A DNA stretch of 64,000 bases from Celeribacter baekdonensis. GTDB lineage: Bacteria; Pseudomonadota; Alphaproteobacteria; Rhodobacterales; Rhodobacteraceae. The notes beneath the pieces were generated by a model. The model was not told the origin of the DNA and searched no databases. It saw only the letters and a program-made list of their open reading frames with translations. The stretch spans positions 186,001-250,000 of the forward strand of contig NZ_CP028475.1 in NCBI RefSeq assembly GCF_003047105.1. The letters are read 5' to 3'. Made by a program: the position numbers and the translations under genes. Below are positions 1-64,000 of the stretch, piece by piece (positions within the stretch are counted from its first letter, which is position 1; each line of letters starts with the position of its first letter).

Positions 1-628
1 ATGTGCCACTGTCCGGGTCAAACCGGCGCAGGCTATCACCGGAGGCGCGCAGATTGATGCCGCTGCGCTCCAATGTGTCAATCGCGGCCTTGACCACATC
101 GCGGTGCTCACCATGCGGGCGGGCAAAGTTTTCCGCCGCGCGGTCCACCGGGTCGATATAATTGTCGCAATAATGAAAGAAATCGCGCACCTCTTCCCAT
201 GCGCTGGGGCGGGCGGGATTGTTTTCGCGGTCCAGTGCCTCGTCCATCGAGGCCAGCCGTTCGGTGGTTTGGCGATAGGCGCGGTGCAGTTCCAAAAAGG
301 CGCGCGCCAAAGCGGGGGCATTGGAGGCGGCAAGGCGCAGATCGGCCAAGGGCGGTGCGCCATCGGCAAAGACCGGATCAACCAAGGCCTCGCGCATGTC
401 GGTGACCATGCGTTCGGCGTCGCCTGAGGAAAGCTCGGTGACGTCAAAGCCAAATTCCTGCGCCAGCGCCAAGACCACGCCAGTGGAGACCGGGCGGTTG
501 TTGTTTTCCATCTGGTTGAGATAGGGCAGGGACACGCCAAGTTTTTCGGCAAAGGCGCGTTGGGTCAGGCCCAGACGCGTCCGGGTCTCGCGCAGTTTCG
601 CACCGGCATAGAGTTTCTGCTGAGCCAT
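1..628 (-). CDS. pccR: PccR-type (ScfR family) transcriptional regulator, C-terminus cut by window edge
   Basis: Reading the minus strand from the ATG at 628 gives MAQQKLYAGAKLRETRTRLG and then a clear XRE helix-turn-helix (LTQRAFAEKLGVSLPYLNQME). A region typical of short-chain fatty acyl-CoA regulators follows. The frame stays open to base 1, so the C-terminus lies outside the window. In Rhodobacter-type bacteria PccR activates propionyl-CoA carboxylase genes and regulates itself; pccB lies 2.6 kb away on the opposite strand. TTTGCAAA-type elements occur just upstream of this gene and upstream of pccB, which fits that role. Identity rests on the N-terminal HTH and on context. Confidence 0.85.
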   Translation of the reverse strand, partial: MAQQKLYAGAKLRETRTRLGLTQRAFAEKLGVSLPYLNQMENNNRPVSTGVVLALAQEFGFDVTELSSGDAERMVTDMREALVDPVFADGAPPLADLRLAASNAPALARAFLELHRAYRQTTERLASMDEALDRENNPARPSAWEEVRDFFHYCDNYIDPVDRAAENFARPHGEHRDVVKAAIDTLERSGINLRASGDSLRRFDPDSGT

Positions 629-652
629 GGCTGCCCTCGTGTCTCTGAATTG

Positions 653-680
653 TTTGCAAAGCAAGGTTTGCCATTGCAAA
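653..680. promoter_or_regulatory. TTTGCAAA-type elements upstream of pccR (candidate PccR autoregulatory site)
   Basis: TTTGCAAA stands at 653-660 and an imperfect TTTGCcattGCAAA at 667-680, 25 to 52 bases upstream of the pccR start. Known PccR sites in Rhodobacter sphaeroides are paired TTTGCAAA elements. Here the pairing and spacing are only approximate, so autoregulation is an inference. Confidence 0.5.
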
Positions 681-717
681 CTCTGCTTGGCAAGAGGGGA
701 GCGCGCGGGGCGGGCGC

Positions 718-1952
718 TTAGCTTATGGCAATCACACGTTCACGCCGCACCACCCAAATCGCGGCCAGGATCGACGCGCCTGAGGCCCCGGCCATGATGT
801 ACAAAAGCGGCAGCGCGCCGCCTTCGACGGTGAGCACCGAACCCGCAAAGGCCGCCAAAATTGCCCCGCCGCCGATATACATCGAGCCGCCCAGCCCCGC
901 CGCCGTACCGGCAAGATGCGGGCGCACGGAAAGCGATCCGGCGATGGAATTGGGCAATTGCATGCCGTTGCCGAGGCCTACGAAGGTGATGAAAAAGAAA
1001 AAGCTTTCGGGCGTGGCGTGGTCCAGGAGGAACAAAACGAGCGAGCCGAGGATGCCCAACGTGCTGACGCTCGCGCCGATCATGATCATCGTATTCATGC
1101 CGAGGCGGGTGGAAAATTTACCTGCCAGAAAATTGCCAAAGAAATAGCCGACAGCGGGGGCTGCCATATAGAGGCCAAGCCGATCTTCTGAGAGGCCAAA
1201 CAGCGTCGAGCCGACGAAAGGCGCACCGCCAAGAAAGGCGAAATAGGCCCCCGATGCGGTCGCAGCCGACAGGGCATAGCCCAGAAAGCGTTGGGATTTG
1301 AGCAGTTCGGGAAAGCCACGCAGCGTGTCCATCATGGACCCTGTGCGCTTTGGCGCGGTTTCGCCCGCATCGAAAAACACCATGACCAACAGCAACAGGC
1401 CGACGCCGAACAGCAACCAAAAGCTGCTCTGCCAGCCATAATGCGAGGTCAAAATGCCCCCACGGAGGGCGCAACCATTGGCACAAGAGACATGCCCATG
1501 GTGACATAGGCGATCATTTGCGCCGCCTCTTCGCCGGGCACCATGTCGCGCACGATGGCGCGCGACAGCACCATGGCGGTGACGATCCCGGCCTGTGTGG
1601 CGCGCAAGACCAAGAACACGCCGGCAGTGGGGGCAAAAATGGCCCCAAGCGTGGCAAGGAGAAAAAGCAAGATGCCGCCGATCAACACCGGACGGCGACC
1701 ATAGCGATCAGACAGGGGGCCGACGACCAGTTGCAGCACCGCATTGACGCCAAGGAAAATCGCCACAGAAAGCTGCATCACCCGATATTCGGTGCCGAAA
1801 TAGGCGGTCATTTCGGGCAGGGCGGGCAAAAACACGTTGATGGTCATGGCGGACAATCCGGCCATGAGCACTAAGGTGACGATATGCGGCGGTGTTGTCC
1901 GGTCAAGAAAGCGGACAACAGGCTTTGACGAGGTGTTGGGCTTTTGTGTCAT
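718..1952 (-). pseudogene. Bcr/CflA-type MFS drug exporter, interrupted by a -1 frameshift
   Basis: The N-terminal half starts at 1952 (MTQKPNTSSKPVVRFLDRTT) and carries the MFS motif GPLSDRYGRRPVLIGG. It runs into a stop just after APSVGAF near 1450. The second half continues in another frame as ILTSHYGWQSSFWLLFGVG and ends at 718. Together they give about 410 residues and 12 membrane segments, normal for Bcr/CflA drug-resistance transporters. The join lies in a run of five C (1457-1461 on the plus strand); one more base would restore one frame and give the family-typical SVGGILTSHYGW. Either a recent frameshift or a sequencing error is possible. Substrate unknown. Confidence 0.8.
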
Positions 1953-2036
1953 GGCGCAACAATAGGCGGCCTTGCTGGGCTGTCTATGGCAAACCCATAC
2001 ATGTTTTTGCACAGGGCATTCGCTGCGGATAGAGAT

Positions 2037-2990
2037 TCAGCGCCCTGCGATCACCGCACCCTCATTGCCATGCAGCAGGACCAAATCCCCGCTCTCGTTG
2101 ATTTCAAAGCGCTCAACAGCGGCCAAACTGGCCAGAAAGTTGTGTTCCTGTTGCATCGCATCCGCAGCGCAGGCCATGCGTGTGGTGGCCAGTGGTCCAA
2201 TCATCACCTGGCCCTCGCCGGTGATCGACATCTGCCCTGCAAAGCGGTTGCACCCCGTCGAGCCAGAAAGCTGGCCGGTGTTTGTGATGGCAAAGGTGAT
2301 GGGGTGGGCCTCAAGCGGGGGGTGGCCCGCATAATCTTTTACTTGCCAGTCCGGGCCTTGCAAAAGCGCCATTGTGTCGCCGCCACAGCCACGAAAGTCT
2401 GATGTCGCCGTGGTGAGGGTGACGGTCTGCGGGTAGGGTCGTCCGCTCATGTCATCGTAACACACCGCATCTTCTTGGGTGAGGGTGAGGGCAAAGGCCG
2501 GGATGGTGTAGATTGTACGCGCCCCGTCCGGCATGGGATCAGGTCGGCGCAGGTCAAGGCGGTCTTCGCCATAATTGAGATCAAAGAGAATCCGCTCTCC
2601 CGTGATCTGAACCCGCCACCCGGGTTCGTTGCCCTGCGCGCTCCACGGGTTGGTCCGGGGCTCAAGGCGGCAGTCGGTAAGAGCCGTGCCGTTCAGCGTG
2701 ACCGACGCAGTGCGGCCCTTGATCCAGACCAGCGTGCTTTCGTCAGCGGTTGCGTATTTCGCCCCATCGGCGGACGGCACTTGGGGCAAGGGCACTTGGG
2801 GCAAGGTATAGATGTCATTGTCTGTCGTGATCGAAAGGGCTTCGTCGGCAAAGGTGACGTCGAAGGTCTCAGAGGCACAGATCATCCGGTAGGACATCGT
2901 TTCGGTGCTGTCACCTGCGAGGCTGGGGGTGGCGAGAGCCATCAGCGCAAGGGTCAGCGCGATGGAGGGTGACTGGGGAGTTCTATACAT
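2037..2990 (-). CDS. Exported META/HslJ-domain protein with MliC-like N-terminal region
   Basis: The start at 2990 is chosen because GAGG lies about 7 bases upstream and the N-terminus (MYRTPQSPSIALTLALMALA) is a signal peptide. A TTG at 3005 is a poorer alternative. Residues about 35-115 resemble the MliC lysozyme-inhibitor fold, residues about 115-210 a COG3650-like segment (NEPGWRVQITGERILFDLNY), and the C-terminal 100 residues a META/HslJ domain (GSTGCNRFAGQMSI). Probably a periplasmic or envelope protein; its exact job is unknown. The gene carries a perfect 15-bp in-frame duplication giving LPQVPLPQVP. It lies divergent to pccB. Confidence 0.75.
   Translation of the reverse strand: MYRTPQSPSIALTLALMALATPSLAGDSTETMSYRMICASETFDVTFADEALSITTDNDIYTLPQVPLPQVPSADGAKYATADESTLVWIKGRTASVTLNGTALTDCRLEPRTNPWSAQGNEPGWRVQITGERILFDLNYGEDRLDLRRPDPMPDGARTIYTIPAFALTLTQEDAVCYDDMSGRPYPQTVTLTTATSDFRGCGGDTMALLQGPDWQVKDYAGHPPLEAHPITFAITNTGQLSGSTGCNRFAGQMSITGEGQVMIGPLATTRMACAADAMQQEHNFLASLAAVERFEINESGDLVLLHGNEGAVIAGR
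2776..2805. repeat. 15-bp perfect tandem duplication inside the META-domain gene
   Basis: The unit ggcacttggggcaag occurs at 2776-2790 and again at 2791-2805 without change. It is in frame and duplicates the pentapeptide LPQVP in the N-terminal domain. A recent slippage event is the simplest explanation. Confidence 0.9.
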
Positions 2991-3116
2991 ACCTGCCTCA
3001 TACAAAGAGATCGTCTTGTGCTGGCTGTGACGGTATCAGACCAAAGAGGGGAGACCCAAGCGGCTGGTTTTTGCGGTCGGCGCAAATCTGCCACTGCGAT
3101 TTTTCTGCGTCGAATA

Positions 3117-3164
3117 TTTGCGAATTTGCGATTAGCAAAAAAATTATTTTGCATAGTTTGCAAA
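3117..3164. promoter_or_regulatory. TTTGCAAA-type element cluster upstream of pccB (candidate PccR operator)
   Basis: A perfect TTTGCAAA at 3157-3164 is preceded by TTTGCATA (3148-3155), TTTGCGAT (3125-3132) and TTTGCGAA (3117-3124) in an AT-rich stretch 70-120 bases before pccB. The same element stands before pccR. Control of pccB by PccR through these sites is inferred from the known R. sphaeroides system; the exact paired spacing is not reproduced. Confidence 0.5.
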
Positions 3165-3237
3165 TCTGCCAGACTCTGCTTTGACGCCGGCGCGTGCCCG
3201 CGTAAGGTGCGCCCTGAAATGACGAGGAGGCCCACCC

Positions 3238-4770
3238 GTGAAAGACATCATCCAAGAACTTCACGATCGCCGCAATGAGGCCCGTCTGGGAGGCGGACAG
3301 CGACGCATCGACAGCCAACATGCCAAAGGCAAACTCACCGCACGCGAGCGGGTTGAGCTTTTGCTTGATGAGGGCAGCTTTGAAGAGTTTGACATGTTCA
3401 AAACCCATCGCTGCACCGATTTCGGCATGGAGGAGAGCAAACCCTACGGTGACGGTGTGATCACCGGCTGGGGCACGATCAATGGCCGTATGGTCTACGT
3501 GTTCAGTCAAGATTTCACTGTGTTCGGCGGCTCGCTGTCGGAAACCCACGCTGAAAAGATCGTCAAGATCATGGATATGGCGGTGCAAAACGGTGCGCCT
3601 GTGATCGGTCTCAACGACTCGGGTGGCGCACGTATTCAGGAAGGCGTGGCCTCGCTTGCGGGCTATGCCGAAGTGTTCCAACGCAACATCATGGCCTCCG
3701 GCGTCGTGCCGCAGATCTCCGTGATCATGGGCCCGTGCGCGGGTGGGGCGGTTTATTCGCCTGCCATGACCGACTTTATTTTCATGGTCAAAGACACGTC
3801 CTACATGTTCGTCACCGGCCCTGATGTGGTGAAAACCGTGACCAACGAAGTGGTGACCGCCGAGGAATTGGGCGGGGCATCGACCCACACCAAAAAATCC
3901 TCAGTTGCCGATGGTGCCTTTGAAAACGACATCGAAGCGCTGACCGAAGTCCGCCGCTTGGTCGATTTCTTGCCGCTCAACAACCGCGAGAAAGCCCCGG
4001 TGCGCCCGTTCTTTGATGCGCCGGATCGGATTGACGCGTCGCTCGACACGATCATCCCGGACAACGCCAATACGCCCTACGACATGAAAGAAGTGATCTA
4101 TAAGATCGCGGATGAGGGTGATTTTTACGAAATCCAAGAAAACCACGCCAAAAACATCATCACCGGCTTTATCCGCCTCGAAGGTCAGACGGTCGGCGTT
4201 GTGGCGAACCAGCCGATGGTCTTGGCTGGCTGTCTCGACATCGACAGCTCGAAAAAAGCCGCGCGGTTTGTGCGCTTTTGTGATGCGTTCGAAATCCCGG
4301 TGCTGACTCTTGTGGACGTTCCGGGCTTTTTGCCGGGCACCTCTCAGGAATACGGCGGCGTGATCAAACATGGCGCGAAATTGCTCTTTGCCTATGGCGA
4401 AGCGACCGTGCCGAAAGTGACCGTGATCACCCGCAAAGCCTATGGCGGTGCCTATGACGTGATGGCGTCCAAGCACCTGCGCGGCGATTTCAATTACGCC
4501 TGGCCGACCGCAGAAATCGCGGTGATGGGGGCCAAAGGGGCCACCGAAATCATCCATCGCGCCGATCTGAAGGATGCGGAAAAGATCGCCAAGCATACGG
4601 CCAGCTACGAGGCCCGTTTTGCCAATCCGTTTGTCGCCGCCGAACGGGGCTTCATCGACGAGGTGATCCAACCGCGCTCGACCCGCAAACGCATCACGCG
4701 GGCCTTTGCCTCTCTGCGCAATAAAAAGATCGAGAACCCGTGGAAAAAACACGACAATATCCCGCTCTAA
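3238..4770 (+). CDS. pccB: Propionyl-CoA carboxylase, beta (carboxyltransferase) subunit
   Basis: 510 residues, full length for PccB. It carries both carboxyltransferase halves, with the acyl-CoA and carboxybiotin oxyanion loops visible as [15 protein letters not shown] and [17 protein letters not shown]. The start at 3238 is GTG, preceded by GAGGAGG. With PccA (7175-9172) it makes (S)-methylmalonyl-CoA from propionyl-CoA, ATP and bicarbonate in the cytoplasm, feeding the mutase at 12128. It heads a tight co-directional gene run to 6424. The operon is probably under PccR. Confidence 0.97.
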
Positions 4771-4788
4771 GCGGGGTCGTGAGGACAA

Positions 4789-5157
4789 ATGACCCGCAGT
4801 CAGTGGCATATCTCTGAGGCGGATGGTGCGTTGATCTTGTCGCGCCGTCTGCCCGCACAGTTTGATGTTGCGGTGAAAACCGTGATTTCAGGCGGCGCGG
4901 GGCTGCGCAAAGCGCGCATCGCTCATCAGGTGCGCCAAGACATGTGGCGTGCCCTGCAAAATCTGCGCGGGTTTAGTCCGGTGGTGCGTGTTGCCACACA
5001 CGGGCCAGATCTGGAAATCACCGCCGGCGGTACCATCGCCGGACGGTTCCCGAAAGCGGCCACAGAGGCGCGGGTGAGCGCGGTTTTGGAAAACCCAAAT
5101 CTGCGCGCCCGGTGGGCCAGATATGCCACTGCCCTTAAGAAGGAGAAGACCACATGA
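4789..5157 (+). CDS. Conserved hypothetical protein in the pcc operon
   Basis: 122 residues, basic, with no signal peptide or membrane segment (starts MTRSQWHISEADGALILSRR). It starts 19 bases after pccB and its stop overlaps the next start (ATGA at 5154), so it is translationally coupled. Small proteins of this type sit between pccB and pccA in Rhodobacteraceae, but I do not recognise a domain and cannot assign a function. Confidence 0.75.
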   Translation: MTRSQWHISEADGALILSRRLPAQFDVAVKTVISGGAGLRKARIAHQVRQDMWRALQNLRGFSPVVRVATHGPDLEITAGGTIAGRFPKAATEARVSAVLENPNLRARWARYATALKKEKTT

Positions 5158-5593
5158 TCTTGCGTTTGTCGTCTTTCGCGGCGGGTGTGATGGCCTTTGC
5201 GCTGCCCTTTTGGGGGGGGCGGCGGCGGCGGAGGGAACTCCGGTTGCGGCACAGGATGTGGCCGTGCCCTCGGGGCAGCCGGTGGCGTTTTATGAAACCT
5301 TGATGGATCGTCCCGCGATGGGGCTGACCGCACGGTTCCGATTTGTCGCGCCCGAACTTGGGCAGCGGATCAAAACCATGGCCTATGAGGCGCTTGAGGC
5401 CGACCTCTCATCGCTCTGCGTCAGCTACGCCCTACCGCGTCTGGCCGAACCTACGCCTGCGATCATCGTGATTTCACTGTCAGAGCGCCCGACCGAATTT
5501 GGGTCCCCTGACCCGAATGTGGCACAGGTGTTTGAGGCCTATCGTCCGACCGAAACGGATGCGGGTGCGATTTGTGAATGGGAGGCGTTTTAA
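5154..5593 (+). pseudogene. DUF6497-like exported protein, interrupted by a frameshift in a run of eight G
   Basis: The start at 5154 overlaps the previous stop and encodes a signal peptide (MILRLSSFAAGVMAFALPFW). At the G8 run (5212-5219) the frame is lost. The remainder continues in another frame as AEGTPVAAQDVAVPSGQPVA to the stop at 5593, with motifs ALPRLAE and VISLSERPTEFGSPDP that resemble small Rhodobacteraceae periplasmic proteins. One more G would rejoin the two parts into about 146 residues. Function unknown. A homopolymer sequencing error is at least as likely as a real mutation. Confidence 0.7.
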
Positions 5594-5594
5594 G

Positions 5595-6002
5595 ATGGCC
5601 CCTAAATTCCATCTGTTTTCCAACGGTCCGCGACCGGTCGCACCGTTTTCTCATGCGGTCGAGGATGACGGGTGGGTGATCCTCACTGGACAAATGCCGA
5701 CCGATCCGAACGCGCCTGACGCGCCGCTGCCCGAGGGGATCGCGGCGCAAACCCGCCGCGTGATGGACAACCTTGTGTTGATTTTGGCTGAATTGGGCCT
5801 GCGTGCAGAGCATATTATGCAATGCCGCTGCTTTCTGACCGAGTTCGAGCGCGATTACGCCCTGTTCAACGACACGTACAAAAGTTACTTCCCCGAGGGT
5901 AGGCTTCCGGCACGCACCACGGTGGGCGTGACCGCGTTGGCCGTTGGTGCGTTGGTTGAGATCGACCTCATCGCGCGCCGACCAGATCAGGGAGACAGCT
6001 GA
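5595..6002 (+). CDS. RidA/YjgF-family protein
   Basis: 135 residues from the ATG at 5595, just after the previous stop. The RidA fold is recognisable from VILTGQMPTDPNAP, QTRRVMDNLVLILAELG and the C-terminal RLPARTTVGVTALAVGALVEIDLIA. The arginine in PARTTV matches the residue that binds the carboxylate in enamine/imine deaminases of the family. Members hydrolyse reactive 2-aminoacrylate-type intermediates or have related roles; the real substrate here is not known. Its stop overlaps the next start by one base, so it belongs to the pccB operon. Confidence 0.85.
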   Translation: MAPKFHLFSNGPRPVAPFSHAVEDDGWVILTGQMPTDPNAPDAPLPEGIAAQTRRVMDNLVLILAELGLRAEHIMQCRCFLTEFERDYALFNDTYKSYFPEGRLPARTTVGVTALAVGALVEIDLIARRPDQGDS

Positions 6003-6424
6003 TGGCACGCGATTATATGACCAAACACAAAGGATTTCCGGGCCGCTTTCCGGGCACGGATTTCCAATTCACCATTCGCCGCGCGAACCCCAAAGGGGTG
6101 ACGCCGCTCAAGGCGCTGGAGCGCTACAAAGACCGCAAGTCGCTCGACAAGCGGGTTGATGCGGCGTTTTTGATGGCCTTGGTCGAACAGTTTGGCGAGG
6201 AGCCGTTTGAGCGCGGCAATTTGGACGCAGGCCGCTTGTCGTGGCTGTTTGGCCGCGAAGTTGTGCCCGCCGATGCCGAAGATTTTGATCCGGCCTCTTA
6301 TGAGGCGCTTCTTAAGGTCGATATGGGTCGGGCTATGGCCTCCTATCCCGAAATTTTCGCCTCTGATGAGGACGAAGAAGCCCCCGATTGGGACGAGATG
6401 TGGAACGGGGAGCAAGAGGACTGA
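6002..6424 (+). CDS. Conserved hypothetical protein, last gene of the pccB run
   Basis: 140 residues (MARDYMTKHKGFPGRFPGTD). The N-terminal half is basic and the C-terminus strongly acidic (ASDEDEEAPDWDEMWNGEQED). There is no signal peptide, membrane segment or motif I recognise. It overlaps the RidA stop by one base and is therefore coupled to it. Function unknown. Confidence 0.75.
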   Translation: MARDYMTKHKGFPGRFPGTDFQFTIRRANPKGVTPLKALERYKDRKSLDKRVDAAFLMALVEQFGEEPFERGNLDAGRLSWLFGREVVPADAEDFDPASYEALLKVDMGRAMASYPEIFASDEDEEAPDWDEMWNGEQED

Positions 6425-6530
6425 TGCGCGGAATTTCGCTTGGCATTGGGGTGTTTGCGCGAACTGCTGCCAGTTTTGGTGGGCGGTTTGGCTATGTCCT
6501 TGCGAGCGAAAGCGATGCATCCCATCTTAC

Positions 6531-6630
6531 GGGTAGGACGCAGGTGACCAGCAACACCTCGTCCTGTTCTGAAAACCGTTACCCTTCCCCTTTGGCGAGG
6601 TCTGTATGTCCCCCATACGGATCTCGTCAC
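6531..6630 (+). ncRNA. Candidate structured RNA: two strong hairpins in the gap before the lipoprotein gene
   Basis: The 355-base gap 6425-6779 has no convincing coding frame. On the plus strand it holds hairpin 1 (6535-6565; AGGACG-c-AGGTG paired with CACCT-CGTCCT, loop accagcaa) and hairpin 2 (6593-6629; 16 bp, CGAGGTCTGTATG paired with CATACGGATCTCG, loop tcccc). GGGTA (6531-6535) can also pair with TACCC (6580-6584). Hairpin 2 contains three G-U pairs that would be C-A mismatches in the opposite strand, so the RNA is probably plus-sense. It could be a small RNA or a 5' leader of the gene at 6780. I match no known family; it lacks the SRP RNA core. Confidence 0.4.
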
Positions 6631-6779
6631 TCTTCTTTGCGTGTCGATTGGCGCGTGCCTGTTTTTCGCCATGGGCTTGGTTTCGCCGATTTTGCGGTGG
6701 GCCGCATTTGTCGCTTTGCGCAGGGGTTTGGCTGGGATAGAATCGTCTCAGTCGTAACATCATCAGAAGCAGAAAAAAC

Positions 6780-6980
6780 ATGCGCAAATCCATTCTCATT
6801 CTTGGCCTCGTCTCCGTTTCGGCCCTTGCCGGCTGTTTGCAAACAGACGGTGAGCGCGCAATCGCGGGTGCCGCAGCGGGTGCGGTCGTCGCCGACGCGA
6901 CGAACAACAATGTGCTCACTGGAGCCGCTTTGGGCGCGCTCGCGGGCACCTATTGCGACGACGCGGGCGTTTGCCGCTAA
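6780..6980 (+). CDS. Small glycine-zipper lipoprotein
   Basis: 66 residues. The signal peptide ends in the lipobox LAGC with Cys19, followed by a glycine/alanine-rich stretch (AIAGAAAGAVVADATNNNVLTG and GAALGALAGTY) typical of glycine-zipper envelope proteins. Two further cysteines lie near the C-terminus (YCDDAGVCR). Probably anchored in the outer or inner membrane; function unknown. A strong terminator follows. Confidence 0.75.
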   Translation: MRKSILILGLVSVSALAGCLQTDGERAIAGAAAGAVVADATNNNVLTGAALGALAGTYCDDAGVCR

Positions 6981-7035
6981 ACCTATTCGTCTGACAGGGC
7001 CGCGCTGCGCGCGCCCGTTTGACAGATCACAACAC

Positions 7036-7071
7036 AGCTTCCCGGGCGGGTTCCGCCGGGGAAGCTTTTTT
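7036..7071 (+). terminator. Rho-independent terminator after the small lipoprotein gene
   Basis: The stem AGCTTCCC / GGGGAAGCT encloses a GC-rich inner hairpin and is followed by a run of T. It separates the lipoprotein gene from pccA, so pccA probably has its own promoter in 7072-7174. Confidence 0.85.
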
Positions 7072-7174
7072 GTGGCCAAAACCATACCGACAACCATGAC
7101 AGAAATTCCAAAGACCATCTGCGCAGTCGCGCGCGTGGTCTGGTGAGACTTGAGAAAAGGGAGAGGGACTGCGG

Positions 7175-9172
7175 ATGTTTGACAAAATCCTGATTGCGAA
7201 CCGCGGCGAGATTGCATGCCGTGTGATGAAAACCGCCAAGAAAATGGGGATCAAAACGGTCGCCATTTATTCCGATGCGGATAAAAACGCCCTGCATGTG
7301 GCCATGGCGGATGAGGCGGTTCACATCGGCCCGCCGCCCGCAAACCAATCCTATATTGTCATCGACAAGGTGATGGATGCGATCCGCCAGACCGGCGCGC
7401 AGGCGGTTCATCCAGGCTATGGCTTCCTCTCCGAGAATTCGAAATTCGCCGAGGCTTTGGCGGCCGAAGGCGTGGCCTTTGTGGGCCCCCCGGTTGGTGC
7501 GATTGAGGCGATGGGCGACAAAATCACCTCGAAAAAACTGGCCCAAGAGGCCGGCGTTTCGACCGTTCCGGGCTATATGGGCCTGATCGCGGATGCGGAT
7601 GAAGCGGTGAAAATCTCCAATGAGGTCGGCTATCCGGTGATGATCAAAGCCTCCGCTGGCGGCGGCGGTAAGGGCATGCGGATCGCATGGAATGACGAAG
7701 AAGCCCGCGAAGGCTTTCAGTCGTCCAAAAACGAAGCCGCAAGCTCCTTTGGCGACGACCGGATTTTCATCGAGAAATTCGTCACTCAACCGCGCCACAT
7801 CGAAATTCAGGTGCTTTGCGATGCCCATGGCAACGGGATTTATCTGAACGAACGCGAATGTTCGATCCAACGCCGCAACCAAAAGGTCATCGAAGAGGCC
7901 CCGTCGCCGTTCCTTGATCCCGAAACCCGCAAAGCCATGGGCGAACAGGCCGTGGCGCTGGCGAAAGCGGTGGATTATGCCTCTGCCGGGACCGTGGAAT
8001 TTATCGTCGATGGCGACCGCAATTTCTACTTCTTGGAAATGAACACCCGTCTTCAGGTGGAACACCCTGTGACCGAGCTGATCACCGGCATCGACTTGGT
8101 CGAACAGATGATCCGGATTGCCAATGGCGAGCCGCTTTCGATGACCCAAGACGACGTGAAAATCAACGGCTGGGCGATGGAAAGCCGTCTCTACGCCGAA
8201 GACCCCTATCGCGGCTTTTTGCCCTCCATCGGGCGTCTGTCGAAATATCGCCCGCCCGCCGAAATTGTCACGGACACCAACGTCGTGCGCAACGACACCG
8301 GCGTCTATGAGGGCGGCGAAATTTCGATGTACTATGACCCGATGATTGCAAAACTTTGCACATGGGGCCCGGATCGTTTGACCGCGATTGAGAACATGCG
8401 CAATGCGCTCGATGGGTTTGAAGTCGAAGGCATTGGTCACAACCTGCCGTTCCTCTCCGCCGTTTATGACCACCCGAAATTCATCGCGGGGACCATGACC
8501 ACGGCCTTTATCGAAGAGGAATATCCCGAAGGATTTGAAGGGGTTGAACTACCCTACGCGGATCTGGAACGGATTGCTGCGGCCACGGCGTCGATGTACC
8601 GTGTCGCCGAAATTCGCCGCACCCGCGTGTCGGGGCGGATGGACAACCACGAACGTGTGGTGCCCAATGATTGGGTCGTTCAAATCGGTGGTCACGATTT
8701 CCCACTGACGATCGAGGCGGATAAAACTGGCTCGACCGTGTTGATCAACGACAAAACACTGCGGTGCGAAAGCACTTGGGTTCCGGGCGACAGCTTGGCG
8801 GTGATCGACATGGGGGACAGCCATTTGACCTTGAAGGTTGGCAAGACGCCGGGCGGGTTCCGCATCCGCAATCGTGGCGCGGATATGAAGGTCTATGTTC
8901 GCTCGCCGCGCGCCGCCGAACTGTCCAAATTCATGATCGAAAAATTGCCGCCGGACACGTCCAAATTGCTGCTCTGCCCGATGCCGGGTCTGATTGTCAA
9001 AGTGAACGTCGAAGAGGGCGATGAGGTCCAAGAGGGTCAGGCCCTTTGCACCGTTGAGGCGATGAAAATGGAAAACATCCTGCGCGCTGAACGCAAAGGC
9101 ATCGTGTCCAAAATCAACGCAGCGCCGGGCGACAGCTTGGCCGTCGACGAAGTGATCATGGAGTTCGAATAA
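7175..9172 (+). CDS. pccA: Propionyl-CoA carboxylase, alpha (biotin carboxylase / biotin carrier) subunit
   Basis: 665 residues, full length. The biotin carboxylase domain comes first (MFDKILIANRGEIACRVMKT, ATP-grasp glycine loop ASAGGGGKGMRI, EMNTRLQVEHPVTE). A middle BT region joins to the beta subunit, and the C-terminal biotinyl domain has the attachment motif EAMKMEN, its lysine about 30 residues from the end. It carboxylates biotin for PccB (3238-4770). The five intervening small genes and a terminator suggest that pccA and pccB are transcribed separately. Confidence 0.97.
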   Translation: MFDKILIANRGEIACRVMKTAKKMGIKTVAIYSDADKNALHVAMADEAVHIGPPPANQSYIVIDKVMDAIRQTGAQAVHPGYGFLSENSKFAEALAAEGVAFVGPPVGAIEAMGDKITSKKLAQEAGVSTVPGYMGLIADADEAVKISNEVGYPVMIKASAGGGGKGMRIAWNDEEAREGFQSSKNEAASSFGDDRIFIEKFVTQPRHIEIQVLCDAHGNGIYLNERECSIQRRNQKVIEEAPSPFLDPETRKAMGEQAVALAKAVDYASAGTVEFIVDGDRNFYFLEMNTRLQVEHPVTELITGIDLVEQMIRIANGEPLSMTQDDVKINGWAMESRLYAEDPYRGFLPSIGRLSKYRPPAEIVTDTNVVRNDTGVYEGGEISMYYDPMIAKLCTWGPDRLTAIENMRNALDGFEVEGIGHNLPFLSAVYDHPKFIAGTMTTAFIEEEYPEGFEGVELPYADLERIAAATASMYRVAEIRRTRVSGRMDNHERVVPNDWVVQIGGHDFPLTIEADKTGSTVLINDKTLRCESTWVPGDSLAVIDMGDSHLTLKVGKTPGGFRIRNRGADMKVYVRSPRAAELSKFMIEKLPPDTSKLLLCPMPGLIVKVNVEEGDEVQEGQALCTVEAMKMENILRAERKGIVSKINAAPGDSLAVDEVIMEFE

Positions 9173-9232
9173 GGTGATCTTGGCCGGGCGGGCATATCGC
9201 ACCAAGGGCGTGCAAGCGGGGGCTGGACAAGT

Positions 9233-9247
9233 GTTCTCACTTTGTTC
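9233..9247. promoter_or_regulatory. Alphaproteobacterial LexA (SOS) box upstream of the Y-family polymerase
   Basis: GTTC-TCACTTT-GTTC matches the alphaproteobacterial SOS box GTTC-N7-GTTC exactly and lies 38 bases before the polymerase start at 9286. DNA-damage induction of that gene is the direct inference. Confidence 0.8.
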
Positions 9248-9285
9248 TAATTTGAGCCTTCTCTCTCGTCGCGAGGCGCCCGGCC

Positions 9286-10509
9286 ATGACATTGCGTGTT
9301 TCAACGCTGTTTTTCGATATGAACAGCTTTTACGCCTCCGTGGCGCAGGCCGAAGAACCTGCGTTGATGGGGCGGCCTGTGGGGGTGTTGACGGCCGATG
9401 CGCCGAATGCCGCCTGTATCGCGGCCAGCATCGAAGCCAAGCGCAAAGGTGTGGGCATGGGCACGCGTCAGGACGAGGCGCGCAGTCTCTGTCCCGGCAT
9501 CGTCTTTCGTCCGGTCAAACACGACATTTGCGTCGACTATCATCACGCGATTTTGCAGGCGGTGGAGACGGTCATCCCGGTCCATCGGGTCTGGTCGATC
9601 GACGAATGTTCCTGTCTCTTGATGGGATCGCAACAAGATTTGCCGCGCGCTTTGGACATTGGACGGGCGTTGCAACAGGCGGTGCTGGCGCAGGTCAGCC
9701 CGGCGTTGCGCTGTTCGGTCGGGCTTGGGCCGACGCGACTTTTGGCGAAACTCGCCGCCGGGTTGGAAAAACCGGGCGGGTTGCATTGGCTTTTGCCTCA
9801 TGTGCTGCCGGATCGGATTGCGCATCTGGCGCTGGACGATTTGCCGGGGGTGTCTTGGCGGATGCGCGCGCGGTTGGAGGCGGCTGGGATCATGGATGTT
9901 CCTACGCTCTACCGCATCCCACCCAAACGCGCCCGCGCGATTTGGGGCAGCGTCTCGGGCGAACGGTTTGTGCGCGAACTCAGGGGCGAGACCGTGGTCT
10001 GGCCAGAGACCCGCAGAAACATGATCGGCCATGGGCAGGTCCTGACCAATGGAAACAAAACACCAGAGGGCGCGCGTTTGGTGTCTCGGCGGTTGCTGGT
10101 CAAAGCAGCAGCGCGGTTGCGGCGCGAGGGGCTTTACGCCCGCAACCTGTCTTTGGGGCTACGTCCCATATCGGGGCAGGGGATCAGATACGACAGCACG
10201 ATCCGCGCCACGCAGGACACGTTCTTTTTGCTCAGTACGCTGTCCGGGCTTTGGGCCGCCGCGCCCGCCGCGCCACTGCGCTCTGTCTCCGTGACATTGG
10301 CGGGGCTTTTGCCCGCAGCCGATGTGATGGACGACCTGTTTGCCCCCGAAGCGGATCGACGCGGGCTTTGCCTTGCCATCGACCGGCTCAATCAACGCTT
10401 TGGACAGGACACGGTGCGTTACGGCCTCTTGCCGCCGCATCACGTGGCCTATACCGGGGCCAAAATCGCCTTTGGCCGCATTCCAACAGCCGAGGATTTT
10501 CGCGAGTAA
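9286..10509 (+). CDS. Y-family (DinB-like) translesion DNA polymerase
   Basis: 407 residues. The palm motif FDMNSFYASVAQAEEPALMG and the catalytic SIDE motif (VWSIDECSC) are intact, as is the RCSVGLGPTRLLAKLA helix-hairpin region, followed by the little-finger region. The C-terminus ends TGAKIAFGRIPTAEDFRE, typical of an alphaproteobacterial Y-family subgroup rather than of classical Pol IV. An SOS box lies just upstream, so it is probably induced by DNA damage. No imuA or dnaE2 is adjacent, which argues against an ImuB assignment. Confidence 0.88.
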   Translation: MTLRVSTLFFDMNSFYASVAQAEEPALMGRPVGVLTADAPNAACIAASIEAKRKGVGMGTRQDEARSLCPGIVFRPVKHDICVDYHHAILQAVETVIPVHRVWSIDECSCLLMGSQQDLPRALDIGRALQQAVLAQVSPALRCSVGLGPTRLLAKLAAGLEKPGGLHWLLPHVLPDRIAHLALDDLPGVSWRMRARLEAAGIMDVPTLYRIPPKRARAIWGSVSGERFVRELRGETVVWPETRRNMIGHGQVLTNGNKTPEGARLVSRRLLVKAAARLRREGLYARNLSLGLRPISGQGIRYDSTIRATQDTFFLLSTLSGLWAAAPAAPLRSVSVTLAGLLPAADVMDDLFAPEADRRGLCLAIDRLNQRFGQDTVRYGLLPPHHVAYTGAKIAFGRIPTAEDFRE

Positions 10510-10552
10510 ACCGCGATCTTCCCTCTGATATCTGCGATCCGAGGGGGAGCCT

Positions 10553-11416
10553 ATGAGAGACTGGGCTGGGTATCGAAAAGGATTGCTTGCGATTGCCCTT
10601 TTGGCGGCGATTGCCGTTGCGCTTTTCGTGTTGGCCCCCGTGCCGCGTCTCGCGCCTGTCGCCCCTGTTTCCATTGGATTGTATGGGGTCGTGTTTCTCT
10701 GTTTGTACGCCGGGCTTGTCCCGCCGCGGCTGTTGCGCAGCTTTGGCCGGGTTTTATATGTTTTTCCGCCGTTTTGGGGCATCGGGGCCGGTGCGGTTTG
10801 GATGATCTGGGCACATGCCGCAGATGCGGATAAGGCGCGGATCTATCCGGGGCTGATCACCGGGCTCATCGTTGTTTTGGGCTGGTTCGTGACCTTTGTG
10901 ATTTCGAGTTATCGTGAAGCCGAACAAGCAGACCGCATCCGCCGCGATACTCTTGTGGCGATCAAGAACGAGATTTTTGCCCTCGTGGACAAAATGGACA
11001 ACGTGGCTATTCGCAGCAACGCGCAACTGGTTCAGGACCGCATTGCGTCAGGTGTTACGGATGCGCAGGGAAAAGAGAGTGACTATTTCCCGTTTGCAAC
11101 GATGGAAAGCGAACCCATTGTGTTTGAGGCGCTCGGCACATCGGTGCCGGGGCTGGAAGAAGCCACAGTCGCCGCTGTTGTGCGGTTCTATGCTGAATAT
11201 ACGGATTTGCGGCGCATGGTCGAAGACAGCCGGACGGAAGATATTAAAAGATTGCCGCGTGATCGGCGGGTTAATTTCCACAAACAGCTGACCAAACGGC
11301 GAATCGGCACACTGAGGATGGGGCTAAAAGCCCTCGTAGAGATCAATTTTGAATTGGGAATTGAAGATCCCGAAAATATCGGAAGGTCGGGTGAGAACCC
11401 GGAGATAACCCCATGA
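10553..11416 (+). CDS. Membrane protein of unknown function
   Basis: 287 residues starting after a GGGGGAG ribosome site. About four membrane helices in the first 125 residues (GLLAIALLAAIAVALFVLAP, SIGLYGVVFLCLYAGLVPPR and two more) are followed by a soluble helical C-terminal region. I recognise no domain. Composition becomes somewhat more AT-rich toward the 3' end. It follows the polymerase by 43 bases but a shared function is not evident. Confidence 0.7.
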   Translation: MRDWAGYRKGLLAIALLAAIAVALFVLAPVPRLAPVAPVSIGLYGVVFLCLYAGLVPPRLLRSFGRVLYVFPPFWGIGAGAVWMIWAHAADADKARIYPGLITGLIVVLGWFVTFVISSYREAEQADRIRRDTLVAIKNEIFALVDKMDNVAIRSNAQLVQDRIASGVTDAQGKESDYFPFATMESEPIVFEALGTSVPGLEEATVAAVVRFYAEYTDLRRMVEDSRTEDIKRLPRDRRVNFHKQLTKRRIGTLRMGLKALVEINFELGIEDPENIGRSGENPEITP

Positions 11417-11579
11417 TAAGTATGAGATTATATGGGTTTTTAGATGTCGCCGCTGATCGGTTTTTCGGGCGATTTTTCCGGGTGATCAATGTCTCTGCGC
11501 ATCATGGCCTCCTTGCCTGTTGCATGGCTAATCTATGCTGGGAAGGTAAAGAAATCAATGCGTTCCGCGCGCGGCAGGA

Positions 11580-12023
11580 TTATCGTTCGCTTTGCAATGC
11601 GTTCTGGATTTCTTGCTGGCGCAGCGGCGTTTTGTCAATCGCACGGGTGATTTCGCGCACATTCCATGGATCGGGTTTGCGCAACATTACGCGGCCATCT
11701 TTGTCGACGATCACAAGACCAAATCCGCGTGGACGCAGCTCTGTGCGCACCATGCTTTTGGCCGCCGGGTCGGTGTCGGTGATCACCACCACATCCCGCT
11801 CCAAAAGCGCCTCTGGGCGCGTGGCCAACAGGTCCAATTGTTCGCGGAAACTCGGATCGAGTGGGCTGTCGGCAAAGACCACCAAGACCCGGTGGGTCCA
11901 TTTGAACTCGGAGAGTGCAATCTCGCCAGCGTCTTGGACAATAAATTCCACTTCCTGCGCCTGGAGCGCGGGGGATGATGTTAGAAAAACGGCAGTTAGT
12001 GCTGCGGCATAGATATGTTTCAT
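11580..12023 (-). CDS. DUF4174-like exported protein
   Basis: 147 residues with a signal peptide (MKHIYAAALTAVFLTSSPAL). The body has a thioredoxin-like layout (HRVLVVFADSPLDPSFREQL, VVVITDTDPAAKS, GFGLVIVDKDGRVMLRKPDP) but no CxxC active site, as in DUF4174 proteins. Periplasmic; function unknown. It lies divergent to the mutase gene, and such pairs are found in other Rhodobacteraceae. Confidence 0.75.
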   Translation of the reverse strand: MKHIYAAALTAVFLTSSPALQAQEVEFIVQDAGEIALSEFKWTHRVLVVFADSPLDPSFREQLDLLATRPEALLERDVVVITDTDPAAKSMVRTELRPRGFGLVIVDKDGRVMLRKPDPWNVREITRAIDKTPLRQQEIQNALQSER

Positions 12024-12037
12024 CGGACCTCCCGGAT

Positions 12038-12053
12038 ACCCTCTATATAGGGT
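12038..12053. promoter_or_regulatory. Inverted repeat ACCCT-N6-AGGGT between divergent DUF4174 gene and mutase gene
   Basis: ACCCTCTATATAGGGT is a complete palindrome, including the TATA-like centre, placed 15 bases before the DUF4174 gene and 75 before the mutase gene. It could be an operator overlapping a promoter; no known family site is matched. Confidence 0.3.
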
Positions 12054-12127
12054 GCCCTGAGGGCCAAACCAAGCTTAAGCGCCCCTCATATGGGATGCGG
12101 TGACAGAAAACGGAGAGGAGCCTGAAA

Positions 12128-14257
12128 ATGACGGACAGGAAAAAGTGGGAAGCGCTTGCCGAGAAAGAATTGCGTGGCAAACCGCTTGAGACGCTTGACT
12201 GGGAGACGCTTGAGGGCATCAAGGTCAAGCCGCTCTACGCCGAAGATGATTTGGAAGGTATGGAGCACCTTGGCAACACGCCGGGCGAGGCCCCGTTTAC
12301 CCGTGGCGTAAAGGCGACGATGTACGCCGGGCGGCCCTGGACGATCCGCCAATATGCGGGCTTTTCCACCGCTGAAGAATCAAATGCGTTTTACCGCAAG
12401 GCGCTCGATGCGGGTCAGCAAGGCGTCTCTGTCGCTTTCGATCTGGCCACCCACCGCGGCTATGATTCCGATCACCCGCGCGTGGTGGGCGATGTCGGCA
12501 AAGCCGGCGTGGCGATTGATTCTGTCGAGGATATGAAAATCCTGTTTGACGGCATTCCGCTTGATAAAGTCTCCGTCTCGATGACGATGAACGGGGCTGT
12601 GATTCCGATTTTGGCGTCTTTCATTGTGACCGGCGAAGAGCAGGGCCATGACAAGGCGCTTTTGGCCGGAACCATCCAAAACGACATTCTCAAAGAGTTC
12701 ATGGTGCGCAACACCTATATTTATCCGCCCGAACCTTCGATGAAAATCATCGCGGATATTATTGAATATACCGCCAATGAGATGCCGAAATTCAACTCGA
12801 TTTCGATCTCCGGCTATCACATGCAGGAAGCGGGCGCGAACCTGGTGCAAGAGCTGGCCTTCACGCTGGCCGATGGGCGCGAATATGTGCGCACGGCGAT
12901 CAAGGCGGGGATGGATGTGGACCGGTTCGCGCCGCGCCTGTCGTTCTTCTTTGCGATTGGTATGAATTTCTTTATGGAAGCCGCCAAGTTGCGCGCTGCG
13001 CGCTACCTGTGGACCCGGGTGATGGAAGAGTTCGATCCGAAATCTGACAAGTCCAAAATGTTGCGGACGCACTGCCAGACCTCTGGTGTCTCGCTGCAAG
13101 AACAAGATCCCTATAACAACGTCATCCGCACCGCCTATGAGGCGATGTCGGCGGCCTTGGGCGGCACGCAGTCGCTGCACACCAATGCGCTCGACGAAGC
13201 CATCGCTTTGCCGACCGAATTCTCGGCCCGCATCGCCCGCAACACTCAGTTGATCCTGCAAGAAGAGACCGGCATCACCCATGTGGTCGATCCGCTGGCG
13301 GGCTCTTACTATGTTGAAAGCCTGACCAAGGAACTTGCCGACAAAGCCTGGGCTTTGATGGAAGAGATCGAAGAGATGGGCGGCATGACCAAGGCGGTCA
13401 ATTCCGGCATGCCAAAGCTGCGGATTGAAGAAACCGCCGCCCGGCGTCAGGCCCAGATCGACCGGGGCACCGAGGTGATCGTCGGCGTCAACAAATACCG
13501 CAAGGACAAAGAAGACCCGATCGACATTTTGGACGTCGACAACGTCGCTGTGCGTGTCAGCCAAGTCAAACGGTTGGAAACCATCCGCGCCAGCCGCGAC
13601 GGGGCGGCAGTTGAGGCGACACTGGCCGCACTGGAAGAGGCGGCAAAATCCGGCAAGGGCAACCTGCTTGCGCTGGCGGTGGATGCCGCCCGCGCCCGTG
13701 CAACCGTGGGAGAAATCTCGATGGCTATGGAGAAAGTGTTTGGCCGCCACCGCGCCGAAGTGAAAACCTTGGCGGGCGTGTATGGCGCGGCCTATGAGGG
13801 CGACGAGGGCTTTGCCCAAATCCAAAAAGATGTGGAAACCTTTGCCGAGAAAGAGGGTCGCCGCCCGCGCATGCTGGTGGTGAAAATGGGCCAGGACGGC
13901 CATGATCGCGGCGCAAAAGTCATCGCCACGGCCTTTGCCGATATCGGTTTTGACGTCGACGTTGGCCCGCTGTTCCAAACCCCGGAAGAGGCCGCCCAAG
14001 ACGCCATCGACAACGATGTGCATATCATTGGTATTTCCTCGCAAGCGGCGGGTCACAAGACCCTCGCGCCGAAGCTGATCGAAGCCCTGAAAGAACAAGG
14101 CGCCGAAGAGATTATCGTGATCTGTGGCGGTGTGATCCCGCAGCAAGATTACGACTATCTCTACAAAGCGGGCGTCAAAGCGATCTTTGGTCCGGGCACC
14201 AATATCCCGGCGGCTGCGCGTGAGATTTTGGATATTCTGAGCGCTGATCAGAACTGA
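12128..14257 (+). CDS. scpA: Methylmalonyl-CoA mutase (single-chain, B12-dependent)
   Basis: 709 residues, normal for the homodimeric type. The TIM-barrel substrate domain comes first ([32 protein letters not shown]). The C-terminal cobalamin domain has the DxHxxG motif ([13 protein letters not shown]) and GGVIPQQDY. It converts (R)-methylmalonyl-CoA to succinyl-CoA, the last step after PccAB. An epimerase and the MeaB-type chaperone are not in this window. The start at 12128 has GGAGAGGAG upstream. A terminator follows. Confidence 0.97.
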
Positions 14258-14279
14258 TCCACGGTTCAGATGCATGTAA

Positions 14280-14307
14280 AAAGGGCCGGGATATATCCCG
14301 GCCCTTT
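14280..14307. terminator. Bidirectional terminator between the mutase gene and nhaA
   Basis: AAAGGGCCGGGATA followed by its exact complement gives a perfect 14-bp inverted repeat with A and T flanks. It lies between two convergent genes and can serve both directions. Confidence 0.85.
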
Positions 14308-14330
14308 CTCATTCAAACCACAGGTTGCGC

Positions 14331-15544
14331 TCAGTGAGAGGCGTGAACTGCAGGGGAGAGGATTTCCTCTTCTGCGTCCTTGTCACCCTTGGCAGAGGGC
14401 GCGAGTTTGAGCACGGTAAAGCCGATGATCGCGGAGATCACAGAGCCTGAGAGCACGCCGATGCGCACTTCGTTCATGTGGAATGCATCCTCAAAGGACA
14501 GCCCGCCGATGAACAGTGACATGGTGAAACCGATGCCCGCAAGCGCGGCCACACCGTAAATATGCATCCACGTGGCCCCAAACGGTTTGCGCGCGGCGCC
14601 GAATTTCACCAACAGCCATGTGATGCCAAACACACCGATTTGTTTGCCCAGAATCAGACCCAATGCGATGCCCAAAGGCAGCGGTGAGAACACGTCGGCG
14701 AAGGTCACACCAGTCAATACAACACCGGCGTTGGCGAAGGCAAAGATCGGCACGATGACAAAAAAGACATAGGGCGAAAGCGCATGTTCCAGCGCATGAA
14801 GCGGAGATTTGCCCCATTTGTCTTTGAGAGGGATAAAGAAGGCGGTGATCACCCCGGCCAAGGTTGCGTGAACCCCGGATTTGAGCACCAAAACCCAAAG
14901 GATCGTGCCCATAAGAATGAGCGGTGCGATGCGGTGAATGCCCGCCCGGTTCATCAGGAACATGATCAGCAACGGGATCGCGGCCAAGAACAGGTAATCG
15001 AGATGCAGCTCTGAGGTGTAGAAAAACGCGATGATCAGGATCGCGCCTAAATCGTCCAAAATGGCCAGTGTCAGCAAAAAGATTTTGAGCGAAGAGGGGA
15101 CGCGGTCGCCGACAAGCGCCAAAATGCCCAAAGCAAAGGCAATATCGGTGGCCGCCGGGATCGCCCAGCCGGAGTGAGTCTCAGGCGAGGAGAGGTTGAG
15201 CGCAAAATAGATGATCGCAGGCACAAACATGCCACCCACGGCGGCCATGCCCGGCAAAACCACATCGCGGGGATTTTTAAGTTTGCCTTCCAAAAGCTCG
15301 CGCTTCAATTCCAACCCAACCAACAGGAAAAACACCGCCATCAGGCCGTCATTAATCCATAGAATCAAAGGTTTGGATAATCCTTCTCCCCAAGAGTTAC
15401 GGAGAAATATGAGGAGAGAGCGCCATCATAAAGCGGGTAAAGCGAAGAGTTAGCCACGAACATCGCGGCAACGGCAGCCACCATAAGCACGATGCCACCA
15501 GAGGCCTCACTGTCGAAGAATTGTTCCAATTTGCGCAGGAGCAT
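14331..15544 (-). pseudogene. nhaA: Na+/H+ antiporter NhaA, interrupted by a -1 frameshift near its N-terminus
   Basis: The true start is at 15544 (MLLRKLEQFFDSEASGGIVL), giving the family N-terminus up to SSYFSVTLGEK. The frame then ends after PNL. The remaining 345 residues continue in another frame as LILWINDGLMAVFFLLVGLE, with the NhaA features PAATDIAFALGILALVG and LAILDDLGAILIIA (the Asp pair that binds sodium). One missing base near 15384 (an AA pair on the coding strand) explains the break. If the base is restored, the protein is a full-length 404-residue NhaA. Otherwise the first membrane helix is lost. Confidence 0.9.
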
Positions 15545-15647
15545 TGTCTTTTTCTATTCTTTCCTGAAGGTTAATGAAAAGGGTGCGTCATGTAGAGATG
15601 GGGGCAGCCTTGATGATTTCAACAGCGTTTTAGTCAGGAAACACAAA

Positions 15648-16268
15648 ATGCCCTACCGGATTGATCATTTGGTGATTTCTGCTGCAGATTTGCAGCAGGG
15701 CAAAGAGTGGGCTGAGGGCTTGCTCGATGTCACATTCGGGCCGCGCGGCGTGCATCCCGATATGGGGACGCACAATCATTTGGTGGCGATGCATCCTGAT
15801 GCCTACCTCGAAGTGATCGCGCCGGACCATGATGCGTTGCGCCCGGATTATCCGCGATGGTTCGATTTGGACAATTTTGGCGGCCCGCCGCGTCTGACCC
15901 ATTGGGCCGTCTCTTGCCCGGATTTGGAAGAGGCATGGGAATTGGCCCCGGCCAATGCTGGGCGCATTCTGTCCTTTCGTCGGGGTGACTACGCATGGCG
16001 GATGATCGTGCCGGACACCGGTGTTTTGCCCTTTGATGATTGCTTTCCCGCCCTGATCGAATGGCACTCGCCGCGTCCGGTGCCTGCTTTGCCCGACCCC
16101 GGCCTTTTGATGCGCAGGCTCAAGATTTCTCACCCCGAGCCAGACGCGCTGCGTGCGGCGCTGTCGCCCTTTGTCTCGGCGTTGGAGCATGTGCGCATTG
16201 TACAATCGGACACCCCCGGTTTGACCGCCGAAATCAGCACCCCTTCTGGAGAAATTTGGATCGCATGA
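15648..16268 (+). CDS. VOC-fold (glyoxalase-like) protein
   Basis: 206 residues from the ATG at 15648 (MPYRIDHLVISAADLQQGKE), the normal opening of Glyoxalase_3-type proteins: the His in IDHLV and the Glu in YLEVIAPD are candidate metal ligands. C-terminal half RRLKISHPEPDALRAAL. Enzymatic role unknown. Its stop overlaps the next start (ATGA), so the two are co-translated. Confidence 0.8.
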   Translation: MPYRIDHLVISAADLQQGKEWAEGLLDVTFGPRGVHPDMGTHNHLVAMHPDAYLEVIAPDHDALRPDYPRWFDLDNFGGPPRLTHWAVSCPDLEEAWELAPANAGRILSFRRGDYAWRMIVPDTGVLPFDDCFPALIEWHSPRPVPALPDPGLLMRRLKISHPEPDALRAALSPFVSALEHVRIVQSDTPGLTAEISTPSGEIWIA

Positions 16269-16768
16269 CACATCATCCTCACCTGCGCGACGCCACAGCG
16301 GACGATGCGCCCGCCCTCAAAGCCATTATGGCCCCGGTGATTGCGGGCTCGACCGCGTCGTTTTCCTCCGTTGAACGCGATGTGGCCGATTGGGCCGCGA
16401 TGGTCACAGATCGCCACGCCCGTGGGCGCGCCTTTTATGTTGCCGAGCTTGAGGGCGAAGTGGTCGGCTATGCCACCTATGATCAGTTTCGCCCCGGCAA
16501 CAATGGCTACCGCTTCACCATGGAACATTCGGTCTATCTCAATGATGCGGCGCAGGGGCGGGGCCTCGGCCGGGTGTTGATGTTGATGGTCGAAGAACAT
16601 GCCCGCGAGGCCGGGTTGCATTCGATGATTGGTGCGGTTGATGGTGACAACGCCGCCTCCATCGCCTTTCACAAGGCGTTGGGGTATAAAGAGGCAGGGC
16701 GGGTGCCGCAGGCCGGGTTTAAATTTGAGCGCTGGCTCGATGTCCTGTTCATGCAGAAAATTCTGTAA
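16265..16768 (+). CDS. GNAT N-acetyltransferase, phosphinothricin-acetyltransferase-like
   Basis: 167 residues. GNAT motif A (QGRGLGRVLMLMVEEHARE) is clear, with upstream ATADDAPALKAIMAPVIAGS and downstream GAVDGDNAASIAFHKALGY, the pattern of the PAT/YncA/MnaT subgroup that acetylates amino groups of methionine sulfone/sulfoximine or phosphinothricin. The exact substrate cannot be read from sequence. The start at 16265 overlaps the VOC gene stop. Confidence 0.85.
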   Translation: MTHHPHLRDATADDAPALKAIMAPVIAGSTASFSSVERDVADWAAMVTDRHARGRAFYVAELEGEVVGYATYDQFRPGNNGYRFTMEHSVYLNDAAQGRGLGRVLMLMVEEHAREAGLHSMIGAVDGDNAASIAFHKALGYKEAGRVPQAGFKFERWLDVLFMQKIL

Positions 16769-16845
16769 CATCTGTCACGCAAATGTCGCGGCTGCAGGTG
16801 TTTTTGCAGCCTGACAGCGGGGCTGCGACAGGCTAAAGTCATCTT

Positions 16846-17529
16846 ATGTCGATTTGGTCCCTCATCATGGAGGCGCTCAAGGCGCTTCGGGCCGGTGAAA
16901 GCCTGGCCTCGGTCTTTGAACAGTTTCGTTCAGAGCCGGAACGGCGCGTGGGCTTTGCCATTGGGGTGATCGCTTTGGGCGCGAAAATGGCCAAGGCGGA
17001 CGGGCTTGTCACCCGCGACGAGGTCACGGCCTTTCGCGAAGTGTTCCAAATCGCCAAAGAGGACGAAGCCGCCGCCGCGCGGGTGTTTAATCTGGCACGG
17101 CAAGACGTGGCGGGGTTCGAAGACTACGCCAAGAGCGTCAAGAAAATGTACGGCAGTGACTGCCGCCCGTTGATGGACCTGCTCGATGGTTTGTTCCACA
17201 TCGCGATGGCGGACGGCGAATATCACCCCGGCGAAGATGCGTTTCTGACCCGTGTGGCCGAGATTTTTGACGTCAACGATCGGGCGTTTCGGGCCATGCG
17301 CGCGCGGTATGTCCCCGATGCGCTGCGCGATCCCTATGATGTGCTGGGGGTGGCGCCGGATGCGCCGCTCAGTGACATCAAATTGGCCTATCGCACCTTG
17401 GTGCGCGAAACCCATCCCGATCGTATGATTGCGCGTGGCGTGCCCGAAGAGGCGTTGCAATTGGCCAATGACCGGATGAGCGAAATCAATGCCGCTTGGG
17501 ATGAAATCAGCGCAGAACGCGCGGCCTGA
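16846..17529 (+). CDS. TerB-like / DnaJ-domain co-chaperone (DjlA-type)
   Basis: 227 residues. A TerB-like helical domain (VGFAIGVIALGAKMAKADGL, LFHIAMADGEYHPGEDAFL, with acidic metal-site-like repeats) is followed by a C-terminal J domain: DPYDVLGVAPDAPLSDIKLA, the HPD tripeptide in ETHPDRMI, and INAAWDEI. There is no membrane anchor, unlike E. coli DjlA. It would stimulate a DnaK-type chaperone. The next gene begins one base after its stop. Confidence 0.88.
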   Translation: MSIWSLIMEALKALRAGESLASVFEQFRSEPERRVGFAIGVIALGAKMAKADGLVTRDEVTAFREVFQIAKEDEAAAARVFNLARQDVAGFEDYAKSVKKMYGSDCRPLMDLLDGLFHIAMADGEYHPGEDAFLTRVAEIFDVNDRAFRAMRARYVPDALRDPYDVLGVAPDAPLSDIKLAYRTLVRETHPDRMIARGVPEEALQLANDRMSEINAAWDEISAERAA

Positions 17530-17530
17530 C

Positions 17531-18604
17531 ATGCGCATCGCCACGTATAATGTCGAATGGTTTGATGCGCTGTTTGACACGCATGGTCGGCCCTTGGCCG
17601 ATGACGCATGGTCCGCCCGATACAATGTCACCCGCGCCGCTCAGCTTGAGGCATTGGGCATTGTTTTTACTGCGATGGACGCCGACGCGGTGATGGTGAT
17701 TGAGGCCCCGGACACCAACCGTCGTCGCGACACGGTGCGCGCGCTGGAACAGTTTGCCACTTGGGCCGGGCTGCGCACCACCGCTGTGGAAATGGGGTTT
17801 GTCAACGAGACCCAGCAAGAGATTGCGCTGATGTATGACCCGACCGTGTTGCGGGCGCGCCATGACCCGATGGGGGCACCTGCGGATTTGGGGAGCGGGC
17901 TTGAGGTTCCGGCCTTTAATTCGGTGTTTCGGCTTGATCTCGACACGGATCGCGACCGTGAAGAGGTGCGGTTTTCCAAACCGCCCTTGGAGCTTGCGAT
18001 GGAGACCTGTGCCGATGGCTATGCCTTTCGAATGATCGGCGTGCATGTGAAATCCAAGGCCCCACATGGCGCGCGTGGCCGCGAAGACGAGATCCGCATT
18101 TCGATTGAAAACCGCCGCAAACAATTGGCGCAATGCATTTGGCTGCGCGAGCGGGTCGAGGCGCATTTGACGGCGGGGGAGCCGATCATCGTGTTGGGGG
18201 ATTTCAACGATGGGCCGGGGTTGGATGAGTATGAAAAACTGTTTGGACGCTCTGGCGTTGAGGTTGTGATGGGGCGCGAGGACCCGGATGTGGACCAAAA
18301 TATGCGGCTCTATGATCCCCATGCGATCAGAGCCTTTGCGCGCCGTGGCGGTGAGGCCCTGTCATCGTCACGGTTTTATATCCAGCATGAAAAACGCTAT
18401 CTGTCGGCCCTGTTGGATTATGTGATGGTCTCGCAAAATCTGCGGGCCGGGACGGCATGGCGGATTTGGCACCCGTTTGATGATCCGGTGTGTTTCACCA
18501 CGCCGGAATTGCAACGGGCGCTTTTGACCGCCTCGGATCATTTTCCGGTCACGATTGACCTGACTTTGCCACCAAAGGATGAAATCTCAGAACAGATCGG
18601 GTAG
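17531..18604 (+). CDS. Endonuclease/exonuclease/phosphatase family protein
   Basis: 357 residues from the ATG at 17531. The family signature runs from MRIATYNVEWFDALF through VMVIEAPDTN, IGVHVKSKAPHG and IVLGDFNDGPG to the C-terminal SDHFPVTIDL, matching the Asn, Glu, His, Asp/Asn and Asp-His catalytic positions. There is no signal peptide. Substrate (nucleic acid, phosphoinositide or other) unknown. Confidence 0.85.
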   Translation: MRIATYNVEWFDALFDTHGRPLADDAWSARYNVTRAAQLEALGIVFTAMDADAVMVIEAPDTNRRRDTVRALEQFATWAGLRTTAVEMGFVNETQQEIALMYDPTVLRARHDPMGAPADLGSGLEVPAFNSVFRLDLDTDRDREEVRFSKPPLELAMETCADGYAFRMIGVHVKSKAPHGARGREDEIRISIENRRKQLAQCIWLRERVEAHLTAGEPIIVLGDFNDGPGLDEYEKLFGRSGVEVVMGREDPDVDQNMRLYDPHAIRAFARRGGEALSSSRFYIQHEKRYLSALLDYVMVSQNLRAGTAWRIWHPFDDPVCFTTPELQRALLTASDHFPVTIDLTLPPKDEISEQIG

Positions 18605-18613
18605 ACTGTCGCC

Positions 18614-18919
18614 ATGAAACAGATTGTCGCGCGCCTCTCTTTGAGTCTTCTTGTGCTCTCGTCCTCGCCAGCAACAGCGCAGGAGGCCTCTGAAGGCATC
18701 GACCTGATGCGCGAAGGCGCGCGGATTTTGCTGGAACAGTTGTTTCAACAGATGGAGCCTGCGCTCAAAGAATTGGACGGGGTGATGGACGATTTGAACG
18801 CCTATGAGCCGCCAGTGGTTTTGCCCAATGGTGACATCCTGATCCGGCGCAAACCGCCCACGGAGGCGGGTCCTGAACCTGATCAAGACGCCGCACCCGA
18901 TGGGGACATTGAGATTTAA
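18614..18919 (+). CDS. Small exported protein, unknown function
   Basis: 101 residues: signal peptide (MKQIVARLSLSLLVLSSSPATA), then an amphipathic helical part (REGARILLEQLFQQMEPALKE) and a Pro/Asp-rich tail. Homologues in Rhodobacteraceae carry the misleading name AAA+ family ATPase, but no Walker motif is present. It follows the previous gene by 9 bases and is convergent with ppx. Function unknown. Confidence 0.7.
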   Translation: MKQIVARLSLSLLVLSSSPATAQEASEGIDLMREGARILLEQLFQQMEPALKELDGVMDDLNAYEPPVVLPNGDILIRRKPPTEAGPEPDQDAAPDGDIEI

Positions 18920-18928
18920 ATCCGCGCG

Positions 18929-20515
18929 TTAAGATTTGGCGTGTTTGATCTCGGCCTGCGCGCCCAAGCTGTTGGCGAGCGATTGAAACCGGGCCTGTGC
19001 CACTTCGCCAAACAGGTCTTCGGCCTCTGGGCGCAGGGTCAGGATCAGCACTTTCTTTTTCGGAAAATAGTCGAGTTTGGCCAGCTCATCGGGGGCTTCA
19101 AACGCGAACATCGCGCCAAAACGCATGGCTTTGCCCAAGACCTCGGCATCACGGATGTCTTTGTCTGGCAGCATTGCAATCAGATCGGCAAAGGGCGTGC
19201 CATCGCGCGAATTCTTGTAGCGATGCAACAAGGCCAACCCAAGGAATATCCGTTCATTGTGGGTCAGCCCACCAAGGTTGGCACGGGTCGCATTGTCAAA
19301 ACACACCTCAGCCCGGTAGTCGGGATGCGCGCGCCATGTCACGTCATGCAACAGGCAAGCGGCGCGCACGATGCGCATTTTTTCATATTGGCGGGCGCGG
19401 AACATCGGTTCGATGAAGCGGTGCAAGCGCTTGCCAAATCCGGGCGTGCGCGCGTCTTTCATTTCGGAAAAACGACAGGCCTCGATCAACGGGTCACGGG
19501 CGCGGATTTGGTCAGGCATTTGCTCATACAAAAGCCCCTCGCGGATACCGTAGGACGAGATGCAAATCTCTTTTGGATGAAAGGCATGGACCAATTGGCG
19601 CAGCACTTCCGAGGCGATCGGAACAAGGCTCATCCGCGCCGATGAGGTGCCAGTTTTGGCGCGCAATTCATCCATATTGCTTTTGCGAATAAATTTGATC
19701 GTGTCTGTGACCGCCCGGCTCGACATCCGGTATTCGTGCAACACATGTAGCGGATAATTGCGCCGTTCCATGTCGATCCGCGCAATCGCCCGCCATGAGC
19801 CGCCGACCAGATAAATCCGTTTGTGATCCTTGCCCATTTTGGCAACGAGATCGGCCATGATCGGGGTGATATGGTCCTTAAGACCGGTGCGCCCGCCTTT
19901 GAGCCCCTGAAGTTTCAGCGGCCCAAGCGGCGAGGTCAAACGTTTGCCAACGGTGCCGCCTGTGACGACCGCAAGCTCCATTGAAGAGCCGCCAATGTCA
20001 CAGACCAACCCATCCGCCTCGGGCCAGCCCAGCAAGACGCCCTGTGCCGACAGCCGCGCCTCTTCTTCGCCGTCAATCACCCAAAGGCTGAGGCCGGTCT
20101 CCCGCTCAATCTCCTCCCGAAAAGCAGGACCGTCCTCAGCCTCCCGCACAGCAGCCGTCGCAACGGCTGTGAGCGGGGGGATTCCCATGCCTTGGGCCAA
20201 TTTTTGAAACCGCCGGATGGCGACCATGGCCCGCAATTTGCCTTCGGGGTTCAATCGACCGGTTTCCCGCAATCCCGCGCCCAATCCACACATGATTTTC
20301 TCATTGTAGAAATAGGCCGGACTGCGCGCCGCACCGTCAAAGACGACAAGGCGCACGGAGTTTGATCCGACATCAACCACGCCCACACGAGACAAGGCCC
20401 GCGCCTCTTCGTCGAGAAACAGAGGGCGGCCAAAGACGCCCCAATCCTGTTGCTCCGCGCCAGACTGGGCGGCATCCGTCGATGTGGTCAAAGTGTATCC
20501 CCTAGCTTCGCTCAA
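18929..20515 (-). CDS. ppx: Ppx/GppA exopolyphosphatase
   Basis: 528 residues. The ASKHA-fold phosphate loop VGVVDVGSNSVRLVVFDGA, the catalytic region AVREAEDGPAFREEIERETG, and VCDIGGSSMELAVV are all present, followed by a C-terminal HD-like helical domain. It hydrolyses inorganic polyphosphate and/or pppGpp. A PPK2 kinase is encoded 10 kb away (29900). Hda is encoded next upstream on the same strand. Confidence 0.9.
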   Translation of the reverse strand: MSEARGYTLTTSTDAAQSGAEQQDWGVFGRPLFLDEEARALSRVGVVDVGSNSVRLVVFDGAARSPAYFYNEKIMCGLGAGLRETGRLNPEGKLRAMVAIRRFQKLAQGMGIPPLTAVATAAVREAEDGPAFREEIERETGLSLWVIDGEEEARLSAQGVLLGWPEADGLVCDIGGSSMELAVVTGGTVGKRLTSPLGPLKLQGLKGGRTGLKDHITPIMADLVAKMGKDHKRIYLVGGSWRAIARIDMERRNYPLHVLHEYRMSSRAVTDTIKFIRKSNMDELRAKTGTSSARMSLVPIASEVLRQLVHAFHPKEICISSYGIREGLLYEQMPDQIRARDPLIEACRFSEMKDARTPGFGKRLHRFIEPMFRARQYEKMRIVRAACLLHDVTWRAHPDYRAEVCFDNATRANLGGLTHNERIFLGLALLHRYKNSRDGTPFADLIAMLPDKDIRDAEVLGKAMRFGAMFAFEAPDELAKLDYFPKKKVLILTLRPEAEDLFGEVAQARFQSLANSLGAQAEIKHAKS

Positions 20516-20585
20516 GACAGTGCCAAATGCGATGGGGTCCTGTCAATTGCTTGAAATCTGTGCAGAAAAGAAAACGGGTTTGGAA

Positions 20586-21269
20586 TTAGGCCTCGGGGTC
20601 CAAAATCCGCGCCGCAAGGGCGCGCGAAATCGGCTTTCCGGCACGCAGGGCCTCGCGGTCCAGAGCCTCAACAATGTCGCGCACCGCAGCGGCCGACCGT
20701 TCCATGCGTTTGACCAGCCATGTGATCAGAGCCTCGGGCACGATAAGTTGGCGGTCCTCAAATTGCTTGACCAAAAGCACGGTCAGCAACATGTCATCGG
20801 GCGGCTCGATTTGCGCCACGGGGGTGCCTTGCATCCGGGAGGCCAGATCGGGCAGGGTCAGGGTCCAACGGTTTGGAGCCGTGCGCGCGGTGAGCAAAAG
20901 TCGCCCGCCCTCGGCCAAAGTCAGATTGTGCAGGTGAAACAACGCCTCTTCGGTCGCGCGGGCATTGGGCAGATCGGACAGTCGATCGACATCCTCGACC
21001 ACAACACATCTGCGCGCAGCGAGGGCGGGGATGTCGGCCTCTGCCAACGTCGATGGGGCGAGAACCACGGCATCGCGGTCCTTCGCCCAGACCTGTGCCA
21101 TATGGGTTTTGCCCGCGCCTGCCGGGCCGATCAGGACCAGTTTGCCCGAGGGCCATGTGTCCACCGCATCCAATGTGGCCAGCGCCAGCATATTGGAAGG
21201 GGCAACGAAAAACGCATCCCGCCCCAGCGCTTCGCGGGCTGGCAAGTCCAAGGTGAGCTGTTCGGCCAT
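20586..21269 (-). CDS. hdaA: DnaA-homologue regulatory protein HdaA
   Basis: 227 residues. The N-terminus MAEQLTLDLP contains a sliding-clamp-binding motif, followed by a single AAA+ domain with Walker A GPAGAGKTH and Walker B-like CVVVEDVDR. There is no DnaA domain IV, so it is the Hda type that promotes DnaA-ATP hydrolysis with the clamp after replication starts. It lies 3 bases downstream of the AI-2E exporter gene on the same strand, an arrangement common in alphaproteobacteria. Confidence 0.88.
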   Translation of the reverse strand: MAEQLTLDLPAREALGRDAFFVAPSNMLALATLDAVDTWPSGKLVLIGPAGAGKTHMAQVWAKDRDAVVLAPSTLAEADIPALAARRCVVVEDVDRLSDLPNARATEEALFHLHNLTLAEGGRLLLTARTAPNRWTLTLPDLASRMQGTPVAQIEPPDDMLLTVLLVKQFEDRQLIVPEALITWLVKRMERSAAAVRDIVEALDREALRAGKPISRALAARILDPEA

Positions 21270-21272
21270 GGC

Positions 21273-22385
21273 TTAGCTTTCGCCGCTGCGAGCGTCGTAT
21301 TCTGATTGGTCCTCGGGCATTGGAGCGGCCTCATCAGAGAGACCTTTGTAGAGGCGGCCCTCACGGTATTGATCCGTGGCAAACCGGGCGATCACACCGA
21401 GCGCTGCGGCAAGCGGTACGGCCACCAACATGCCGACAAAGCCAAACACCGTGCCAAAGGCAGACAGCGCAAAGATCAGCCACACCGGGTGCAAGCCGAC
21501 GGAAGAGCCGACCAAATTGGGGGTTAGGATATTGCCCTCAACGAATTGCCCAAAGACAAAAATGCCAACCACGGCGGCGATCCAATACCATTCACCCCAA
21601 AACTGAAACAGCGCCAAACCGATAGCCAAAACGCCACCCACGGCGACGCCGACATAGGGGATAAAGGTCAAAATCCCGGCAATCGCGCCCGCGACAAGGC
21701 CGAATTTCAACCCCACCAGCATCAGGCTCGTGGCATAAAACGTCCCCAAAATGAGGCAGACTGTGCCTTGGCCGCGAATGAACGAGGCCAGTGTGCGATC
21801 AATATCAGAGGCGAGATTGCGGATCACCGGTGCGTAATCGCGTGGCAACAGCTTGTCGACTTCGGCGACCATGCGGTCCCAGTCGAGCAACAGATAAAAG
21901 GTGATCACCGGCACCAAGACGAGCAGCACTGCGACGTTAAACACGCTCATCGCCGAGGATAAAACAGAGGACAAAAGCTCTCCGCCCTTTGATCTGATCG
22001 CTTCACCGATCTGCAACAGCGTTTGGTGCAATTGCGAGTTTTCATCCAGTAAAACCGGGAACTTCGCGGTTAAAAAGCTCTGGAGATTGTCAAAAAGCTC
22101 TGGCGCTGTATCGACCAAATCGGTTGATTGCCGCACCAGAGTCGGCAACACCACCAAGGCGGCCAGCACGAATAAAATGACGGCGCTTAGGGTGATCGTC
22201 AATGTCGCGGCAACACGGCTCAGCCCCCATGACTCAAGCCGATCCGCCACCGGATCAAGCATATAGGCCACGGCCATACCGAGAACGAAGGGCAAAATCA
22301 CATCGCCGAGCAACCACAGCACGGCAAAGAACCCTGCTGCTGCAAAGCCCCAGTATTTCATCTGATCACGGACTGGTAACGCCAT
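21273..22385 (-). CDS. AI-2E/PerM-family membrane transporter
   Basis: 370 residues with about eight membrane helices and the family pattern AGAIAGILTFIPYVGVAVGGVL and FVEGNILTPNLVGSSVGLHPVW. Members export signals or exchange ions; the substrate is unknown. Its 3' end lies 3 bases from hdaA, so the two are likely one transcript. Confidence 0.88.
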   Translation of the reverse strand: MALPVRDQMKYWGFAAAGFFAVLWLLGDVILPFVLGMAVAYMLDPVADRLESWGLSRVAATLTITLSAVILFVLAALVVLPTLVRQSTDLVDTAPELFDNLQSFLTAKFPVLLDENSQLHQTLLQIGEAIRSKGGELLSSVLSSAMSVFNVAVLLVLVPVITFYLLLDWDRMVAEVDKLLPRDYAPVIRNLASDIDRTLASFIRGQGTVCLILGTFYATSLMLVGLKFGLVAGAIAGILTFIPYVGVAVGGVLAIGLALFQFWGEWYWIAAVVGIFVFGQFVEGNILTPNLVGSSVGLHPVWLIFALSAFGTVFGFVGMLVAVPLAAALGVIARFATDQYREGRLYKGLSDEAAPMPEDQSEYDARSGES

Positions 22386-22609
22386 AGTATCCCTTTGGTG
22401 TCGCTTTGCTTTCTTTCCATATCGCCCGAGACGGGGCGGGTTTCAAGGGGAAGAGACGGGGTCAAAACGGCCTTTCCCCTGCCCCGTAGGGGGCAAAGAG
22501 GGGCCAGAACTGCGGAAGAACAGGCATTTGCCTGCCGCTTTGGCTTGTGTGGTCCAAGGTGATCGCTTAGACCGAAGCAAACCTGATCATCACTTGAGGG
22601 CATCTCCGC

Positions 22610-23947
22610 ATGCGTCTGTCGCGCTATTTTCTCCCGGTACTGAAAGAAACGCCGTCTGAGGCTCAAATCGTCTCGCACCGTCTGATGTTGCGCGCGGGCA
22701 TGATCCGCCAACAGGCGGCTGGGATCTATTCTTGGTTGCCTCTGGGCTACAAGGTCCTGAAAAAAGTGGAGCAAATCGTCCACGAAGAGCAACAGCGCGC
22801 GGGTCACATCCCACTGTTGATGCCGACGTTGCAACCGGCTGATTTGTGGCGCGAAAGCGGCCGCTATGATGACTACGGCGAAGAGATGTTGCGCATCACC
22901 GACCGTCATGGTCGCGATATGCTTTACGGGCCGACCAACGAGGAGGTGATCACTGACATCTTCCGCTCTTATGTGCGCAGTTACAAAGACTTGCCGCTCA
23001 CACTTTACCACATTCAGTGGAAATTCCGCGACGAAGTTCGCCCGCGCTTTGGCGTGATGCGGGGCCGCGAATTTCTGATGAAAGACGGGTATAATTTCGA
23101 TCTGACTGTTGAAGATGCGATGCATGCCTATAACCGCCATTTGGTCAGCTACATCCGCACCTATGAACGTATGGGGCTACAGGCGATTCCGATGCGTGCC
23201 GACTCCGGTCCGATCGGCGGTGATGACACGCATGAGTTCCTCGTCTTGGCCGACACCGGCGAATCCGAGGTGTTTTATGATGTCGCCGTCACCGACATCA
23301 AACTCGGCAAACGCGAGATTGATTACGACAGCCACGAAGCCTGTCACGCGGTGATGGAAGAGTTCACCTCGCTTTACGCCCGTACTGATGAAACCCATGA
23401 CGCCGCCCTGTTTGAACAGGTTCCCGAAGAGCGCCGTCGCGTGGCGCGGGGCATCGAAGTCGGTCAGATTTTCTTCTTTGGCACCAAATATTCCGAAGCC
23501 ATGGGCGCGACCGTCCAAGGCCCGGATGGCAAACCGACCCCGGTCCAGATGGGGTCGCACGGCATTGGCGTGTCCCGTCTTTTGGGCGCGTTGATTGAGG
23601 CCAATCACGACGACAAGGGCATCATCTGGCCCGAAGGCGTGACCCCGTTCCATGTTGGTATCGTCAACCTGAAACAGGGCGATGCGGAGGCGGATGGCGC
23701 CTGTGAGGCGCTCTATAAATCCTTTGAGGCGCTTGGGCTTGAGCCTTTGTATGATGACCGCGACGAACGCGCGGGCGGCAAATTTGCCACCATGGACATC
23801 ATCGGCCTGCCGTGGCGGATCACCGTTGGCCCGCGTGGTTTGAAAAACGGTGTCGTCGAAGTCACCTCGCGCCGCACAGGCGAGAGCGAAGAGATGACAC
23901 CGGAATTGGCCATCGCGAAAATTGCTAAAATTTACGCGGATTTGTAA
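22610..23947 (+). CDS. proS: Prolyl-tRNA synthetase, short (prokaryote-type without editing domain)
   Basis: 445 residues, the length of the alphaproteobacterial form that lacks the YbaK-like INS editing insert. Class II motifs are visible: motif 1 region [20 protein letters not shown], motif 2 [20 protein letters not shown], motif 3 [15 protein letters not shown]. It charges tRNA-Pro. Its 3' end, including the stop codon, is the first copy of a 34-bp tandem repeat (23915-24016). Confidence 0.96.
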
Positions 23948-24016
23948 GGCGAAAATTGCTAAAATTTACGCGGATCTGTAAGGCGAAAATTGCTAAAATG
24001 GACACGGATCTGTAAG
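23915..24016 (+). repeat. Three 34-bp tandem repeats overlapping the 3' end and stop codon of proS
   Basis: Copies lie at 23915-23948, 23949-23982 and 23983-24016, each beginning gcgaaaattgctaaaa and ending with a TAAG that holds a stop. Copies 1 and 2 differ at one base. Copy 3 differs from copy 2 at three bases (tggacacgg for tttacgcgg). Copy 1 encodes the last residues [10 protein letters not shown] of ProS. Because 34 is not a multiple of 3, the extra copies are out of frame and lie after the stop. Confidence 0.95.
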
Positions 24017-24155
24017 CGCTGATCCTTGGCGCAATAGGCAAGAAGTCGCGGTTTTGATCAACGGGGGCGGGGACATGTTTGTCTTACGCCCCCGAATCCT
24101 TTTACCCTTCGCTATGACCCTCACGTCAGATGGGGGCGAGGCAGAGGAGCGCGAC

Positions 24156-24665
24156 ATGATCGTCAAAACACTCACACTTGTGGGTGGCCTGTTCGGGGCT
24201 GCCATTGTTTCCCAGTTTCCTGAGTTTTCCCAACAATATACCCAAAGGCTCGGCGGTCAGGTGGATGCCTTGGCCGTTGTGATCACGGATTTTGACGCCT
24301 CGGCGCAAAAGGCCGATATGACGCGTGAGGATGCACTGGCCTCGATGGGCGGGTCGGTGTTTTTGGAAAACCGTCGCCGCGATATGCGCACCACATTCGC
24401 CCGCTATGATCGCTTGTCAGAAGACCTGACCATGCTGCGCGATGCCTCGCCTCTGGAACGTCTGACTATGCCGCAGCGTATCGCCGACGTCGAATTGGCG
24501 CGCACCACCTGGGACAATTTTGTGCCCGCCATGCCGCTGTCCGTGGCGGGTGGCCTGTCCGCGCTGATCGGATATGTTGCAGGATGGGGCGGTGTGTTTG
24601 CCGTGTTGTGGCTGTTGGCCTGGCCCTTTAAGCGCCGCAAATCCAAAGATGGGCTGACATTTTAA
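24156..24665 (+). CDS. DUF2937-like membrane protein
   Basis: 169 residues from the ATG at 24156 (MIVKTLTLVGGLFGAAIVSQ). An N-terminal helix near residues 5-20, a periplasmic helical part, and a C-terminal membrane pair (LSVAGGLSALIGYVAGWGG, FAVLWLLAWPF) followed by a basic tail match DUF2937 proteins. Function unknown. An upstream in-frame extension to 24054 lacks a good ribosome site. Confidence 0.8.
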   Translation: MIVKTLTLVGGLFGAAIVSQFPEFSQQYTQRLGGQVDALAVVITDFDASAQKADMTREDALASMGGSVFLENRRRDMRTTFARYDRLSEDLTMLRDASPLERLTMPQRIADVELARTTWDNFVPAMPLSVAGGLSALIGYVAGWGGVFAVLWLLAWPFKRRKSKDGLTF

Positions 24666-24782
24666 TCCGCGTTTATATCGCACTGTTCACGCAGCTGTTT
24701 GGTCCAAAATCCGTGCGGGCGCTTGACCTTTGCCCTGTCAAAGGGAATGGTCTGGCAACTTTGAACGGAGCCCTATCGGACC

Positions 24783-26078
24783 ATGACACAGGCCAAATCA
24801 ACCAAGCCCTTCTCGCGTTTTGAGTGGAAAATCGCATGGGCCTATTTGCGGGCCCGGCGAGAAGAGGGCGGCGTCTCGGTGATGACGTGGATCTCTTTGA
24901 TCGGCATCACTTTGGCGGTGGCGGCGCTGATCATCACGCTGGCCGTGCGCACCGGGTTTCGCGATGAATTCGTCGCCACGATCCTCGGCTCCAACGCCCA
25001 TGTGACGGTCTATTCCTCGATCTATGTCGATGAGGCGGGCCAAACCGCGCGCACCATTCCGGACTATGCGCAATGGGCGACATCGCTTGCGGCCGTGCCC
25101 GGCGTCACCCGCGCAGCACCTTTGGTGAAGGGACAGGTTTTGGCCTCGTTCAACGGCAACAACGCCGGGGTTGAGATTTACGGCATCGCCCCAGCGGACC
25201 TGATGACCATCCCCCGCGTGGCGATCACTCCGGACGAACAGTGGGGCGATGTCACCCGCTTCAGTGAGGGCGTTGCCATAGGCTCCGGTGTGGCGCGCGA
25301 ATTGGGCGTGACGGTTGGCGATAAGATCAAATTGATTTCGCCCGACGGGGCCAAAACCGCCTTTGGCACAAGCCCGCGCGTGTCCTCTTTCGATGTCGTC
25401 TATGTCTTTTCCGCGGGCCGCTATGACATTGATAAAACACGGGTTTACCTGCCATTCGGGCAGGCGCAAACTTATTTCAACCGGGGCGACACTGCCGATG
25501 AGATCGAGGTCATGGTGACCCACCCCGAAGCGGTCGATGAGATGACCCTTCCATTGCTGCAAGCGGTAGGGGAGCGCGGGCTGGTGTGGACGTGGCGCGA
25601 TGCCTCGGGATCGTTCCTGCGCGCGCTTGATATTGAGGACAATGTGATGTTCGTCATCCTTTCAGTCCTTGTGTTGATTGCGGCGATGAATATCGTGTCC
25701 GGCCTGATCATGCTGGTCAAAAACAAAGGCCGCGACATCGGCATTTTGCGCACGATTGGTCTCACTGAGGCCTCCGTTTTGCGGATCTTTTTCATCTGCG
25801 GTTCGCTGACGGGGGTGGTCGGTACGCTGTTTGGTGTGCTTATTGGCGCGCTGTTTGCCATCTACATTGATCAAATCATGTCTTTTGTGAATTGGATGAA
25901 TGGCGGCGGCGCGTGGGACCCGTCGATCCGGGGCATCTATGCGCTGCCGGCCGAACTACGCGCGGCGGATGTTCTCAAAGCCGTGTCGCTCTCGCTTGGC
26001 CTGTCTTTTGTGGTCACGATTTTCCCGGCGCGCCGTGCCGCGCGAATGAACCCGGTGGAGGCGCTGCGGTATGAATAA
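24783..26078 (+). CDS. lolC: Lipoprotein-releasing ABC transporter permease, LolC/LolE type
   Basis: 431 residues, full length: a cytoplasmic start ([20 protein letters not shown]), one membrane helix, a large periplasmic MacB-like domain, then three helices with [20 protein letters not shown] and the C-terminal [18 protein letters not shown]. With LolD (overlapping by 8 bases) it extracts lipoproteins from the inner membrane for LolA. Only one permease gene is present, so it probably works as a homodimer (LolF-like). Confidence 0.93.
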
Positions 26079-26745
26079 TATGTTGGAGATCAAAGGCATC
26101 ACCAAGACCTATAACGCTGGCAAGCCAAACCAGATCGAGGTTCTGCGCGGCATTGATTTGACCATTGCGCGCGGTGAGGTCGTGGCCCTGACCGCGCCGT
26201 CGGGGGCGGGGAAATCGACGCTTTTGCACATTGCCGGGCTGTTGGATGTGCCGGATGCAGGCACGGTGACGATTGCCGGGCAGGACATGACGGGGTTGGG
26301 GGATCGTCGTCGCACCGCGATGCGGCGCGCGGGCGTTGGGTTCATCTACCAATTTCATCACCTGCTGCCGGAATTCACCGCGCTTGAAAACGTGGTCCTG
26401 CCGCAACTTGCCAATGCCGTGCCTGTGGCCGAGGCCGAGGCCCGCGCTTTGAAATTGCTCGACAAGGTCGGCATCAGTCGCCGCGCCCAACACCGCCCGG
26501 CGGAACTGTCCGGCGGCGAACAACAACGCGTGGCCTTTTGCCGGGCGCTGGCCAATGGGCCGGGGCTTTTGCTGGCCGATGAACCGACCGGGAACCTTGA
26601 TCCGACGACCTCGGATTTGGTGTTTGACGTGCTGATGGAACTGGTGCGCGACGAGGGCCTGTCGGCGCTCATCGCCACGCACAATCATGAGCTGGCGGAT
26701 AAAATGGACCGGGTGGTGAAGTTGGATATGGGGCGGGTTGTTTAG
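26071..26745 (+). CDS. lolD: Lipoprotein-releasing ABC transporter ATPase LolD
   Basis: 224 residues. Walker [10 protein letters not shown], signature [15 protein letters not shown], Walker [13 protein letters not shown] and the H-loop THNHELA are all intact, and the LolD/MacB-type pattern NVVLPQL is present. It starts inside the permease gene (8-base overlap). It powers lipoprotein release by the upstream permease. Confidence 0.95.
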
Positions 26746-26838
26746 GGGGAGATTGAACGCGCTTGCACTCGTCAGTCGCTTGGGTTGACAAAATTAATAG
26801 GCTGCATTCTCCTCGCCTTGGAATTTCAGGAGATTGAC

Positions 26839-27702
26839 ATGGCTAATTTTGAGGTTGGTGGGGCTGCCTTGGGGCGGGTCCATCGCAAGGCAAATGATAA
26901 AAAGTTTTTCTGCTATTTTACCGGATTTATACAGGGCATTGTTGCGAGTGGCGGAATTGAGCCTGAGGAGGTCAAGCCACTCTTGGATCAATGTTTTGAG
27001 TTTGCGAGAAATGTTGGCGATGAGGATGCATTTGAAATAATAGAGGATTTCAATGCGGAACTTTTGGAAGCTGACAGCCTGTTTGACGCGGCTGAATATC
27101 GGATGCGAGACATTGATCCGGATTGCGAGCGGAGCGCACTAAATAGATTTTTGGGATTCTGTGCGGGGATTGCCTGCGATGACAGAATTACGCTGGCTGA
27201 GACGGAGAAGGTTATCGCCTTTGCTCAAGAGCAGCCATCAGTGTTGGAAGATGTTGGTGCGCGTGCCGTGATATCTTGCTGTGTTGATGCTGTTGAAGAT
27301 GGAGAAATTTCATCGGAAGAGTCTACGGAAATTTGCTATTCGATCTCACGGATTGTTGGTGACTGTTATGCGGATACAGGCATGTCGGCACTCGGTTCCG
27401 TTCCCGTATTTGAAGAAGCAAAAATTGACGAAATACTTGAAGGTACGAGTTTCGTTTTGACCGGTGCTTTCACGGTTTCCCCACGCCGAATTTTAGAGGA
27501 TGCCATATTGGAACGTGGAGGCCTTGTCGCAAAATCCCCAAGTGGAAAAACAGACTATTTGGTTGTTGCATCTGAGGCCTCACGGGACTGGGTCCAGACC
27601 CACAAAGGAACCAAGATCATAAAAGCCATTCAGTTGCGTGAAAAATCAGGGCAGCCCCATTTTTTGTCTGAGATGAGATTGCTCAAAATACTAGACTTGT
27701 AA
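26839..27702 (+). CDS. BRCT-domain protein of atypical composition, unknown function
   Basis: 287 residues from the ATG at 26839 (GGAG nearby). The N-terminal two thirds are acidic and helical and match no domain I know, with SGGIEPEEV and EDGEISSEESTE as possible paired helical repeats. The C-terminus is a BRCT domain: LEGTSFVLTGAFTVSPRRIL, GGLVAKSPSGKTDYLVV, like the NAD-ligase BRCT. Base composition is visibly more AT-rich than every neighbour (many AAA, ATA, TTT codons), which suggests transfer. It is followed by its own terminator. Possibly a DNA-repair or defence accessory protein. Confidence 0.75.
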   Translation: MANFEVGGAALGRVHRKANDKKFFCYFTGFIQGIVASGGIEPEEVKPLLDQCFEFARNVGDEDAFEIIEDFNAELLEADSLFDAAEYRMRDIDPDCERSALNRFLGFCAGIACDDRITLAETEKVIAFAQEQPSVLEDVGARAVISCCVDAVEDGEISSEESTEICYSISRIVGDCYADTGMSALGSVPVFEEAKIDEILEGTSFVLTGAFTVSPRRILEDAILERGGLVAKSPSGKTDYLVVASEASRDWVQTHKGTKIIKAIQLREKSGQPHFLSEMRLLKILDL

Positions 27703-27704
27703 AA

Positions 27705-27735
27705 TATTTCTCGTGAGCCGTGCTCACGAGAAATA
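27705..27735. terminator. Terminator hairpin between the BRCT gene and parE
   Basis: TTTCTCGTGAGC and its exact complement GCTCACGAGAAA are separated by 3 bases, flanked by A and T. It lies between convergent genes. Confidence 0.8.
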
Positions 27736-27736
27736 A

Positions 27737-29713
27737 TCACACATCCAATTCCTCAACAAACTGCGCGTTCTCTTGAATATACTGATACCGCAGTTCCGGT
27801 TTTTTCCCCATCAAGCGCTCGACCAAATCCGCCGTTTCACCGGGGAAATCCTCTTGGATGGTCACCCGGATCAGCTTGCGGGATTTGGGGTCCATTGTGG
27901 TCTCTTTCAAATCCTTCGCGTCCATTTCGCCAAGGCCTTTGAACCGCTGCACGTCAATCTTGCCCTTGCCGCCAAGACCCTTGTCCATCCACTCATTTTT
28001 CTCCGCGTCATCAGAGACATAGAGCCTGCGCGCGCCTTGGGTCAGGCGATAGAGCGGCGGGCAGGCCAGATAGAGGTGGCCTTGGTCAATCAGCGGGCGC
28101 ATTTGGGTGTAGAAAAACGTCATCAATAGCGCCGCAATATGGGCGCCATCGACGTCCGCATCGGTCATGATGATGATTTTCTCATAGCGCAGGTCTTCGA
28201 CGTTAAAGCGCGTGCCCATGCCGACGCCCAAGGCCTCGCAGAGGTCAGAAATTTCCTGGTTGGTGTTGAGCTTGCCGGAGGCCGCGCCCAAGACGTTTAG
28301 GATTTTACCCTTGAGCGGCAACAGCGCCTGCGTTTCACGTTTGCGCGCGCCTTTGGCGGACCCGCCCGCAGAGTCGCCCTCGACGATGAACAATTCTGTG
28401 CCGACGCGGTCTTTCGAGGAGCAATCGGTGAGCTTGCCGGGAAGGCGCAGTTTCTTGGTCGCGGTCTTGCGCTGGGTCTCTTTTTCCTGACGACGGCGCA
28501 GGCGTTCCTCGGCGCGCAGCACGAGGAAATCAAGGATGGAACCGGCGGATTTCGTATCGGCGGCGAGCCAGTTGTCAAAGTGGTCGCGCACGGAGTTTTC
28601 GACCATGCGCTGCGCCTCAGTGGTGGCCAGACGGTCCTTGGTTTGGCCGACAAATTCCGGCTCGCGGATAAAACAGGACACCAAAGCGCCCGCGCCTGTG
28701 GTCAGGTCTTCGCGGGTGATGTTTTGGGCCTTTTTATTGCCGACCAACTCACCATAAGCCTTGATGCCTTTGAGGATCGCCGCCCAAAATCCGGCCTCAT
28801 GGGTGCCGCCTTCGGGGGTGGGCACGGTGTTGCAATAGGACTGGATAAAGCCATCGCGCGCAGGCGTCCAATTGATCGCCCATTCGACCTTGCCGGGGGC
28901 TTTGAATTTTTCAAAAGAGACGGTGCCCGCAAAGGGTTTCTCTGCATAGGTGGTGGCGCTGCCCATAGTCTCAGAGAGGTAATCGGCAAGCCCGCCGGGG
29001 AAATGGAATTTCGCCTCAAGCGGCGTGTCGCCGTCCTTGATCGCGGTTTTCCAACGGATTTCAACGCCCGAAAACAGATAGGCTTTGGACCGGGCCATGG
29101 CAAAAAGACGGGCGGGTTTCAGTTTGAGCGCGCCGAAAATTTCGGGGTCGGGGTGGAATGTCACCGCGGTGCCACGCCGGTTCGGAGCCGCACCAATTTT
29201 GGCCAGCTTGCCCTGTGGCACGCCACGGGAAAACTCCATGGCATAGAGCTCTTTGTTCTGTGCCACTTCGACGCGCAAATGATCAGAGAGCGCGTTGACC
29301 ACAGAGGAGCCAACGCCGTGCAAACCGCCCGAGGTTTCATAGCTGTCGCCAGAGAACTTGCCTCCGGCGTTCAGTGTGCAAAAGATGATTTCAAGCGCGG
29401 ATTTCGACGGGTCTTTCGGGTGCGCACCAATCGGAATACCACGGCCGTTGTCGCGCACGGAGACATGGCCGTTTTCATGCAGCTCGACCTCAATCCAAGA
29501 GGCGTGTCCGGCGACGGCTTCGTCCATCGAGTTGTCGATGATCTCGGCGACCATGTGATGCAAAGCGCGCTCATCCTTGCCGCCGATATACATGCCGGGG
29601 CGCAGCCGGACGTGCTCCATATCTTCGAGGACTTGAATGGAGGAGGCATCATAGGTGGAGGCTTTGGCTTTGACATTGGGATCGGGTTGGCCGGAAAGGA
29701 GATCGTCGGACAT
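27737..29713 (-). CDS. parE: DNA topoisomerase IV subunit B
   Basis: 658 residues. The GHKL ATPase region (MVAEIIDNSMDEAVAGHASW, VRDNGRGIPIGAHP, GGLHGVGSSVVNALS) is followed by the transducer and the TOPRIM domain (LFIVEGDSAGGSAKGAR, MTDADVDGAHIAALL). The length without the GyrB insert and the C-terminus YQYIQENAQFVEELDV favour ParE over GyrB. It decatenates daughter chromosomes with ParC, which is not in the window. Confidence 0.95.
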   Translation of the reverse strand: MSDDLLSGQPDPNVKAKASTYDASSIQVLEDMEHVRLRPGMYIGGKDERALHHMVAEIIDNSMDEAVAGHASWIEVELHENGHVSVRDNGRGIPIGAHPKDPSKSALEIIFCTLNAGGKFSGDSYETSGGLHGVGSSVVNALSDHLRVEVAQNKELYAMEFSRGVPQGKLAKIGAAPNRRGTAVTFHPDPEIFGALKLKPARLFAMARSKAYLFSGVEIRWKTAIKDGDTPLEAKFHFPGGLADYLSETMGSATTYAEKPFAGTVSFEKFKAPGKVEWAINWTPARDGFIQSYCNTVPTPEGGTHEAGFWAAILKGIKAYGELVGNKKAQNITREDLTTGAGALVSCFIREPEFVGQTKDRLATTEAQRMVENSVRDHFDNWLAADTKSAGSILDFLVLRAEERLRRRQEKETQRKTATKKLRLPGKLTDCSSKDRVGTELFIVEGDSAGGSAKGARKRETQALLPLKGKILNVLGAASGKLNTNQEISDLCEALGVGMGTRFNVEDLRYEKIIIMTDADVDGAHIAALLMTFFYTQMRPLIDQGHLYLACPPLYRLTQGARRLYVSDDAEKNEWMDKGLGGKGKIDVQRFKGLGEMDAKDLKETTMDPKSRKLIRVTIQEDFPGETADLVERLMGKKPELRYQYIQENAQFVEELDV

Positions 29714-29899
29714 GGGTGTGGCGCTCGATTCTTAGAGTTTGCTCGTTGGGCTAGGATTAGACCATTGGGCGGCGTGTGACGCAAGCTGTTGAGACATGTG
29801 GACAGGTGGCACATCAAAAACCTTGCCTCAGATCAAGGAAAGAGAAAGGGATTTCGTGTAACAGGGGTGTCACAGATTTATGAATGGAGAACCGCCCGC

Positions 29900-30928
29900 A
29901 TGACGACGACTGTAAAAGCTGTGCCTGCCGCTGTGAAAAATGAACCTGTGGCGGGGCAGGAGGGTATGACCGCCGAGACCATGCCAGCGGCGGCGAATGA
30001 GACGGCGCATGAGACGACGGCGGAGCCGACCACACGCGGCGGGCCGAAAACATTTCCAACCGTGACGCCGGACAAAATCCGGGCGGCCTTTGAGACCGGG
30101 ACATACCCCTACCGCAAAAAGATGACGCGGGTGGAATACGAGACCACGAAAGTCGCACTTCAGGCCGAGCTTTTGAAGGCGCAGATTTGGGCGCAAGAGA
30201 ATGGCGAAAAATTCGTGTTGTTGTTTGAAGGCCGCGATGCTGCGGGCAAGGGCGGCACGATCAAACGGTTCATGGAGCACATGAACCCGCGCCACGCCCG
30301 TGTGGTGGCGCTCAACAAACCGACCGACGAAGAGCGCGGTCAATGGTTTTTCCAACGCTATGTTGAACATCTGCCGACCTCGGGCGAATTCGTGCTCTAT
30401 GACCGCTCTTGGTACAACCGGGCGGGCGTGGAACGGGTGATGGGATTTTGCACGCCGAATGATTACCTCGAATTCATGCGCCAGACGCCGGAATTTGAAC
30501 GGATGCTGACGCGCTCAGGCATCCGGCTTTATAAATACTGGTTTTCGGTGACCCAAGCCGAACAACAACGCCGCTTTGCCGCGCGCGAAAACGACCCGCT
30601 GAAGCAATGGAAACTCTCGCCGATCGACAAAGCATCCTTGGACAAATGGGATGATTACACCGAGGCGAAAGAGGCGATGTTTTTCTACACCGACACGGCA
30701 GATGCGCCATGGACGATTGTGAAATCCAACGACAAAAAACGCGCGCGGGTGGAATGTATGAAACATTTTCTGTCCACCATCGACTACCCGGACAAGGATA
30801 TGGAATTGATCGGCCAACCGGACCCGTTGATTGTCGGCAATGCGGGGCATGTTGTGCACCGCGCGGATCATATTTTAGGGACGGCGTTGCATCCGGACGC
30901 ACGGCGCGGGCGCAACGGCAAAGTCTAA
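29900..30928 (+). CDS. ppk2: Polyphosphate kinase 2 family enzyme
   Basis: 342 residues from the ATG at 29900; the longer open frame from 29789 is not needed. After a low-complexity Ala/Thr/Glu-rich N-terminal 50 residues the PPK2 core follows: Walker A LFEGRDAAGKGGTIKRFMEH, RGQWFFQRYVEHLP, Walker B/lid FVLYDRSWYNRAGVERVMGF. It uses polyphosphate to phosphorylate nucleotides, or the reverse. With ppx at 18929 it gives the organism both making/using and breaking of polyphosphate. Confidence 0.93.
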   Translation: MTTTVKAVPAAVKNEPVAGQEGMTAETMPAAANETAHETTAEPTTRGGPKTFPTVTPDKIRAAFETGTYPYRKKMTRVEYETTKVALQAELLKAQIWAQENGEKFVLLFEGRDAAGKGGTIKRFMEHMNPRHARVVALNKPTDEERGQWFFQRYVEHLPTSGEFVLYDRSWYNRAGVERVMGFCTPNDYLEFMRQTPEFERMLTRSGIRLYKYWFSVTQAEQQRRFAARENDPLKQWKLSPIDKASLDKWDDYTEAKEAMFFYTDTADAPWTIVKSNDKKRARVECMKHFLSTIDYPDKDMELIGQPDPLIVGNAGHVVHRADHILGTALHPDARRGRNGKV

Positions 30929-30963
30929 GGCTCAGCTAAGAGTATTTGAACTGCGATGAAGGC

Positions 30964-30993
30964 AAAGGCCCTGTCCGAAAGGAGAGAGCCTTT
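30964..30993. terminator. Hairpin between ppk2 and the convergent oxygenase gene
   Basis: AAAGGC-c-CTGTCC and GGAGAG-a-GCCTTT pair around a GAAA tetraloop with one internal mismatch. Its position between convergent genes and its A/T ends suggest a terminator, but the T-run is short. Confidence 0.5.
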
Positions 30994-30998
30994 GTGTG

Positions 30999-31976
30999 TC
31001 AGCCGTTGGCGGCGGCAAATTTAGCCATCAGATAGGGGCCGGAACTGACGGTTTCCGCATTTGCGCCGGACAAAGGGGTGATCTCGGCGTGCCAATTGGG
31101 TTGGTGAAAAAACGCCAAGGACATGCGCCGTTTGGTGGCCCAATCGGGCGGGGTGACAACACGGTGCAGGGTCGAGGTCCAGCGCCCAGCCGTCCAAAGC
31201 GTCATGAGATCGCCGATGTTGATCACAAACGCGCCCTCAATGGGCGGCACACCGCGCCAATCGCCTTCAGGTGTGAGGATTTCAAGACCGCGCGAGCCGG
31301 GTTCGGGCAACAGGATGGTGAGCGAACCGTAATCGGTATGCGCCCCGGCGCGCAGTTGGTTTTCTTTCGGCGCGCTGTCTTGGGCTGGGTAATTGAGCGC
31401 GCGCAACGCCGAGATTGGCGTGTCGATAAAGGGCGCGAAATGGTCCTGCGGCAGATTGAGGGCGAGAGCAAAGACCTCCATGATCCGGGCGGCGAGCGCC
31501 TCCATTTCAGCATAATAGGCGCGCCACGCCGCGCGGAAATCGGGCATGTCTGGCCAAGGTGTGGGGGCATAGCAAAAGGCCAAAGCGTCTGGATCGGTCT
31601 CGCCGGGAGGGATGCTCAAAGGTCCGCCATTGAAGCTTTCCTTCAGGTCGGGCGGCGTGTCTTCGCCGCGTGATTTGGCCAAGGCTTCGGTGCCTGGCCC
31701 AAGGTAGCCATAGGGCGCGCCGGGTGCAGGGGCGACCGCGTGTTTGGTCTCGGGCGCGAGATCGAAAAAGCCGCGCGCCTTGTCCCAGATCGCGTCGATC
31801 ACCGGCTGCGGTACGCCATGACCGGTGACGGCGAGAAACCCGGTTTCGATACAGATGCGATCCACCTCGGCGGCGATCTTGGCCTTGTTGGCAGCATCGG
31901 CTGCGGCAAAAGCGGCGAGGTCGAGCAGAGGGAAATCGGTTTGGGTCGTGTTGGTTTGGGGCGTGTCGGTTTGCAT
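30999..31976 (-). CDS. 2-oxoglutarate/Fe(II)-dependent oxygenase, isopenicillin N synthase-like
   Basis: 325 residues from the ATG at 31976. The N-terminal DIOX_N region (IDAIWDKARGFFDLAPETKH) is followed by the double-stranded beta-helix core with iron ligands HTD (GAHTDYGSLTILL) and the distal His (TSTLHRVVTPP), then the 2-oxoglutarate-binding Arg region KRRMSLAFFHQPN. Substrate unknown; relatives act on varied small molecules. The ORF can be extended upstream but without a better start. Confidence 0.88.
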   Translation of the reverse strand: MQTDTPQTNTTQTDFPLLDLAAFAAADAANKAKIAAEVDRICIETGFLAVTGHGVPQPVIDAIWDKARGFFDLAPETKHAVAPAPGAPYGYLGPGTEALAKSRGEDTPPDLKESFNGGPLSIPPGETDPDALAFCYAPTPWPDMPDFRAAWRAYYAEMEALAARIMEVFALALNLPQDHFAPFIDTPISALRALNYPAQDSAPKENQLRAGAHTDYGSLTILLPEPGSRGLEILTPEGDWRGVPPIEGAFVINIGDLMTLWTAGRWTSTLHRVVTPPDWATKRRMSLAFFHQPNWHAEITPLSGANAETVSSGPYLMAKFAAANG

Positions 31977-32148
31977 GGTGGTCTCTTCGCGGGGGACGTC
32001 GGTTGGCACACCGTTTCGCGACCACGTGCCTCTGTCAACCGGAGCGAAGCCGCGGCGGCGTGCACAGGGGGTGCGCAAGAACAGGCTCGCCAGAGCGCGG
32101 GGCCAAAGATAAGTTGGCGAGGATTGCAACAGAAACGACAGGACGCGC

Positions 32149-32604
32149 ATGGCTGAGATGATTTTACGCCCCGCCACACGCGCGGACACAGAGGCGGTAA
32201 CGGGTTTGGTGGCACAGGCCTTTTCGATCTACACGCCAAAGATCGGCAAACCCCCGGCACCTGTGTTTTATGACTACGGATCGCTGATTGAGACGGGGTT
32301 GGTGAGCGTCGCCTGTGACGGCGCAGCGCTGATGGGCATAGTCTATCTTTACGACCAAGACGACGGCACGGCGATGTTGGATGTTTTGGCGGTGGCCGAG
32401 GCAGCGCAGGGACGTGGCGTTGCGCGGCAATTGATTGCGCGGGCCGAAGATCAGGCGCGTGAGATGGGCGCGCGGGCGTTGATGGTCTATACCAATGCGG
32501 TGATGGACGGTCCGCTTGTCATCTATCCCAAACTGGGATTTGCCGAGACCCATCGCGGGGAAAGCGACGGGTATCAGCGGGTGCATTTTCGCAAAGAGCT
32601 ATAA
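32149..32604 (+). CDS. GNAT N-acetyltransferase
   Basis: 151 residues. Motif A QGRGVARQLIARAEDQAREM and the C-terminal ARALMVYTNAVMDGPLVIYP, KLGFAETHRGE fit the GNAT fold. Divergent from the oxygenase gene. Substrate cannot be read from the sequence. Confidence 0.82.
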   Translation: MAEMILRPATRADTEAVTGLVAQAFSIYTPKIGKPPAPVFYDYGSLIETGLVSVACDGAALMGIVYLYDQDDGTAMLDVLAVAEAAQGRGVARQLIARAEDQAREMGARALMVYTNAVMDGPLVIYPKLGFAETHRGESDGYQRVHFRKEL

Positions 32605-32615
32605 GCGCGGCTCGC

Positions 32616-33056
32616 TTAGGCTTTGTCGTCGCCAAAGCCATTCATGCGCTTGGCCCATTGAAAGGCCACGATCGCGCCTTTGAAGCGGGGCAAGAGGTAC
32701 AGAGACAGGGCGACGGTGCCCGTGGCGAAAATGGCGATCAACACCAAAGGATCGGGGCGGAATTCGATAAAGGCAAAGCCCAAAAGCGGCGCCATCAGGT
32801 GACCGACGATCAAGATGGTCAGATAGGCGGGACCATCATCGGCCCGGTGATGATACAATTCTTCGCCACAGACCGGACATTCGTCGCGGACTTTCAAATA
32901 GCCCTTCATCATTGGCCCGCCGCCACAGGAGGGGCAACGCCGTTTCCAGCCTCGCAAAAGGGCCGGGCGCATTTCGCGTTCGCCTGCGCGCGCCGAGACG
33001 GCGTCAGAAAGAATGTTTGAGGTGGCGGCGCTGAGGGCCTGAGTGGTGTCGGTCAT
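32616..33056 (-). CDS. DUF983 membrane protein with N-terminal zinc ribbon
   Basis: 146 residues. A CPSCGGGPMMKGYLKVRDEC zinc-ribbon pair (two CPxC motifs) is followed by two membrane helices (YLTILIVGHLMAPLLGFAFI, PLVLIAIFATGTVALSLYLL), the layout of DUF983 proteins. Members often lie near cytochrome oxidase genes; here the neighbour is a convergent GNAT gene. Function unknown. Confidence 0.88.
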   Translation of the reverse strand: MTDTTQALSAATSNILSDAVSARAGEREMRPALLRGWKRRCPSCGGGPMMKGYLKVRDECPVCGEELYHHRADDGPAYLTILIVGHLMAPLLGFAFIEFRPDPLVLIAIFATGTVALSLYLLPRFKGAIVAFQWAKRMNGFGDDKA

Positions 33057-33303
33057 GTGCGGTTCGCCTCTTTGCTGATATGGGCGTGAGTTTAAGCGAC
33101 AAAGTCTTACGCAGATCCGCGCGTTTTGTCCTTGCGTCCCGATGTCGCGTTTGGGCAGGAGCGCGTGTCTTTCATATTTTTGAGCCGCAGTGCGACGGAA
33201 GTGCGAGGGTGGCCCGTTTCATAAGTATCAAAGCGCGCCGCATGTTGGTCTCGAACGGGGTTTGAGCGGCACGTCAGAGTAACCCTGTGAAAAGGAAATG
33301 AAC

Positions 33304-33864
33304 ATGAAACGCAATACATTTGTCTCCGCCCTCGCTTTTGTTGCCGTGCTGGGTGGGTCCGTCGCGGCCTTTGCCGCTGGTGGTCCGAACACTCCCGATC
33401 AAATGGGCGGGATGCGCGGCGGTATGAAAACGGAACGCGGACAGGGCTTTATGCCGTTTGGGCCGGAGTTTGATTTTGCCACGGTAGATACCGATGGCGA
33501 CGGCAAACTGTCCATGGCCGAGATGGATGCGTTCAAAGCGGCACGGTTTGCCGAGGTGGATGCGGATGGCAACGGCACAGTGGATGCCGCCGAATTGATG
33601 GCGCATCACGAGGCACAGCGCATGGCCCGTATGCAAGCCCGTGTTGAGACCATGATCAAAAACCGCGACACCAATGGTGATGGCGTGTTGAGCGCCGAAG
33701 AAATGAGCAACGCCCCCCGCGTGAGTCTGTTTGATCGGTTGGACCAAGACGACGATGGTATGATCAGCCAAGAAGAACTGGCGCTGATGCAACAGCGGAT
33801 GCAGGGGCATATGAAAGACGACGGACGTCCCGGTATGAAAACGCCGGGTCAAGGCCGGAACTAA
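33304..33864 (+). CDS. Exported EF-hand calcium-binding protein
   Basis: The start at 33304 is preferred over 33298 because AAGGAA then stands 6 bases upstream instead of touching the ATG. 186 residues with a signal peptide (MKRNTFVSALAFVAVLGGSV) and four EF-hand-like loops: DTDGDGKLSMAE, DADGNGTVDAAE, DTNGDGVLSAEE and DQDDDGMISQEE, each with a Glu at loop position 12. Periplasmic calcium (or lanthanide-size ion) binding is expected. It lies upstream of an ECF sigma / metal-sensor-like operon. Confidence 0.9.
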   Translation: MKRNTFVSALAFVAVLGGSVAAFAAGGPNTPDQMGGMRGGMKTERGQGFMPFGPEFDFATVDTDGDGKLSMAEMDAFKAARFAEVDADGNGTVDAAELMAHHEAQRMARMQARVETMIKNRDTNGDGVLSAEEMSNAPRVSLFDRLDQDDDGMISQEELALMQQRMQGHMKDDGRPGMKTPGQGRN

Positions 33865-33875
33865 GCCGTGAGGGT

Positions 33876-33899
33876 GGGGGAGAGAGATGTCTCTCCTCC
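33876..33899. terminator. Hairpin between the EF-hand gene and the sigma-factor operon
   Basis: GGAGAGA-gatg-TCTCTCC with a few extra outer pairs, without a T-run. It may end the EF-hand transcript or attenuate readthrough into the sigma gene. Confidence 0.35.
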
Positions 33900-33949
33900 A
33901 CGGTCCCACGGTGGACGCCTCCAACGGTTTGAGATAGCTATAGCCGGTG

Positions 33950-34540
33950 ATGGATATGCCCTTTGACGCCCTAAACGATGTCTCTGATGAGGCGTTGCTG
34001 ATTGCCTTTGGCAATGGCGATGCGGCTTCGTCGCGCGCGTTGACGATGCGTCTGACCCCAAAGGTTTTGGGCTATGCCGCGCGCCTGTTGCGTGATCGGG
34101 CCGAGGCCGAAGATGTGGCCCAGGAGGCGATGCTCCGACTGTGGAAAATCGCGCCCGACTGGCGTCAGGGCGAGGCCAAGGTCACCACATGGCTCTACCG
34201 GGTGGTGACCAATCTGTGCACGGACCGGCTGCGCAAAAAGCGTGGCAGTGCCTTGGATGAGATTGCCGAGCCTGAAGATGATCGCCCCTCACAAGAGGCG
34301 GTGATGATCCAGAGGGAGCGGATTGATGCGTTAAACGCCGCGCTGGCAACTTTGCCGGATCGACAACGCGAAGCGGTGGTGCTGCGCCACATTGAAGGCT
34401 TGGGCAATCCTGAGATTGCCGAAGTGTTGGACATTAGCGTCGAGGCGGTCGAAAGTTTGACCGCCCGAGGCAAACGCGCCCTGACGCAGGCTTTGGCCGC
34501 GCAGCGCGACAGACTGGGGTTCGAAGATGACGCATCGTGA
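33950..34540 (+). CDS. ECF-type RNA polymerase sigma factor
   Basis: 196 residues. Sigma region 2 (LLRDRAEAEDVAQEAMLRLW, KVTTWLYRVVTNLCTDRLRK) and region 4 (LPDRQREAVVLRHIEGLGNP, EIAEVLDISVEAVESLTARG) are complete. It overlaps the next gene by 14 bases. Its targets are unknown; the EF-hand gene and its own operon are obvious candidates. Regulation by the two downstream membrane proteins is inferred from gene order. Confidence 0.9.
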   Translation: MDMPFDALNDVSDEALLIAFGNGDAASSRALTMRLTPKVLGYAARLLRDRAEAEDVAQEAMLRLWKIAPDWRQGEAKVTTWLYRVVTNLCTDRLRKKRGSALDEIAEPEDDRPSQEAVMIQRERIDALNAALATLPDRQREAVVLRHIEGLGNPEIAEVLDISVEAVESLTARGKRALTQALAAQRDRLGFEDDAS

Positions 34541-34952
34541 TGATAAAATGACAGGTGGTCTTTCAGATCAATCGCTTGAGGCGCTGTTTGCCGAGGCACG
34601 TGACGAGGCGGTGAGACCTTCCGCCGCGCTTTTGGCCGCCGTCATGGCAGATGCCGACACCCAAATGGCCACACGTGCCCGTCAGGACGCGGCACGTCGC
34701 GAGGCCCTGCGCCCGAAACAGCGGCATCCAATGCTGGCGGCCATGGTTGCGGCGCTGGGCGGATGGCGGGCGGTGGCTGGCTTGGCCACGGCGGCGGTCA
34801 CAGGTCTGGCCATTGGGCTGGGCGCGCCCTCAACGGTGACCAATTTGGCGACAGGTGACTATAGCGAGAGCGCCACGGTTGAGATGACAGCGGCAAGCGA
34901 TGCGCTTGATGCTTTGGTCCCAAGTTTCTACGATCTCGCTTCGGAAGGATAA
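34527..34952 (+). CDS. Putative membrane anti-sigma factor
   Basis: 141 residues overlapping the sigma gene. A soluble N-terminal part (LSDQSLEALFAEARDEAVRP) is followed by one membrane helix (WRAVAGLATAAVTGLAIGLG) and a short periplasmic tail. I see no zinc-binding ZAS motif. Order and topology suggest that it holds the sigma factor at the membrane; the sequence alone does not prove this. Confidence 0.65.
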   Translation: MTHRDDKMTGGLSDQSLEALFAEARDEAVRPSAALLAAVMADADTQMATRARQDAARREALRPKQRHPMLAAMVAALGGWRAVAGLATAAVTGLAIGLGAPSTVTNLATGDYSESATVEMTAASDALDALVPSFYDLASEG

Positions 34953-34955
34953 GCC

Positions 34956-35516
34956 ATGACGGATGACAGCCAAATGACGCCCGAACCTGTGGCCACCGAG
35001 GACACGCCGAAAAAGCCGTTCCGCTGGAGCCGTGTGGTTTTGGTGATGTCGCTGGCGCTGAACCTTGCGGTGATCGGCACGGTGGCAGGCGCTTTGTTGC
35101 GCTGGGATGCGGGCATGGACCGGGCGCGGGCGATGCAAGTGCGCGATTTTGGCTTTGGCCCCTTCATTGGTGCATTGGACCCCACGGATCGTCGGGATGT
35201 CGGGCGCAGCTTTGTGCGCTCTGTCGGCAATCCGCGCGAGGCGCGGGCCGAGGTGAAAACCATGTTTGCCCAGATGGTTGCAACGTTGAAGGCGGAACCG
35301 TTTGATCGGCAGACCTTTGAAACGCTTTTGCTGCAACAGCAACAGAATTTTTCCAGCCGCCAAGAGATCGGCGCGCAGATTGTTGTGGATCAAATCGCTC
35401 GGATGAGCGCCCCGGACCGTGCCGCTTATGCGATGCGACTTGAGGACATGCTCAAAAAGCCGCCGCGGCCACCGCATGCGGGCGATGGATCACGCGAAGA
35501 TAAAAAGCAGAACTAA
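34956..35516 (+). CDS. Periplasmic metal-sensor-like protein (CnrX/CpxP/ZraP superfamily)
   Basis: 186 residues, 3 bases after the previous stop. One N-terminal membrane helix (VVLVMSLALNLAVIGTVAGA) anchors a helical periplasmic domain (GAL--DRRDVGRSFVRSVGNPREARAEVKTMF, PFDRQTFETLLLQQQQNFSS), as in heavy-metal sensor CnrX. With the sigma and putative anti-sigma genes it resembles a CnrYXH-type envelope signalling set. The metal or stress sensed is unknown. Confidence 0.75.
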   Translation: MTDDSQMTPEPVATEDTPKKPFRWSRVVLVMSLALNLAVIGTVAGALLRWDAGMDRARAMQVRDFGFGPFIGALDPTDRRDVGRSFVRSVGNPREARAEVKTMFAQMVATLKAEPFDRQTFETLLLQQQQNFSSRQEIGAQIVVDQIARMSAPDRAAYAMRLEDMLKKPPRPPHAGDGSREDKKQN

Positions 35517-35542
35517 GATGTGACCCCAGATCGGGAGAGATC

Positions 35543-35576
35543 CATATAAAAGGCGCCTTCGGGCGCCTTTTATATG
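35543..35576. terminator. Strong bidirectional terminator
   Basis: CATATAAAAGGCGCC-TTCG-GGCGCCTTTTATATG: a 15-bp perfect stem with a UUCG tetraloop and T/A flanks. It ends the sigma operon and, from the other side, the pleD-like gene. Confidence 0.92.
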
Positions 35577-35602
35577 TGTGAACGGCGGGCAGGTTTGCTG
35601 AT

Positions 35603-37012
35603 TTAGGCCGCGTAGGAGCCCAGAGTGACTTGATTGCGTCCCTCGGCTTTGGCCCCATAAAGCGCCTGGTCCGCGATGGCGATCAGATCGGAGACGTTCG
35701 GGGCGTGCGCGTTCATTTCGCCGCCCATGCCACCGCCCATGCCACCGCCCATGGCGAGGCCGATTGAGGCAGAAACGGTGACCGGAGCACCGTCGGAGGA
35801 CATCGCGACCGGGCGGGCACAGATCGCCGCGCGCAACCGTTCGGCGGCGGCGCGCGCCTCCATCAAAGTGGTCATCGGCATACAGACCAAAAATTCTTCG
35901 CCGCCAAAGCGCGCCACCAAATCCATGCCGCGCAAATTGTCGCGCATCCGATGTGCCACCTCGATCAAAACCTCGTCTCCGACCGCATGGCCATAGGTGT
36001 CATTGACCAATTTGAACCGATCAATGTCGACCAACATCAGAGCAAAATGTTGCCCGCCCTCATGGGCCTCTTTGGCAATTTTCTCAAGATGGGGCAGGGC
36101 ATAGCGGCGATTGTACAGCCCGGTGAGGCTGTCGATCGACGCCAGACGCAAGCCTTCGTCGAGGGTTTGTTTGAGTTGATCGGATTCCTTTTTTCGGCGC
36201 ATTTGGGTGCGCAGGCGCAGCGCCATTTCTTCGGGATCAGCGCCGCGGGTGATCAGGTCATTGGCCCCCAGATCCAGCGCCATCAAAGCCTCGCTCCGGT
36301 CCTGTTGCCCATGCACAACCACGATGCCGGATGTGCGGGTGGCATCGCGGGCGCGCAAATCAGAGATCAGTCTAAGCCCCTCCGCCCCACCGCCAAATTG
36401 CGCAGAAATCACATAGAGATCAGAGACATTCCCATTGTAGATCGCTTCTAAAACGTGATCCCCTCGTTCGATCACAATCTCGTCTGACGTCATGCCGCGC
36501 AGACCGGCGCGCCAGGTCATCGCCTCTTCGGTTGTGGCCCCGATGAGGGTGATTTTGCCGGGGGTTTCAAAATGGCTCGCGGGTTCGGAAAAGCCCAGAG
36601 TGTGAGCGGTTTCGTTGCGCCGACGCAATTCCTCTGAGGTGGCCGAGGCGCGCATCAAGGCGCGCACACGGGCGGTCAGCGTCAACTCATCAAGCGGCTT
36701 GGTGAGGAATTCGTCCGCACCGGCCTTGAGCGCGGCAATCCGCGCGGTCGTGTCATGAGCCGGGGTGATGATGGCGACGGGGATATGGGCGGTGAGCGGG
36801 TCTTTTTTGAGGGCTGCACAGGCATCATATCCGGTCATATCGCCGAGGTTGCCATCCAGAATGATCAGATTTGGCCGCAACTCACGCGCGAGTCCAAGGG
36901 CATCGGACCCGGTGGAGGCCTGAGACACATCATAAAAGGCGGACGCAAGTTTCACCTTTAGGATGATGCGATTTGTCGGCACGTTGTCCGCGATCAAAAT
37001 CCTGCCCGCCAT
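35603..37012 (-). CDS. pleD: PleD-like response regulator / diguanylate cyclase (REC-REC-GGDEF)
   Basis: 469 residues. REC1 is near residues 4-120, with the likely phosphoacceptor in IILDGNLGDMTGYDA; the second REC-like domain (about 150-270) looks degenerate. The GGDEF domain has the active motif GGEEF with the allosteric RxxD site (RGMD) exactly five residues before it. It makes cyclic di-GMP from two GTP. An unusual MGGGMGGGMGGEM insert lies in the GGDEF domain, encoded by a 12-bp tandem repeat. The gene is alone and convergent with the sigma operon. Confidence 0.92.
   Translation of the reverse strand: MAGRILIADNVPTNRIILKVKLASAFYDVSQASTGSDALGLARELRPNLIILDGNLGDMTGYDACAALKKDPLTAHIPVAIITPAHDTTARIAALKAGADEFLTKPLDELTLTARVRALMRASATSEELRRRNETAHTLGFSEPASHFETPGKITLIGATTEEAMTWRAGLRGMTSDEIVIERGDHVLEAIYNGNVSDLYVISAQFGGGAEGLRLISDLRARDATRTSGIVVVHGQQDRSEALMALDLGANDLITRGADPEEMALRLRTQMRRKKESDQLKQTLDEGLRLASIDSLTGLYNRRYALPHLEKIAKEAHEGGQHFALMLVDIDRFKLVNDTYGHAVGDEVLIEVAHRMRDNLRGMDLVARFGGEEFLVCMPMTTLMEARAAAERLRAAICARPVAMSSDGAPVTVSASIGLAMGGGMGGGMGGEMNAHAPNVSDLIAIADQALYGAKAEGRNQVTLGSYAA
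35721..35756 (-). repeat. 12-bp tandem repeat inside the GGDEF domain of pleD
   Basis: Three copies of ccgcccatgcca (the third ends ggcg), in frame, encode repeated Met-Gly-Gly-Gly in a surface loop after the SIGLA strand. Copy number could change by slippage without breaking the frame. Confidence 0.9.
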
Positions 37013-37140
37013 TAGGACCTCTCATAGCGCCGCGTTGTTTTTCGGCTTTGTTTTTATTGTGTTGAATGCTGTTGCATTTGTTAGGGAATTTGGTTGAGAA
37101 AGGTTAAGAAATCGTTTCCAACGCCCGGAGTTATCCACAG

Positions 37141-37419
37141 ATGAAGCAGGAATCCGCCGAAGTGATTGCCCTTAAAGTTTTGGCATGGCTGGTCGGAGAT
37201 GAGGAGATTTTACCTATTTTTCTTGGCTCTAGCGGCATGAGTCCCGATGAATTGCGTTTGCGGGCCACAGAGGCGGAGGTGCTCTCGGCCGTTCTCGATT
37301 TCGTGACCATGAACGATGAATGGGTTAACGCTTGCGCCACAGCGACCGGACTTGATCCGCATGATCCGATGCGCGCGCGTCAGGCGCTTCCGGGCGGTGC
37401 AGATATCCATTGGACCTGA
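37141..37419 (+). CDS. DUF3572 family protein
   Basis: 92 residues. The sequence MKQESAEVIALKVLAWLVGD, FLGSSGMSPDELRLRA and FVTMNDEWVNACATATGL matches the short DUF3572 family of alphaproteobacteria, often found beside pleD. Function unknown. It is divergent from pleD. Confidence 0.88.
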   Translation: MKQESAEVIALKVLAWLVGDEEILPIFLGSSGMSPDELRLRATEAEVLSAVLDFVTMNDEWVNACATATGLDPHDPMRARQALPGGADIHWT

Positions 37420-37428
37420 AAGACCATC

Positions 37429-38163
37429 ATGTCCCCCCTTCCAAAAACGACGCAAAACACGTCTGCCGCGATCACTGCGATTCTGTTTGATAAAGATGGC
37501 ACGTTGATGGATTTTCAGGCCAGCTGGGGACCATGGGCGCAGGGCGTGATCCTTGAGATCTGCGGCGGACCAGGGGAAAAGGCCGAGGCGGTGGCGCAGG
37601 CGATGGGATTTGATCTGGCACAGGCACGGTTTCACCCCGACAGCGCGATCATCGCAGGCACGCCAGAGGATGTTTTGAATCTGTTGCAGCCGCATTTTCC
37701 ACATCTTGCCCCAGACCAACTTTTGGCCTGTCTTGATGCCGATCCCGCGCGGTTTTCCCCCAAGCCCGTCGCGGGGCTTGGCGACATGTGCATGGCTTTG
37801 ACACAGGCGGGCTATGCCTTGGCAGTTGTGACCAATGATTTCGAGGCCTCCGCCCATGATCACCTGCGGCAAATGGATGTTTCAACATATTTCTCTGCGG
37901 TGATCGGCTATGACAGTGGCTATGGTGGCAAACCTGCGCCGGGACCCTGTTTGGGTGCTGCGCAGCGGCTTGGCGTGGCCCCTTCGGCCTGTGTGATGGT
38001 GGGCGACAGTCTACACGATCTGGCGGCAGGACGCGCGGCGGGGATGTGTACCGTTGCCGTTTTAACCGGGGTCGCGGTGGCGGCTGAGCTTACTCCCCAT
38101 GCAGATGTGGTTTTGAACAGTGTGGCCGACCTTCCTGACTGGCTTCGCCACAGGCAGATCTAA
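37429..38163 (+). CDS. HAD-superfamily phosphatase (phosphoglycolate-phosphatase-like)
   Basis: 244 residues. HAD motif 1 LFDKDGTLMDFQASW, motif 2 AVVTNDFEA, motif 3 Lys in YGGKPAPGP and motif 4 VMVGDSLHDLAAGRAAGM are complete, with a helical cap of the Gph type. It starts 9 bases after DUF3572. Substrate is not determinable; phosphoglycolate is one candidate. Confidence 0.87.
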   Translation: MSPLPKTTQNTSAAITAILFDKDGTLMDFQASWGPWAQGVILEICGGPGEKAEAVAQAMGFDLAQARFHPDSAIIAGTPEDVLNLLQPHFPHLAPDQLLACLDADPARFSPKPVAGLGDMCMALTQAGYALAVVTNDFEASAHDHLRQMDVSTYFSAVIGYDSGYGGKPAPGPCLGAAQRLGVAPSACVMVGDSLHDLAAGRAAGMCTVAVLTGVAVAAELTPHADVVLNSVADLPDWLRHRQI

Positions 38164-38276
38164 GGTTTTAGGCGGTTTACATTGAATGTGCTGCCAAAAA
38201 AGTCTCGGGCCATTGGTAATTTCTTAAGAGTGCGCGCGTAAGTCTTTCGCATGTGTAAGTGAGAGGCGTGCCGGTC

Positions 38277-38876
38277 ATGCACGGGATGATAAATCGAGCG
38301 ATCCAATGTTTTCTGCGTGATACCTACGGGACGCAGACATGGTTGGATATTGCCGAAAATGCGGATCTTGGCTTTGAAAATTTCGAAGCCATGCTGAGCT
38401 ATCCGGACCAGATCACGTTGGACGTGCTGGGCCGGGCGGCGCGGCATTTGCACAAACCTGTCGAAACCTTTCTTGAGGATCTCGGAACCTATCTTGTGTC
38501 GCATCCAAATGTGGAAGCGATCCGACGATTGTTGCGATTTGGCGGTGAAAATTTTACGGAATTTCTGTATTCTCTCAATGACTTGGAAGGGCGCGCCAAA
38601 TTGGCTTTGCCCGACCTTGAGGTGCCAATGCTCTCGGTTGAGTGCTGTGGCGACGGAACATTCCGGCTGAGTTGTTCCAGTGCGATGCCGGGGTTTGGCT
38701 ATGCGATGGTTGGCGTGATGCGGGCGATGGCGGATGACTATGGGGCCTTGGTCTTTTTGGAACATTCCGGCTGGATGGATTCCGGCGAAGAAGTGATCAC
38801 CATCAATCTATTGGAAGTCGCCTATGCCGAGGGCCGGGCGTTCGATCTATCTGGGCGGATGGGAGATGGCGTATGA
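38277..38876 (+). CDS. H-NOX-fold protein lacking the proximal heme histidine
   Basis: 199 residues from the ATG at 38277, giving the family start MHGMINRAIQCFLRDTYG. Residues 1-185 align without gaps around the heme region of soluble-guanylate-cyclase-type H-NOX domains. But the position of the proximal His is Glu104 (FLYSLNDLEGRAKLALPDLE) and the porphyrin-contact YxSxR motif has become CxSxM. Canonical heme binding is therefore doubtful. It overlaps the following diguanylate cyclase by 4 bases, the usual H-NOX/cyclase pairing. It may sense another ligand, or bind heme differently. Confidence 0.82.
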   Translation: MHGMINRAIQCFLRDTYGTQTWLDIAENADLGFENFEAMLSYPDQITLDVLGRAARHLHKPVETFLEDLGTYLVSHPNVEAIRRLLRFGGENFTEFLYSLNDLEGRAKLALPDLEVPMLSVECCGDGTFRLSCSSAMPGFGYAMVGVMRAMADDYGALVFLEHSGWMDSGEEVITINLLEVAYAEGRAFDLSGRMGDGV

Positions 38877-39892
38877 AACACGCGACATTTGATCCCACGT
38901 CCATTTGCGCTTTGATGCCTATGGGTCTGATTTATGACGACGATGGGATCATTCAGTTTGTTGGCCCGACGCTTGGCAAATTGCGCAAAGCTGAAACTTT
39001 GATAGGAAAATCCATTGGTGAGGTGTTTTCCGTCCGTGACAATGGGCGTGGGACAGGGGATGGGCCGCTTCCGCTGTCAACGAAACTCTATCTGAACTTC
39101 CATTCTGGTATTTCGACTCCTCTGAAAGGGATGGCCATTTCTATCGCCGGGGCCAATCTCAACATTTTAAACCTGTCTTTTGGCATTTCGATCCTTGATG
39201 CGGTGGCGGATTATCGACTGACCTCGGGAGATTTTGCACATACCGACCTTGCCATCGAAATGCTCTATCTGGTTGAGGCGAAATCGGCGGTTTTGGAAGA
39301 AACCAAACAGCTGAACGCACGGCTACAAGGCGCAAAAGTCGCTGCCGAAGAACAGGCCTATACCGACACGCTCACCGGGCTGAAAAATCGCCGTGCGATG
39401 GACTATGTTCTGGACCGGATGTTGCGCGGCGGGGTTCATTTTGCCCTGATGCATCTTGATCTGGATTATTTCAAATCGGTGAATGACACGTTGGGCCATG
39501 CCGCCGGTGATACGGTGTTGCAACGGGTGGCAAAAATCCTATTGGAGGAAACCCGCGGTGACGACATGGTGGCGCGGGTGGGAGGCGATGAATTCGTTTT
39601 GGTTTTCAATAAATTCATTGATCATGATCGGCTGATGCGCACGGCGTCCCGGATCATTGCCCGGCTTGAAGAACCAATTCCCTATCAGGATACGTTCTGT
39701 CGCATTTCAGGCTCTATCGGGATCACGACCACGGAATTTTACGACAGCCCGAGCGCTGAAAAGATGATTCACGATGCGGATTTGGCGCTCTACGGATCGA
39801 AACACGAAGGCCGCGCCCAAGCGACGATATATAATCCAGACATTCATGATGCCGGGATGCCAGAGACGCAAATTGCGCCACTCCAGCGTTGA
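38873..39892 (+). CDS. Diguanylate cyclase with H-NOX-associated N-terminal domain
   Basis: 339 residues. The N-terminal 120 residues (LMPMGLIYDDDGIIQFVGPT) look like an HNOBA/PAS-type domain. A signalling coiled coil (EAKSAVLEETKQLNARLQG) then leads to a GGDEF domain with an intact VGGDEF and an RxxD inhibition site (RGDD) five residues earlier. It should produce cyclic di-GMP. Coupled to the H-NOX-like gene by ATGA, so the two very likely form a sensor-effector pair. Confidence 0.92.
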   Translation: MKHATFDPTSICALMPMGLIYDDDGIIQFVGPTLGKLRKAETLIGKSIGEVFSVRDNGRGTGDGPLPLSTKLYLNFHSGISTPLKGMAISIAGANLNILNLSFGISILDAVADYRLTSGDFAHTDLAIEMLYLVEAKSAVLEETKQLNARLQGAKVAAEEQAYTDTLTGLKNRRAMDYVLDRMLRGGVHFALMHLDLDYFKSVNDTLGHAAGDTVLQRVAKILLEETRGDDMVARVGGDEFVLVFNKFIDHDRLMRTASRIIARLEEPIPYQDTFCRISGSIGITTTEFYDSPSAEKMIHDADLALYGSKHEGRAQATIYNPDIHDAGMPETQIAPLQR

Positions 39893-39976
39893 CCCGTCAT
39901 TTGCGACATTTCAGTGCGGCCAACGCTGGGGATGAGGACTGTCTCAGGCGGATTGAAAACAGGAGCCGCGACGCCT

Positions 39977-41248
39977 TTATGACAGGCGACGGCGCACCGT
40001 GGCACCGCGTCCGGGCAGCGACAGGGTTGCATCCCCTCGCGGCGAGCGGGCGATGACTTTGCCTTTGGCGATCACCGCCAACCGCGCGGGCCGCAACCGC
40101 AGCGCCTCACTCGGGGAGGCGGCGTCCAGAACCACCAAAGAGGCCAGCGCACCTTTGCGTAGGCCATACTCCGAAAGCCCCATAATCGCGGCATTGTCCT
40201 CGGTGACCATGGTGAAACAGCGCGCGATGTCATCGGGATGGGTCATCTGCGCCACATGCAGCCCCATAAACGCGACATCCAACATATCGGCGGTGCCCAG
40301 TGAATACCATGGGTCCATGACGCAATCCTGCCCCCAACCAACGCGAATGCCCATGGCCAGCATTTCCTTGACCCGGGTCAAACCGCGCCGTTTCGGGAAG
40401 GTGTCATGGCGACCTTGCAGTACGATGTTGATCAACGGGTTTGGGATGGCGGAAATCTCCGCCTCCGCAATCAAAGGCAAAAGCTTCGACACATAATAAT
40501 TGTCCATCGAATGCATCGAAGTCAGGTGACTGCCCGCCACCCGGCCTTGCAGCCCAAGCCGCGTGGTCTCATAGGCCAGCGTTTCAATATGGTGGCTCAT
40601 CGGATCGTCGGTCTCATCGCAATGGATGTCGACGGGCAAGCCGCGTTTGGCGGCGATCTCGCACAGATCGGTCACAGAGGCCGCACCATCGGCCATCGTG
40701 CGTTCAAAATGGGGGATGCCCCCGACCACATCGACGCCCATATCCAGAGCCCGGATCACATTGTCGCGCCCGGTTTTGGACCGATAAAGCCCGTCTTGCG
40801 GAAAGGCCACGAGTTGCAAGTCAATGTAGTCTTTGACCTTTTCGCGTACCTCCAACATCGCCGTAACGGTGTTGAGGTGATCAGGTGTGGTGTCGACATG
40901 CGAACGGATCGCCAAAAGCCCCATCGAGGCGGCCCAGTCGCAATAGCTCAGTGCACGGGTGACCATGTCCTCCACCGACGTCATATCGCGCAGCTCGCCC
41001 CAAAGGCCGATCCCCTCCAACAGAGTGCCTGAGGCATTCACCCGTGGCGTGCCAAAGGACAGGGTGGCATCCAGATGAAAATGCGGATCGACAAAGGGTG
41101 GCGAGACCAAATCCCCCGTGGCGTCGATGACTTTGCGGGCCTCAAATTCGATATTGGGCGCAATCTCGACAATTCGGTCGCCGCGTATCGCCACATCCGC
41201 CACCCGCCCGTCCGGCAATGTGCCGCCCTTCACAATCAGATCAAACAT
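39977..41248 (-). CDS. Cytosine-deaminase-like amidohydrolase
   Basis: 423 residues from the ATG at 41248 (MFDLIVKGGTLPDGRVADVA). Metal ligands of the amidohydrolase family are visible: PHFHLDATL, DIHCDETDDP, GSHLTSMHSM and the Asp in GWGQDCVMDPWY, the CodA-type pattern. Likely deaminates cytosine or a related cyclic amide; the substrate is not certain. It is monocistronic, convergent with the diguanylate cyclase. Confidence 0.88.
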   Translation of the reverse strand: MFDLIVKGGTLPDGRVADVAIRGDRIVEIAPNIEFEARKVIDATGDLVSPPFVDPHFHLDATLSFGTPRVNASGTLLEGIGLWGELRDMTSVEDMVTRALSYCDWAASMGLLAIRSHVDTTPDHLNTVTAMLEVREKVKDYIDLQLVAFPQDGLYRSKTGRDNVIRALDMGVDVVGGIPHFERTMADGAASVTDLCEIAAKRGLPVDIHCDETDDPMSHHIETLAYETTRLGLQGRVAGSHLTSMHSMDNYYVSKLLPLIAEAEISAIPNPLINIVLQGRHDTFPKRRGLTRVKEMLAMGIRVGWGQDCVMDPWYSLGTADMLDVAFMGLHVAQMTHPDDIARCFTMVTEDNAAIMGLSEYGLRKGALASLVVLDAASPSEALRLRPARLAVIAKGKVIARSPRGDATLSLPGRGATVRRRLS

Positions 41249-41562
41249 TGTCTTTCTCCCATGTTGAACGGCGCGATCAGGGCGGTGCGACCCTTGTATC
41301 GGCGTGACACACCGACAGGCGTAAGGATAGAGCGAAAACACGCAGAGCACAGCAGGTCTTGCGTCTGTATGACGGTGCCGGAATATCTTAGCAAAAATAC
41401 ATAGATGTGTTTAAACTGGCACAATTCGGGCGTGATCCAATCCCCACTTAAGAGCGTCATCGCAGCTTGGGGCGCAAAGGCACAACATAGACCTTTGGGC
41501 AATTTGTAATGCGCTAACTGTTTGCTAATCTCGGTTCAGACCCAAACTGAAAGCGGTTTCCC
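41249..41562. other. 314-base gap before the response-regulator operon
   Basis: No coding frame is convincing. The stretch holds the divergent promoters of the amidohydrolase and of the regulator operon. At 41285-41298 gtgcgacccttgta resembles, imperfectly, the CGACC-WW-GG element found in the quinoprotein island, so weak autoregulation is possible. I see no other structure. Confidence 0.4.
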
Positions 41563-42258
41563 ATGATCGAAAAGACTCCCATCCGCGTCGAAGGTGCTTT
41601 TCAAACAGCGTTGATTGTTGATGACCACCCGCTGTTTTGTGACGCTTTGTCGATGACCTTGCGGGCAGGGGTCGGAATTGCAACCGTGGCCACCGCTGGC
41701 GCATTGGAAGAAGCTTTGGAACGGCTGTCCGCCGGCGATGCGCCGGATGTGATTTTGCTCGACCTGAACTTGCCGGATGTCAACGGATTGGACGGTTTGG
41801 TGCGGTTGACCAAAATGTGCCCGCAAACACCGATCGTAATCGTGTCGTCTATGGCCGAACCACGGGTGGTGCGGTCTGCCATTCGGGTGGGGGCGGCAGG
41901 GTTTGTGCCCAAACATTCCACCCGTGACACGTTCCGCAAAGCCTTTGAACATATCGCGGGCGGCGAAATTTACGCCCCCGAAGGGGCCTTCTCAGAGGGC
42001 GACGCCAATATGCCGCTGAGTGCACGCGAAGATGCGTTGATCCGGTTGTCGCATCTGACCCGGCAACAGGCGCGCATTTTGCAATTGATTTGCGAAGGCC
42101 AAATGAACAAACAAATCGCCTATGAGCTGACCATCGCGGAAACCACGGTCAAAGCCCATGTGACCGCGATCATGCGCAAACTTGGAGTGCAAAGCCGGAC
42201 CCAGGCGGTGTTGATCGCGCAGGAAGCGAATTTCAACAGTCTCTTGTCTGGAAGCTGA
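41563..42258 (+). CDS. LuxR-type response regulator (AgmR/ErbR-like)
   Basis: 231 residues. REC domain with DDHPLFCDAL acid pocket and phosphoacceptor Asp67 (VILLDLNLPDVNG), then a LuxR helix-turn-helix (LTRQQARILQLICEGQMNKQ, IAYELTIAETTVKAHVTAIM). The closest functional relatives by type and context are Pseudomonas regulators of PQQ alcohol oxidation (AgmR/ErbR, ExaE). It heads an operon with a FIST protein and a hybrid kinase and stands next to the quinoprotein island, where repeated CGACC-WW-GG elements are its candidate binding sites. Confidence 0.92.
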   Translation: MIEKTPIRVEGAFQTALIVDDHPLFCDALSMTLRAGVGIATVATAGALEEALERLSAGDAPDVILLDLNLPDVNGLDGLVRLTKMCPQTPIVIVSSMAEPRVVRSAIRVGAAGFVPKHSTRDTFRKAFEHIAGGEIYAPEGAFSEGDANMPLSAREDALIRLSHLTRQQARILQLICEGQMNKQIAYELTIAETTVKAHVTAIMRKLGVQSRTQAVLIAQEANFNSLLSGS

Positions 42259-42293
42259 CTTTCCGCCACCCTTGGGGAGGGATGGAGGTTCCA

Positions 42294-43511
42294 ATGCACA
42301 CATATGGCAAAACGCCACAGATGACCGACCTGTCGGCCGCCCCGCTGGTGCGCCGCGCAGAGGTGGAGGCCGACGATCCAGAGGCCGTGCGCAAAATCAT
42401 CAACGGGCTTGGACCGGGGCCGTTTTCGATCGTCTTGATGTTTTTCTCGCCTGAAACCGACCGGGTGGCTCTGGCGCGCAACCTTAAGGCCGAGATTCCT
42501 TGGGGCCGGGTGATGGGCTGTTCGACGGCGGGGGAATTGACCTCGATGGGCTATGACGAGGGCAAAATCGTGGCTCTGGCCTTTCCGGTGGAACATTTTG
42601 GGGTGGAGACGCTTTTGGTGTCGGACCTCAAAACCTGTACGCCGCATGACCTGATGGGCGGGTTGATCCGCGCCCGACAATTGTTGTCGCGCCGCTACCC
42701 GCATTTCACCCATGAATTTGCCATGCTTTTGGTGGATGGCCTCTCTGAGCGCGAGGATCAATTGACCGCAGCCCTGGCCTCGGGGCTTGGCTCGGTGCCT
42801 CTGTTTGGTGGCTCGGCGGGGGATGGCGCGCGGTTTGAAGAAACCTTTATCATCAATGGCCGAGACATCATTGAAAACGCAGCGATTTTGACGTTTTTCC
42901 GCACCGATTGCCCGGTCAAAGTGTTTTCCTACGACCATTTGCGCGCGACCGAGAAACGCATGGTGGTGACGGCGGCGGAACCGAATGCGCGGATCGTCAA
43001 GGAGATCAACGCCGAACCCGCAGGGGCGGAATATGCCCGATTGATCGGCAGCGATCCGGCACGGTTGAATGACAATGTCTTTGCCGCAAATCCGGTGGTT
43101 GTGCGTGTCGGCGGCAAGCAACATGTGCGGGCGATCAAATCGGTCGCGGCCAATGGCGACATGTCGTTTTTTGCCGCGATTGACGAAGGCTTGGTTTTGA
43201 CGCTAGCCGAACCGATGGACATGGCGGCCCATCTCAAAAACGCCTTGGAGGGGTTGTCGCAAGGGGCCGCGCCGGAGATGATTTTGGCTTGTGATTGTAT
43301 TTTCCGCCGGATCGAAGCCCGCAATAGCCAGAAAAGCGCCGAAATTTCCGCACTTTTGGTCAAACACAACGTGCGCGGGTTTTCGACCTATGGCGAACAA
43401 ATCGGGTCGATCCACGTCAATCAAACCTTCACGGGCGTGGCGATTTACCCGCCCGGTAGCACCCCAACGGCACGCAAACCCGACGCGGATGACAGCGGAG
43501 AGACACCATGA
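42294..43511 (+). CDS. FIST-domain sensor protein (NosP-type)
   Basis: 405 residues. The start at 42294 is preferred: GGAGG lies 5 bases before it, while for the ATG at 42282 the purine run touches the codon. FIST_N (VMGCSTAGELTSMGYDEGKI, PLFGGSAGDGARFEETFIIN) and FIST_C (DCIFRRIEARNSQK, GFSTYGEQIGSIHVNQTFTG) are complete. In Pseudomonas aeruginosa the FIST protein NosP is encoded with the hybrid kinase NahK and reported to bind heme and NO; gene order here is the same. Which histidine could hold heme is not clear from this sequence. It overlaps the kinase gene by 4 bases. Confidence 0.9.
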   Translation: MHTYGKTPQMTDLSAAPLVRRAEVEADDPEAVRKIINGLGPGPFSIVLMFFSPETDRVALARNLKAEIPWGRVMGCSTAGELTSMGYDEGKIVALAFPVEHFGVETLLVSDLKTCTPHDLMGGLIRARQLLSRRYPHFTHEFAMLLVDGLSEREDQLTAALASGLGSVPLFGGSAGDGARFEETFIINGRDIIENAAILTFFRTDCPVKVFSYDHLRATEKRMVVTAAEPNARIVKEINAEPAGAEYARLIGSDPARLNDNVFAANPVVVRVGGKQHVRAIKSVAANGDMSFFAAIDEGLVLTLAEPMDMAAHLKNALEGLSQGAAPEMILACDCIFRRIEARNSQKSAEISALLVKHNVRGFSTYGEQIGSIHVNQTFTGVAIYPPGSTPTARKPDADDSGETP

Positions 43512-45730
43512 CACAGCTCTCTGAGAGCCTGTTGAACCCAGAGGACAGTTCCGAGCGCACCCGCGAGAAGCTGTTGAAAATCGTCGATGTGTTGATGCGC
43601 CAAGTTGAACAGCGCTCAAATGAACACGGTGCCGCCTACGCGCAGTTTCAACGCGCCGCGATGTTGGAGGATCAGGTCCGTCAACGCACGGCGGATTTGG
43701 AATATGCGCTGGATTTGCTCAACGTCTCCAATGCGCGATTGGCCGAGGCCAACCGCAAAATGGAAGTGGCACAACGCAACCTCGCCAATGCCATCGAAAC
43801 CGTGCGCGAAGGCTTTGCGCTGTTTGATCAAGACGATGTGTTGGTGCTCTACAATTCGCGCTTTGCGATGTTCTTGCCTGATATTGTGCCGCGTTTGAAA
43901 CAGGGCATTAGCTTTTCGGATTACGCCGAAATGGTCAGCACTTCGGAATACCTCGACCTGACGGGCACCGACAATGCCTATTCTTGGGCCTCGCGCCGGG
44001 TCGAGCGGCACCGGGATCGGCATGTGGTGTTTAACGTCCATGTGGTCGGGGATCGCTGGATCCAGATTTCCGAACATCGCACCCCTGACGATGGCACGGT
44101 GATCCTTCAGACCGATGTGACCGATCTGGTGTTGACTGAACGCGAAACACGCGGGCGGATGCTGGACGATCAGGCGCAAATGATCCGCGCCACCTTGGAA
44201 CATGTGTCCCTTGGGGTGTGTATCTTTGACAAAAATTGCCAGTTGGCCGGGTTCAACCAGAGGCTTGGCTATTTGTTGGGCCTGCCGATGACGCAGCTGC
44301 AACTCGGCGCGGGCTTTGAGGCCATGTATCAACGTGTCAGTGACGAATTGGCCGTGGGCGGGCAATTGACGCCTGATGAGCTTTTGGCCTGGGTTTACGG
44401 CACGGCACCGCGTGTGCCGATCACTTTTGAAATGCATCATTTGGATCGGCGGATTCTTGTGGTGTCGGCGGAAGACCTGCCAGATGGTGGGTTTGTGATG
44501 TCGGTGACAGATGTGACCTCGGAACGGCGTGCCATGGCCGAACTGACCCGCACCAATGAGACGCTTGAGGCGCGGGTGATGTCGCGCACGCTTGATCTTG
44601 AGGACGCGTTGGCGCGTGCCGAACGCGCCAACGCGGCACGTTCGCGCTTTGTCGCGGCGGCCAGTCACGATCTGTTGCAACCCCTCTCCGCCGCCAAGCT
44701 CTTTGTCGCCTCCGCCGAAGATGGTGTGACCGATGACGACACGCGCGAGGTTCTGGGCAAGGCACAAAACGCGCTTGAGAGCGTCGAAAATATCCTGTCG
44801 GCGCTGCTGGACATTTCCAAACTGGAGGCCGGGCGCTCGGCTTTGGACATCATGCCCGTGCCGCTGGCACCGATGTTGGCGCAGTTGCGCGATGAATTCA
44901 TGTTGGCGGCGCAGGCCAAGGGCATTGATTTACGGGTGGTGCAGACCAATCAGATCGTTGAAAGCGACCCAACCTATCTGCGCCGGATCGTGCAAAACCT
45001 GATGTCGAATGCGATCCGGTACACGGAAACCGGGCGGGTCTTGGTCGGGGTAAGGCGCAGGGGCGCGGGCCGGGCGCGGCTTCAGGTCTGGGACACCGGT
45101 CCGGGCATCCCCGAGATCGAACACCAAGCGGTGTTTCAGGAGTTTCATCGTCTCGGCGTGTCCGCCTCGGCCTCGGTCGGGATGGGGCTTGGGCTGGCGA
45201 TTGTGGACCGTGCCTGTGCCCAGCTTGGCCATCCGATCCATCTGGACAGTGTCGTGGGCAAAGGCACGGTGTTTGGCATCGACCTGCCGCCCGCACGGCA
45301 ATGGGTGGCGAAAAAAGTCGGGACTTACCTGCCGGAGCAGGCCAGTCATGAACATCCGAGTGGGTTGATGGTGCTTTTGGTCGAAAATGACGCCGATGTG
45401 CGCCGCGCCGTCACGCTTTTGCTGGAGAAATGGGGCGTGGCTGTCGTCGGTGTCGAAACCGGAGAAGAGGGGCTGTCGCTGATGGAGGAATTGGATGTGA
45501 CGCCAGACTTGATGTTGGTGGATTATCAACTGGGGGAGGGGATGGACGGGATCGCCTTTATCGAGACGTTTTGGGCGAAATACGGTCGGATGCCCACGCG
45601 TCTTGTGACCGCCAATCGGTCGCGCGAGGTGCGCCAAGCCTGTCAGGCGGCGCAGATCAAAATCCTCTATAAACCGATTGCCCCGAAGGATCTTGAAGCC
45701 TTTGTGCTGACACCGCCCAGGGCGCCTTAG
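43508..45730 (+). CDS. Hybrid histidine kinase, PAS-PAS-HisKA-HATPase-REC (NahK/ErcS'-type)
   Basis: 740 residues, soluble. An N-terminal coiled coil (about 1-95) leads to two PAS_7-like domains (TVREGFALFDQDDVLVLYNS; HVSLGVCIFDKNCQLAGFNQ). HisKA has phospho-acceptor His387 (AASHDLLQPLSAAKLF). The ATPase domain shows QNLMSNAIRYT, DTGPGIP and GMGLGLAIVDRAC. The C-terminal receiver has Asp672 (LMLVDYQLGEGMDG) and KPI. It probably takes its signal from the coupled FIST protein and passes phosphate to the LuxR regulator at 41563. Confidence 0.93.
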   Translation: MTQLSESLLNPEDSSERTREKLLKIVDVLMRQVEQRSNEHGAAYAQFQRAAMLEDQVRQRTADLEYALDLLNVSNARLAEANRKMEVAQRNLANAIETVREGFALFDQDDVLVLYNSRFAMFLPDIVPRLKQGISFSDYAEMVSTSEYLDLTGTDNAYSWASRRVERHRDRHVVFNVHVVGDRWIQISEHRTPDDGTVILQTDVTDLVLTERETRGRMLDDQAQMIRATLEHVSLGVCIFDKNCQLAGFNQRLGYLLGLPMTQLQLGAGFEAMYQRVSDELAVGGQLTPDELLAWVYGTAPRVPITFEMHHLDRRILVVSAEDLPDGGFVMSVTDVTSERRAMAELTRTNETLEARVMSRTLDLEDALARAERANAARSRFVAAASHDLLQPLSAAKLFVASAEDGVTDDDTREVLGKAQNALESVENILSALLDISKLEAGRSALDIMPVPLAPMLAQLRDEFMLAAQAKGIDLRVVQTNQIVESDPTYLRRIVQNLMSNAIRYTETGRVLVGVRRRGAGRARLQVWDTGPGIPEIEHQAVFQEFHRLGVSASASVGMGLGLAIVDRACAQLGHPIHLDSVVGKGTVFGIDLPPARQWVAKKVGTYLPEQASHEHPSGLMVLLVENDADVRRAVTLLLEKWGVAVVGVETGEEGLSLMEELDVTPDLMLVDYQLGEGMDGIAFIETFWAKYGRMPTRLVTANRSREVRQACQAAQIKILYKPIAPKDLEAFVLTPPRAP

Positions 45731-45759
45731 GGCGTCTTAGGGCGTCTTCGGGGGGGGGC

Positions 45760-46539
45760 TTAGGCCGACCGCCACCGCGCCGCCGCCCGTTCCCAGCGTT
45801 GGATCACCACGACCTCGATGAGCAACATCACGGCCACAAAGCTGAGCGCATAGGCCAAGACATAAGCAGTCTGAAAGTTTTGAAAATGCAGGTGAATTTT
45901 AAAACCTATCCCGCTTGAACGGCCCAAAAATTCGACCACAAGAACGATTTTCCAGATCATCGCAAGCCCGTTGCGCCCGGCGATGGCGAAATAGGGCGCG
46001 AGTTGCGGCAGCAAAACATGGCGCAGACGTGCTCCGAGTGGCATGGTGTATAGTCGCGCCATTTCATCCAATTTCGGATCGCGCGCGCGTGTCCCATCCC
46101 GCAAAGTCACCGTCACTTGTGCCAATTTGTTCAATGTGACGGCGGTGATGGCGGCGGTTTCGTTGAGGCCGATCCAGAGATAGCACAACACGATGATCAC
46201 CAGCGCCGGAAGGTTCAAAAACACCGTGATCCATGGCGCAAACGCGCGTTCTAATCGCGGCAATACCCCAAGTGCGATGCCCAATAGCGTTCCCAATGCC
46301 ATGGCCAAGCCAAAGGACAAGGCAACGCGGATCATCGTGGCCTGCATCTGTGGCCAGAGCGTGCCGGAGGTGATCAAATCGACCAAAACGCGCAGCACCG
46401 CCATCGGGGACGGCAAAATATCCGGGTCCGCCTTATGCCACGCGGCCACAGACCAAAGCCCGATGAGCGCGGCCAGTGACAGCACTGTGCTCGCCCCTTT
46501 TGACGCGGCCTGTCCGATGATGATCCGTTCCTGTCGCAT
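45760..46539 (-). CDS. ABC transporter permease, NitT/TauT/SsuC type
   Basis: 259 residues, six membrane helices, with the permease loop EAA-like motif (ARLYTMPLGARLRHVLLPQLAPYF). The start has GGGAGGA upstream. Its ATPase and binding protein are not adjacent: the only matching ones in the window are at 56826-58495, on the far side of the island. It is divergent from the NosR-like gene and shares with it one CGACC-type element. Members import sulfonates, pyrimidines, nitrate and similar solutes; the substrate here is unknown. Confidence 0.9.
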   Translation of the reverse strand: MRQERIIIGQAASKGASTVLSLAALIGLWSVAAWHKADPDILPSPMAVLRVLVDLITSGTLWPQMQATMIRVALSFGLAMALGTLLGIALGVLPRLERAFAPWITVFLNLPALVIIVLCYLWIGLNETAAITAVTLNKLAQVTVTLRDGTRARDPKLDEMARLYTMPLGARLRHVLLPQLAPYFAIAGRNGLAMIWKIVLVVEFLGRSSGIGFKIHLHFQNFQTAYVLAYALSFVAVMLLIEVVVIQRWERAAARWRSA

Positions 46540-46589
46540 TCAATCCTCCCGATCCTGATCCTAACCCCGCACGGGTCCTAGAGCGCTCT

Positions 46590-46606
46590 GGACCTTGGTC
46601 GTATTC
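46590..46606. promoter_or_regulatory. Candidate operator, CGACC-type element between ABC permease and nosR-like gene
   Basis: GGACCTTGGTCGTATTC; on the other strand it reads TACGACC-AA-GGTC, matching the elements at 51311-51354, 55601-55632, 56271-56308 and 58545-58599. It is 33 bases before the NosR-like gene and 51 before the divergent permease. Binding by the LuxR regulator is inferred. Confidence 0.6.
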
Positions 46607-46638
46607 AACGCCAGCGCGCGCGCCGTTAGCGTCATCAT

Positions 46639-48741
46639 ATGATGACACGGTACGCCCTTATTCTGGCCCTGCTTTGCGCCATTGTCGTTGCCCCGAGGCC
46701 TGTTTCGGCGGCGGCCCCCGATCCTTTGCCCCGCGCAGACGTCGAGGCGATGATCATCCCGCCCTATGCCTTGGGCGAGAGCCTCGCCGACAATGGCGTC
46801 TATCAATTGTTGAATTCGGGCGGCGCGGAGATCGGTTATGTGTTCGAAACCGGCCCGCTCGCGCCCTTGCCGGGGTTTTCCGGTGCGCCGATCGACATGC
46901 TGGTGTTGATGGACACAAGCGGTGTGTTTTTGGATGTGCGGTTGGTGTCGCAACGCGAGCCAGTGTTCGTGTCTGGTCTTGGAGAAGCCCCGTTTCGAGA
47001 GTTTATTGAACAATATAAAGGTCTTGCGATCACCCAAAGTCTTGTTGTCGGTGTGCCTTACGGGGCCAGCGGTGGCGGCGGATCGGACCTTGTGTATTTG
47101 GACGGCGTGACCAAAGCGACGGCCAGTGTGCGCATCGCCCATGAAAGCCTATTGGCGGCGGCGCTTTCAGTGGCGCGTGACAAAATGCAAGGTCTGGCCC
47201 AGACGCCGCCAGCGCGTCCCAAACCCGACGATGGCGAGATGTTGAGCTGGCAAGACTTGGTGGATCAAGGCATTGCCAAGCCGTTGCGGGTCAGCAATGC
47301 CGAGGTGGACGCCGCCTTTGCCGGGACGATTTGGGCCGATGATGACCCGGAGGCAAAGGCCGATCCGGAAGGGATGTATCTCGATTTGTGGTTGGTGGAT
47401 TTGGGCCCGCCTGCGGTTGCACGCGCCGTGTTGTCCGACGACTCACTGAGTGACTTACAGCATTTTCTAGCGGTCTCCCCCGAGGCGGAACCTTTGCTGA
47501 TGTTGGAGGCGGGGCGGCATGGGTTGGTCTCCGAGGATTTCGTGCGCAACACCGCACCAGATCGGCTTTCGGCGGAACAGGGGGGCTTGCCCGTGGCGCT
47601 GCGCGATGCGGATTTGCTGGTCGAATTGGCTCCTGATGTGCCACAGGCCGGGGCCGCGATGATCCTACGGGCTGACCGGCGTTTGGGCTTTGATCCGATC
47701 TCAGACTGGGAGTTGCGGGTGCAAGCCGTGCGCGCCCATGGCAGTTTTCAGCCGCGTTTGGGCGACACTCATTTCGCCCTGACCTACGCCGCGCCTGATC
47801 GGTTCTTCGAGGTCTCAAAACCGCATAAGCCGCTGCCCGCCTGGGCCGAAGCAGCGCTCAATCGACGGGCAGATTTGATCGTTTTGGCCGTGGTTCTGAC
47901 CGGGCTGTTGCTCCTTGTCGGGCCCGGCATGACGCGGCTTGCGGCTCGGCCAAATTTCACCGCCATCCGCCTGACAATATTGGCCTTTGTCATCGTCTTC
48001 ATCGGCTGGTGGGGGCAGGGGCAGTTGTCAATTGTCACCGTCTTGGCCAGCCTGCGCGCCGCTGTTGGACAAGGTTCCTTTTTGGTGCTGCTTTATGACC
48101 CGTTCTCTCTGATGATCTGGGCGGTGGCGATCCTTGGGTTCGTGCTTTGGGGGCGGGGGCTGTTTTGCGGCTGGCTTTGTCCGTTTGGTGCGATGCAGGA
48201 GGTGCTCCACCATGTCGGAAAGCGCCTGAATATCCGTCAGATCAAAGTCTCGGATGACTGGGACAACCGTTTGAAAAAAGTCAAATATCTGGCGCTCTTT
48301 GGCGTCATCGCGGTGACATTCGCCGCCCCCAATTATGCCGAAAAAGCCGCCGAAATTGAGCCGTTTAAAACCGCCGTCACCGTCTATTTTATCCGCGATT
48401 GGTATTACGTTGCTTATGCCGTGTTTTGGTTGGGGCTTAGCCTTGTCTTTTTCAAAGGGTTTTGCCGGTATGTTTGCCCCTTGGGCGCAGTCATGGTGAT
48501 TGGAGGCCTGTTGCGCGGGCGCGATTGGATTGCACGGCGTGAAGCGTGCGGCAGTCCGTGCCAATTGTGCCGGGTCAAATGCCGCTATGGTGCGATCAAA
48601 AAGACCGGTGAAATCCAATATGATGAATGCTTTCAATGTCTTGATTGTGTCAAAATTCATGATGATCCGAACCAATGCGTGCCGCTGATCTTGGCCGCCA
48701 AGCGACAGGAGCGTGCCACATGCCCGCCAAATCTCACCTGA
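46639..48741 (+). CDS. NosR/NirI-like membrane flavo-iron-sulfur protein
   Basis: 700 residues. A signal peptide (MMTRYALILALLCAIVVAPR) and a periplasmic FMN-binding domain come first; the segment LDGVTKATAS (Asp155 to Ser163) is close to the ApbE target DxxxGATxT, with Lys in place of Gly. Several membrane helices follow, with two cytoplasmic CxxxCP motifs (FCGWLCPFGA, FCRYVCPLGA). A C-terminal pair of 4Fe-4S sets ends the protein (CGSPCQLCRVKC; CFQCLDC plus a later Cys). Expected to move electrons across the membrane. It overlaps apbE by 22 bases. No nosZ or nir genes are present, so a role in alcohol oxidation or in cofactor maturation is more likely than denitrification. Confidence 0.88.
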   Translation: MMTRYALILALLCAIVVAPRPVSAAAPDPLPRADVEAMIIPPYALGESLADNGVYQLLNSGGAEIGYVFETGPLAPLPGFSGAPIDMLVLMDTSGVFLDVRLVSQREPVFVSGLGEAPFREFIEQYKGLAITQSLVVGVPYGASGGGGSDLVYLDGVTKATASVRIAHESLLAAALSVARDKMQGLAQTPPARPKPDDGEMLSWQDLVDQGIAKPLRVSNAEVDAAFAGTIWADDDPEAKADPEGMYLDLWLVDLGPPAVARAVLSDDSLSDLQHFLAVSPEAEPLLMLEAGRHGLVSEDFVRNTAPDRLSAEQGGLPVALRDADLLVELAPDVPQAGAAMILRADRRLGFDPISDWELRVQAVRAHGSFQPRLGDTHFALTYAAPDRFFEVSKPHKPLPAWAEAALNRRADLIVLAVVLTGLLLLVGPGMTRLAARPNFTAIRLTILAFVIVFIGWWGQGQLSIVTVLASLRAAVGQGSFLVLLYDPFSLMIWAVAILGFVLWGRGLFCGWLCPFGAMQEVLHHVGKRLNIRQIKVSDDWDNRLKKVKYLALFGVIAVTFAAPNYAEKAAEIEPFKTAVTVYFIRDWYYVAYAVFWLGLSLVFFKGFCRYVCPLGAVMVIGGLLRGRDWIARREACGSPCQLCRVKCRYGAIKKTGEIQYDECFQCLDCVKIHDDPNQCVPLILAAKRQERATCPPNLT

Positions 48742-49619
48742 CCCGCCGCCGGTTTTTAACGCTCTGCGCCTCGGCCCCTGCGATGGGGCTGGCCAGTGCC
48801 GCACGCGCCTCAACCCAAATCTGGCGGGGGCAGGCTTTCGGTGCGGAGGTCTCGCTGGAACTGTCGAGTGATGTGCGTCAGCTGCAACAGGATTTGGACG
48901 CGGTGGTGCAGGAACTGCGCCAGATCGAGTCGCGGTTTTCGATCTATTTACCCAGTTCAGAACTGTCGCAATTGAACGCGCGCGGACGCATCGCGGTGAG
49001 CGAGGAGATGCACGAGGTCTTGCGGCTGGTGCGTCGGGTACATTTGGTCAGTGAGGGCCTGTTTGATCCGACGATTCAACCACTTTGGCAGGCTCTTGTC
49101 GAGGGTCGCGACACAGCGGAGGCACGCGCTTTGATCGGCTTTGAGCGGGTCGAGATCGGCAGTAGCCATGTGCGTCTGGCACCCGGTCAAAAGCTCAGTC
49201 TGAACGGCATTGCACAAGGCTATGCCACCGACCGGATCACAGCGCTGTTGCGGCGGCGTGGTTATGATCACGCGCTGGTCAATATGGGAGAGTTTCGTGC
49301 CATGGGGGGGCCCTATCATTTGGGCATGTCTGACCCCGAGGCGGGACAACTTGGCCGCCTGAGCCTGACGGATGGCGCGGTGGCAAGCTCCAGCCCCGGT
49401 GCGATGCGTGTGGGCGATGAGACCCATATTCTGCACCCGAAAGGCGGTGTGCCGCTGTGGTCAACGGTTACGGTGCAGGCCAGCTCGGCTGCGCTTGCGG
49501 ATGCTGTGTCGACCGCGTTTTGCCTGATGCCGCGCAATCAGATCGCACGGGTTTGCGACCGGCTTGATCTCGGGCCTGTGGTGATGGTTGACTTTGAAGG
49601 GAACCTTGAAACGCTGTGA
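48720..49619 (+). CDS. apbE: FAD:protein FMN transferase, Tat-exported
   Basis: 299 residues from the ATG at 48720. A twin-arginine signal (RRRFLTLCASAPAMGLASAA) exports it. The ApbE core shows FSIYLPSSELSQLNARG, LSLNGIAQGYATDRIT, LVNMGEFRAMGG and SAALADAVSTAFCLM. It attaches FMN covalently to a Thr of partner proteins; the obvious partner is the overlapping NosR-like protein. Some core residues deviate (THILHPKGG for the more usual HIIDPxTG), so activity should be checked. Confidence 0.88.
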   Translation: MPAKSHLTRRRFLTLCASAPAMGLASAARASTQIWRGQAFGAEVSLELSSDVRQLQQDLDAVVQELRQIESRFSIYLPSSELSQLNARGRIAVSEEMHEVLRLVRRVHLVSEGLFDPTIQPLWQALVEGRDTAEARALIGFERVEIGSSHVRLAPGQKLSLNGIAQGYATDRITALLRRRGYDHALVNMGEFRAMGGPYHLGMSDPEAGQLGRLSLTDGAVASSSPGAMRVGDETHILHPKGGVPLWSTVTVQASSAALADAVSTAFCLMPRNQIARVCDRLDLGPVVMVDFEGNLETL

Positions 49620-49633
49620 GCGTGGTCAAGGTT
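49602..49633. terminator. Hairpin over the apbE stop codon, between convergent genes
   Basis: AACCTTGA at 49602-49609 pairs with TCAAGGTT at 49626-49633, and an inner ACGCT/AGCGT pair adds five more. The stem contains the apbE stop codon. There is no T-run after it. A terminator or mRNA-end stabiliser is likely. Confidence 0.5.
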
Positions 49634-49646
49634 CCGATCTATGATC

Positions 49647-50558
49647 TTAACGCTCGGGGGGCAGGAAACTCAGCCCATGAGCGGCGAAAATCGCCGGGAT
49701 ACGCCCATCATCGAGCGCTTTTTCAATCGCATAATCCACGGCATAGCCAAGATCGCGGTGCTGTTGGTTGACGGCAGCGCCGATGGTCCATGTCGAGCGC
49801 ACCAGCCCCGGAAGCGGCGGGGTGTGGACCGCAAATCCAGAGGTCTCATCCACAGCAAGCCCGGCCTCAATCACCGCCAAAGGTGCCATGACGGCCATGG
49901 TGTCTCCGGCCACCATGGCGGAAACGGCGAGGTCTGAGCTGGGATAGCGGTGGATCGTATCGGAGACCACGCCGCGCCCGATGGAGGCGAGGTAGAGATC
50001 CGAAATGCTGTCGTTTTCCACGGCGACCGTGTCATAGCGGAAATAGGCCGGTGTCGGGATGTCATCCGGGTCGGGATAGTCGGTCAGGCTATAGCCGATG
50101 GCGAGGGTTTCCGCCGCATATTGCCCCGTAAAAACAGCCTGTTCGACGCGGCAGGCGAATTCACTGTCATAAGGCACATGCAACATCACATCGGAGACAC
50201 GCCCGCCCACGGCAGCCCCTTTCCAAACGTAATTGCGCAGATCGCCCTCAAGGGTTTCATCGGCCTGAACCAGACGAAACCGCGGCGCGACGCCGAGGTC
50301 TTCGGCGATGAGCGTGCCGATTTCTACGTCGATACCTGCGGGTTTTCCGTCCTTGAGAAAGGACCAGGGCGCGAAGTTTTCGTAGAGCGCAAATTCGATC
50401 CAACCCTCATCAATGATCGTGTCGAAATCACGGCCAATGTCTTGGGCAAAGGTGTTTTGCGGCCGCAGTTGCGGCACGACATCCTCACATCGGGCAAAAG
50501 CCGGCCCCGCAGAAGCGAGACCGGCCAAAAAGGTGAGAGCCAAGAGGGAATGTTTCAT
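49647..50558 (-). CDS. MoxJ-like periplasmic binding protein of quinoprotein systems
   Basis: 303 residues with a signal peptide (MKHSLLALTFLAGLASAGPA). The body is a type-2 solute-binding fold (FALYENFAPWSFLKDGKPAG, GIDVEIGTLIAEDLGV), as in the quinoprotein-dehydrogenase-associated MoxJ group, whose members help dehydrogenase assembly or function rather than ordinary uptake. It is 12 bases downstream of the PedF-like cytochrome gene on the same strand. Confidence 0.82.
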   Translation of the reverse strand: MKHSLLALTFLAGLASAGPAFARCEDVVPQLRPQNTFAQDIGRDFDTIIDEGWIEFALYENFAPWSFLKDGKPAGIDVEIGTLIAEDLGVAPRFRLVQADETLEGDLRNYVWKGAAVGGRVSDVMLHVPYDSEFACRVEQAVFTGQYAAETLAIGYSLTDYPDPDDIPTPAYFRYDTVAVENDSISDLYLASIGRGVVSDTIHRYPSSDLAVSAMVAGDTMAVMAPLAVIEAGLAVDETSGFAVHTPPLPGLVRSTWTIGAAVNQQHRDLGYAVDYAIEKALDDGRIPAIFAAHGLSFLPPER

Positions 50559-50570
50559 GGAAACAAACCC

Positions 50571-51257
50571 TTAATGCGCGGCAGACAGGCCAACGGTCAA
50601 CAGGTCCGCTGCGTGTTTCCAGGTCTCTGGATCATCAGACATGGTGCGCGAGGCCTCAAAGGCGATGCTGTCGGCGACGGGCGCACCTGATCCGGTTTCA
50701 ACCCCGGCGGCGATGCTGGCCAGCTCTTCTTTGAGGGCCATAGGATCGTCAACATCGCCTGCCAAAAGGTGATCGCGGATTTCGATCAAACGGGTCATGT
50801 GGCTGTCCAACGCACCATCATCGGGGCGGGTTTCGATATAGGTGCGGATCGCCCAAGCGGCTTTTTGACCCAGGATTTCGCCAAAGGCGGGCATTTTGGT
50901 GACGCCGTTTTGGGTCATCCCCAATTGAAACCGCTCCACGAACCATTCATCGCCATATTCTGCGGCTTCAAGATAGCGCAGATCGGGGGCAAGGCCGCCG
51001 GAGACCGCACCAAGACCATGACAGCGGGCGCAGTTTTGGTTGAACCCGGAGGAGCCGATTTCAATGGCTTTAAGCCAAACCTCTTCACCGGCAGCTTCGG
51101 CACGATAAGGGTTTTCGATCAGCCAATCGTCCCCCTCCACGCCAACATCGGGTAGCATATCGGTGTTGACCGCCTGTGGGGTGACATCGCCATGGGCGAA
51201 GGCGGAAGTGGCGAGTGTGGCGGCGGTGAGCGCGGCAAGCAAAGCAGTGCGTTTCAT
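50571..51257 (-). CDS. pedF: PedF-like cytochrome c-550
   Basis: 228 residues from the ATG at 51257, with signal peptide MKRTALLAALTAATLATSAF. One heme site NCARCHGLGAVSGG and the likely Met ligand in TKMPAFGEILGQ. The N-terminal mature sequence HGDVTPQAVNTDMLPDVG and the segment NQNCARCHG fit the PedF group, which takes electrons from PQQ alcohol dehydrogenases in the periplasm. First gene of a two-gene operon, divergent from pedA1 across a region with two CGACC-type elements. Confidence 0.87.
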   Translation of the reverse strand: MKRTALLAALTAATLATSAFAHGDVTPQAVNTDMLPDVGVEGDDWLIENPYRAEAAGEEVWLKAIEIGSSGFNQNCARCHGLGAVSGGLAPDLRYLEAAEYGDEWFVERFQLGMTQNGVTKMPAFGEILGQKAAWAIRTYIETRPDDGALDSHMTRLIEIRDHLLAGDVDDPMALKEELASIAAGVETGSGAPVADSIAFEASRTMSDDPETWKHAADLLTVGLSAAH

Positions 51258-51310
51258 GTGATCCTCCCAAGTTTCCCAATCAATATCGCTGCAGCTGCAA
51301 CAGGCGCTAT

Positions 51311-51354
51311 TCGACCTTGGTGCAACTGTCGAAACCGTCATGCGACCTTGGTCC
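51311..51354. promoter_or_regulatory. Two candidate operators between pedF and pedA1-like genes
   Basis: CGACC-TT-GGTGC (51312-51323) and CGACC-TT-GGTCC (51343-51354) repeat in direct order, 31 bases apart (about three helical turns), in the middle of a divergent promoter region. They match the island-wide element. Confidence 0.65.
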
Positions 51355-51406
51355 CATTTCGGTCGAGCCGGAGCCGAATTTAAGGTGAGAGCACGGGAGG
51401 ACGACA

Positions 51407-52597
51407 ATGACACATATGCGGCGCGCGATCCGTGTGGCGGCGTTTGGCATGCTCTGTGCGCTTTGTGCGCAGGCGGGTGTCCAGGCGGCTGAGTTGGATC
51501 TGACGGTTGGTTATTTGCGGCTGGAAGAGCCTGCGCATCCGGTGCTGTCGGGCTTGGATCCGGTGCCCGCGCGGCGTGGTATTGAGGGCGCTGAACTTGC
51601 CATTTCCGACAATCAAACAACGGGCGGGTTTTTAGGGCATTCCTATGCGTTGGATGTGGTCAGCCTTGCCCCGGAGGCCGATGTGTTGGCGGCGGCGCAG
51701 GACATGTTGGCCCATACCCGCGTTGTGGTGTTGGACATGACGGCTGAGGCGGCTTTGGCTGTGGCGGATTTGGCCGAGGCCAAGGGCGCGATTCTGATCA
51801 ATGCGGCCAGTGGTGAGGCGGCATTGCGCGGGGCGTCGTGCCGCGCGAATCTGCTGCATACGGCGTTGGAAGACGGTATGGCGGCGGACGCGTTGATGCA
51901 GGTTTTGCTTAGCAAACGCTGGACCAAACTGGCGATGATTGTGGGACCGACCGACGAGGATAGGGTGCGGGCGCAAACGTACCGTCAGGCGGCGCAGAAA
52001 TTTGGGCTCAAGATCGTCTCAGAGGCGACATGGACCTTTGACAGCGATCTGAGGCGCGCCGCGAGCCGCGAAGTGCCGTTGCTGACCCAAGGGTTCAAAT
52101 CCCACGATGTGGTGTTGATCGCCGACGCCCATGACGATTTCGCCCGTTACATCGAACACAACACATGGGAGCCGCGTCCGGTGGCGGGCGGCGGCGGTTT
52201 GACCGCTGTGGCTTGGGCGCCGGTGATCGAACAATGGGGCGCGGCACAGCTTCAGGCGCGATTCACCGATCTGACGGGGCGCGTGATGACGTCGCGCGAT
52301 TACGCGGCCTGGGCGGCGGTGCGCGCCGTGGGCGAGGCGGTGACGCGGACCGGGAGCACGGAGGCGGCGGTGCTGCACGATTATCTTTTGTCTGATGGGT
52401 TTGAATTGGCCGGGTTTCAGGGCCGCCCTTTGAGTTTTCGCAATTGGAACGGCCAGATGCGCCAACCCGTGCCCGTGGTCAACGCCCACGCACAGGTGGC
52501 GGCAGCGCCATTGGACGGGTTTGAACACCCGCGCAACCCTTTGGATACGCTGGGAACAGATCAGGCGGAAAGTGAGTGTCATGCGTTTGGAGAGTAA
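51407..52597 (+). CDS. pedA1: PedA1-like substrate-binding protein (PQQ-dependent alcohol oxidation ABC system)
   Basis: 396 residues. Signal peptide (MTHMRRAIRVAAFGMLCALC), then a type-1 periplasmic binding fold (LDLTVGYLRLEEPAHPVLSG, GAELAISDNQTTGGFLGHSY, ALRGASCRANLLHTALEDGM), the group seen beside PQQ alcohol dehydrogenases. In Pseudomonas putida the PedA1A2BC transporter is reported to be needed for rare-earth-dependent growth at low metal levels. It heads the run pedA1-pedA2-hyp-pedB-pedC. Confidence 0.85.
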   Translation: MTHMRRAIRVAAFGMLCALCAQAGVQAAELDLTVGYLRLEEPAHPVLSGLDPVPARRGIEGAELAISDNQTTGGFLGHSYALDVVSLAPEADVLAAAQDMLAHTRVVVLDMTAEAALAVADLAEAKGAILINAASGEAALRGASCRANLLHTALEDGMAADALMQVLLSKRWTKLAMIVGPTDEDRVRAQTYRQAAQKFGLKIVSEATWTFDSDLRRAASREVPLLTQGFKSHDVVLIADAHDDFARYIEHNTWEPRPVAGGGGLTAVAWAPVIEQWGAAQLQARFTDLTGRVMTSRDYAAWAAVRAVGEAVTRTGSTEAAVLHDYLLSDGFELAGFQGRPLSFRNWNGQMRQPVPVVNAHAQVAAAPLDGFEHPRNPLDTLGTDQAESECHAFGE

Positions 52598-52598
52598 G

Positions 52599-53557
52599 AT
52601 GAAAGTGATATATGCGGGGCTATTGGCCGCCTGTTTGGCACAGCCGCTTGCCGCTGCCGAGATTTGGGTGAGCAATGAAAAGGACGACACCCTGTCGGTG
52701 ATCGACATTGACACTTTGGAGGTGATCCGCACGCTCAAAACCGGTGAACGCCCACGTGGAATCACGTTTAATGCAGATTTCACAAGGCTTTACATCTGTG
52801 CCTCTGACAGCAACGCGGTGCAGGTGATGGACCCGGAAACGGGTGAGATCTTGTTTGATCTGCCTTCGGGGAGGACCCGGAACAATTCGTGCTGCACCCG
52901 GACAATCGCCACCTTTGGATCGCCAATGAGAATGATGCCGTGACCACAGTGGTCGATGTCGAGACGCATAAAGTGGTCACGCAAATCAACGTTGGGATTG
53001 AGCCCGAAGGCATGGCGGTCTCACCCGATGGCAAGACGGTGATCACCACCTCCGAGACCACCAACATGGCGCATTGGATCGACACCGAGAGCCACGAAAT
53101 TTACGCCAACACGCTTGTCGATGCCCGTCCACGCCATGCCGAATTTGTCAAAGACGGAACCGAGCTTTGGGTCAGTTCGGAGATCGGCGGGACAGTTTCG
53201 GTGTTTGACGCGGCGGATCAGTCAGAGATCGGAAAAATCCATTTTGAGATCAAAGGCGTGCACCCCGATTTGATCCAGCCGGTGGGGTTTGAACTGACCC
53301 CGGATCAAAAGACCGCTTTTGTCGCGCTTGGCCCGGCCAATCACATCGCCGTGGTCAACACCGAGACGCTTGAAGTCGAGGACTATATCCTGACCGGGCG
53401 GCGGGTCTGGCACATGGCCTTTAGCCCGGATCATCGACTTTTGTTCACCACAAACGGGGTGAGTGGCGATGTGACGGTGATTGATGTGGCCAAACGGGAG
53501 GCGATCAAATCCATCAAGGTTGGGCGGTTTCCCTGGGGCGCGGTCATGCGTCCGTGA
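52599..53557 (+). pseudogene. pedA2: PedA2-like YVTN beta-propeller protein, interrupted by a -1 frameshift
   Basis: The start at 52599 lies one base after pedA1 and gives the signal peptide MKVIYAGLLAACLAQPLAAA and the first propeller blades (IWVSNEKDDTLSVIDIDTLE). At the GGGG run 52868-52871 the frame is lost. The rest continues in another frame from DPEQFVLHPDNRHLWIANEN to the stop at 53557. One added G gives LPSGEDPEQFVLHPD, which fits the family, so about 319 residues would be restored. The other genes of the operon are intact, so a sequencing error is quite possible. Role: periplasmic partner of the Ped ABC system. Confidence 0.85.
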
Positions 53558-53609
53558 TCGGACAAGTGAGGTGTTGAGAGACGGCAAAAATACAAACAGG
53601 AGTTTTAAA

Positions 53610-54053
53610 ATGCGTTTTCAAATTTTAGCGGCAGCATTGATCGCAGCCACCCCGGCCTTGTCCGATGACGATGGTGATAAACCCAGTTTCGGCATGGCGG
53701 GTATTTTGTCGGCCAGCAATTCCGAAACCCTGCCGCCGATCCTTTTGTCTGCGGGCCAACCCTTGGCCGACGCCCCGTTGCACCTCAAATCCGGCACCTC
53801 CTACGAGATTGAAATCGAAGCTGACGGATCGCAAGAGCTTGGCCTTGTGGGGGCGGGATTTTTCCACGCCATTTGGATTGATGAGATCGTCATCGAAGGC
53901 ATTGAAATTCGCCCCTTGGGGGTCGATAGCGTTGAATTTGACGAGGCGGGGGTGATGGAAATCAGCTTTGTCGCGATCAAGCCCGGGACCTATGATCTCC
54001 ATGTGCCGAACGCACGTGGCGATTTGCAACGCCTTGAAATTACAATCGAATAG
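53610..54053 (+). CDS. Small exported protein between pedA2 and pedB, unknown function
   Basis: 147 residues with a signal peptide (MRFQILAAALIAATPALSDD). The mature part looks all-beta (TSYEIEIEADGSQELGLVGA, SVEFDEAGVMEISFVAIKPG, TYDLHVPNARGDLQRLEITI), a cupredoxin-like outline with no clear copper site. It lies 52 bases after pedA2 and 8 before pedB, inside the transporter operon, so a periplasmic role in that system is inferred. I do not recognise a named family. Confidence 0.75.
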   Translation: MRFQILAAALIAATPALSDDDGDKPSFGMAGILSASNSETLPPILLSAGQPLADAPLHLKSGTSYEIEIEADGSQELGLVGAGFFHAIWIDEIVIEGIEIRPLGVDSVEFDEAGVMEISFVAIKPGTYDLHVPNARGDLQRLEITIE

Positions 54054-54061
54054 GAAACCCT

Positions 54062-54805
54062 ATGGCCGGGCTTGTCGTTGATCACATCACCCATCGCTAC
54101 GCAGGGCGGGCAGATCATCCGCCCGCTTTGGATCAGGTGAGTTTCTCGGTGGAGCCGGGCCAATTTTGCGCGCTTTTGGGGCCAAATGGCGCAGGAAAAT
54201 CAACGCTTTTTGGCATCCTCACCCGGCTTTTCGCGCCCAAATCGGGCCGGGTCGAGGTCGCGGGATATGACATGAGCCACACGCCGCTCAAGGCCCTGGC
54301 GCGCATGGGCGTGGTGTTTCAACAGCCGACGCTCGACCTGGATCTGACGGTCTGGCGCAACATGTTGTATTTCGCGGGTCTGCACGGGATCACCGGACGC
54401 GCCGCCAAACTGGCCGCCTCTGAGGCGCTGGAGCGGCTGGCGATGGTCGAACGCGGTTCGGAACGGGTGCGCGATCTCAACGGCGGGCATCGGCGGCGGC
54501 TGGAAATTGCCCGCGCTCTGATGCACCGGCCCGAGGTCTTGTTGCTGGATGAGCCGACGGTGGGATTGGATGCGCAAACGCGGGCGGATTTGGTCGCCCA
54601 TGTGCATCAATTGACGCAAGAGAGCGGGCTGGCCGTGCTATGGGCGACGCATTTGACCGATGAAGTTTGTGCGCAGGATGGGTTGGTGGTGCTGCATCGG
54701 GGCCGGGTGATTGAGCGCGGCGTGGCCGAGCAGGTCGGGCCGGAGCTGACCGAACATTTCCTCGCGCTCACGGGCGGGTTGAGCGGCGAAAGACAGCCCG
54801 CATGA
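54062..54805 (+). CDS. pedB: PedB-like ABC transporter ATPase
   Basis: 247 residues. Walker A GPNGAGKSTLFGIL, a variant signature LNGGHRRRLEIARAL, Walker B VLLLDEPTVGLD and H-loop WATHLTDEV. The Asn-Gly-Gly-His signature in place of SGGQ is characteristic of the PQQ-associated ABC ATPase group. It overlaps pedC by 4 bases. It energises the PedC permease. Confidence 0.9.
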   Translation: MAGLVVDHITHRYAGRADHPPALDQVSFSVEPGQFCALLGPNGAGKSTLFGILTRLFAPKSGRVEVAGYDMSHTPLKALARMGVVFQQPTLDLDLTVWRNMLYFAGLHGITGRAAKLAASEALERLAMVERGSERVRDLNGGHRRRLEIARALMHRPEVLLLDEPTVGLDAQTRADLVAHVHQLTQESGLAVLWATHLTDEVCAQDGLVVLHRGRVIERGVAEQVGPELTEHFLALTGGLSGERQPA

Positions 54806-55593
54806 GCCATTATGTCAGCGCCCTCATTGCCATTTGCCACCGCGAAGCGCTGCGGTTTTTCGGCCAACGCGCCCGGATGATCGCGGCTTTGGTGCGGCCT
54901 TTGATGTGGCTTTTTGTTTTTGCGGCGGGGTTTCGCGCGGCTTTGGGCCTGTCGATCACGCCGCCCTATGAGACCTATATCAGCTATGAAACCTACATCG
55001 TGCCGGGGCTTTGCGCGATGATTTTGCTGTTCAACGGCATGCAATCTTCGCTGTCTTTGGTGATGGATCGCGAGATGGGCACGATGCGGCTTTTGCTGAC
55101 CGCGCCCTTGCCGCGCTGGTGGTTGTTGAGTTGCAAACTGGTGGCGGGGGCGGTGATTTCGGTGCTGCAAGCCGTTGTCTTTTTGGCAATTTGTGCCCTC
55201 TACGGCATCCGGTTTTCGCCTATGGGCTATGTCGCGGTCTTGCCTGCGATGTTCCTCTGCGCGCTGATGGTGGGGGCTTTGGGGATCGCGCTGTCCTCGA
55301 CCATCCGCAGCTTGGAAAACTTTGCGGGGGTGATGAATTTCGTGATTTTCCCGATGTTTTTCCTCTCCACAGCGCTGTACCCGCTTTGGAAAATGGCCGA
55401 AGCCTCTGAGCTTTTGTGGTGGATTTGCGCGATCAATCCGTTTTCGCACGGGGTCGAAACGATCCGGTTTGCACTTTACCTCAAGGCCGACCCTTTGGAT
55501 TGGGCCATCACTTTGGCGGCTGTGATGGTGTTTATGGCGCTGGCGCTGTGGGGCTATGATCCGGGCAAGCGGACGATGGGACGCAAGGGTTAA
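54802..55593 (+). CDS. pedC: PedC-like ABC-2 type permease
   Basis: 263 residues, six membrane helices, ABC-2 pattern (REMGTMRLLLTAPLPRWWLL, FVIFPMFFLSTALYPLWKMA, INPFSHGVETIRFALY). ABC-2 permeases are usually exporters, yet the Ped system is linked to rare-earth use, so the direction and the cargo (metal, chelator or protein component) remain open. Last gene of the pedA1-pedC run. Confidence 0.9.
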   Translation: MSHYVSALIAICHREALRFFGQRARMIAALVRPLMWLFVFAAGFRAALGLSITPPYETYISYETYIVPGLCAMILLFNGMQSSLSLVMDREMGTMRLLLTAPLPRWWLLSCKLVAGAVISVLQAVVFLAICALYGIRFSPMGYVAVLPAMFLCALMVGALGIALSSTIRSLENFAGVMNFVIFPMFFLSTALYPLWKMAEASELLWWICAINPFSHGVETIRFALYLKADPLDWAITLAAVMVFMALALWGYDPGKRTMGRKG

Positions 55594-55600
55594 ACGCGCC

Positions 55601-55632
55601 CTGGTCGTAGAAAATCCGCCACTTTGGTCGGA
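55601..55632. promoter_or_regulatory. Two candidate operator half-sites before the Sel1-repeat gene
   Basis: GGTCGTAG (55603-55610) and TTTGGTCGG (55624-55631... reverse CCGACCAAA) match the island element in reverse orientation, 23 bases apart, 50-80 bases upstream of 55681. They suggest that the Sel1 gene has its own regulated promoter. Confidence 0.5.
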
Positions 55633-55680
55633 TGTGATATGATCGCGTGCTCTGGCAGCATGGGCGTGGGAGGATGCAAC

Positions 55681-56262
55681 ATGAGATCTGCAATTTTAGC
55701 GATGGCGCTTGTCGCAGCGACACCCGTTTGGGCCGAAGATTTGGCTGAAGATTTCGCCATGGAACTTGGCCCTGACACCGAGGTGACAGAGCAAGGCACA
55801 CTCAATCCGCATGAGATGTCGATGGCGCAGGTGATGGAAAGCATTCGCAACGGCGACACCGGGATGGTGATCTGTTCTCAGGGCTATTTGGTGACCAAAT
55901 CGGGCCGTCACGAGATGGCGCGCGAGCTGTTTGAGCAGTGTGCCGAGAGCGGCTGGACCGGGGCGATGACATGGATGAGCCAACTCGATGATCGCGGTTT
56001 GGGCGGGCCACAGGATTTGGAGGCCGCAGCAGAGTGGAACCGCAAGGCAGCAGAGGCGGGTGATCCGGTTGGCAAATTCAACCATGGGCTGGATTTGATG
56101 CGTGGCTGGGGTGTGGCGCGCGACGAGGCGGCAGGGCGCGCAATGGTCGATGAGGCGGCGCGGGACGGTTTGGATGTGGCGCAGCGGCTGCAAAGTGCGG
56201 AGTATGATTTGGATGAGGTGACGCCGGATGCGGATGAATGGCGCTATTTGAACCTGTTCTAA
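55681..56262 (+). CDS. Exported Sel1-repeat protein
   Basis: 193 residues. GGGAGGA precedes the ATG at 55681. Signal peptide MRSAILAMALVAATPVWAED, then Sel1/TPR-like helical repeats (ARELFEQCAESGWTGAMTWM, DLEAAAEWNRKAAEAGDPVG, GRAMVDEAARDGLDVAQRL) each with the small-residue pattern of SLRs. Probably a periplasmic scaffold. Its promoter region and the one after it both carry CGACC-type elements, which places it in the quinoprotein regulon. Confidence 0.82.
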   Translation: MRSAILAMALVAATPVWAEDLAEDFAMELGPDTEVTEQGTLNPHEMSMAQVMESIRNGDTGMVICSQGYLVTKSGRHEMARELFEQCAESGWTGAMTWMSQLDDRGLGGPQDLEAAAEWNRKAAEAGDPVGKFNHGLDLMRGWGVARDEAAGRAMVDEAARDGLDVAQRLQSAEYDLDEVTPDADEWRYLNLF

Positions 56263-56270
56263 GGCGCACT

Positions 56271-56308
56271 CTACGACCAAGGTCGTAGCCGGGGTGCGAC
56301 CAATGTCG
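56271..56308. promoter_or_regulatory. Palindromic candidate operator plus second element before the cytochrome c gene
   Basis: CTACGACC-AA-GGTCGTAG (56271-56288) is the most symmetrical copy of the island element: 8-bp arms and a 2-base centre. A second copy CGACC-AA-TGTCG lies at 56297-56308, 26 bases further. A perfect FNR box follows at 56319. Confidence 0.7.
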
Positions 56309-56318
56309 GGGGGCTTTG

Positions 56319-56332
56319 TTGATGTGCATCAA
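56319..56332. promoter_or_regulatory. Perfect FNR/FnrL box upstream of the cytochrome c gene
   Basis: TTGAT-GTGC-ATCAA matches the FNR consensus TTGAT-N4-ATCAA at every fixed position. It is 57 bases before the ATG at 56389 and 11 bases after the second CGACC-type element. Oxygen-dependent control by an FnrL-type regulator is expected. Confidence 0.75.
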
Positions 56333-56388
56333 CATCTTGGGCGGCAGAACGGGCGATCTTAGTGGCGAACATGCCATAGGAGACCGCC

Positions 56389-56799
56389 ATGAAAGCCATT
56401 CGATTTTCCCCCAGATTTGCCATTGCTCTGATCCCCGCAGTCTTTGCCACAACGCTGGGCGCATCTGCCGTTGCAGGCGAATATGACGCGATCAAAACCG
56501 CCGCTGGGGCAGAGTTTTTTGACAAGGAATGTCACCGCTGTCACTCGGTCGATGCAGACCGCGCCAGCTACGGTCCGTTGTTGACCGGGGTGATTGGTCG
56601 CAAAGCCGGTAGCTTTGAGGGCTACCCCTATTCTGAGGCCCTGAAAAGCGCCAATTTCACTTGGACCGCAGGTGCGATCCGGGCATGGATGGAAGACAAT
56701 GACGGTTTGGTGCCGGGCACGAAAATGCGCCATGTCGGCGTCGATGATGCCACAGTTCAGGATTTTATCGTCACCTATCTGGCGTCGATTTCCGAATAA
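56389..56799 (+). CDS. Periplasmic class I cytochrome c
   Basis: 136 residues. Signal peptide (RFSPRFAIALIPAVFATTLG), single heme site ECHRCHSVDAD and Met ligand in GTKMRHVG, in the manner of cytochrome c2/c550. A likely second electron carrier for the alcohol dehydrogenase or a link to the oxidase. Upstream lie the palindromic operator candidate and an FNR box, so it is probably under double control. Confidence 0.9.
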   Translation: MKAIRFSPRFAIALIPAVFATTLGASAVAGEYDAIKTAAGAEFFDKECHRCHSVDADRASYGPLLTGVIGRKAGSFEGYPYSEALKSANFTWTAGAIRAWMEDNDGLVPGTKMRHVGVDDATVQDFIVTYLASISE

Positions 56800-56825
56800 T
56801 TCGCGTTGTTTAATCGTGCTTTGAT

Positions 56826-57509
56826 TTAAGAGGGGTCGGCGGTCTGCACCTGTGCGGGCCGCCCAAAAAGGGTCAACACCCGATCACACAGTCGTGCCGC
56901 CTCTTTCGGGTCGTGGGTGACCACAATTGTGGTGGTGACATGATGTGCGCGCAGGGTCTCAAACAGGCGCATCATCTCATCGGCGAGCCTCGGGTCCAGC
57001 GACACAAAAGCCTCATCCATAAGCAACAAATCGGGCGCCGCGGCAAAGGCGCGGGCCAAGGCCAAGCGACGCTGTTGGCCCAAGGAGAGCTGACCGGGAA
57101 ACAGATCGGCATGATCTGAAAGCCCCACCTGCGCCAACCATTGCCGCGCTTTTGGCGCGTCGATGCGGGTGGTCAGGGTGAGGTTGTCCAAGGCGCTGCG
57201 CCATGGCAACAGGGTCGGCTCCTGGAACACGGTGCTGATGCGCTCTGGGCGCTCGCAACTGCCGTCATAGTCGGAATGCAGCCCGCAAATCACCCGCAGC
57301 AGCGTCGATTTGCCGACGCCGGAGGGGCCAACGAGGGCAAGGGAGGCACCGGGCGCGATCGAAAACGAAATCGGCCCGAGAATCTGTTGACCCCCGGCAT
57401 GGGCCGAGCGCAGATCCACATGGACCCCTCCATGCACACCCCCGCTCGGGCTTGCCTGTGGGCGCGCGGGAGCGGGAGCATTGGGTCGGATGATCGGCAT
57501 AAGCTTCAT
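56826..57509 (-). CDS. ABC transporter ATPase, NitT/TauT (SsuB) type
   Basis: 227 residues. Walker A GPSGVGKSTLLRVICG, Q-loop VFQEPTLLPW, signature LSLGQQRRLALARAF, Walker B LLLMDEAFVSLD, H-loop VVTHDPKEAARL. Its start overlaps the binding-protein stop (ATGA). The matching permease is 10 kb away at 45760, across the island. Substrate unknown. Confidence 0.9.
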   Translation of the reverse strand: MKLMPIIRPNAPAPARPQASPSGGVHGGVHVDLRSAHAGGQQILGPISFSIAPGASLALVGPSGVGKSTLLRVICGLHSDYDGSCERPERISTVFQEPTLLPWRSALDNLTLTTRIDAPKARQWLAQVGLSDHADLFPGQLSLGQQRRLALARAFAAAPDLLLMDEAFVSLDPRLADEMMRLFETLRAHHVTTTIVVTHDPKEAARLCDRVLTLFGRPAQVQTADPS

Positions 57510-58495
57510 GTGCCGGGATGGTAGAATGTGCCTTCTGGCAGCGTCGTGGCTTGGCCCACCAAATCCGTGCCGCCAAGTTGCGCCATCAGATCGAGCATCT
57601 TGGCCGCATCTGCGTCAGACACCGGACCCTTTGGTGGAATGCCGTCGATCCATCCGGCTTTGAGGGCCGAAAATTGCGCATCGGTTTTGACATTCATTCT
57701 TGGGCGCAGGCGATCCCAGGCGGCGTCATCCGTGGCCAAAAGCTCTTTGGCCTGACGTGAGGCGGCGGCCAGTCCGGCGACCAATTCGGGGTGGTTTTTC
57801 AACACTTCACCGCGCACAACATAGCCCAAAAGCGGTGTGTCAGGATTTAGACCAAGCGCCACGGCGGCCTCGGAGGTGGAGGCCAAGAGCCGCATCCCGG
57901 CGGCGTCCATTTTGGCACCGAAATGCCAAAAATTAATCGCGCCGTCCAACTCGCCGGATAGGGCGGATTTAAAGATCAGCGGCGGTGCGCCGTAGACCTG
58001 TTCGGTGTTGGCCGCCAGATCAAGCCCCTCAGTCTGGGCTGCAAAGGCGCGCAGGATCAGCCAACTTTTGTCATTCGGCCCGCCAGCGATGCCAATTTTG
58101 CCGCCTTTGAGATCGGCAATGGTTTGGGCCGGGCTGTCTTTGGGCACATAAAGACCACCCACGGCTTTGGAATAGGGGATGAAAACGTAATCCTTGCCTT
58201 CGGCGCGTTGGGCCGCAACCCAGAGCCAATCGGCAACGATCATATCCACTTCGCCCGCTGCCAATGCGACACGTGAGGCGGGGGAGCCGGCGACATCAAG
58301 CGCCTCAAGGGCAAAGCCCTGAGCGGTATCGAAGCCGTTATGTTGGATGGTGTCCACCTCCCAAGCGACGGTGCCGGACATTTGCAGCGCGGCTTTGAGT
58401 TTTGGCAGGTCTTCGGCTTTGGAAGCGCCCGAAAAAGCGGCGGTTAAAGCCGCAGCGGTGGCAAGGGCTGCGAGGCCTTTGGTGAATTTGGTCAT
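57506..58495 (-). CDS. ABC transporter substrate-binding protein, NMT1/SsuA type
   Basis: 329 residues from the ATG at 58495 (GGGAGGA upstream). Signal peptide (MTKFTKGLAALATAAALTAA), NMT1-like fold (AALAAGEVDMIVADWLWVAA, GGKIGIAGGPNDKSWLILRA, GAINFWHFGAKMDAAGMRLL). It is divergent from the alcohol dehydrogenase gene and shares its regulatory region with three CGACC-type elements. So it is probably co-induced; the cargo could be the alcohol, a cofactor precursor or a metal chelate. Confidence 0.9.
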   Translation of the reverse strand: MTKFTKGLAALATAAALTAAFSGASKAEDLPKLKAALQMSGTVAWEVDTIQHNGFDTAQGFALEALDVAGSPASRVALAAGEVDMIVADWLWVAAQRAEGKDYVFIPYSKAVGGLYVPKDSPAQTIADLKGGKIGIAGGPNDKSWLILRAFAAQTEGLDLAANTEQVYGAPPLIFKSALSGELDGAINFWHFGAKMDAAGMRLLASTSEAAVALGLNPDTPLLGYVVRGEVLKNHPELVAGLAAASRQAKELLATDDAAWDRLRPRMNVKTDAQFSALKAGWIDGIPPKGPVSDADAAKMLDLMAQLGGTDLVGQATTLPEGTFYHPGT

Positions 58496-58544
58496 GGTTG
58501 ATCCTCCCTCATGGCAGAGTAGGAGCGGGCAGGCGTGGCACAAA

Positions 58545-58599
58545 TACGACCAAAGGATGGGAAATGGCCCCTAGGTCGCATGGCCCCTACGACCAATGG
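58545..58599. promoter_or_regulatory. Three candidate operators between the ABC binding-protein gene and the alcohol dehydrogenase gene
   Basis: TACGACC-AA-AGG (58545-58556), GGTCGCA (58574-58580, reverse) and CTACGACC-AA-TGG (58587-58599) lie 100-156 bases before the dehydrogenase start and 50-104 before the binding-protein start. This is the densest cluster of the island element. Confidence 0.7.
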
Positions 58600-58700
58600 C
58601 CAATTTCGGAGGGGGCCTCGCTTTGGCGATCATTGGTCAGGCTTTATCTGCGCGGGTCCAAGAGGGAGCGCGCGTCTGGTCATCCATGGGAGGAAAACAC

Positions 58701-60467
58701 ATGAACAGGTTTCTATCTGCTGCATCTGCGGCTGTTCTGGCGTTCGGTCTTGCGGGGGGCGCCTTGGCGGGCGTCACCGAAGAGGACCTGCTGAACGACG
58801 CAAACACACCGGGCGATATTTTGACCAACGGCATGGGGCGCGATCTGCAACGCTATTCGCCGCTTGAAACGCTCAACAAAGAGAACGTGAAAAACCTTGT
58901 TCCGGCATGGGCCTTTAGCCTTGGTGGCGAAAAGCAGCGCGGGCAAGAGACCCAGCCTTTGGTGCATGACGGCATCATGTATGTGACGGGGTCCTATTCG
59001 CGCCTTTATGCGATCGACATGACCAACGGCAAAGAGATCTGGCAATATGACGCCCGTCTGCCCGAAGGCATTTTGCCCTGCTGTGACGTGATCAACCGTG
59101 GCGGCGCGATCTATGGCGACAACATCTATTTCGGCACGTTGGACGCACGCATCGTGGCGTTGGATTTGAAAACCGGCGATGTGAAATGGAACAAAAAGAT
59201 CGCCAACTACAAAGAAGGCTATTCCTACACAGCCGCGCCTTTGATCGTGAACGGTCTGGTCATCACTGGTAACTCCGGCGGTGAATTTGGCATCGTCGGC
59301 GAAGTGCAGGCACGCGACGCGGAAACCGGTGAAATGGTTTGGACACGTCCGGTGATCGAAGGTCACATGGGCACGCTCAATGGCGAAGACTCGACCATGA
59401 CCGGGACACTGAACGCAACCTGGCCGGGCGATATGTGGAAAACCGGCGGCGGGGCAACTTGGCTCGGTGGCTCCTATGACGCCGACACCAACACGTTGGT
59501 CTTTGGGACGGGCAACCCGGCACCGTGGAACTCGCATCTGCGCAACGCGGGCACACCTGTTGAGGGCAACACGGGCGATAACCTTTACGCCGCATCGCGT
59601 TTGGGCATTGATCCGGCCACCGGCGAAATCAAATGGCACTTTCAAACCACGCCGCGCGAAGGCTGGGACTTTGACGGGGTGAACGAGGTTGTGGCCTTTG
59701 TCGACAAAGACGGCAACAAACGCTTCGCCACCGCCGACCGCAACGGTTTCTTCTACGTGTTGAACCGCGAAGACGGCGCTTTTGTGAACGCAACCCCGTT
59801 TGTCTCTGACATCACCTGGGCCAAAGGGATTGATGAAACCGGTCGTCCGATCTACGTCGAAGAGGCCCGTCCGGGCAACCCGCTTGAGGCGGAAAAAGGC
59901 GAGATGGTGTTCTCGGTTCCGTCCTTCTTGGGGGGCAAAAACTGGATGCCGATGGCACACAGCCAAAAGACCGGCATGTTCTATGTGCCGTCGAACGAGT
60001 GGGGCATGGACATCTGGAACGAGCCGATTTCCTACAAAAAAGGCGCGGCTTACCTTGGCGCGGGTTTCACCATCAAACCGATCTTTGAAAGCCACATCGG
60101 GTCTTTGAAAGCGATTCAGCCGGAAACCGGCGAGATCAAATGGGACTTCCAAAACGAAGCGCCGCTTTGGGGTGGTGTGATGACGACGGCTGGCGGCCTC
60201 GTGTTCTTCGGCACGCCTGAAGGGGAATTCATCGCGCTTGACGATGAGACCGGTGAGAAACTCTGGTCGTTCCAAACCGGCTCCGGCATCGTTGGTCAGC
60301 CTGTGACCTTTGAAATGGACGGCGAACAGTATGTCACCGTTGTGTCCGGCTGGGGTGGTGCGGTTCCGCTCTGGGGTGGTGAAGTGGCCAAAAAGGTCAA
60401 CTATCTGAACCAAGGTGGCACGGTCTGGACCTTTAAATTGCCGAAACAACTGGCCATGGCGAACTGA
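58701..60467 (+). CDS. PQQ-dependent alcohol dehydrogenase with lanthanide-type Asp-x-Asp site (PedH/ExaF-like)
   Basis: 588 residues from the ATG at 58701 (GGGAGG upstream). Signal peptide [20 protein letters not shown], then an eight-blade quinoprotein propeller. Visible active-site parts: the vicinal cysteines Cys127-Cys128 ([11 protein letters not shown]), [12 protein letters not shown] with the metal-binding Asn, and catalytic Asp323 in GWDFDGVNE. Asp325, two residues later, is the extra ligand seen in lanthanide enzymes (XoxF, PedH); calcium ExaA has Ser and MxaF Ala there. [14 protein letters not shown] places it nearer ethanol-type than methanol-type enzymes. It oxidises alcohols in the periplasm, passing electrons to cytochrome c. 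PQQ synthesis genes are not in the window. Confidence 0.93.
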
Positions 60468-60503
60468 TCTCAGTCTCTTAAATCGGTGCTGAGGCACCTC
60501 TGG

Positions 60504-60541
60504 CCCCGCTGCGGTTCTGTGCCGTGGCGGGGTTTTCTTTT
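60504..60541 (+). terminator. Rho-independent terminator after the alcohol dehydrogenase gene
   Basis: CCCCGC at 60504-60509 pairs with GCGGGG at 60527-60532, with extra CGG/CCG pairs inside, followed by TTTTCTTTT. Confidence 0.85.
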
Positions 60542-60771
60542 GCGCTTATGTGCGGCGCTTATCAGAGGTCTCGCGGCAAGGTTTTGATCCGCGGCTGATG
60601 GGCCAAAATGTCGGTTGAGGCAAGAGCGTATGTCCGCATGTTTGACGTGCCAGAGGTTGCGCGAAAGGCGTCATAGCCAAGGCCGAGCGCGACAGGTTTG
60701 GACCCTGCGGGGACACCAGATCGCGCCACGAAGAGACGCGAGGTGCAGCATGATACATCTGAGGGGATAAG
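60542..60771 (-). other. Gap between terminator and tRNA-Glu, with a possible gene remnant
   Basis: No start-to-stop gene is evident. On the minus strand one frame without an ATG reads about 60 plausible residues, including SGVPAGSKPVALGLGYDAFR and YALASTDILAHQPRIKTLPR, ending at a stop near 60560. It begins right at the 3' end of the tRNA. It could be the rest of a displaced gene or chance. Confidence 0.25.
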
Positions 60772-60846
60772 TGGCAGTCCATAGGGGAATCGAACCCCTC
60801 TTTCCAGGTTGAAAACCTGGCGTCCTAACCGATAGACGAATGGACC
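60772..60846 (-). tRNA. tRNA-Glu (anticodon TTC)
   Basis: 75 bases with encoded CCA. The anticodon stem CCAGG/CCTGG encloses the loop TTTTCAA, giving anticodon TTC. The T-arm is AGGGG-TTCGATT-CCCCT, and the acceptor is GGTCCAT paired with ATGGACT (first pair G-U), with U8 in place. The fold is complete. It is monocistronic. Confidence 0.96.
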
Positions 60847-61098
60847 GCGCTTTTGGTAGGCGGCTAATTAGACGGCATGACGCCGAAGCGCAAGAGGGTT
60901 TCGAGACAATTTTGCGATTTTCTTTTGCGGAGGACGACCGGCCAGACAGAACGGCAGTCACAGGCGATTTGGGGCGCTGTCTGGCGGACTTTGGCTGAGT
61001 GGAATGGGGGTTGACTGAAATCAGTGTTCTGAGGCGTGGAACAGGTCAGAATGATCTCAAGCTGCGGGCAATGCCGCCTTGAGTGAGTGGAGGATGTG

Positions 61099-62970
61099 AT
61101 GGCACACCAGATCAAAACGACGCCCCCCAAAGTCAATGCCCCTCGGAAACCTGCGGCCAAAATGGCTTTGGTGAAACCGGGTGAGGCGCGTGACAAGGGG
61201 GCTGCGACCCCAAGGTCTTTGGGGACGCCCGAGCGCGACACGGATCAGGATTTCAACGTCTATAACGTGATGGACAAGGCGGCCAATGCCGCGTTGGCGC
61301 GGGTGACTATGGGCATTGCCCCCTCGGCTCTGGCTGCGGCTTGGGCGGATTGGCTGACCCATCTGGCAACCGCCCCCGGCAAACAATTGGAACTGATCGA
61401 GAAGGCCGGGAAAAAGGCCTCTCGCCAGATGCAATATGCCGGGCGATGCCTGTCGGGGGCTGACGTGCAGCCCTGTATCGAAAGCCTGCCACAGGACCAC
61501 CGGTTTCGCGATCCGTCTTGGCAAGAATGGCCGTATAATATGATGTATCAGTCGTTTTTATTGCAACAACAATGGTGGCACAACGCGATGACCGATGTGC
61601 CGGGCATGACGAAACAGCATGAAAATGTGATGGCGTTTTTGGCGCGTCAGGTGCTTGATATGATGTCGCCATCAAACCTGCCGCTGACCAACCCCGAGGT
61701 TTTGCAGGCGACGCTGGCGCAGGGGGGCATGAACCTTGTGCGTGGGGCGCAAAATTTTGGCGAAGACATCAAGCGCTATGTGACGAAAGAAAAATCACCC
61801 GAGGCCGAGGCGTTTCAACTTGGCCGCGATTTGGCGACCAGCCCGGGTCAGGTGGTCTATCGCAACCGCTTGATCGAGCTGATTCAATATGCGCCGACAA
61901 CGGATCAGGTTCATCCCGAACCGATCCTGATCGTGCCCGCATGGATCATGAAATATTACATTCTCGATCTGTCGCCCGAAAATTCGATGGTCAAATTTCT
62001 GACCGGGCAGGGGTTTAGCGTGTTCATGATTTCTTGGCTCAACCCGGAGGCCGAAGACCGTGATCTGAGCATGGAGGATTACCGTGCGATGGGCATCATG
62101 GAGGCCTTGGACGCGGTTCAGGCGATCACCGGTTCGGATCATGTGCATGGGTTGGGCTATTGTCTTGGCGGTACTTTGCTGGCGATTGCGGCGGCGGCGA
62201 TGGCGCGCGATGGCGACACGCGGTTTGACACGCTGACGTTTTTGGCCGCGCAAACCGATTTCACCGAAGCGGGCGAATTGACCCTGTTTATCAACGACAG
62301 TCAGGTCAATTTTCTCGAAGATATGATGTGGGATCAGGGTTATTTGTCGACCGAACAGATGGGCGGTGCCTTCCGCCTGTTGCGCTCTGCCGATCTGATC
62401 TGGTCGCGCAATGTCCATGATTATCTGATGGGTGAGCGGATGAAGATGTTTGATCTTCTGGCGTGGAATGCCGATGGCACGCGGTTGCCCTATACAATGC
62501 ATGCGCAATACCTGCGCCAGTTGTTTTTGAACAATGATCTGGCCGAAGGGCGCTATGAGGTCGCGGGCAAACCGATTGCGATCTCCGACATTCGTGCGCC
62601 GATTTTTGCGGTCGGCACCGAGGATGACCATGTGGCCCCGTGGAAATCGGTTTATAAATTCCACCGCTTTGCCGACACAGATGTCACCTTTGTTCTGACC
62701 AATGGCGGGCACAACGCCGGAATCGTCACCGAACCCGGCCATCGGGGCCGTCATTTCCGCATGGCGACCACAGCGTTTGATGCGCCGTTCCGCGATGCGG
62801 ATGAGTGGCAAGAGGCGGTGGCCCCGCAGGAGGGATCATGGTGGACAGCGCACGCGCTGTGGTTGAAAGAACGCTCCGGCCCGCTGGGGGATCTGCCAGC
62901 TATGGGGCGTGCAGAGGCGGGCTATGCGCCGCTCTGTGCGGCACCGGGGACCTATGTGCTTCGGGCGTGA
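61099..62970 (+). CDS. phaC: Class I poly(3-hydroxyalkanoate) synthase
   Basis: 623 residues. The ATG at 61099 is preferred over a GTG at 61087 because GGAGG lies just upstream of it. The lipase-like box GYCLGGTL holds the catalytic Cys; EPILIVPAWIMKYYILDLSP, FMISWLNPEAEDRDLSMEDY and the C-terminal DDHVAPWKSVYKF and NGGHNAGIV with the catalytic Asp and His complete the triad. It polymerises 3-hydroxyacyl-CoA into storage granules. phaP, phaZ and phaR are not next to it here. Confidence 0.95.
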   Translation: MAHQIKTTPPKVNAPRKPAAKMALVKPGEARDKGAATPRSLGTPERDTDQDFNVYNVMDKAANAALARVTMGIAPSALAAAWADWLTHLATAPGKQLELIEKAGKKASRQMQYAGRCLSGADVQPCIESLPQDHRFRDPSWQEWPYNMMYQSFLLQQQWWHNAMTDVPGMTKQHENVMAFLARQVLDMMSPSNLPLTNPEVLQATLAQGGMNLVRGAQNFGEDIKRYVTKEKSPEAEAFQLGRDLATSPGQVVYRNRLIELIQYAPTTDQVHPEPILIVPAWIMKYYILDLSPENSMVKFLTGQGFSVFMISWLNPEAEDRDLSMEDYRAMGIMEALDAVQAITGSDHVHGLGYCLGGTLLAIAAAAMARDGDTRFDTLTFLAAQTDFTEAGELTLFINDSQVNFLEDMMWDQGYLSTEQMGGAFRLLRSADLIWSRNVHDYLMGERMKMFDLLAWNADGTRLPYTMHAQYLRQLFLNNDLAEGRYEVAGKPIAISDIRAPIFAVGTEDDHVAPWKSVYKFHRFADTDVTFVLTNGGHNAGIVTEPGHRGRHFRMATTAFDAPFRDADEWQEAVAPQEGSWWTAHALWLKERSGPLGDLPAMGRAEAGYAPLCAAPGTYVLRA

Positions 62971-63015
62971 GGGGCCTGTGGTTCAAGTGTGATCCAGCAC
63001 GCCCCCAACAAACAG

Positions 63016-63042
63016 CATCGCCGGGACAAAACCCCGGCGATG
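63016..63042. terminator. Hairpin between phaC and the convergent metallophosphatase gene
   Basis: CATCGCCGGG and CCCGGCGATG form a perfect 10-bp stem with a 7-base loop. There is little T-run. It lies between convergent genes. Confidence 0.6.
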
Positions 63043-63094
63043 ACAGTTTGAGTGCCTTAAATGGCGCGTCTGATCGCCCGAACCGGACGTGCGC

Positions 63095-64000
63095 TTAGTT
63101 CGGCAAAGATTTCATCGCATTCGCGGCCACAATCATCGGGCGAAAGGTGAACACGTCGCGGGTGGTTGCGTCGACATCGACCTTGACCCAATGCACGTTC
63201 GGGGAGCCAAATGTCTGAACACGGGTGAAATTGGCCAACATGTGGGATGCGTTCGGCAGCGGCTTGTCCATTTTAAAGTAATGGGTGTCGCCATGGACCA
63301 AAACGACTTGGCCGTCGAAGGCTTCGGTCTGAGCCATCAGCGCGTCGAGGAAGGCGGCATAGCCTTCTTTGCCCGACAGGCGGCTTTCGTCGTCATCCTC
63401 GGTCTCAGGAATGTCAAAGCCCATGTCAGCCTGAAGCACGATCATGATGCCCATGTCACCGGCGTCTTTGGCCATGGCAAAGGACTCGGTCAGCCAGGCG
63501 ATGTTTGCGGCATCGCGCTCTTTGTACTCCGCGTTGTCAGCGGCACATTGCTCTGCGGTGCGTTCGCTTTTTTTGGTACAGGCCGCGTCATCGACGACCA
63601 TGTTGTTGTTGGACCCCGGCACGTTGAGGCCCACAAACATGGCCCCATCACGGCTGTAGCGGGTGTTCTCGGCATAGGCTTCGCCCGGTGTGCCTTGGTG
63701 CTCAACCGGCATCTTGGTTGCGCCAAAGGTGTCGAGGGTGTTGAACATCGTCTGGCGGATATGGCTCAGGCGCTCAAGGTTGTCCCAGCCACCGTTGTTG
63801 GTGCGATGACAATCGGTCCATTCGTTGTCGCCGGGCACATAGATGACCGGGGCGCTGAGGCTGTCAAACATGGTGATCGCATCGGTATAGATCGCATCGG
63901 TGCACTCAGAAGACCCGTCTTTGATATCACCATCATACATGGAAAAGGCGATGTCTGAGGCGTTGATATCCGCGATCAGCGCGGGAATAAACGGGGCGTC
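63095..64000 (-). CDS. Metallophosphoesterase-like protein, N-terminus beyond the window
   Basis: The frame is open to base 64000, so the start is outside; about 300 residues are seen. Calcineurin-type features: GDIKDGSS, VIYVPGDNEWTD (the GDNE metal motif), and VLVHGDTHYFKMD (GDTH). It has a helical insert rich in Asp/Glu and two Cys (AACTKKSERTAEQCAADNAE). Probably exported or periplasmic, but the signal region is not visible. Substrate unknown. Confidence 0.8.
   Translation of the reverse strand, partial: DAPFIPALIADINASDIAFSMYDGDIKDGSSECTDAIYTDAITMFDSLSAPVIYVPGDNEWTDCHRTNNGGWDNLERLSHIRQTMFNTLDTFGATKMPVEHQGTPGEAYAENTRYSRDGAMFVGLNVPGSNNNMVVDDAACTKKSERTAEQCAADNAEYKERDAANIAWLTESFAMAKDAGDMGIMIVLQADMGFDIPETEDDDESRLSGKEGYAAFLDALMAQTEAFDGQVVLVHGDTHYFKMDKPLPNASHMLANFTRVQTFGSPNVHWVKVDVDATTRDVFTFRPMIVAANAMKSLPN

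Follow-up and report, generated by a model that had tools for sequence, protein, structure and literature searches.

A conserved palindrome in a quinoprotein island of Celeribacter baekdonensis is probably the operator of a NarL/FixJ-type response regulator

The window, a stretch of 64,000 nt from Celeribacter baekdonensis, carries a three-gene signalling module (41563-45730) and a quinoprotein island. The module consists of a response regulator with a LuxR-type helix-turn-helix (41563..42258, +), a NosP-like FIST-domain protein (42282..43511, +; PF08495/PF10442) and a PAS hybrid histidine kinase resembling NahK/ErcS (43508..45730, +; Pfam). Response_reg (PF00072) and GerE (PF00196) both scored over cut-off for the regulator, its best PDB match is NarL (1a04), and Asp67 of its receiver lies within the usual LLDLNLPD stretch, which places it in the NarL/FixJ family. 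Its nearest NCBIfam model, ErdR (NF041830), reached 173.8 bits, far under the cut-off of 390, and a name search returned generic names alone among the best 120 matches listed. The FIST protein scored 372 bits with the NosP model (NF041558, cut-off 450) and the kinase 357 bits with NF041832 (cut-off 400). The island comprises a NitT/TauT-type ABC permease (45760..46539, -; PF00528), a NosR-like membrane protein with an ApbE flavin transferase (46639..49619, +; NF046105 456 bits, cut-off 1000; PF02424), an SBP_bac_3 binding protein with cytochrome c-550 PedF (49647..51257, -; TIGR04494 187.5, cut-off 122), a pedA1-like ABC binding protein of the PQQ-ADH system with a beta-propeller protein and an ABC exporter (51407..55593, +; TIGR03863 444, cut-off 413.6; Pfam), a Sel1 gene (55681), a cytochrome c (56389..56799, +; PF00034), a NitT/TauT ATPase with an NMT1-type binding protein (56826..58495, -, the latter at 57506-58495; Pfam) and a PQQ-dependent alcohol dehydrogenase (58701..60467, +; TIGR03075 766, cut-off 480).

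Ten operator-like elements in five gaps between these genes had been reported in an initial annotation. A scoring matrix trained on 20 relatives, with the window sequence excluded, led to the consensus TNSGACCWWGGTCSNA, a 7-2-7 palindrome in which the outer T/A and GAC/GTC are most conserved and the C/G flanking these vary, so that the earlier consensus turned out too narrow. Nine of the ten elements were recovered with this matrix, all of them in the named gaps; the tenth (55603) scored 2.8 and is a mere GGTCGTA half-site. Operator 1 (46588..46603; element 46590, score 19.0) lies between the permease and NosR-like genes, operators 2 (51310..51325; element 51312, 18.6) and 3 (51341..51356; element 51343, 21.6) on the pedF and pedA1 sides of their common gap, and a weaker site (55617..55632; element 55624, 14.0) upstream of Sel1. 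The cytochrome c gene is preceded by a perfect palindrome, TACGACCAAGGTCGTA (56272..56287; element 56271, 19.6), and a second, weaker site (56295..56310; element 56297, 11.5), and the gap between NMT1 and the alcohol dehydrogenase holds a candidate operator for the former (58545..58560; element 58545, 11.2), a middle site (58565..58580; element 58574, 15.4) and a candidate operator for the latter (58588..58603; element 58587, 17.0).

As matrix matches also occur within genes, for example in the FIST gene (43380), the repeats might reflect chance or codon effects in a GC-rich sequence. The FIST-gene match, which is close to the consensus, recurs in other genera, likely because of conserved codons, and was rejected as a conserved operator due to its coding position. 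Half-site statistics alone were too weak for a decision. Of 16 window matches scoring at least 11, nine fall in the five gaps, which cover 666 bp of 64 kb, as do seven of the eight scoring at least 14, and in 20 copies simulated from the window with a second-order Markov model the means were 3.5 (maximum 7) and 0.55 (maximum 2) at these thresholds, so the sites are more common than in the simulated copies. Similarly, the literal pattern with up to three mismatches matched 11 times, compared with 3.07 expected. A genome-wide scan for near-consensus sites (at most one mismatch to TNSGACCWWGGTCSNA) detected 20 places in 4.44 Mb, compared with four for the reversed pattern. Four of the 20, both perfect ones among them, fall in the island and the other 16 in open frames that run for 187 aa or more from stop to stop, that is, outside long open frames such sites are confined to the island.

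Conservation was assessed in 20 relatives kept apart from matrix training. Sites were found in the pedF/pedA1 gap of 20/20 relatives (37 sites in total) and at the promoters of the alcohol dehydrogenase (12/12), NosR-like protein (11/11), NMT1 (7/7), permease (5/5) and cytochrome c (cyt553, 7/8), with no match in any reversed control. Starts of other genes in the held-out set had none or one (SBP3 0/20, bprop 0/20, ABCa 0/17, ABCm 0/16, HK 0/7, CXXCW-type ORF 1/15). This result refutes the chance reading, to which we assign a negligible probability. The regulon of at least seven transcripts proposed initially is borne out in the window by seven well-supported ones, and among the genes of unknown role assigned to it, the NosR-like/ApbE pair and the NitT/TauT transporter are, on the basis of these promoter matches, well-supported predicted members. 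The Sel1 gene is a doubtful one: a site was present in 1/16 held-out relatives, a shorter core in 7/17 of the first 20 relatives, and the window site lacks a + strand -10 hexamer at the expected spacing. In paralogous (ExaA-type) clusters sites were scarce (ANF 3/20, ADH 1/17, NMT1 0/9), and the operator is therefore not general for PQQ dehydrogenases.

The site also occurs at genes for PQQ supply. It was detected upstream of pqqB at 9/12 loci of relatives (reversed 0/12), and on plasmid pDSM110277_a of Sulfitobacter pontiacus, the only genome with pqqA annotated downstream of a site, it precedes coxG, pedF/pedA1, NMT1/ADH and pqqA. In the genome of the window, pqqE gave no match and pqqB none over cut-off. 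Among 58 genomes with the orthologous cluster, NMT1 is kept in 24/25 without pqqE compared with 16/33 with pqqE, the single exception having a 43% homologue; the association is absent in 32 genomes with paralogous clusters (5/9 compared with 13/23).

A -10 hexamer (TANNNT) was found 30-32 nt from the site centre at 83 of 193 promoters, as against 18 matches at 32 other offsets tested, and in the coxG promoter set, where TANNNT occurred 40 times at offsets 15-43, 36 showed this same spacing. In the window, operator 1 is common to two divergent promoters, with TAGCGT at 46627 (+) for NosR-like/ApbE and TAGGAT from 46563 (-) for the permease, at 31 and 32 nt, an arrangement also seen in C. baekdonensis L284/L285. 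Operator 3 is followed by TAAGGT at 51381 (+, 32 nt), the NMT1 operator by TACTCT from 58521 (-, 31 nt) and the alcohol dehydrogenase operator by a putative GATCAT at 58628 (+, 32 nt from the centre), which was aligned visually with GATAAT/AATAAT of relatives. No clear -10 at the expected distance was seen for the cytochrome c and pedF promoters of the window, nor was one found at Rhizobiales loci with sites, where the -10 model used was Rhodobacter-trained. The spacing would place the site over the -35 region at a fixed distance from the -10, the geometry expected of class II activator promoters. A site in this region might instead occlude the polymerase, and RfdRS of Rhodobacter sphaeroides is presumed to repress according to the accessible part of PMC4776306, so that the regulator might act as a repressor or both ways; the fixed -10 spacing and the single site between divergent promoters fit an activator, and we regard a repressor or dual role as highly improbable.

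The initial annotation had named the response regulator at 41563 as the nearest possible binder. It is the best candidate, and its distribution agrees with this: a regulator of at least 49% identity was found in 55/58 genomes with the cluster, compared with 46/237 others. Pfam scanning of 20 window proteins detected no other DNA-binding regulator. The promoter of the response regulator itself carries a site at 6/9 held-out loci (core in 4/11 of the first relatives), and the window copy shows a weak match alone (41485, score 9.0). In the 46 regulator-bearing genomes outside the 58, 18 module loci were examined, and 16 of them have coxG, the leading gene of the form II CO dehydrogenase operon, in their vicinity; 15 of these 16 have a site scoring at least 10 at the coxG promoter. 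Overall, coxG promoters had a site in 38/42 cases (reversed 2), and form I loci stayed at control level (3/20, with 4 sites compared with 5 reversed). Form II loci from genomes without a regulator match, as judged by an initial screen scoring at most nine candidates per genome, had a site in 1/20, with 16 of these 20, the majority, lacking coxG, so that promoter can be compared with promoter in four. The AYRGAGR active-site motif of form II Mo hydroxylases was sought in six loci of relatives and was present in all (L209, L075, L078, L217, L253, L257). The operator tends to go together with the module of response regulator, FIST protein and kinase. The regulator tree requires 16 changes of neighbour class (35.4 when shuffled), indicating that neighbours changed repeatedly.

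That another regulator of the genome binds a true operator, with the adjacent module as a fellow regulon member, would explain why for some quinoprotein clusters the 20 kb analysed includes no regulator, why the regulator's own promoter so often has a site, and why five of the 20 additional module loci, which are separate from the cluster or represent extra copies, have no site scoring at least 12. We consider this unlikely, given that genomes lacking the cluster have the site at coxG next to the module, that it was seen at 1/20 form II loci of genomes without a regulator match, that the regulator is present in 55/58 cluster genomes, and that the 20 window proteins scanned include no second DNA-binding regulator. 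As both ADH and coxG are absent from the stretch at 10 of these 20 loci and five have no site, the module also exists without obvious nearby targets.

Therefore, from site conservation, promoter spacing and regulator co-occurrence, the palindrome is most likely the operator of the response regulator at 41563, which would activate in class II fashion. The signal, presumably an aldehyde, an alcohol or nitric oxide, would be perceived by the kinase (43508) with its FIST partner of NosP type (42282), and the kinase would then phosphorylate the regulator. A dimer of the regulator would bind TNSGACCWWGGTCSNA, with the centre of the site about 43 bases before the transcription start, replace the -35 element and recruit RNA polymerase. 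Seven predicted transcripts would be driven in the window (ABC permease; NosR-like/ApbE; PedF/binding protein; PedA1 to ABC exporter; cytochrome c; NMT1/ATPase; PQQ alcohol dehydrogenase); in relatives, the operons for pqq and for form II CO dehydrogenase, the latter led by coxG, would be added. For form II CO dehydrogenase, the function has been called unresolved, or CO probably not the substrate, in the accessible parts of PMC6794299, PMC13240472 and PMC13203968. We tentatively suggest, at somewhat less than even chance, that the operator-regulator pair serves a wider alphaproteobacterial programme of alcohol and aldehyde oxidation, in which the PQQ alcohol dehydrogenase is joined by PQQ supply (through the pqq operon in PQQ producers; through the NMT1-type importer) and by the form II enzyme as an aldehyde, perhaps formaldehyde, oxidoreductase instead of a CO dehydrogenase. 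If both enzymes have this operator and regulator in common, the class of substrate becomes concrete and open to testing. The site would also tie the NosR-like/ApbE pair and the NitT/TauT transporter, both of unknown role, to alcohol oxidation, and searches with it may reveal the regulon in further genomes.

NarL-type sites are inverted heptamers around a 2-bp spacer (7-2-7), and at class II promoters such as those with a lux box the site is centred near -42, over the -35 region. The operator described here is alike in heptamer layout and position, whereas its heptamer, TNSGACC, differs from that of NarL sites. Searches of the open-licence PMC literature showed no published site of this form among the papers listed or in their accessible text. 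Beside a PQQ alcohol dehydrogenase cluster, Pseudomonas has the same three gene kinds as the NosP (PP_2663)-PedS1/NahK-AgmR/ErbR triad, in which AgmR activates the ped genes and the pqq operon; the accessible part of the review describing it gives no AgmR site (no 'palindrom', 'inverted repeat' or 'consensus') and does not mention form II CO dehydrogenase (PMC12997753), whereas coxG is linked in relatives here and the NosP, NahK and ErdR models all stay under cut-off. AfdR-T-S of Rhodobacter matches the gene set by order (PMC4776306, accessible part), and AfdRS/RfdRS of R. sphaeroides and FlhRS of Paracoccus denitrificans likewise have the regulator, an intervening ORF and the kinase in one operon and are tied to methanol/formaldehyde metabolism (accessible parts of PMC4776306 and PMC8879981). 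Those systems control adhI/flhA (glutathione-dependent formaldehyde dehydrogenase). FlhR-type control of flhA was rejected: 3/23 flhA promoters matched at 9 or more (scores 10.2-12.8) compared with 1/23 reversed, and the flhA promoter of the window's genome (L085) has no match of at least 9. In Sinorhizobium meliloti, where a module with a 43% regulator lies beside flhA/fghA, no match of at least 11 precedes flhA, fghA or the PQQ dehydrogenase; the sole intergenic match at that locus (11.8) is upstream of a gene annotated as sialidase.

As circularity had to be avoided, the window was left out when a symmetric matrix was trained on the upstream regions of relatives alone. These were chosen via their PedA1-like protein, which 90 of the 295 genomes of the family encode at E<=1e-20, and training stretches of 20 kb around the PedA1-like gene were taken from 20 relatives (one of only 12 kb, at a contig end), in which the window's genes were located by tblastn. 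With the resulting consensus of TNSGACCWWGGTCSNA, nine of the ten operator-like elements proposed in the initial annotation, all ten of which can be seen in the sequence itself, scored 11.2-21.6, the one at 55603 being lost with a score of 2.8. Their clustering in five intergenic regions of the quinoprotein island was confirmed, with 7 of 8 window matches of at least 14 falling in these regions, which make up 666 bp out of 64 kb; on average, 0.55 such matches vs 8 were obtained in 20 Markov copies of the window. The literal pattern with up to three mismatches led to 11 window matches vs 3.07 expected. Near-consensus palindromes (up to one mismatch) numbered 20 in the whole genome, four in the island and 16 within long stop-to-stop frames; as this pattern misses weaker sites, including several in the island itself, further regulon members are possible. 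An operator-like sequence within the FIST gene (43380-43399) recurs in other genera, probably due to the protein sequence, and is a trap for matrix scans.

The second 20 relatives, unused in training, served as holdout, with a promoter counted at a score of at least 11. Sites were kept in the pedF/pedA1 gap (20/20; a single region, counted from both sides) and at the promoters of the alcohol dehydrogenase (12/12), NosR-like (11/11), NMT1 (7/7), permease (5/5) and cytochrome c (7/8) genes, confirming the conservation in orthologous regions, and the response regulator's own promoter carried one in 6 of 9 holdout loci. The Sel1 gene, previously counted to the regulon, is a doubtful member (1/16), and the CXXCW-type ORF start had a site in 1/15. 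No holdout site was found at the starts of SBP3 and beta-propeller (0/20 each), ABC (0/17 and 0/16), NitT ATPase (0/17), ApbE (0/11), FIST (0/10) and kinase (0/7) genes, nor at >=11 in reversed sequence of any holdout promoter class. Hardly any sites were present in 20 paralogous clusters centred on an ExaA-like dehydrogenase (36-39% to that of the window in the mapped cases), with ANF 3/20, ADH 1/17 and NMT1 0/9.

When the gene-nearest site was analysed in 193 training and holdout promoters of eight gene classes, TANNNT started 30, 31 or 32 nt past the site centre in 83, and the other 32 offsets tested gave 18 matches in total. With the -10 taken to begin at -12, the site would thus be centred near -43. 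In the window, the site at 46588-46603 is flanked by a -10 on both sides, TAGCGT (NosR-like gene) and TAGGAT (permease), and those at 51341-51356 and 58545-58560 (minus strand) are followed by TAAGGT and TACTCT. For the dehydrogenase promoter, GATAAT or AATAAT was often seen by eye at the matching place in relatives, and GATCAT in the window; no clear -10 hexamer was seen at the expected distance for pedF, cytochrome c and Sel1 in the window. Adjoining the operator upstream of the cytochrome c gene is a further palindrome, TTGATGTGCATCAA (56319-56332), which we take to be FNR-like and which suggests additional oxygen control.

We then turned to 20 regulator loci, 14 from genomes without a PedA1-like match, four from paralogous-cluster genomes and two second copies in cluster genomes. 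In 14 of these 20, selected for a site with a -10 at the right distance, the longest frame adjoining the site was CoxG-like in 13, and in the 14th (L204) tblastn placed coxG beside it; one such protein tested against Pfam was CoxG (PF06240). Among the 18 loci outside orthologous-cluster genomes, coxG was present in 16 and form II coxL in 15, coxG being absent from L212 (also without a site >=12) and L218. The training set did not include coxG. Sites of at least 10 were present in 38 of 42 coxG promoters in 100 mapped loci (reversed, 2), the exceptions being L151, L163, L166 and L219, and sites of at least 12 in 35; the former comprised 18/21 in loci with a quinoprotein cluster and 20/21 in the rest. 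Here, 30-32 nt held 36 of the 40 TANNNT found at offsets 15-43. The form II signature AYRGAGR occurred in the large subunit at 6/6 loci examined. Form II coxL loci from 20 genomes without a regulator match (11.5-14.3 kb each) had a site >=12 in 1/20 (L245, score 16.3), and coxG adjoined in only four, none with a site. In 20 form I loci, four sites were found across three loci vs five in reversed sequence. Form II activity or role is termed unresolved or unclear in the excerpts consulted of PMC13240472 and PMC13203968, and CO is probably not its substrate according to those of PMC6794299.

Sites of at least 10 also lay at -195 to -260 of pqqB in 9 of 12 relatives' loci (reversed, 0/12), and the only case with pqqA annotated downstream of such a site was Sulfitobacter pontiacus. 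Its plasmid pDSM110277_a, typed as conjugative, carries form II coxGSL, a ped-type cluster, a PQQ dehydrogenase, the regulator module and pqqABCDE; 7 of 8 matches >=11 are intergenic by public annotation and precede coxG, pedF/pedA1, NMT1/ADH and pqqA. The genome of the window, with 4.44 Mb and a listed completeness of 100%, encodes a PQQ alcohol dehydrogenase cluster, yet profile searches detected neither pqqB above the cut-off nor pqqE (E<=1e-40). Of the 58 genomes with the cluster, 25 have no pqqE; an NMT1-type binding protein was present in 24 of these vs 16 of the 33 pqqE-bearing ones (Fisher p=1.1e-4). When 41 of their PedA1-like proteins were arranged in a tree, the absence of pqqE was hardly clustered (12 changes vs 13.3 shuffled), and close pairs, for example G104/G191, G147/G292 and G192/G251, swap pqq for NMT1; paralogous-cluster genomes showed no such association. 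Our guess is that the NMT1-type transporter (56826-58495, 45760-46539) imports PQQ or a precursor.

The stretch upstream of the island encodes a response regulator (REC and GerE HTH; 41563-42258, plus strand), a FIST protein (42282-43511) and a PAS hybrid kinase (43508-45730), the nearest NCBIfam models being ErdR, NosP and NahK/ErcS, all below cut-off. The regulator is 99% identical to its counterpart in C. baekdonensis B30, which makes Celeribacter the most likely source of the window. At >=49% identity, it was detected in 55 of 58 orthologous-cluster genomes vs 46 of 237 others, 13 of these 46 falling among 32 genomes whose only cluster is a paralogous one. Twenty further regulator loci of cluster genomes, most of them located away from the cluster itself, contained the dehydrogenase in seven, coxG in three and neither in ten (within ~14 kb; L226, L229, L230, L232, L234, L235, L237-L240; in L239 tblastn found the regulator alone); five had no site >=12 (L230, L232, L233, L237, L239), and the module therefore also exists without an evident nearby target. 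Neighbours within at most 10 kb on each side were used to class the 81 regulators of a tree, 80 of which came from the named genome collection, as quinoprotein, form II, both or none; 16 class changes vs 35.4 shuffled indicate that neighbours changed repeatedly. In Roseovarius gaetbuli (L340) a PQQ dehydrogenase missed by the tblastn rule was seen in the reading frames. Five Rhizobiales loci (Rhizobium, Shinella, Ensifer; two read in detail) combine cluster and module with 4-6 matches >=12 each, the -10 model finding nothing there; in L333 and L354 (Rhizobium, Ensifer) two further matches lie at or past the kinase gene end.

No published site of this form was found in the open-licence literature searched; the excerpts seen of PMC4776306 and PMC12997753 give none for the regulators they treat, and PMC6115532 does not mention a binding site, motif or palindrome. 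The order regulator-ORF-kinase is described for AfdRS, RfdRS and FlhRS (PMC4776306, in part). In the portion seen of PMC12997753, NosP-NahK-AgmR stands beside the ped cluster and AgmR controls pqq.
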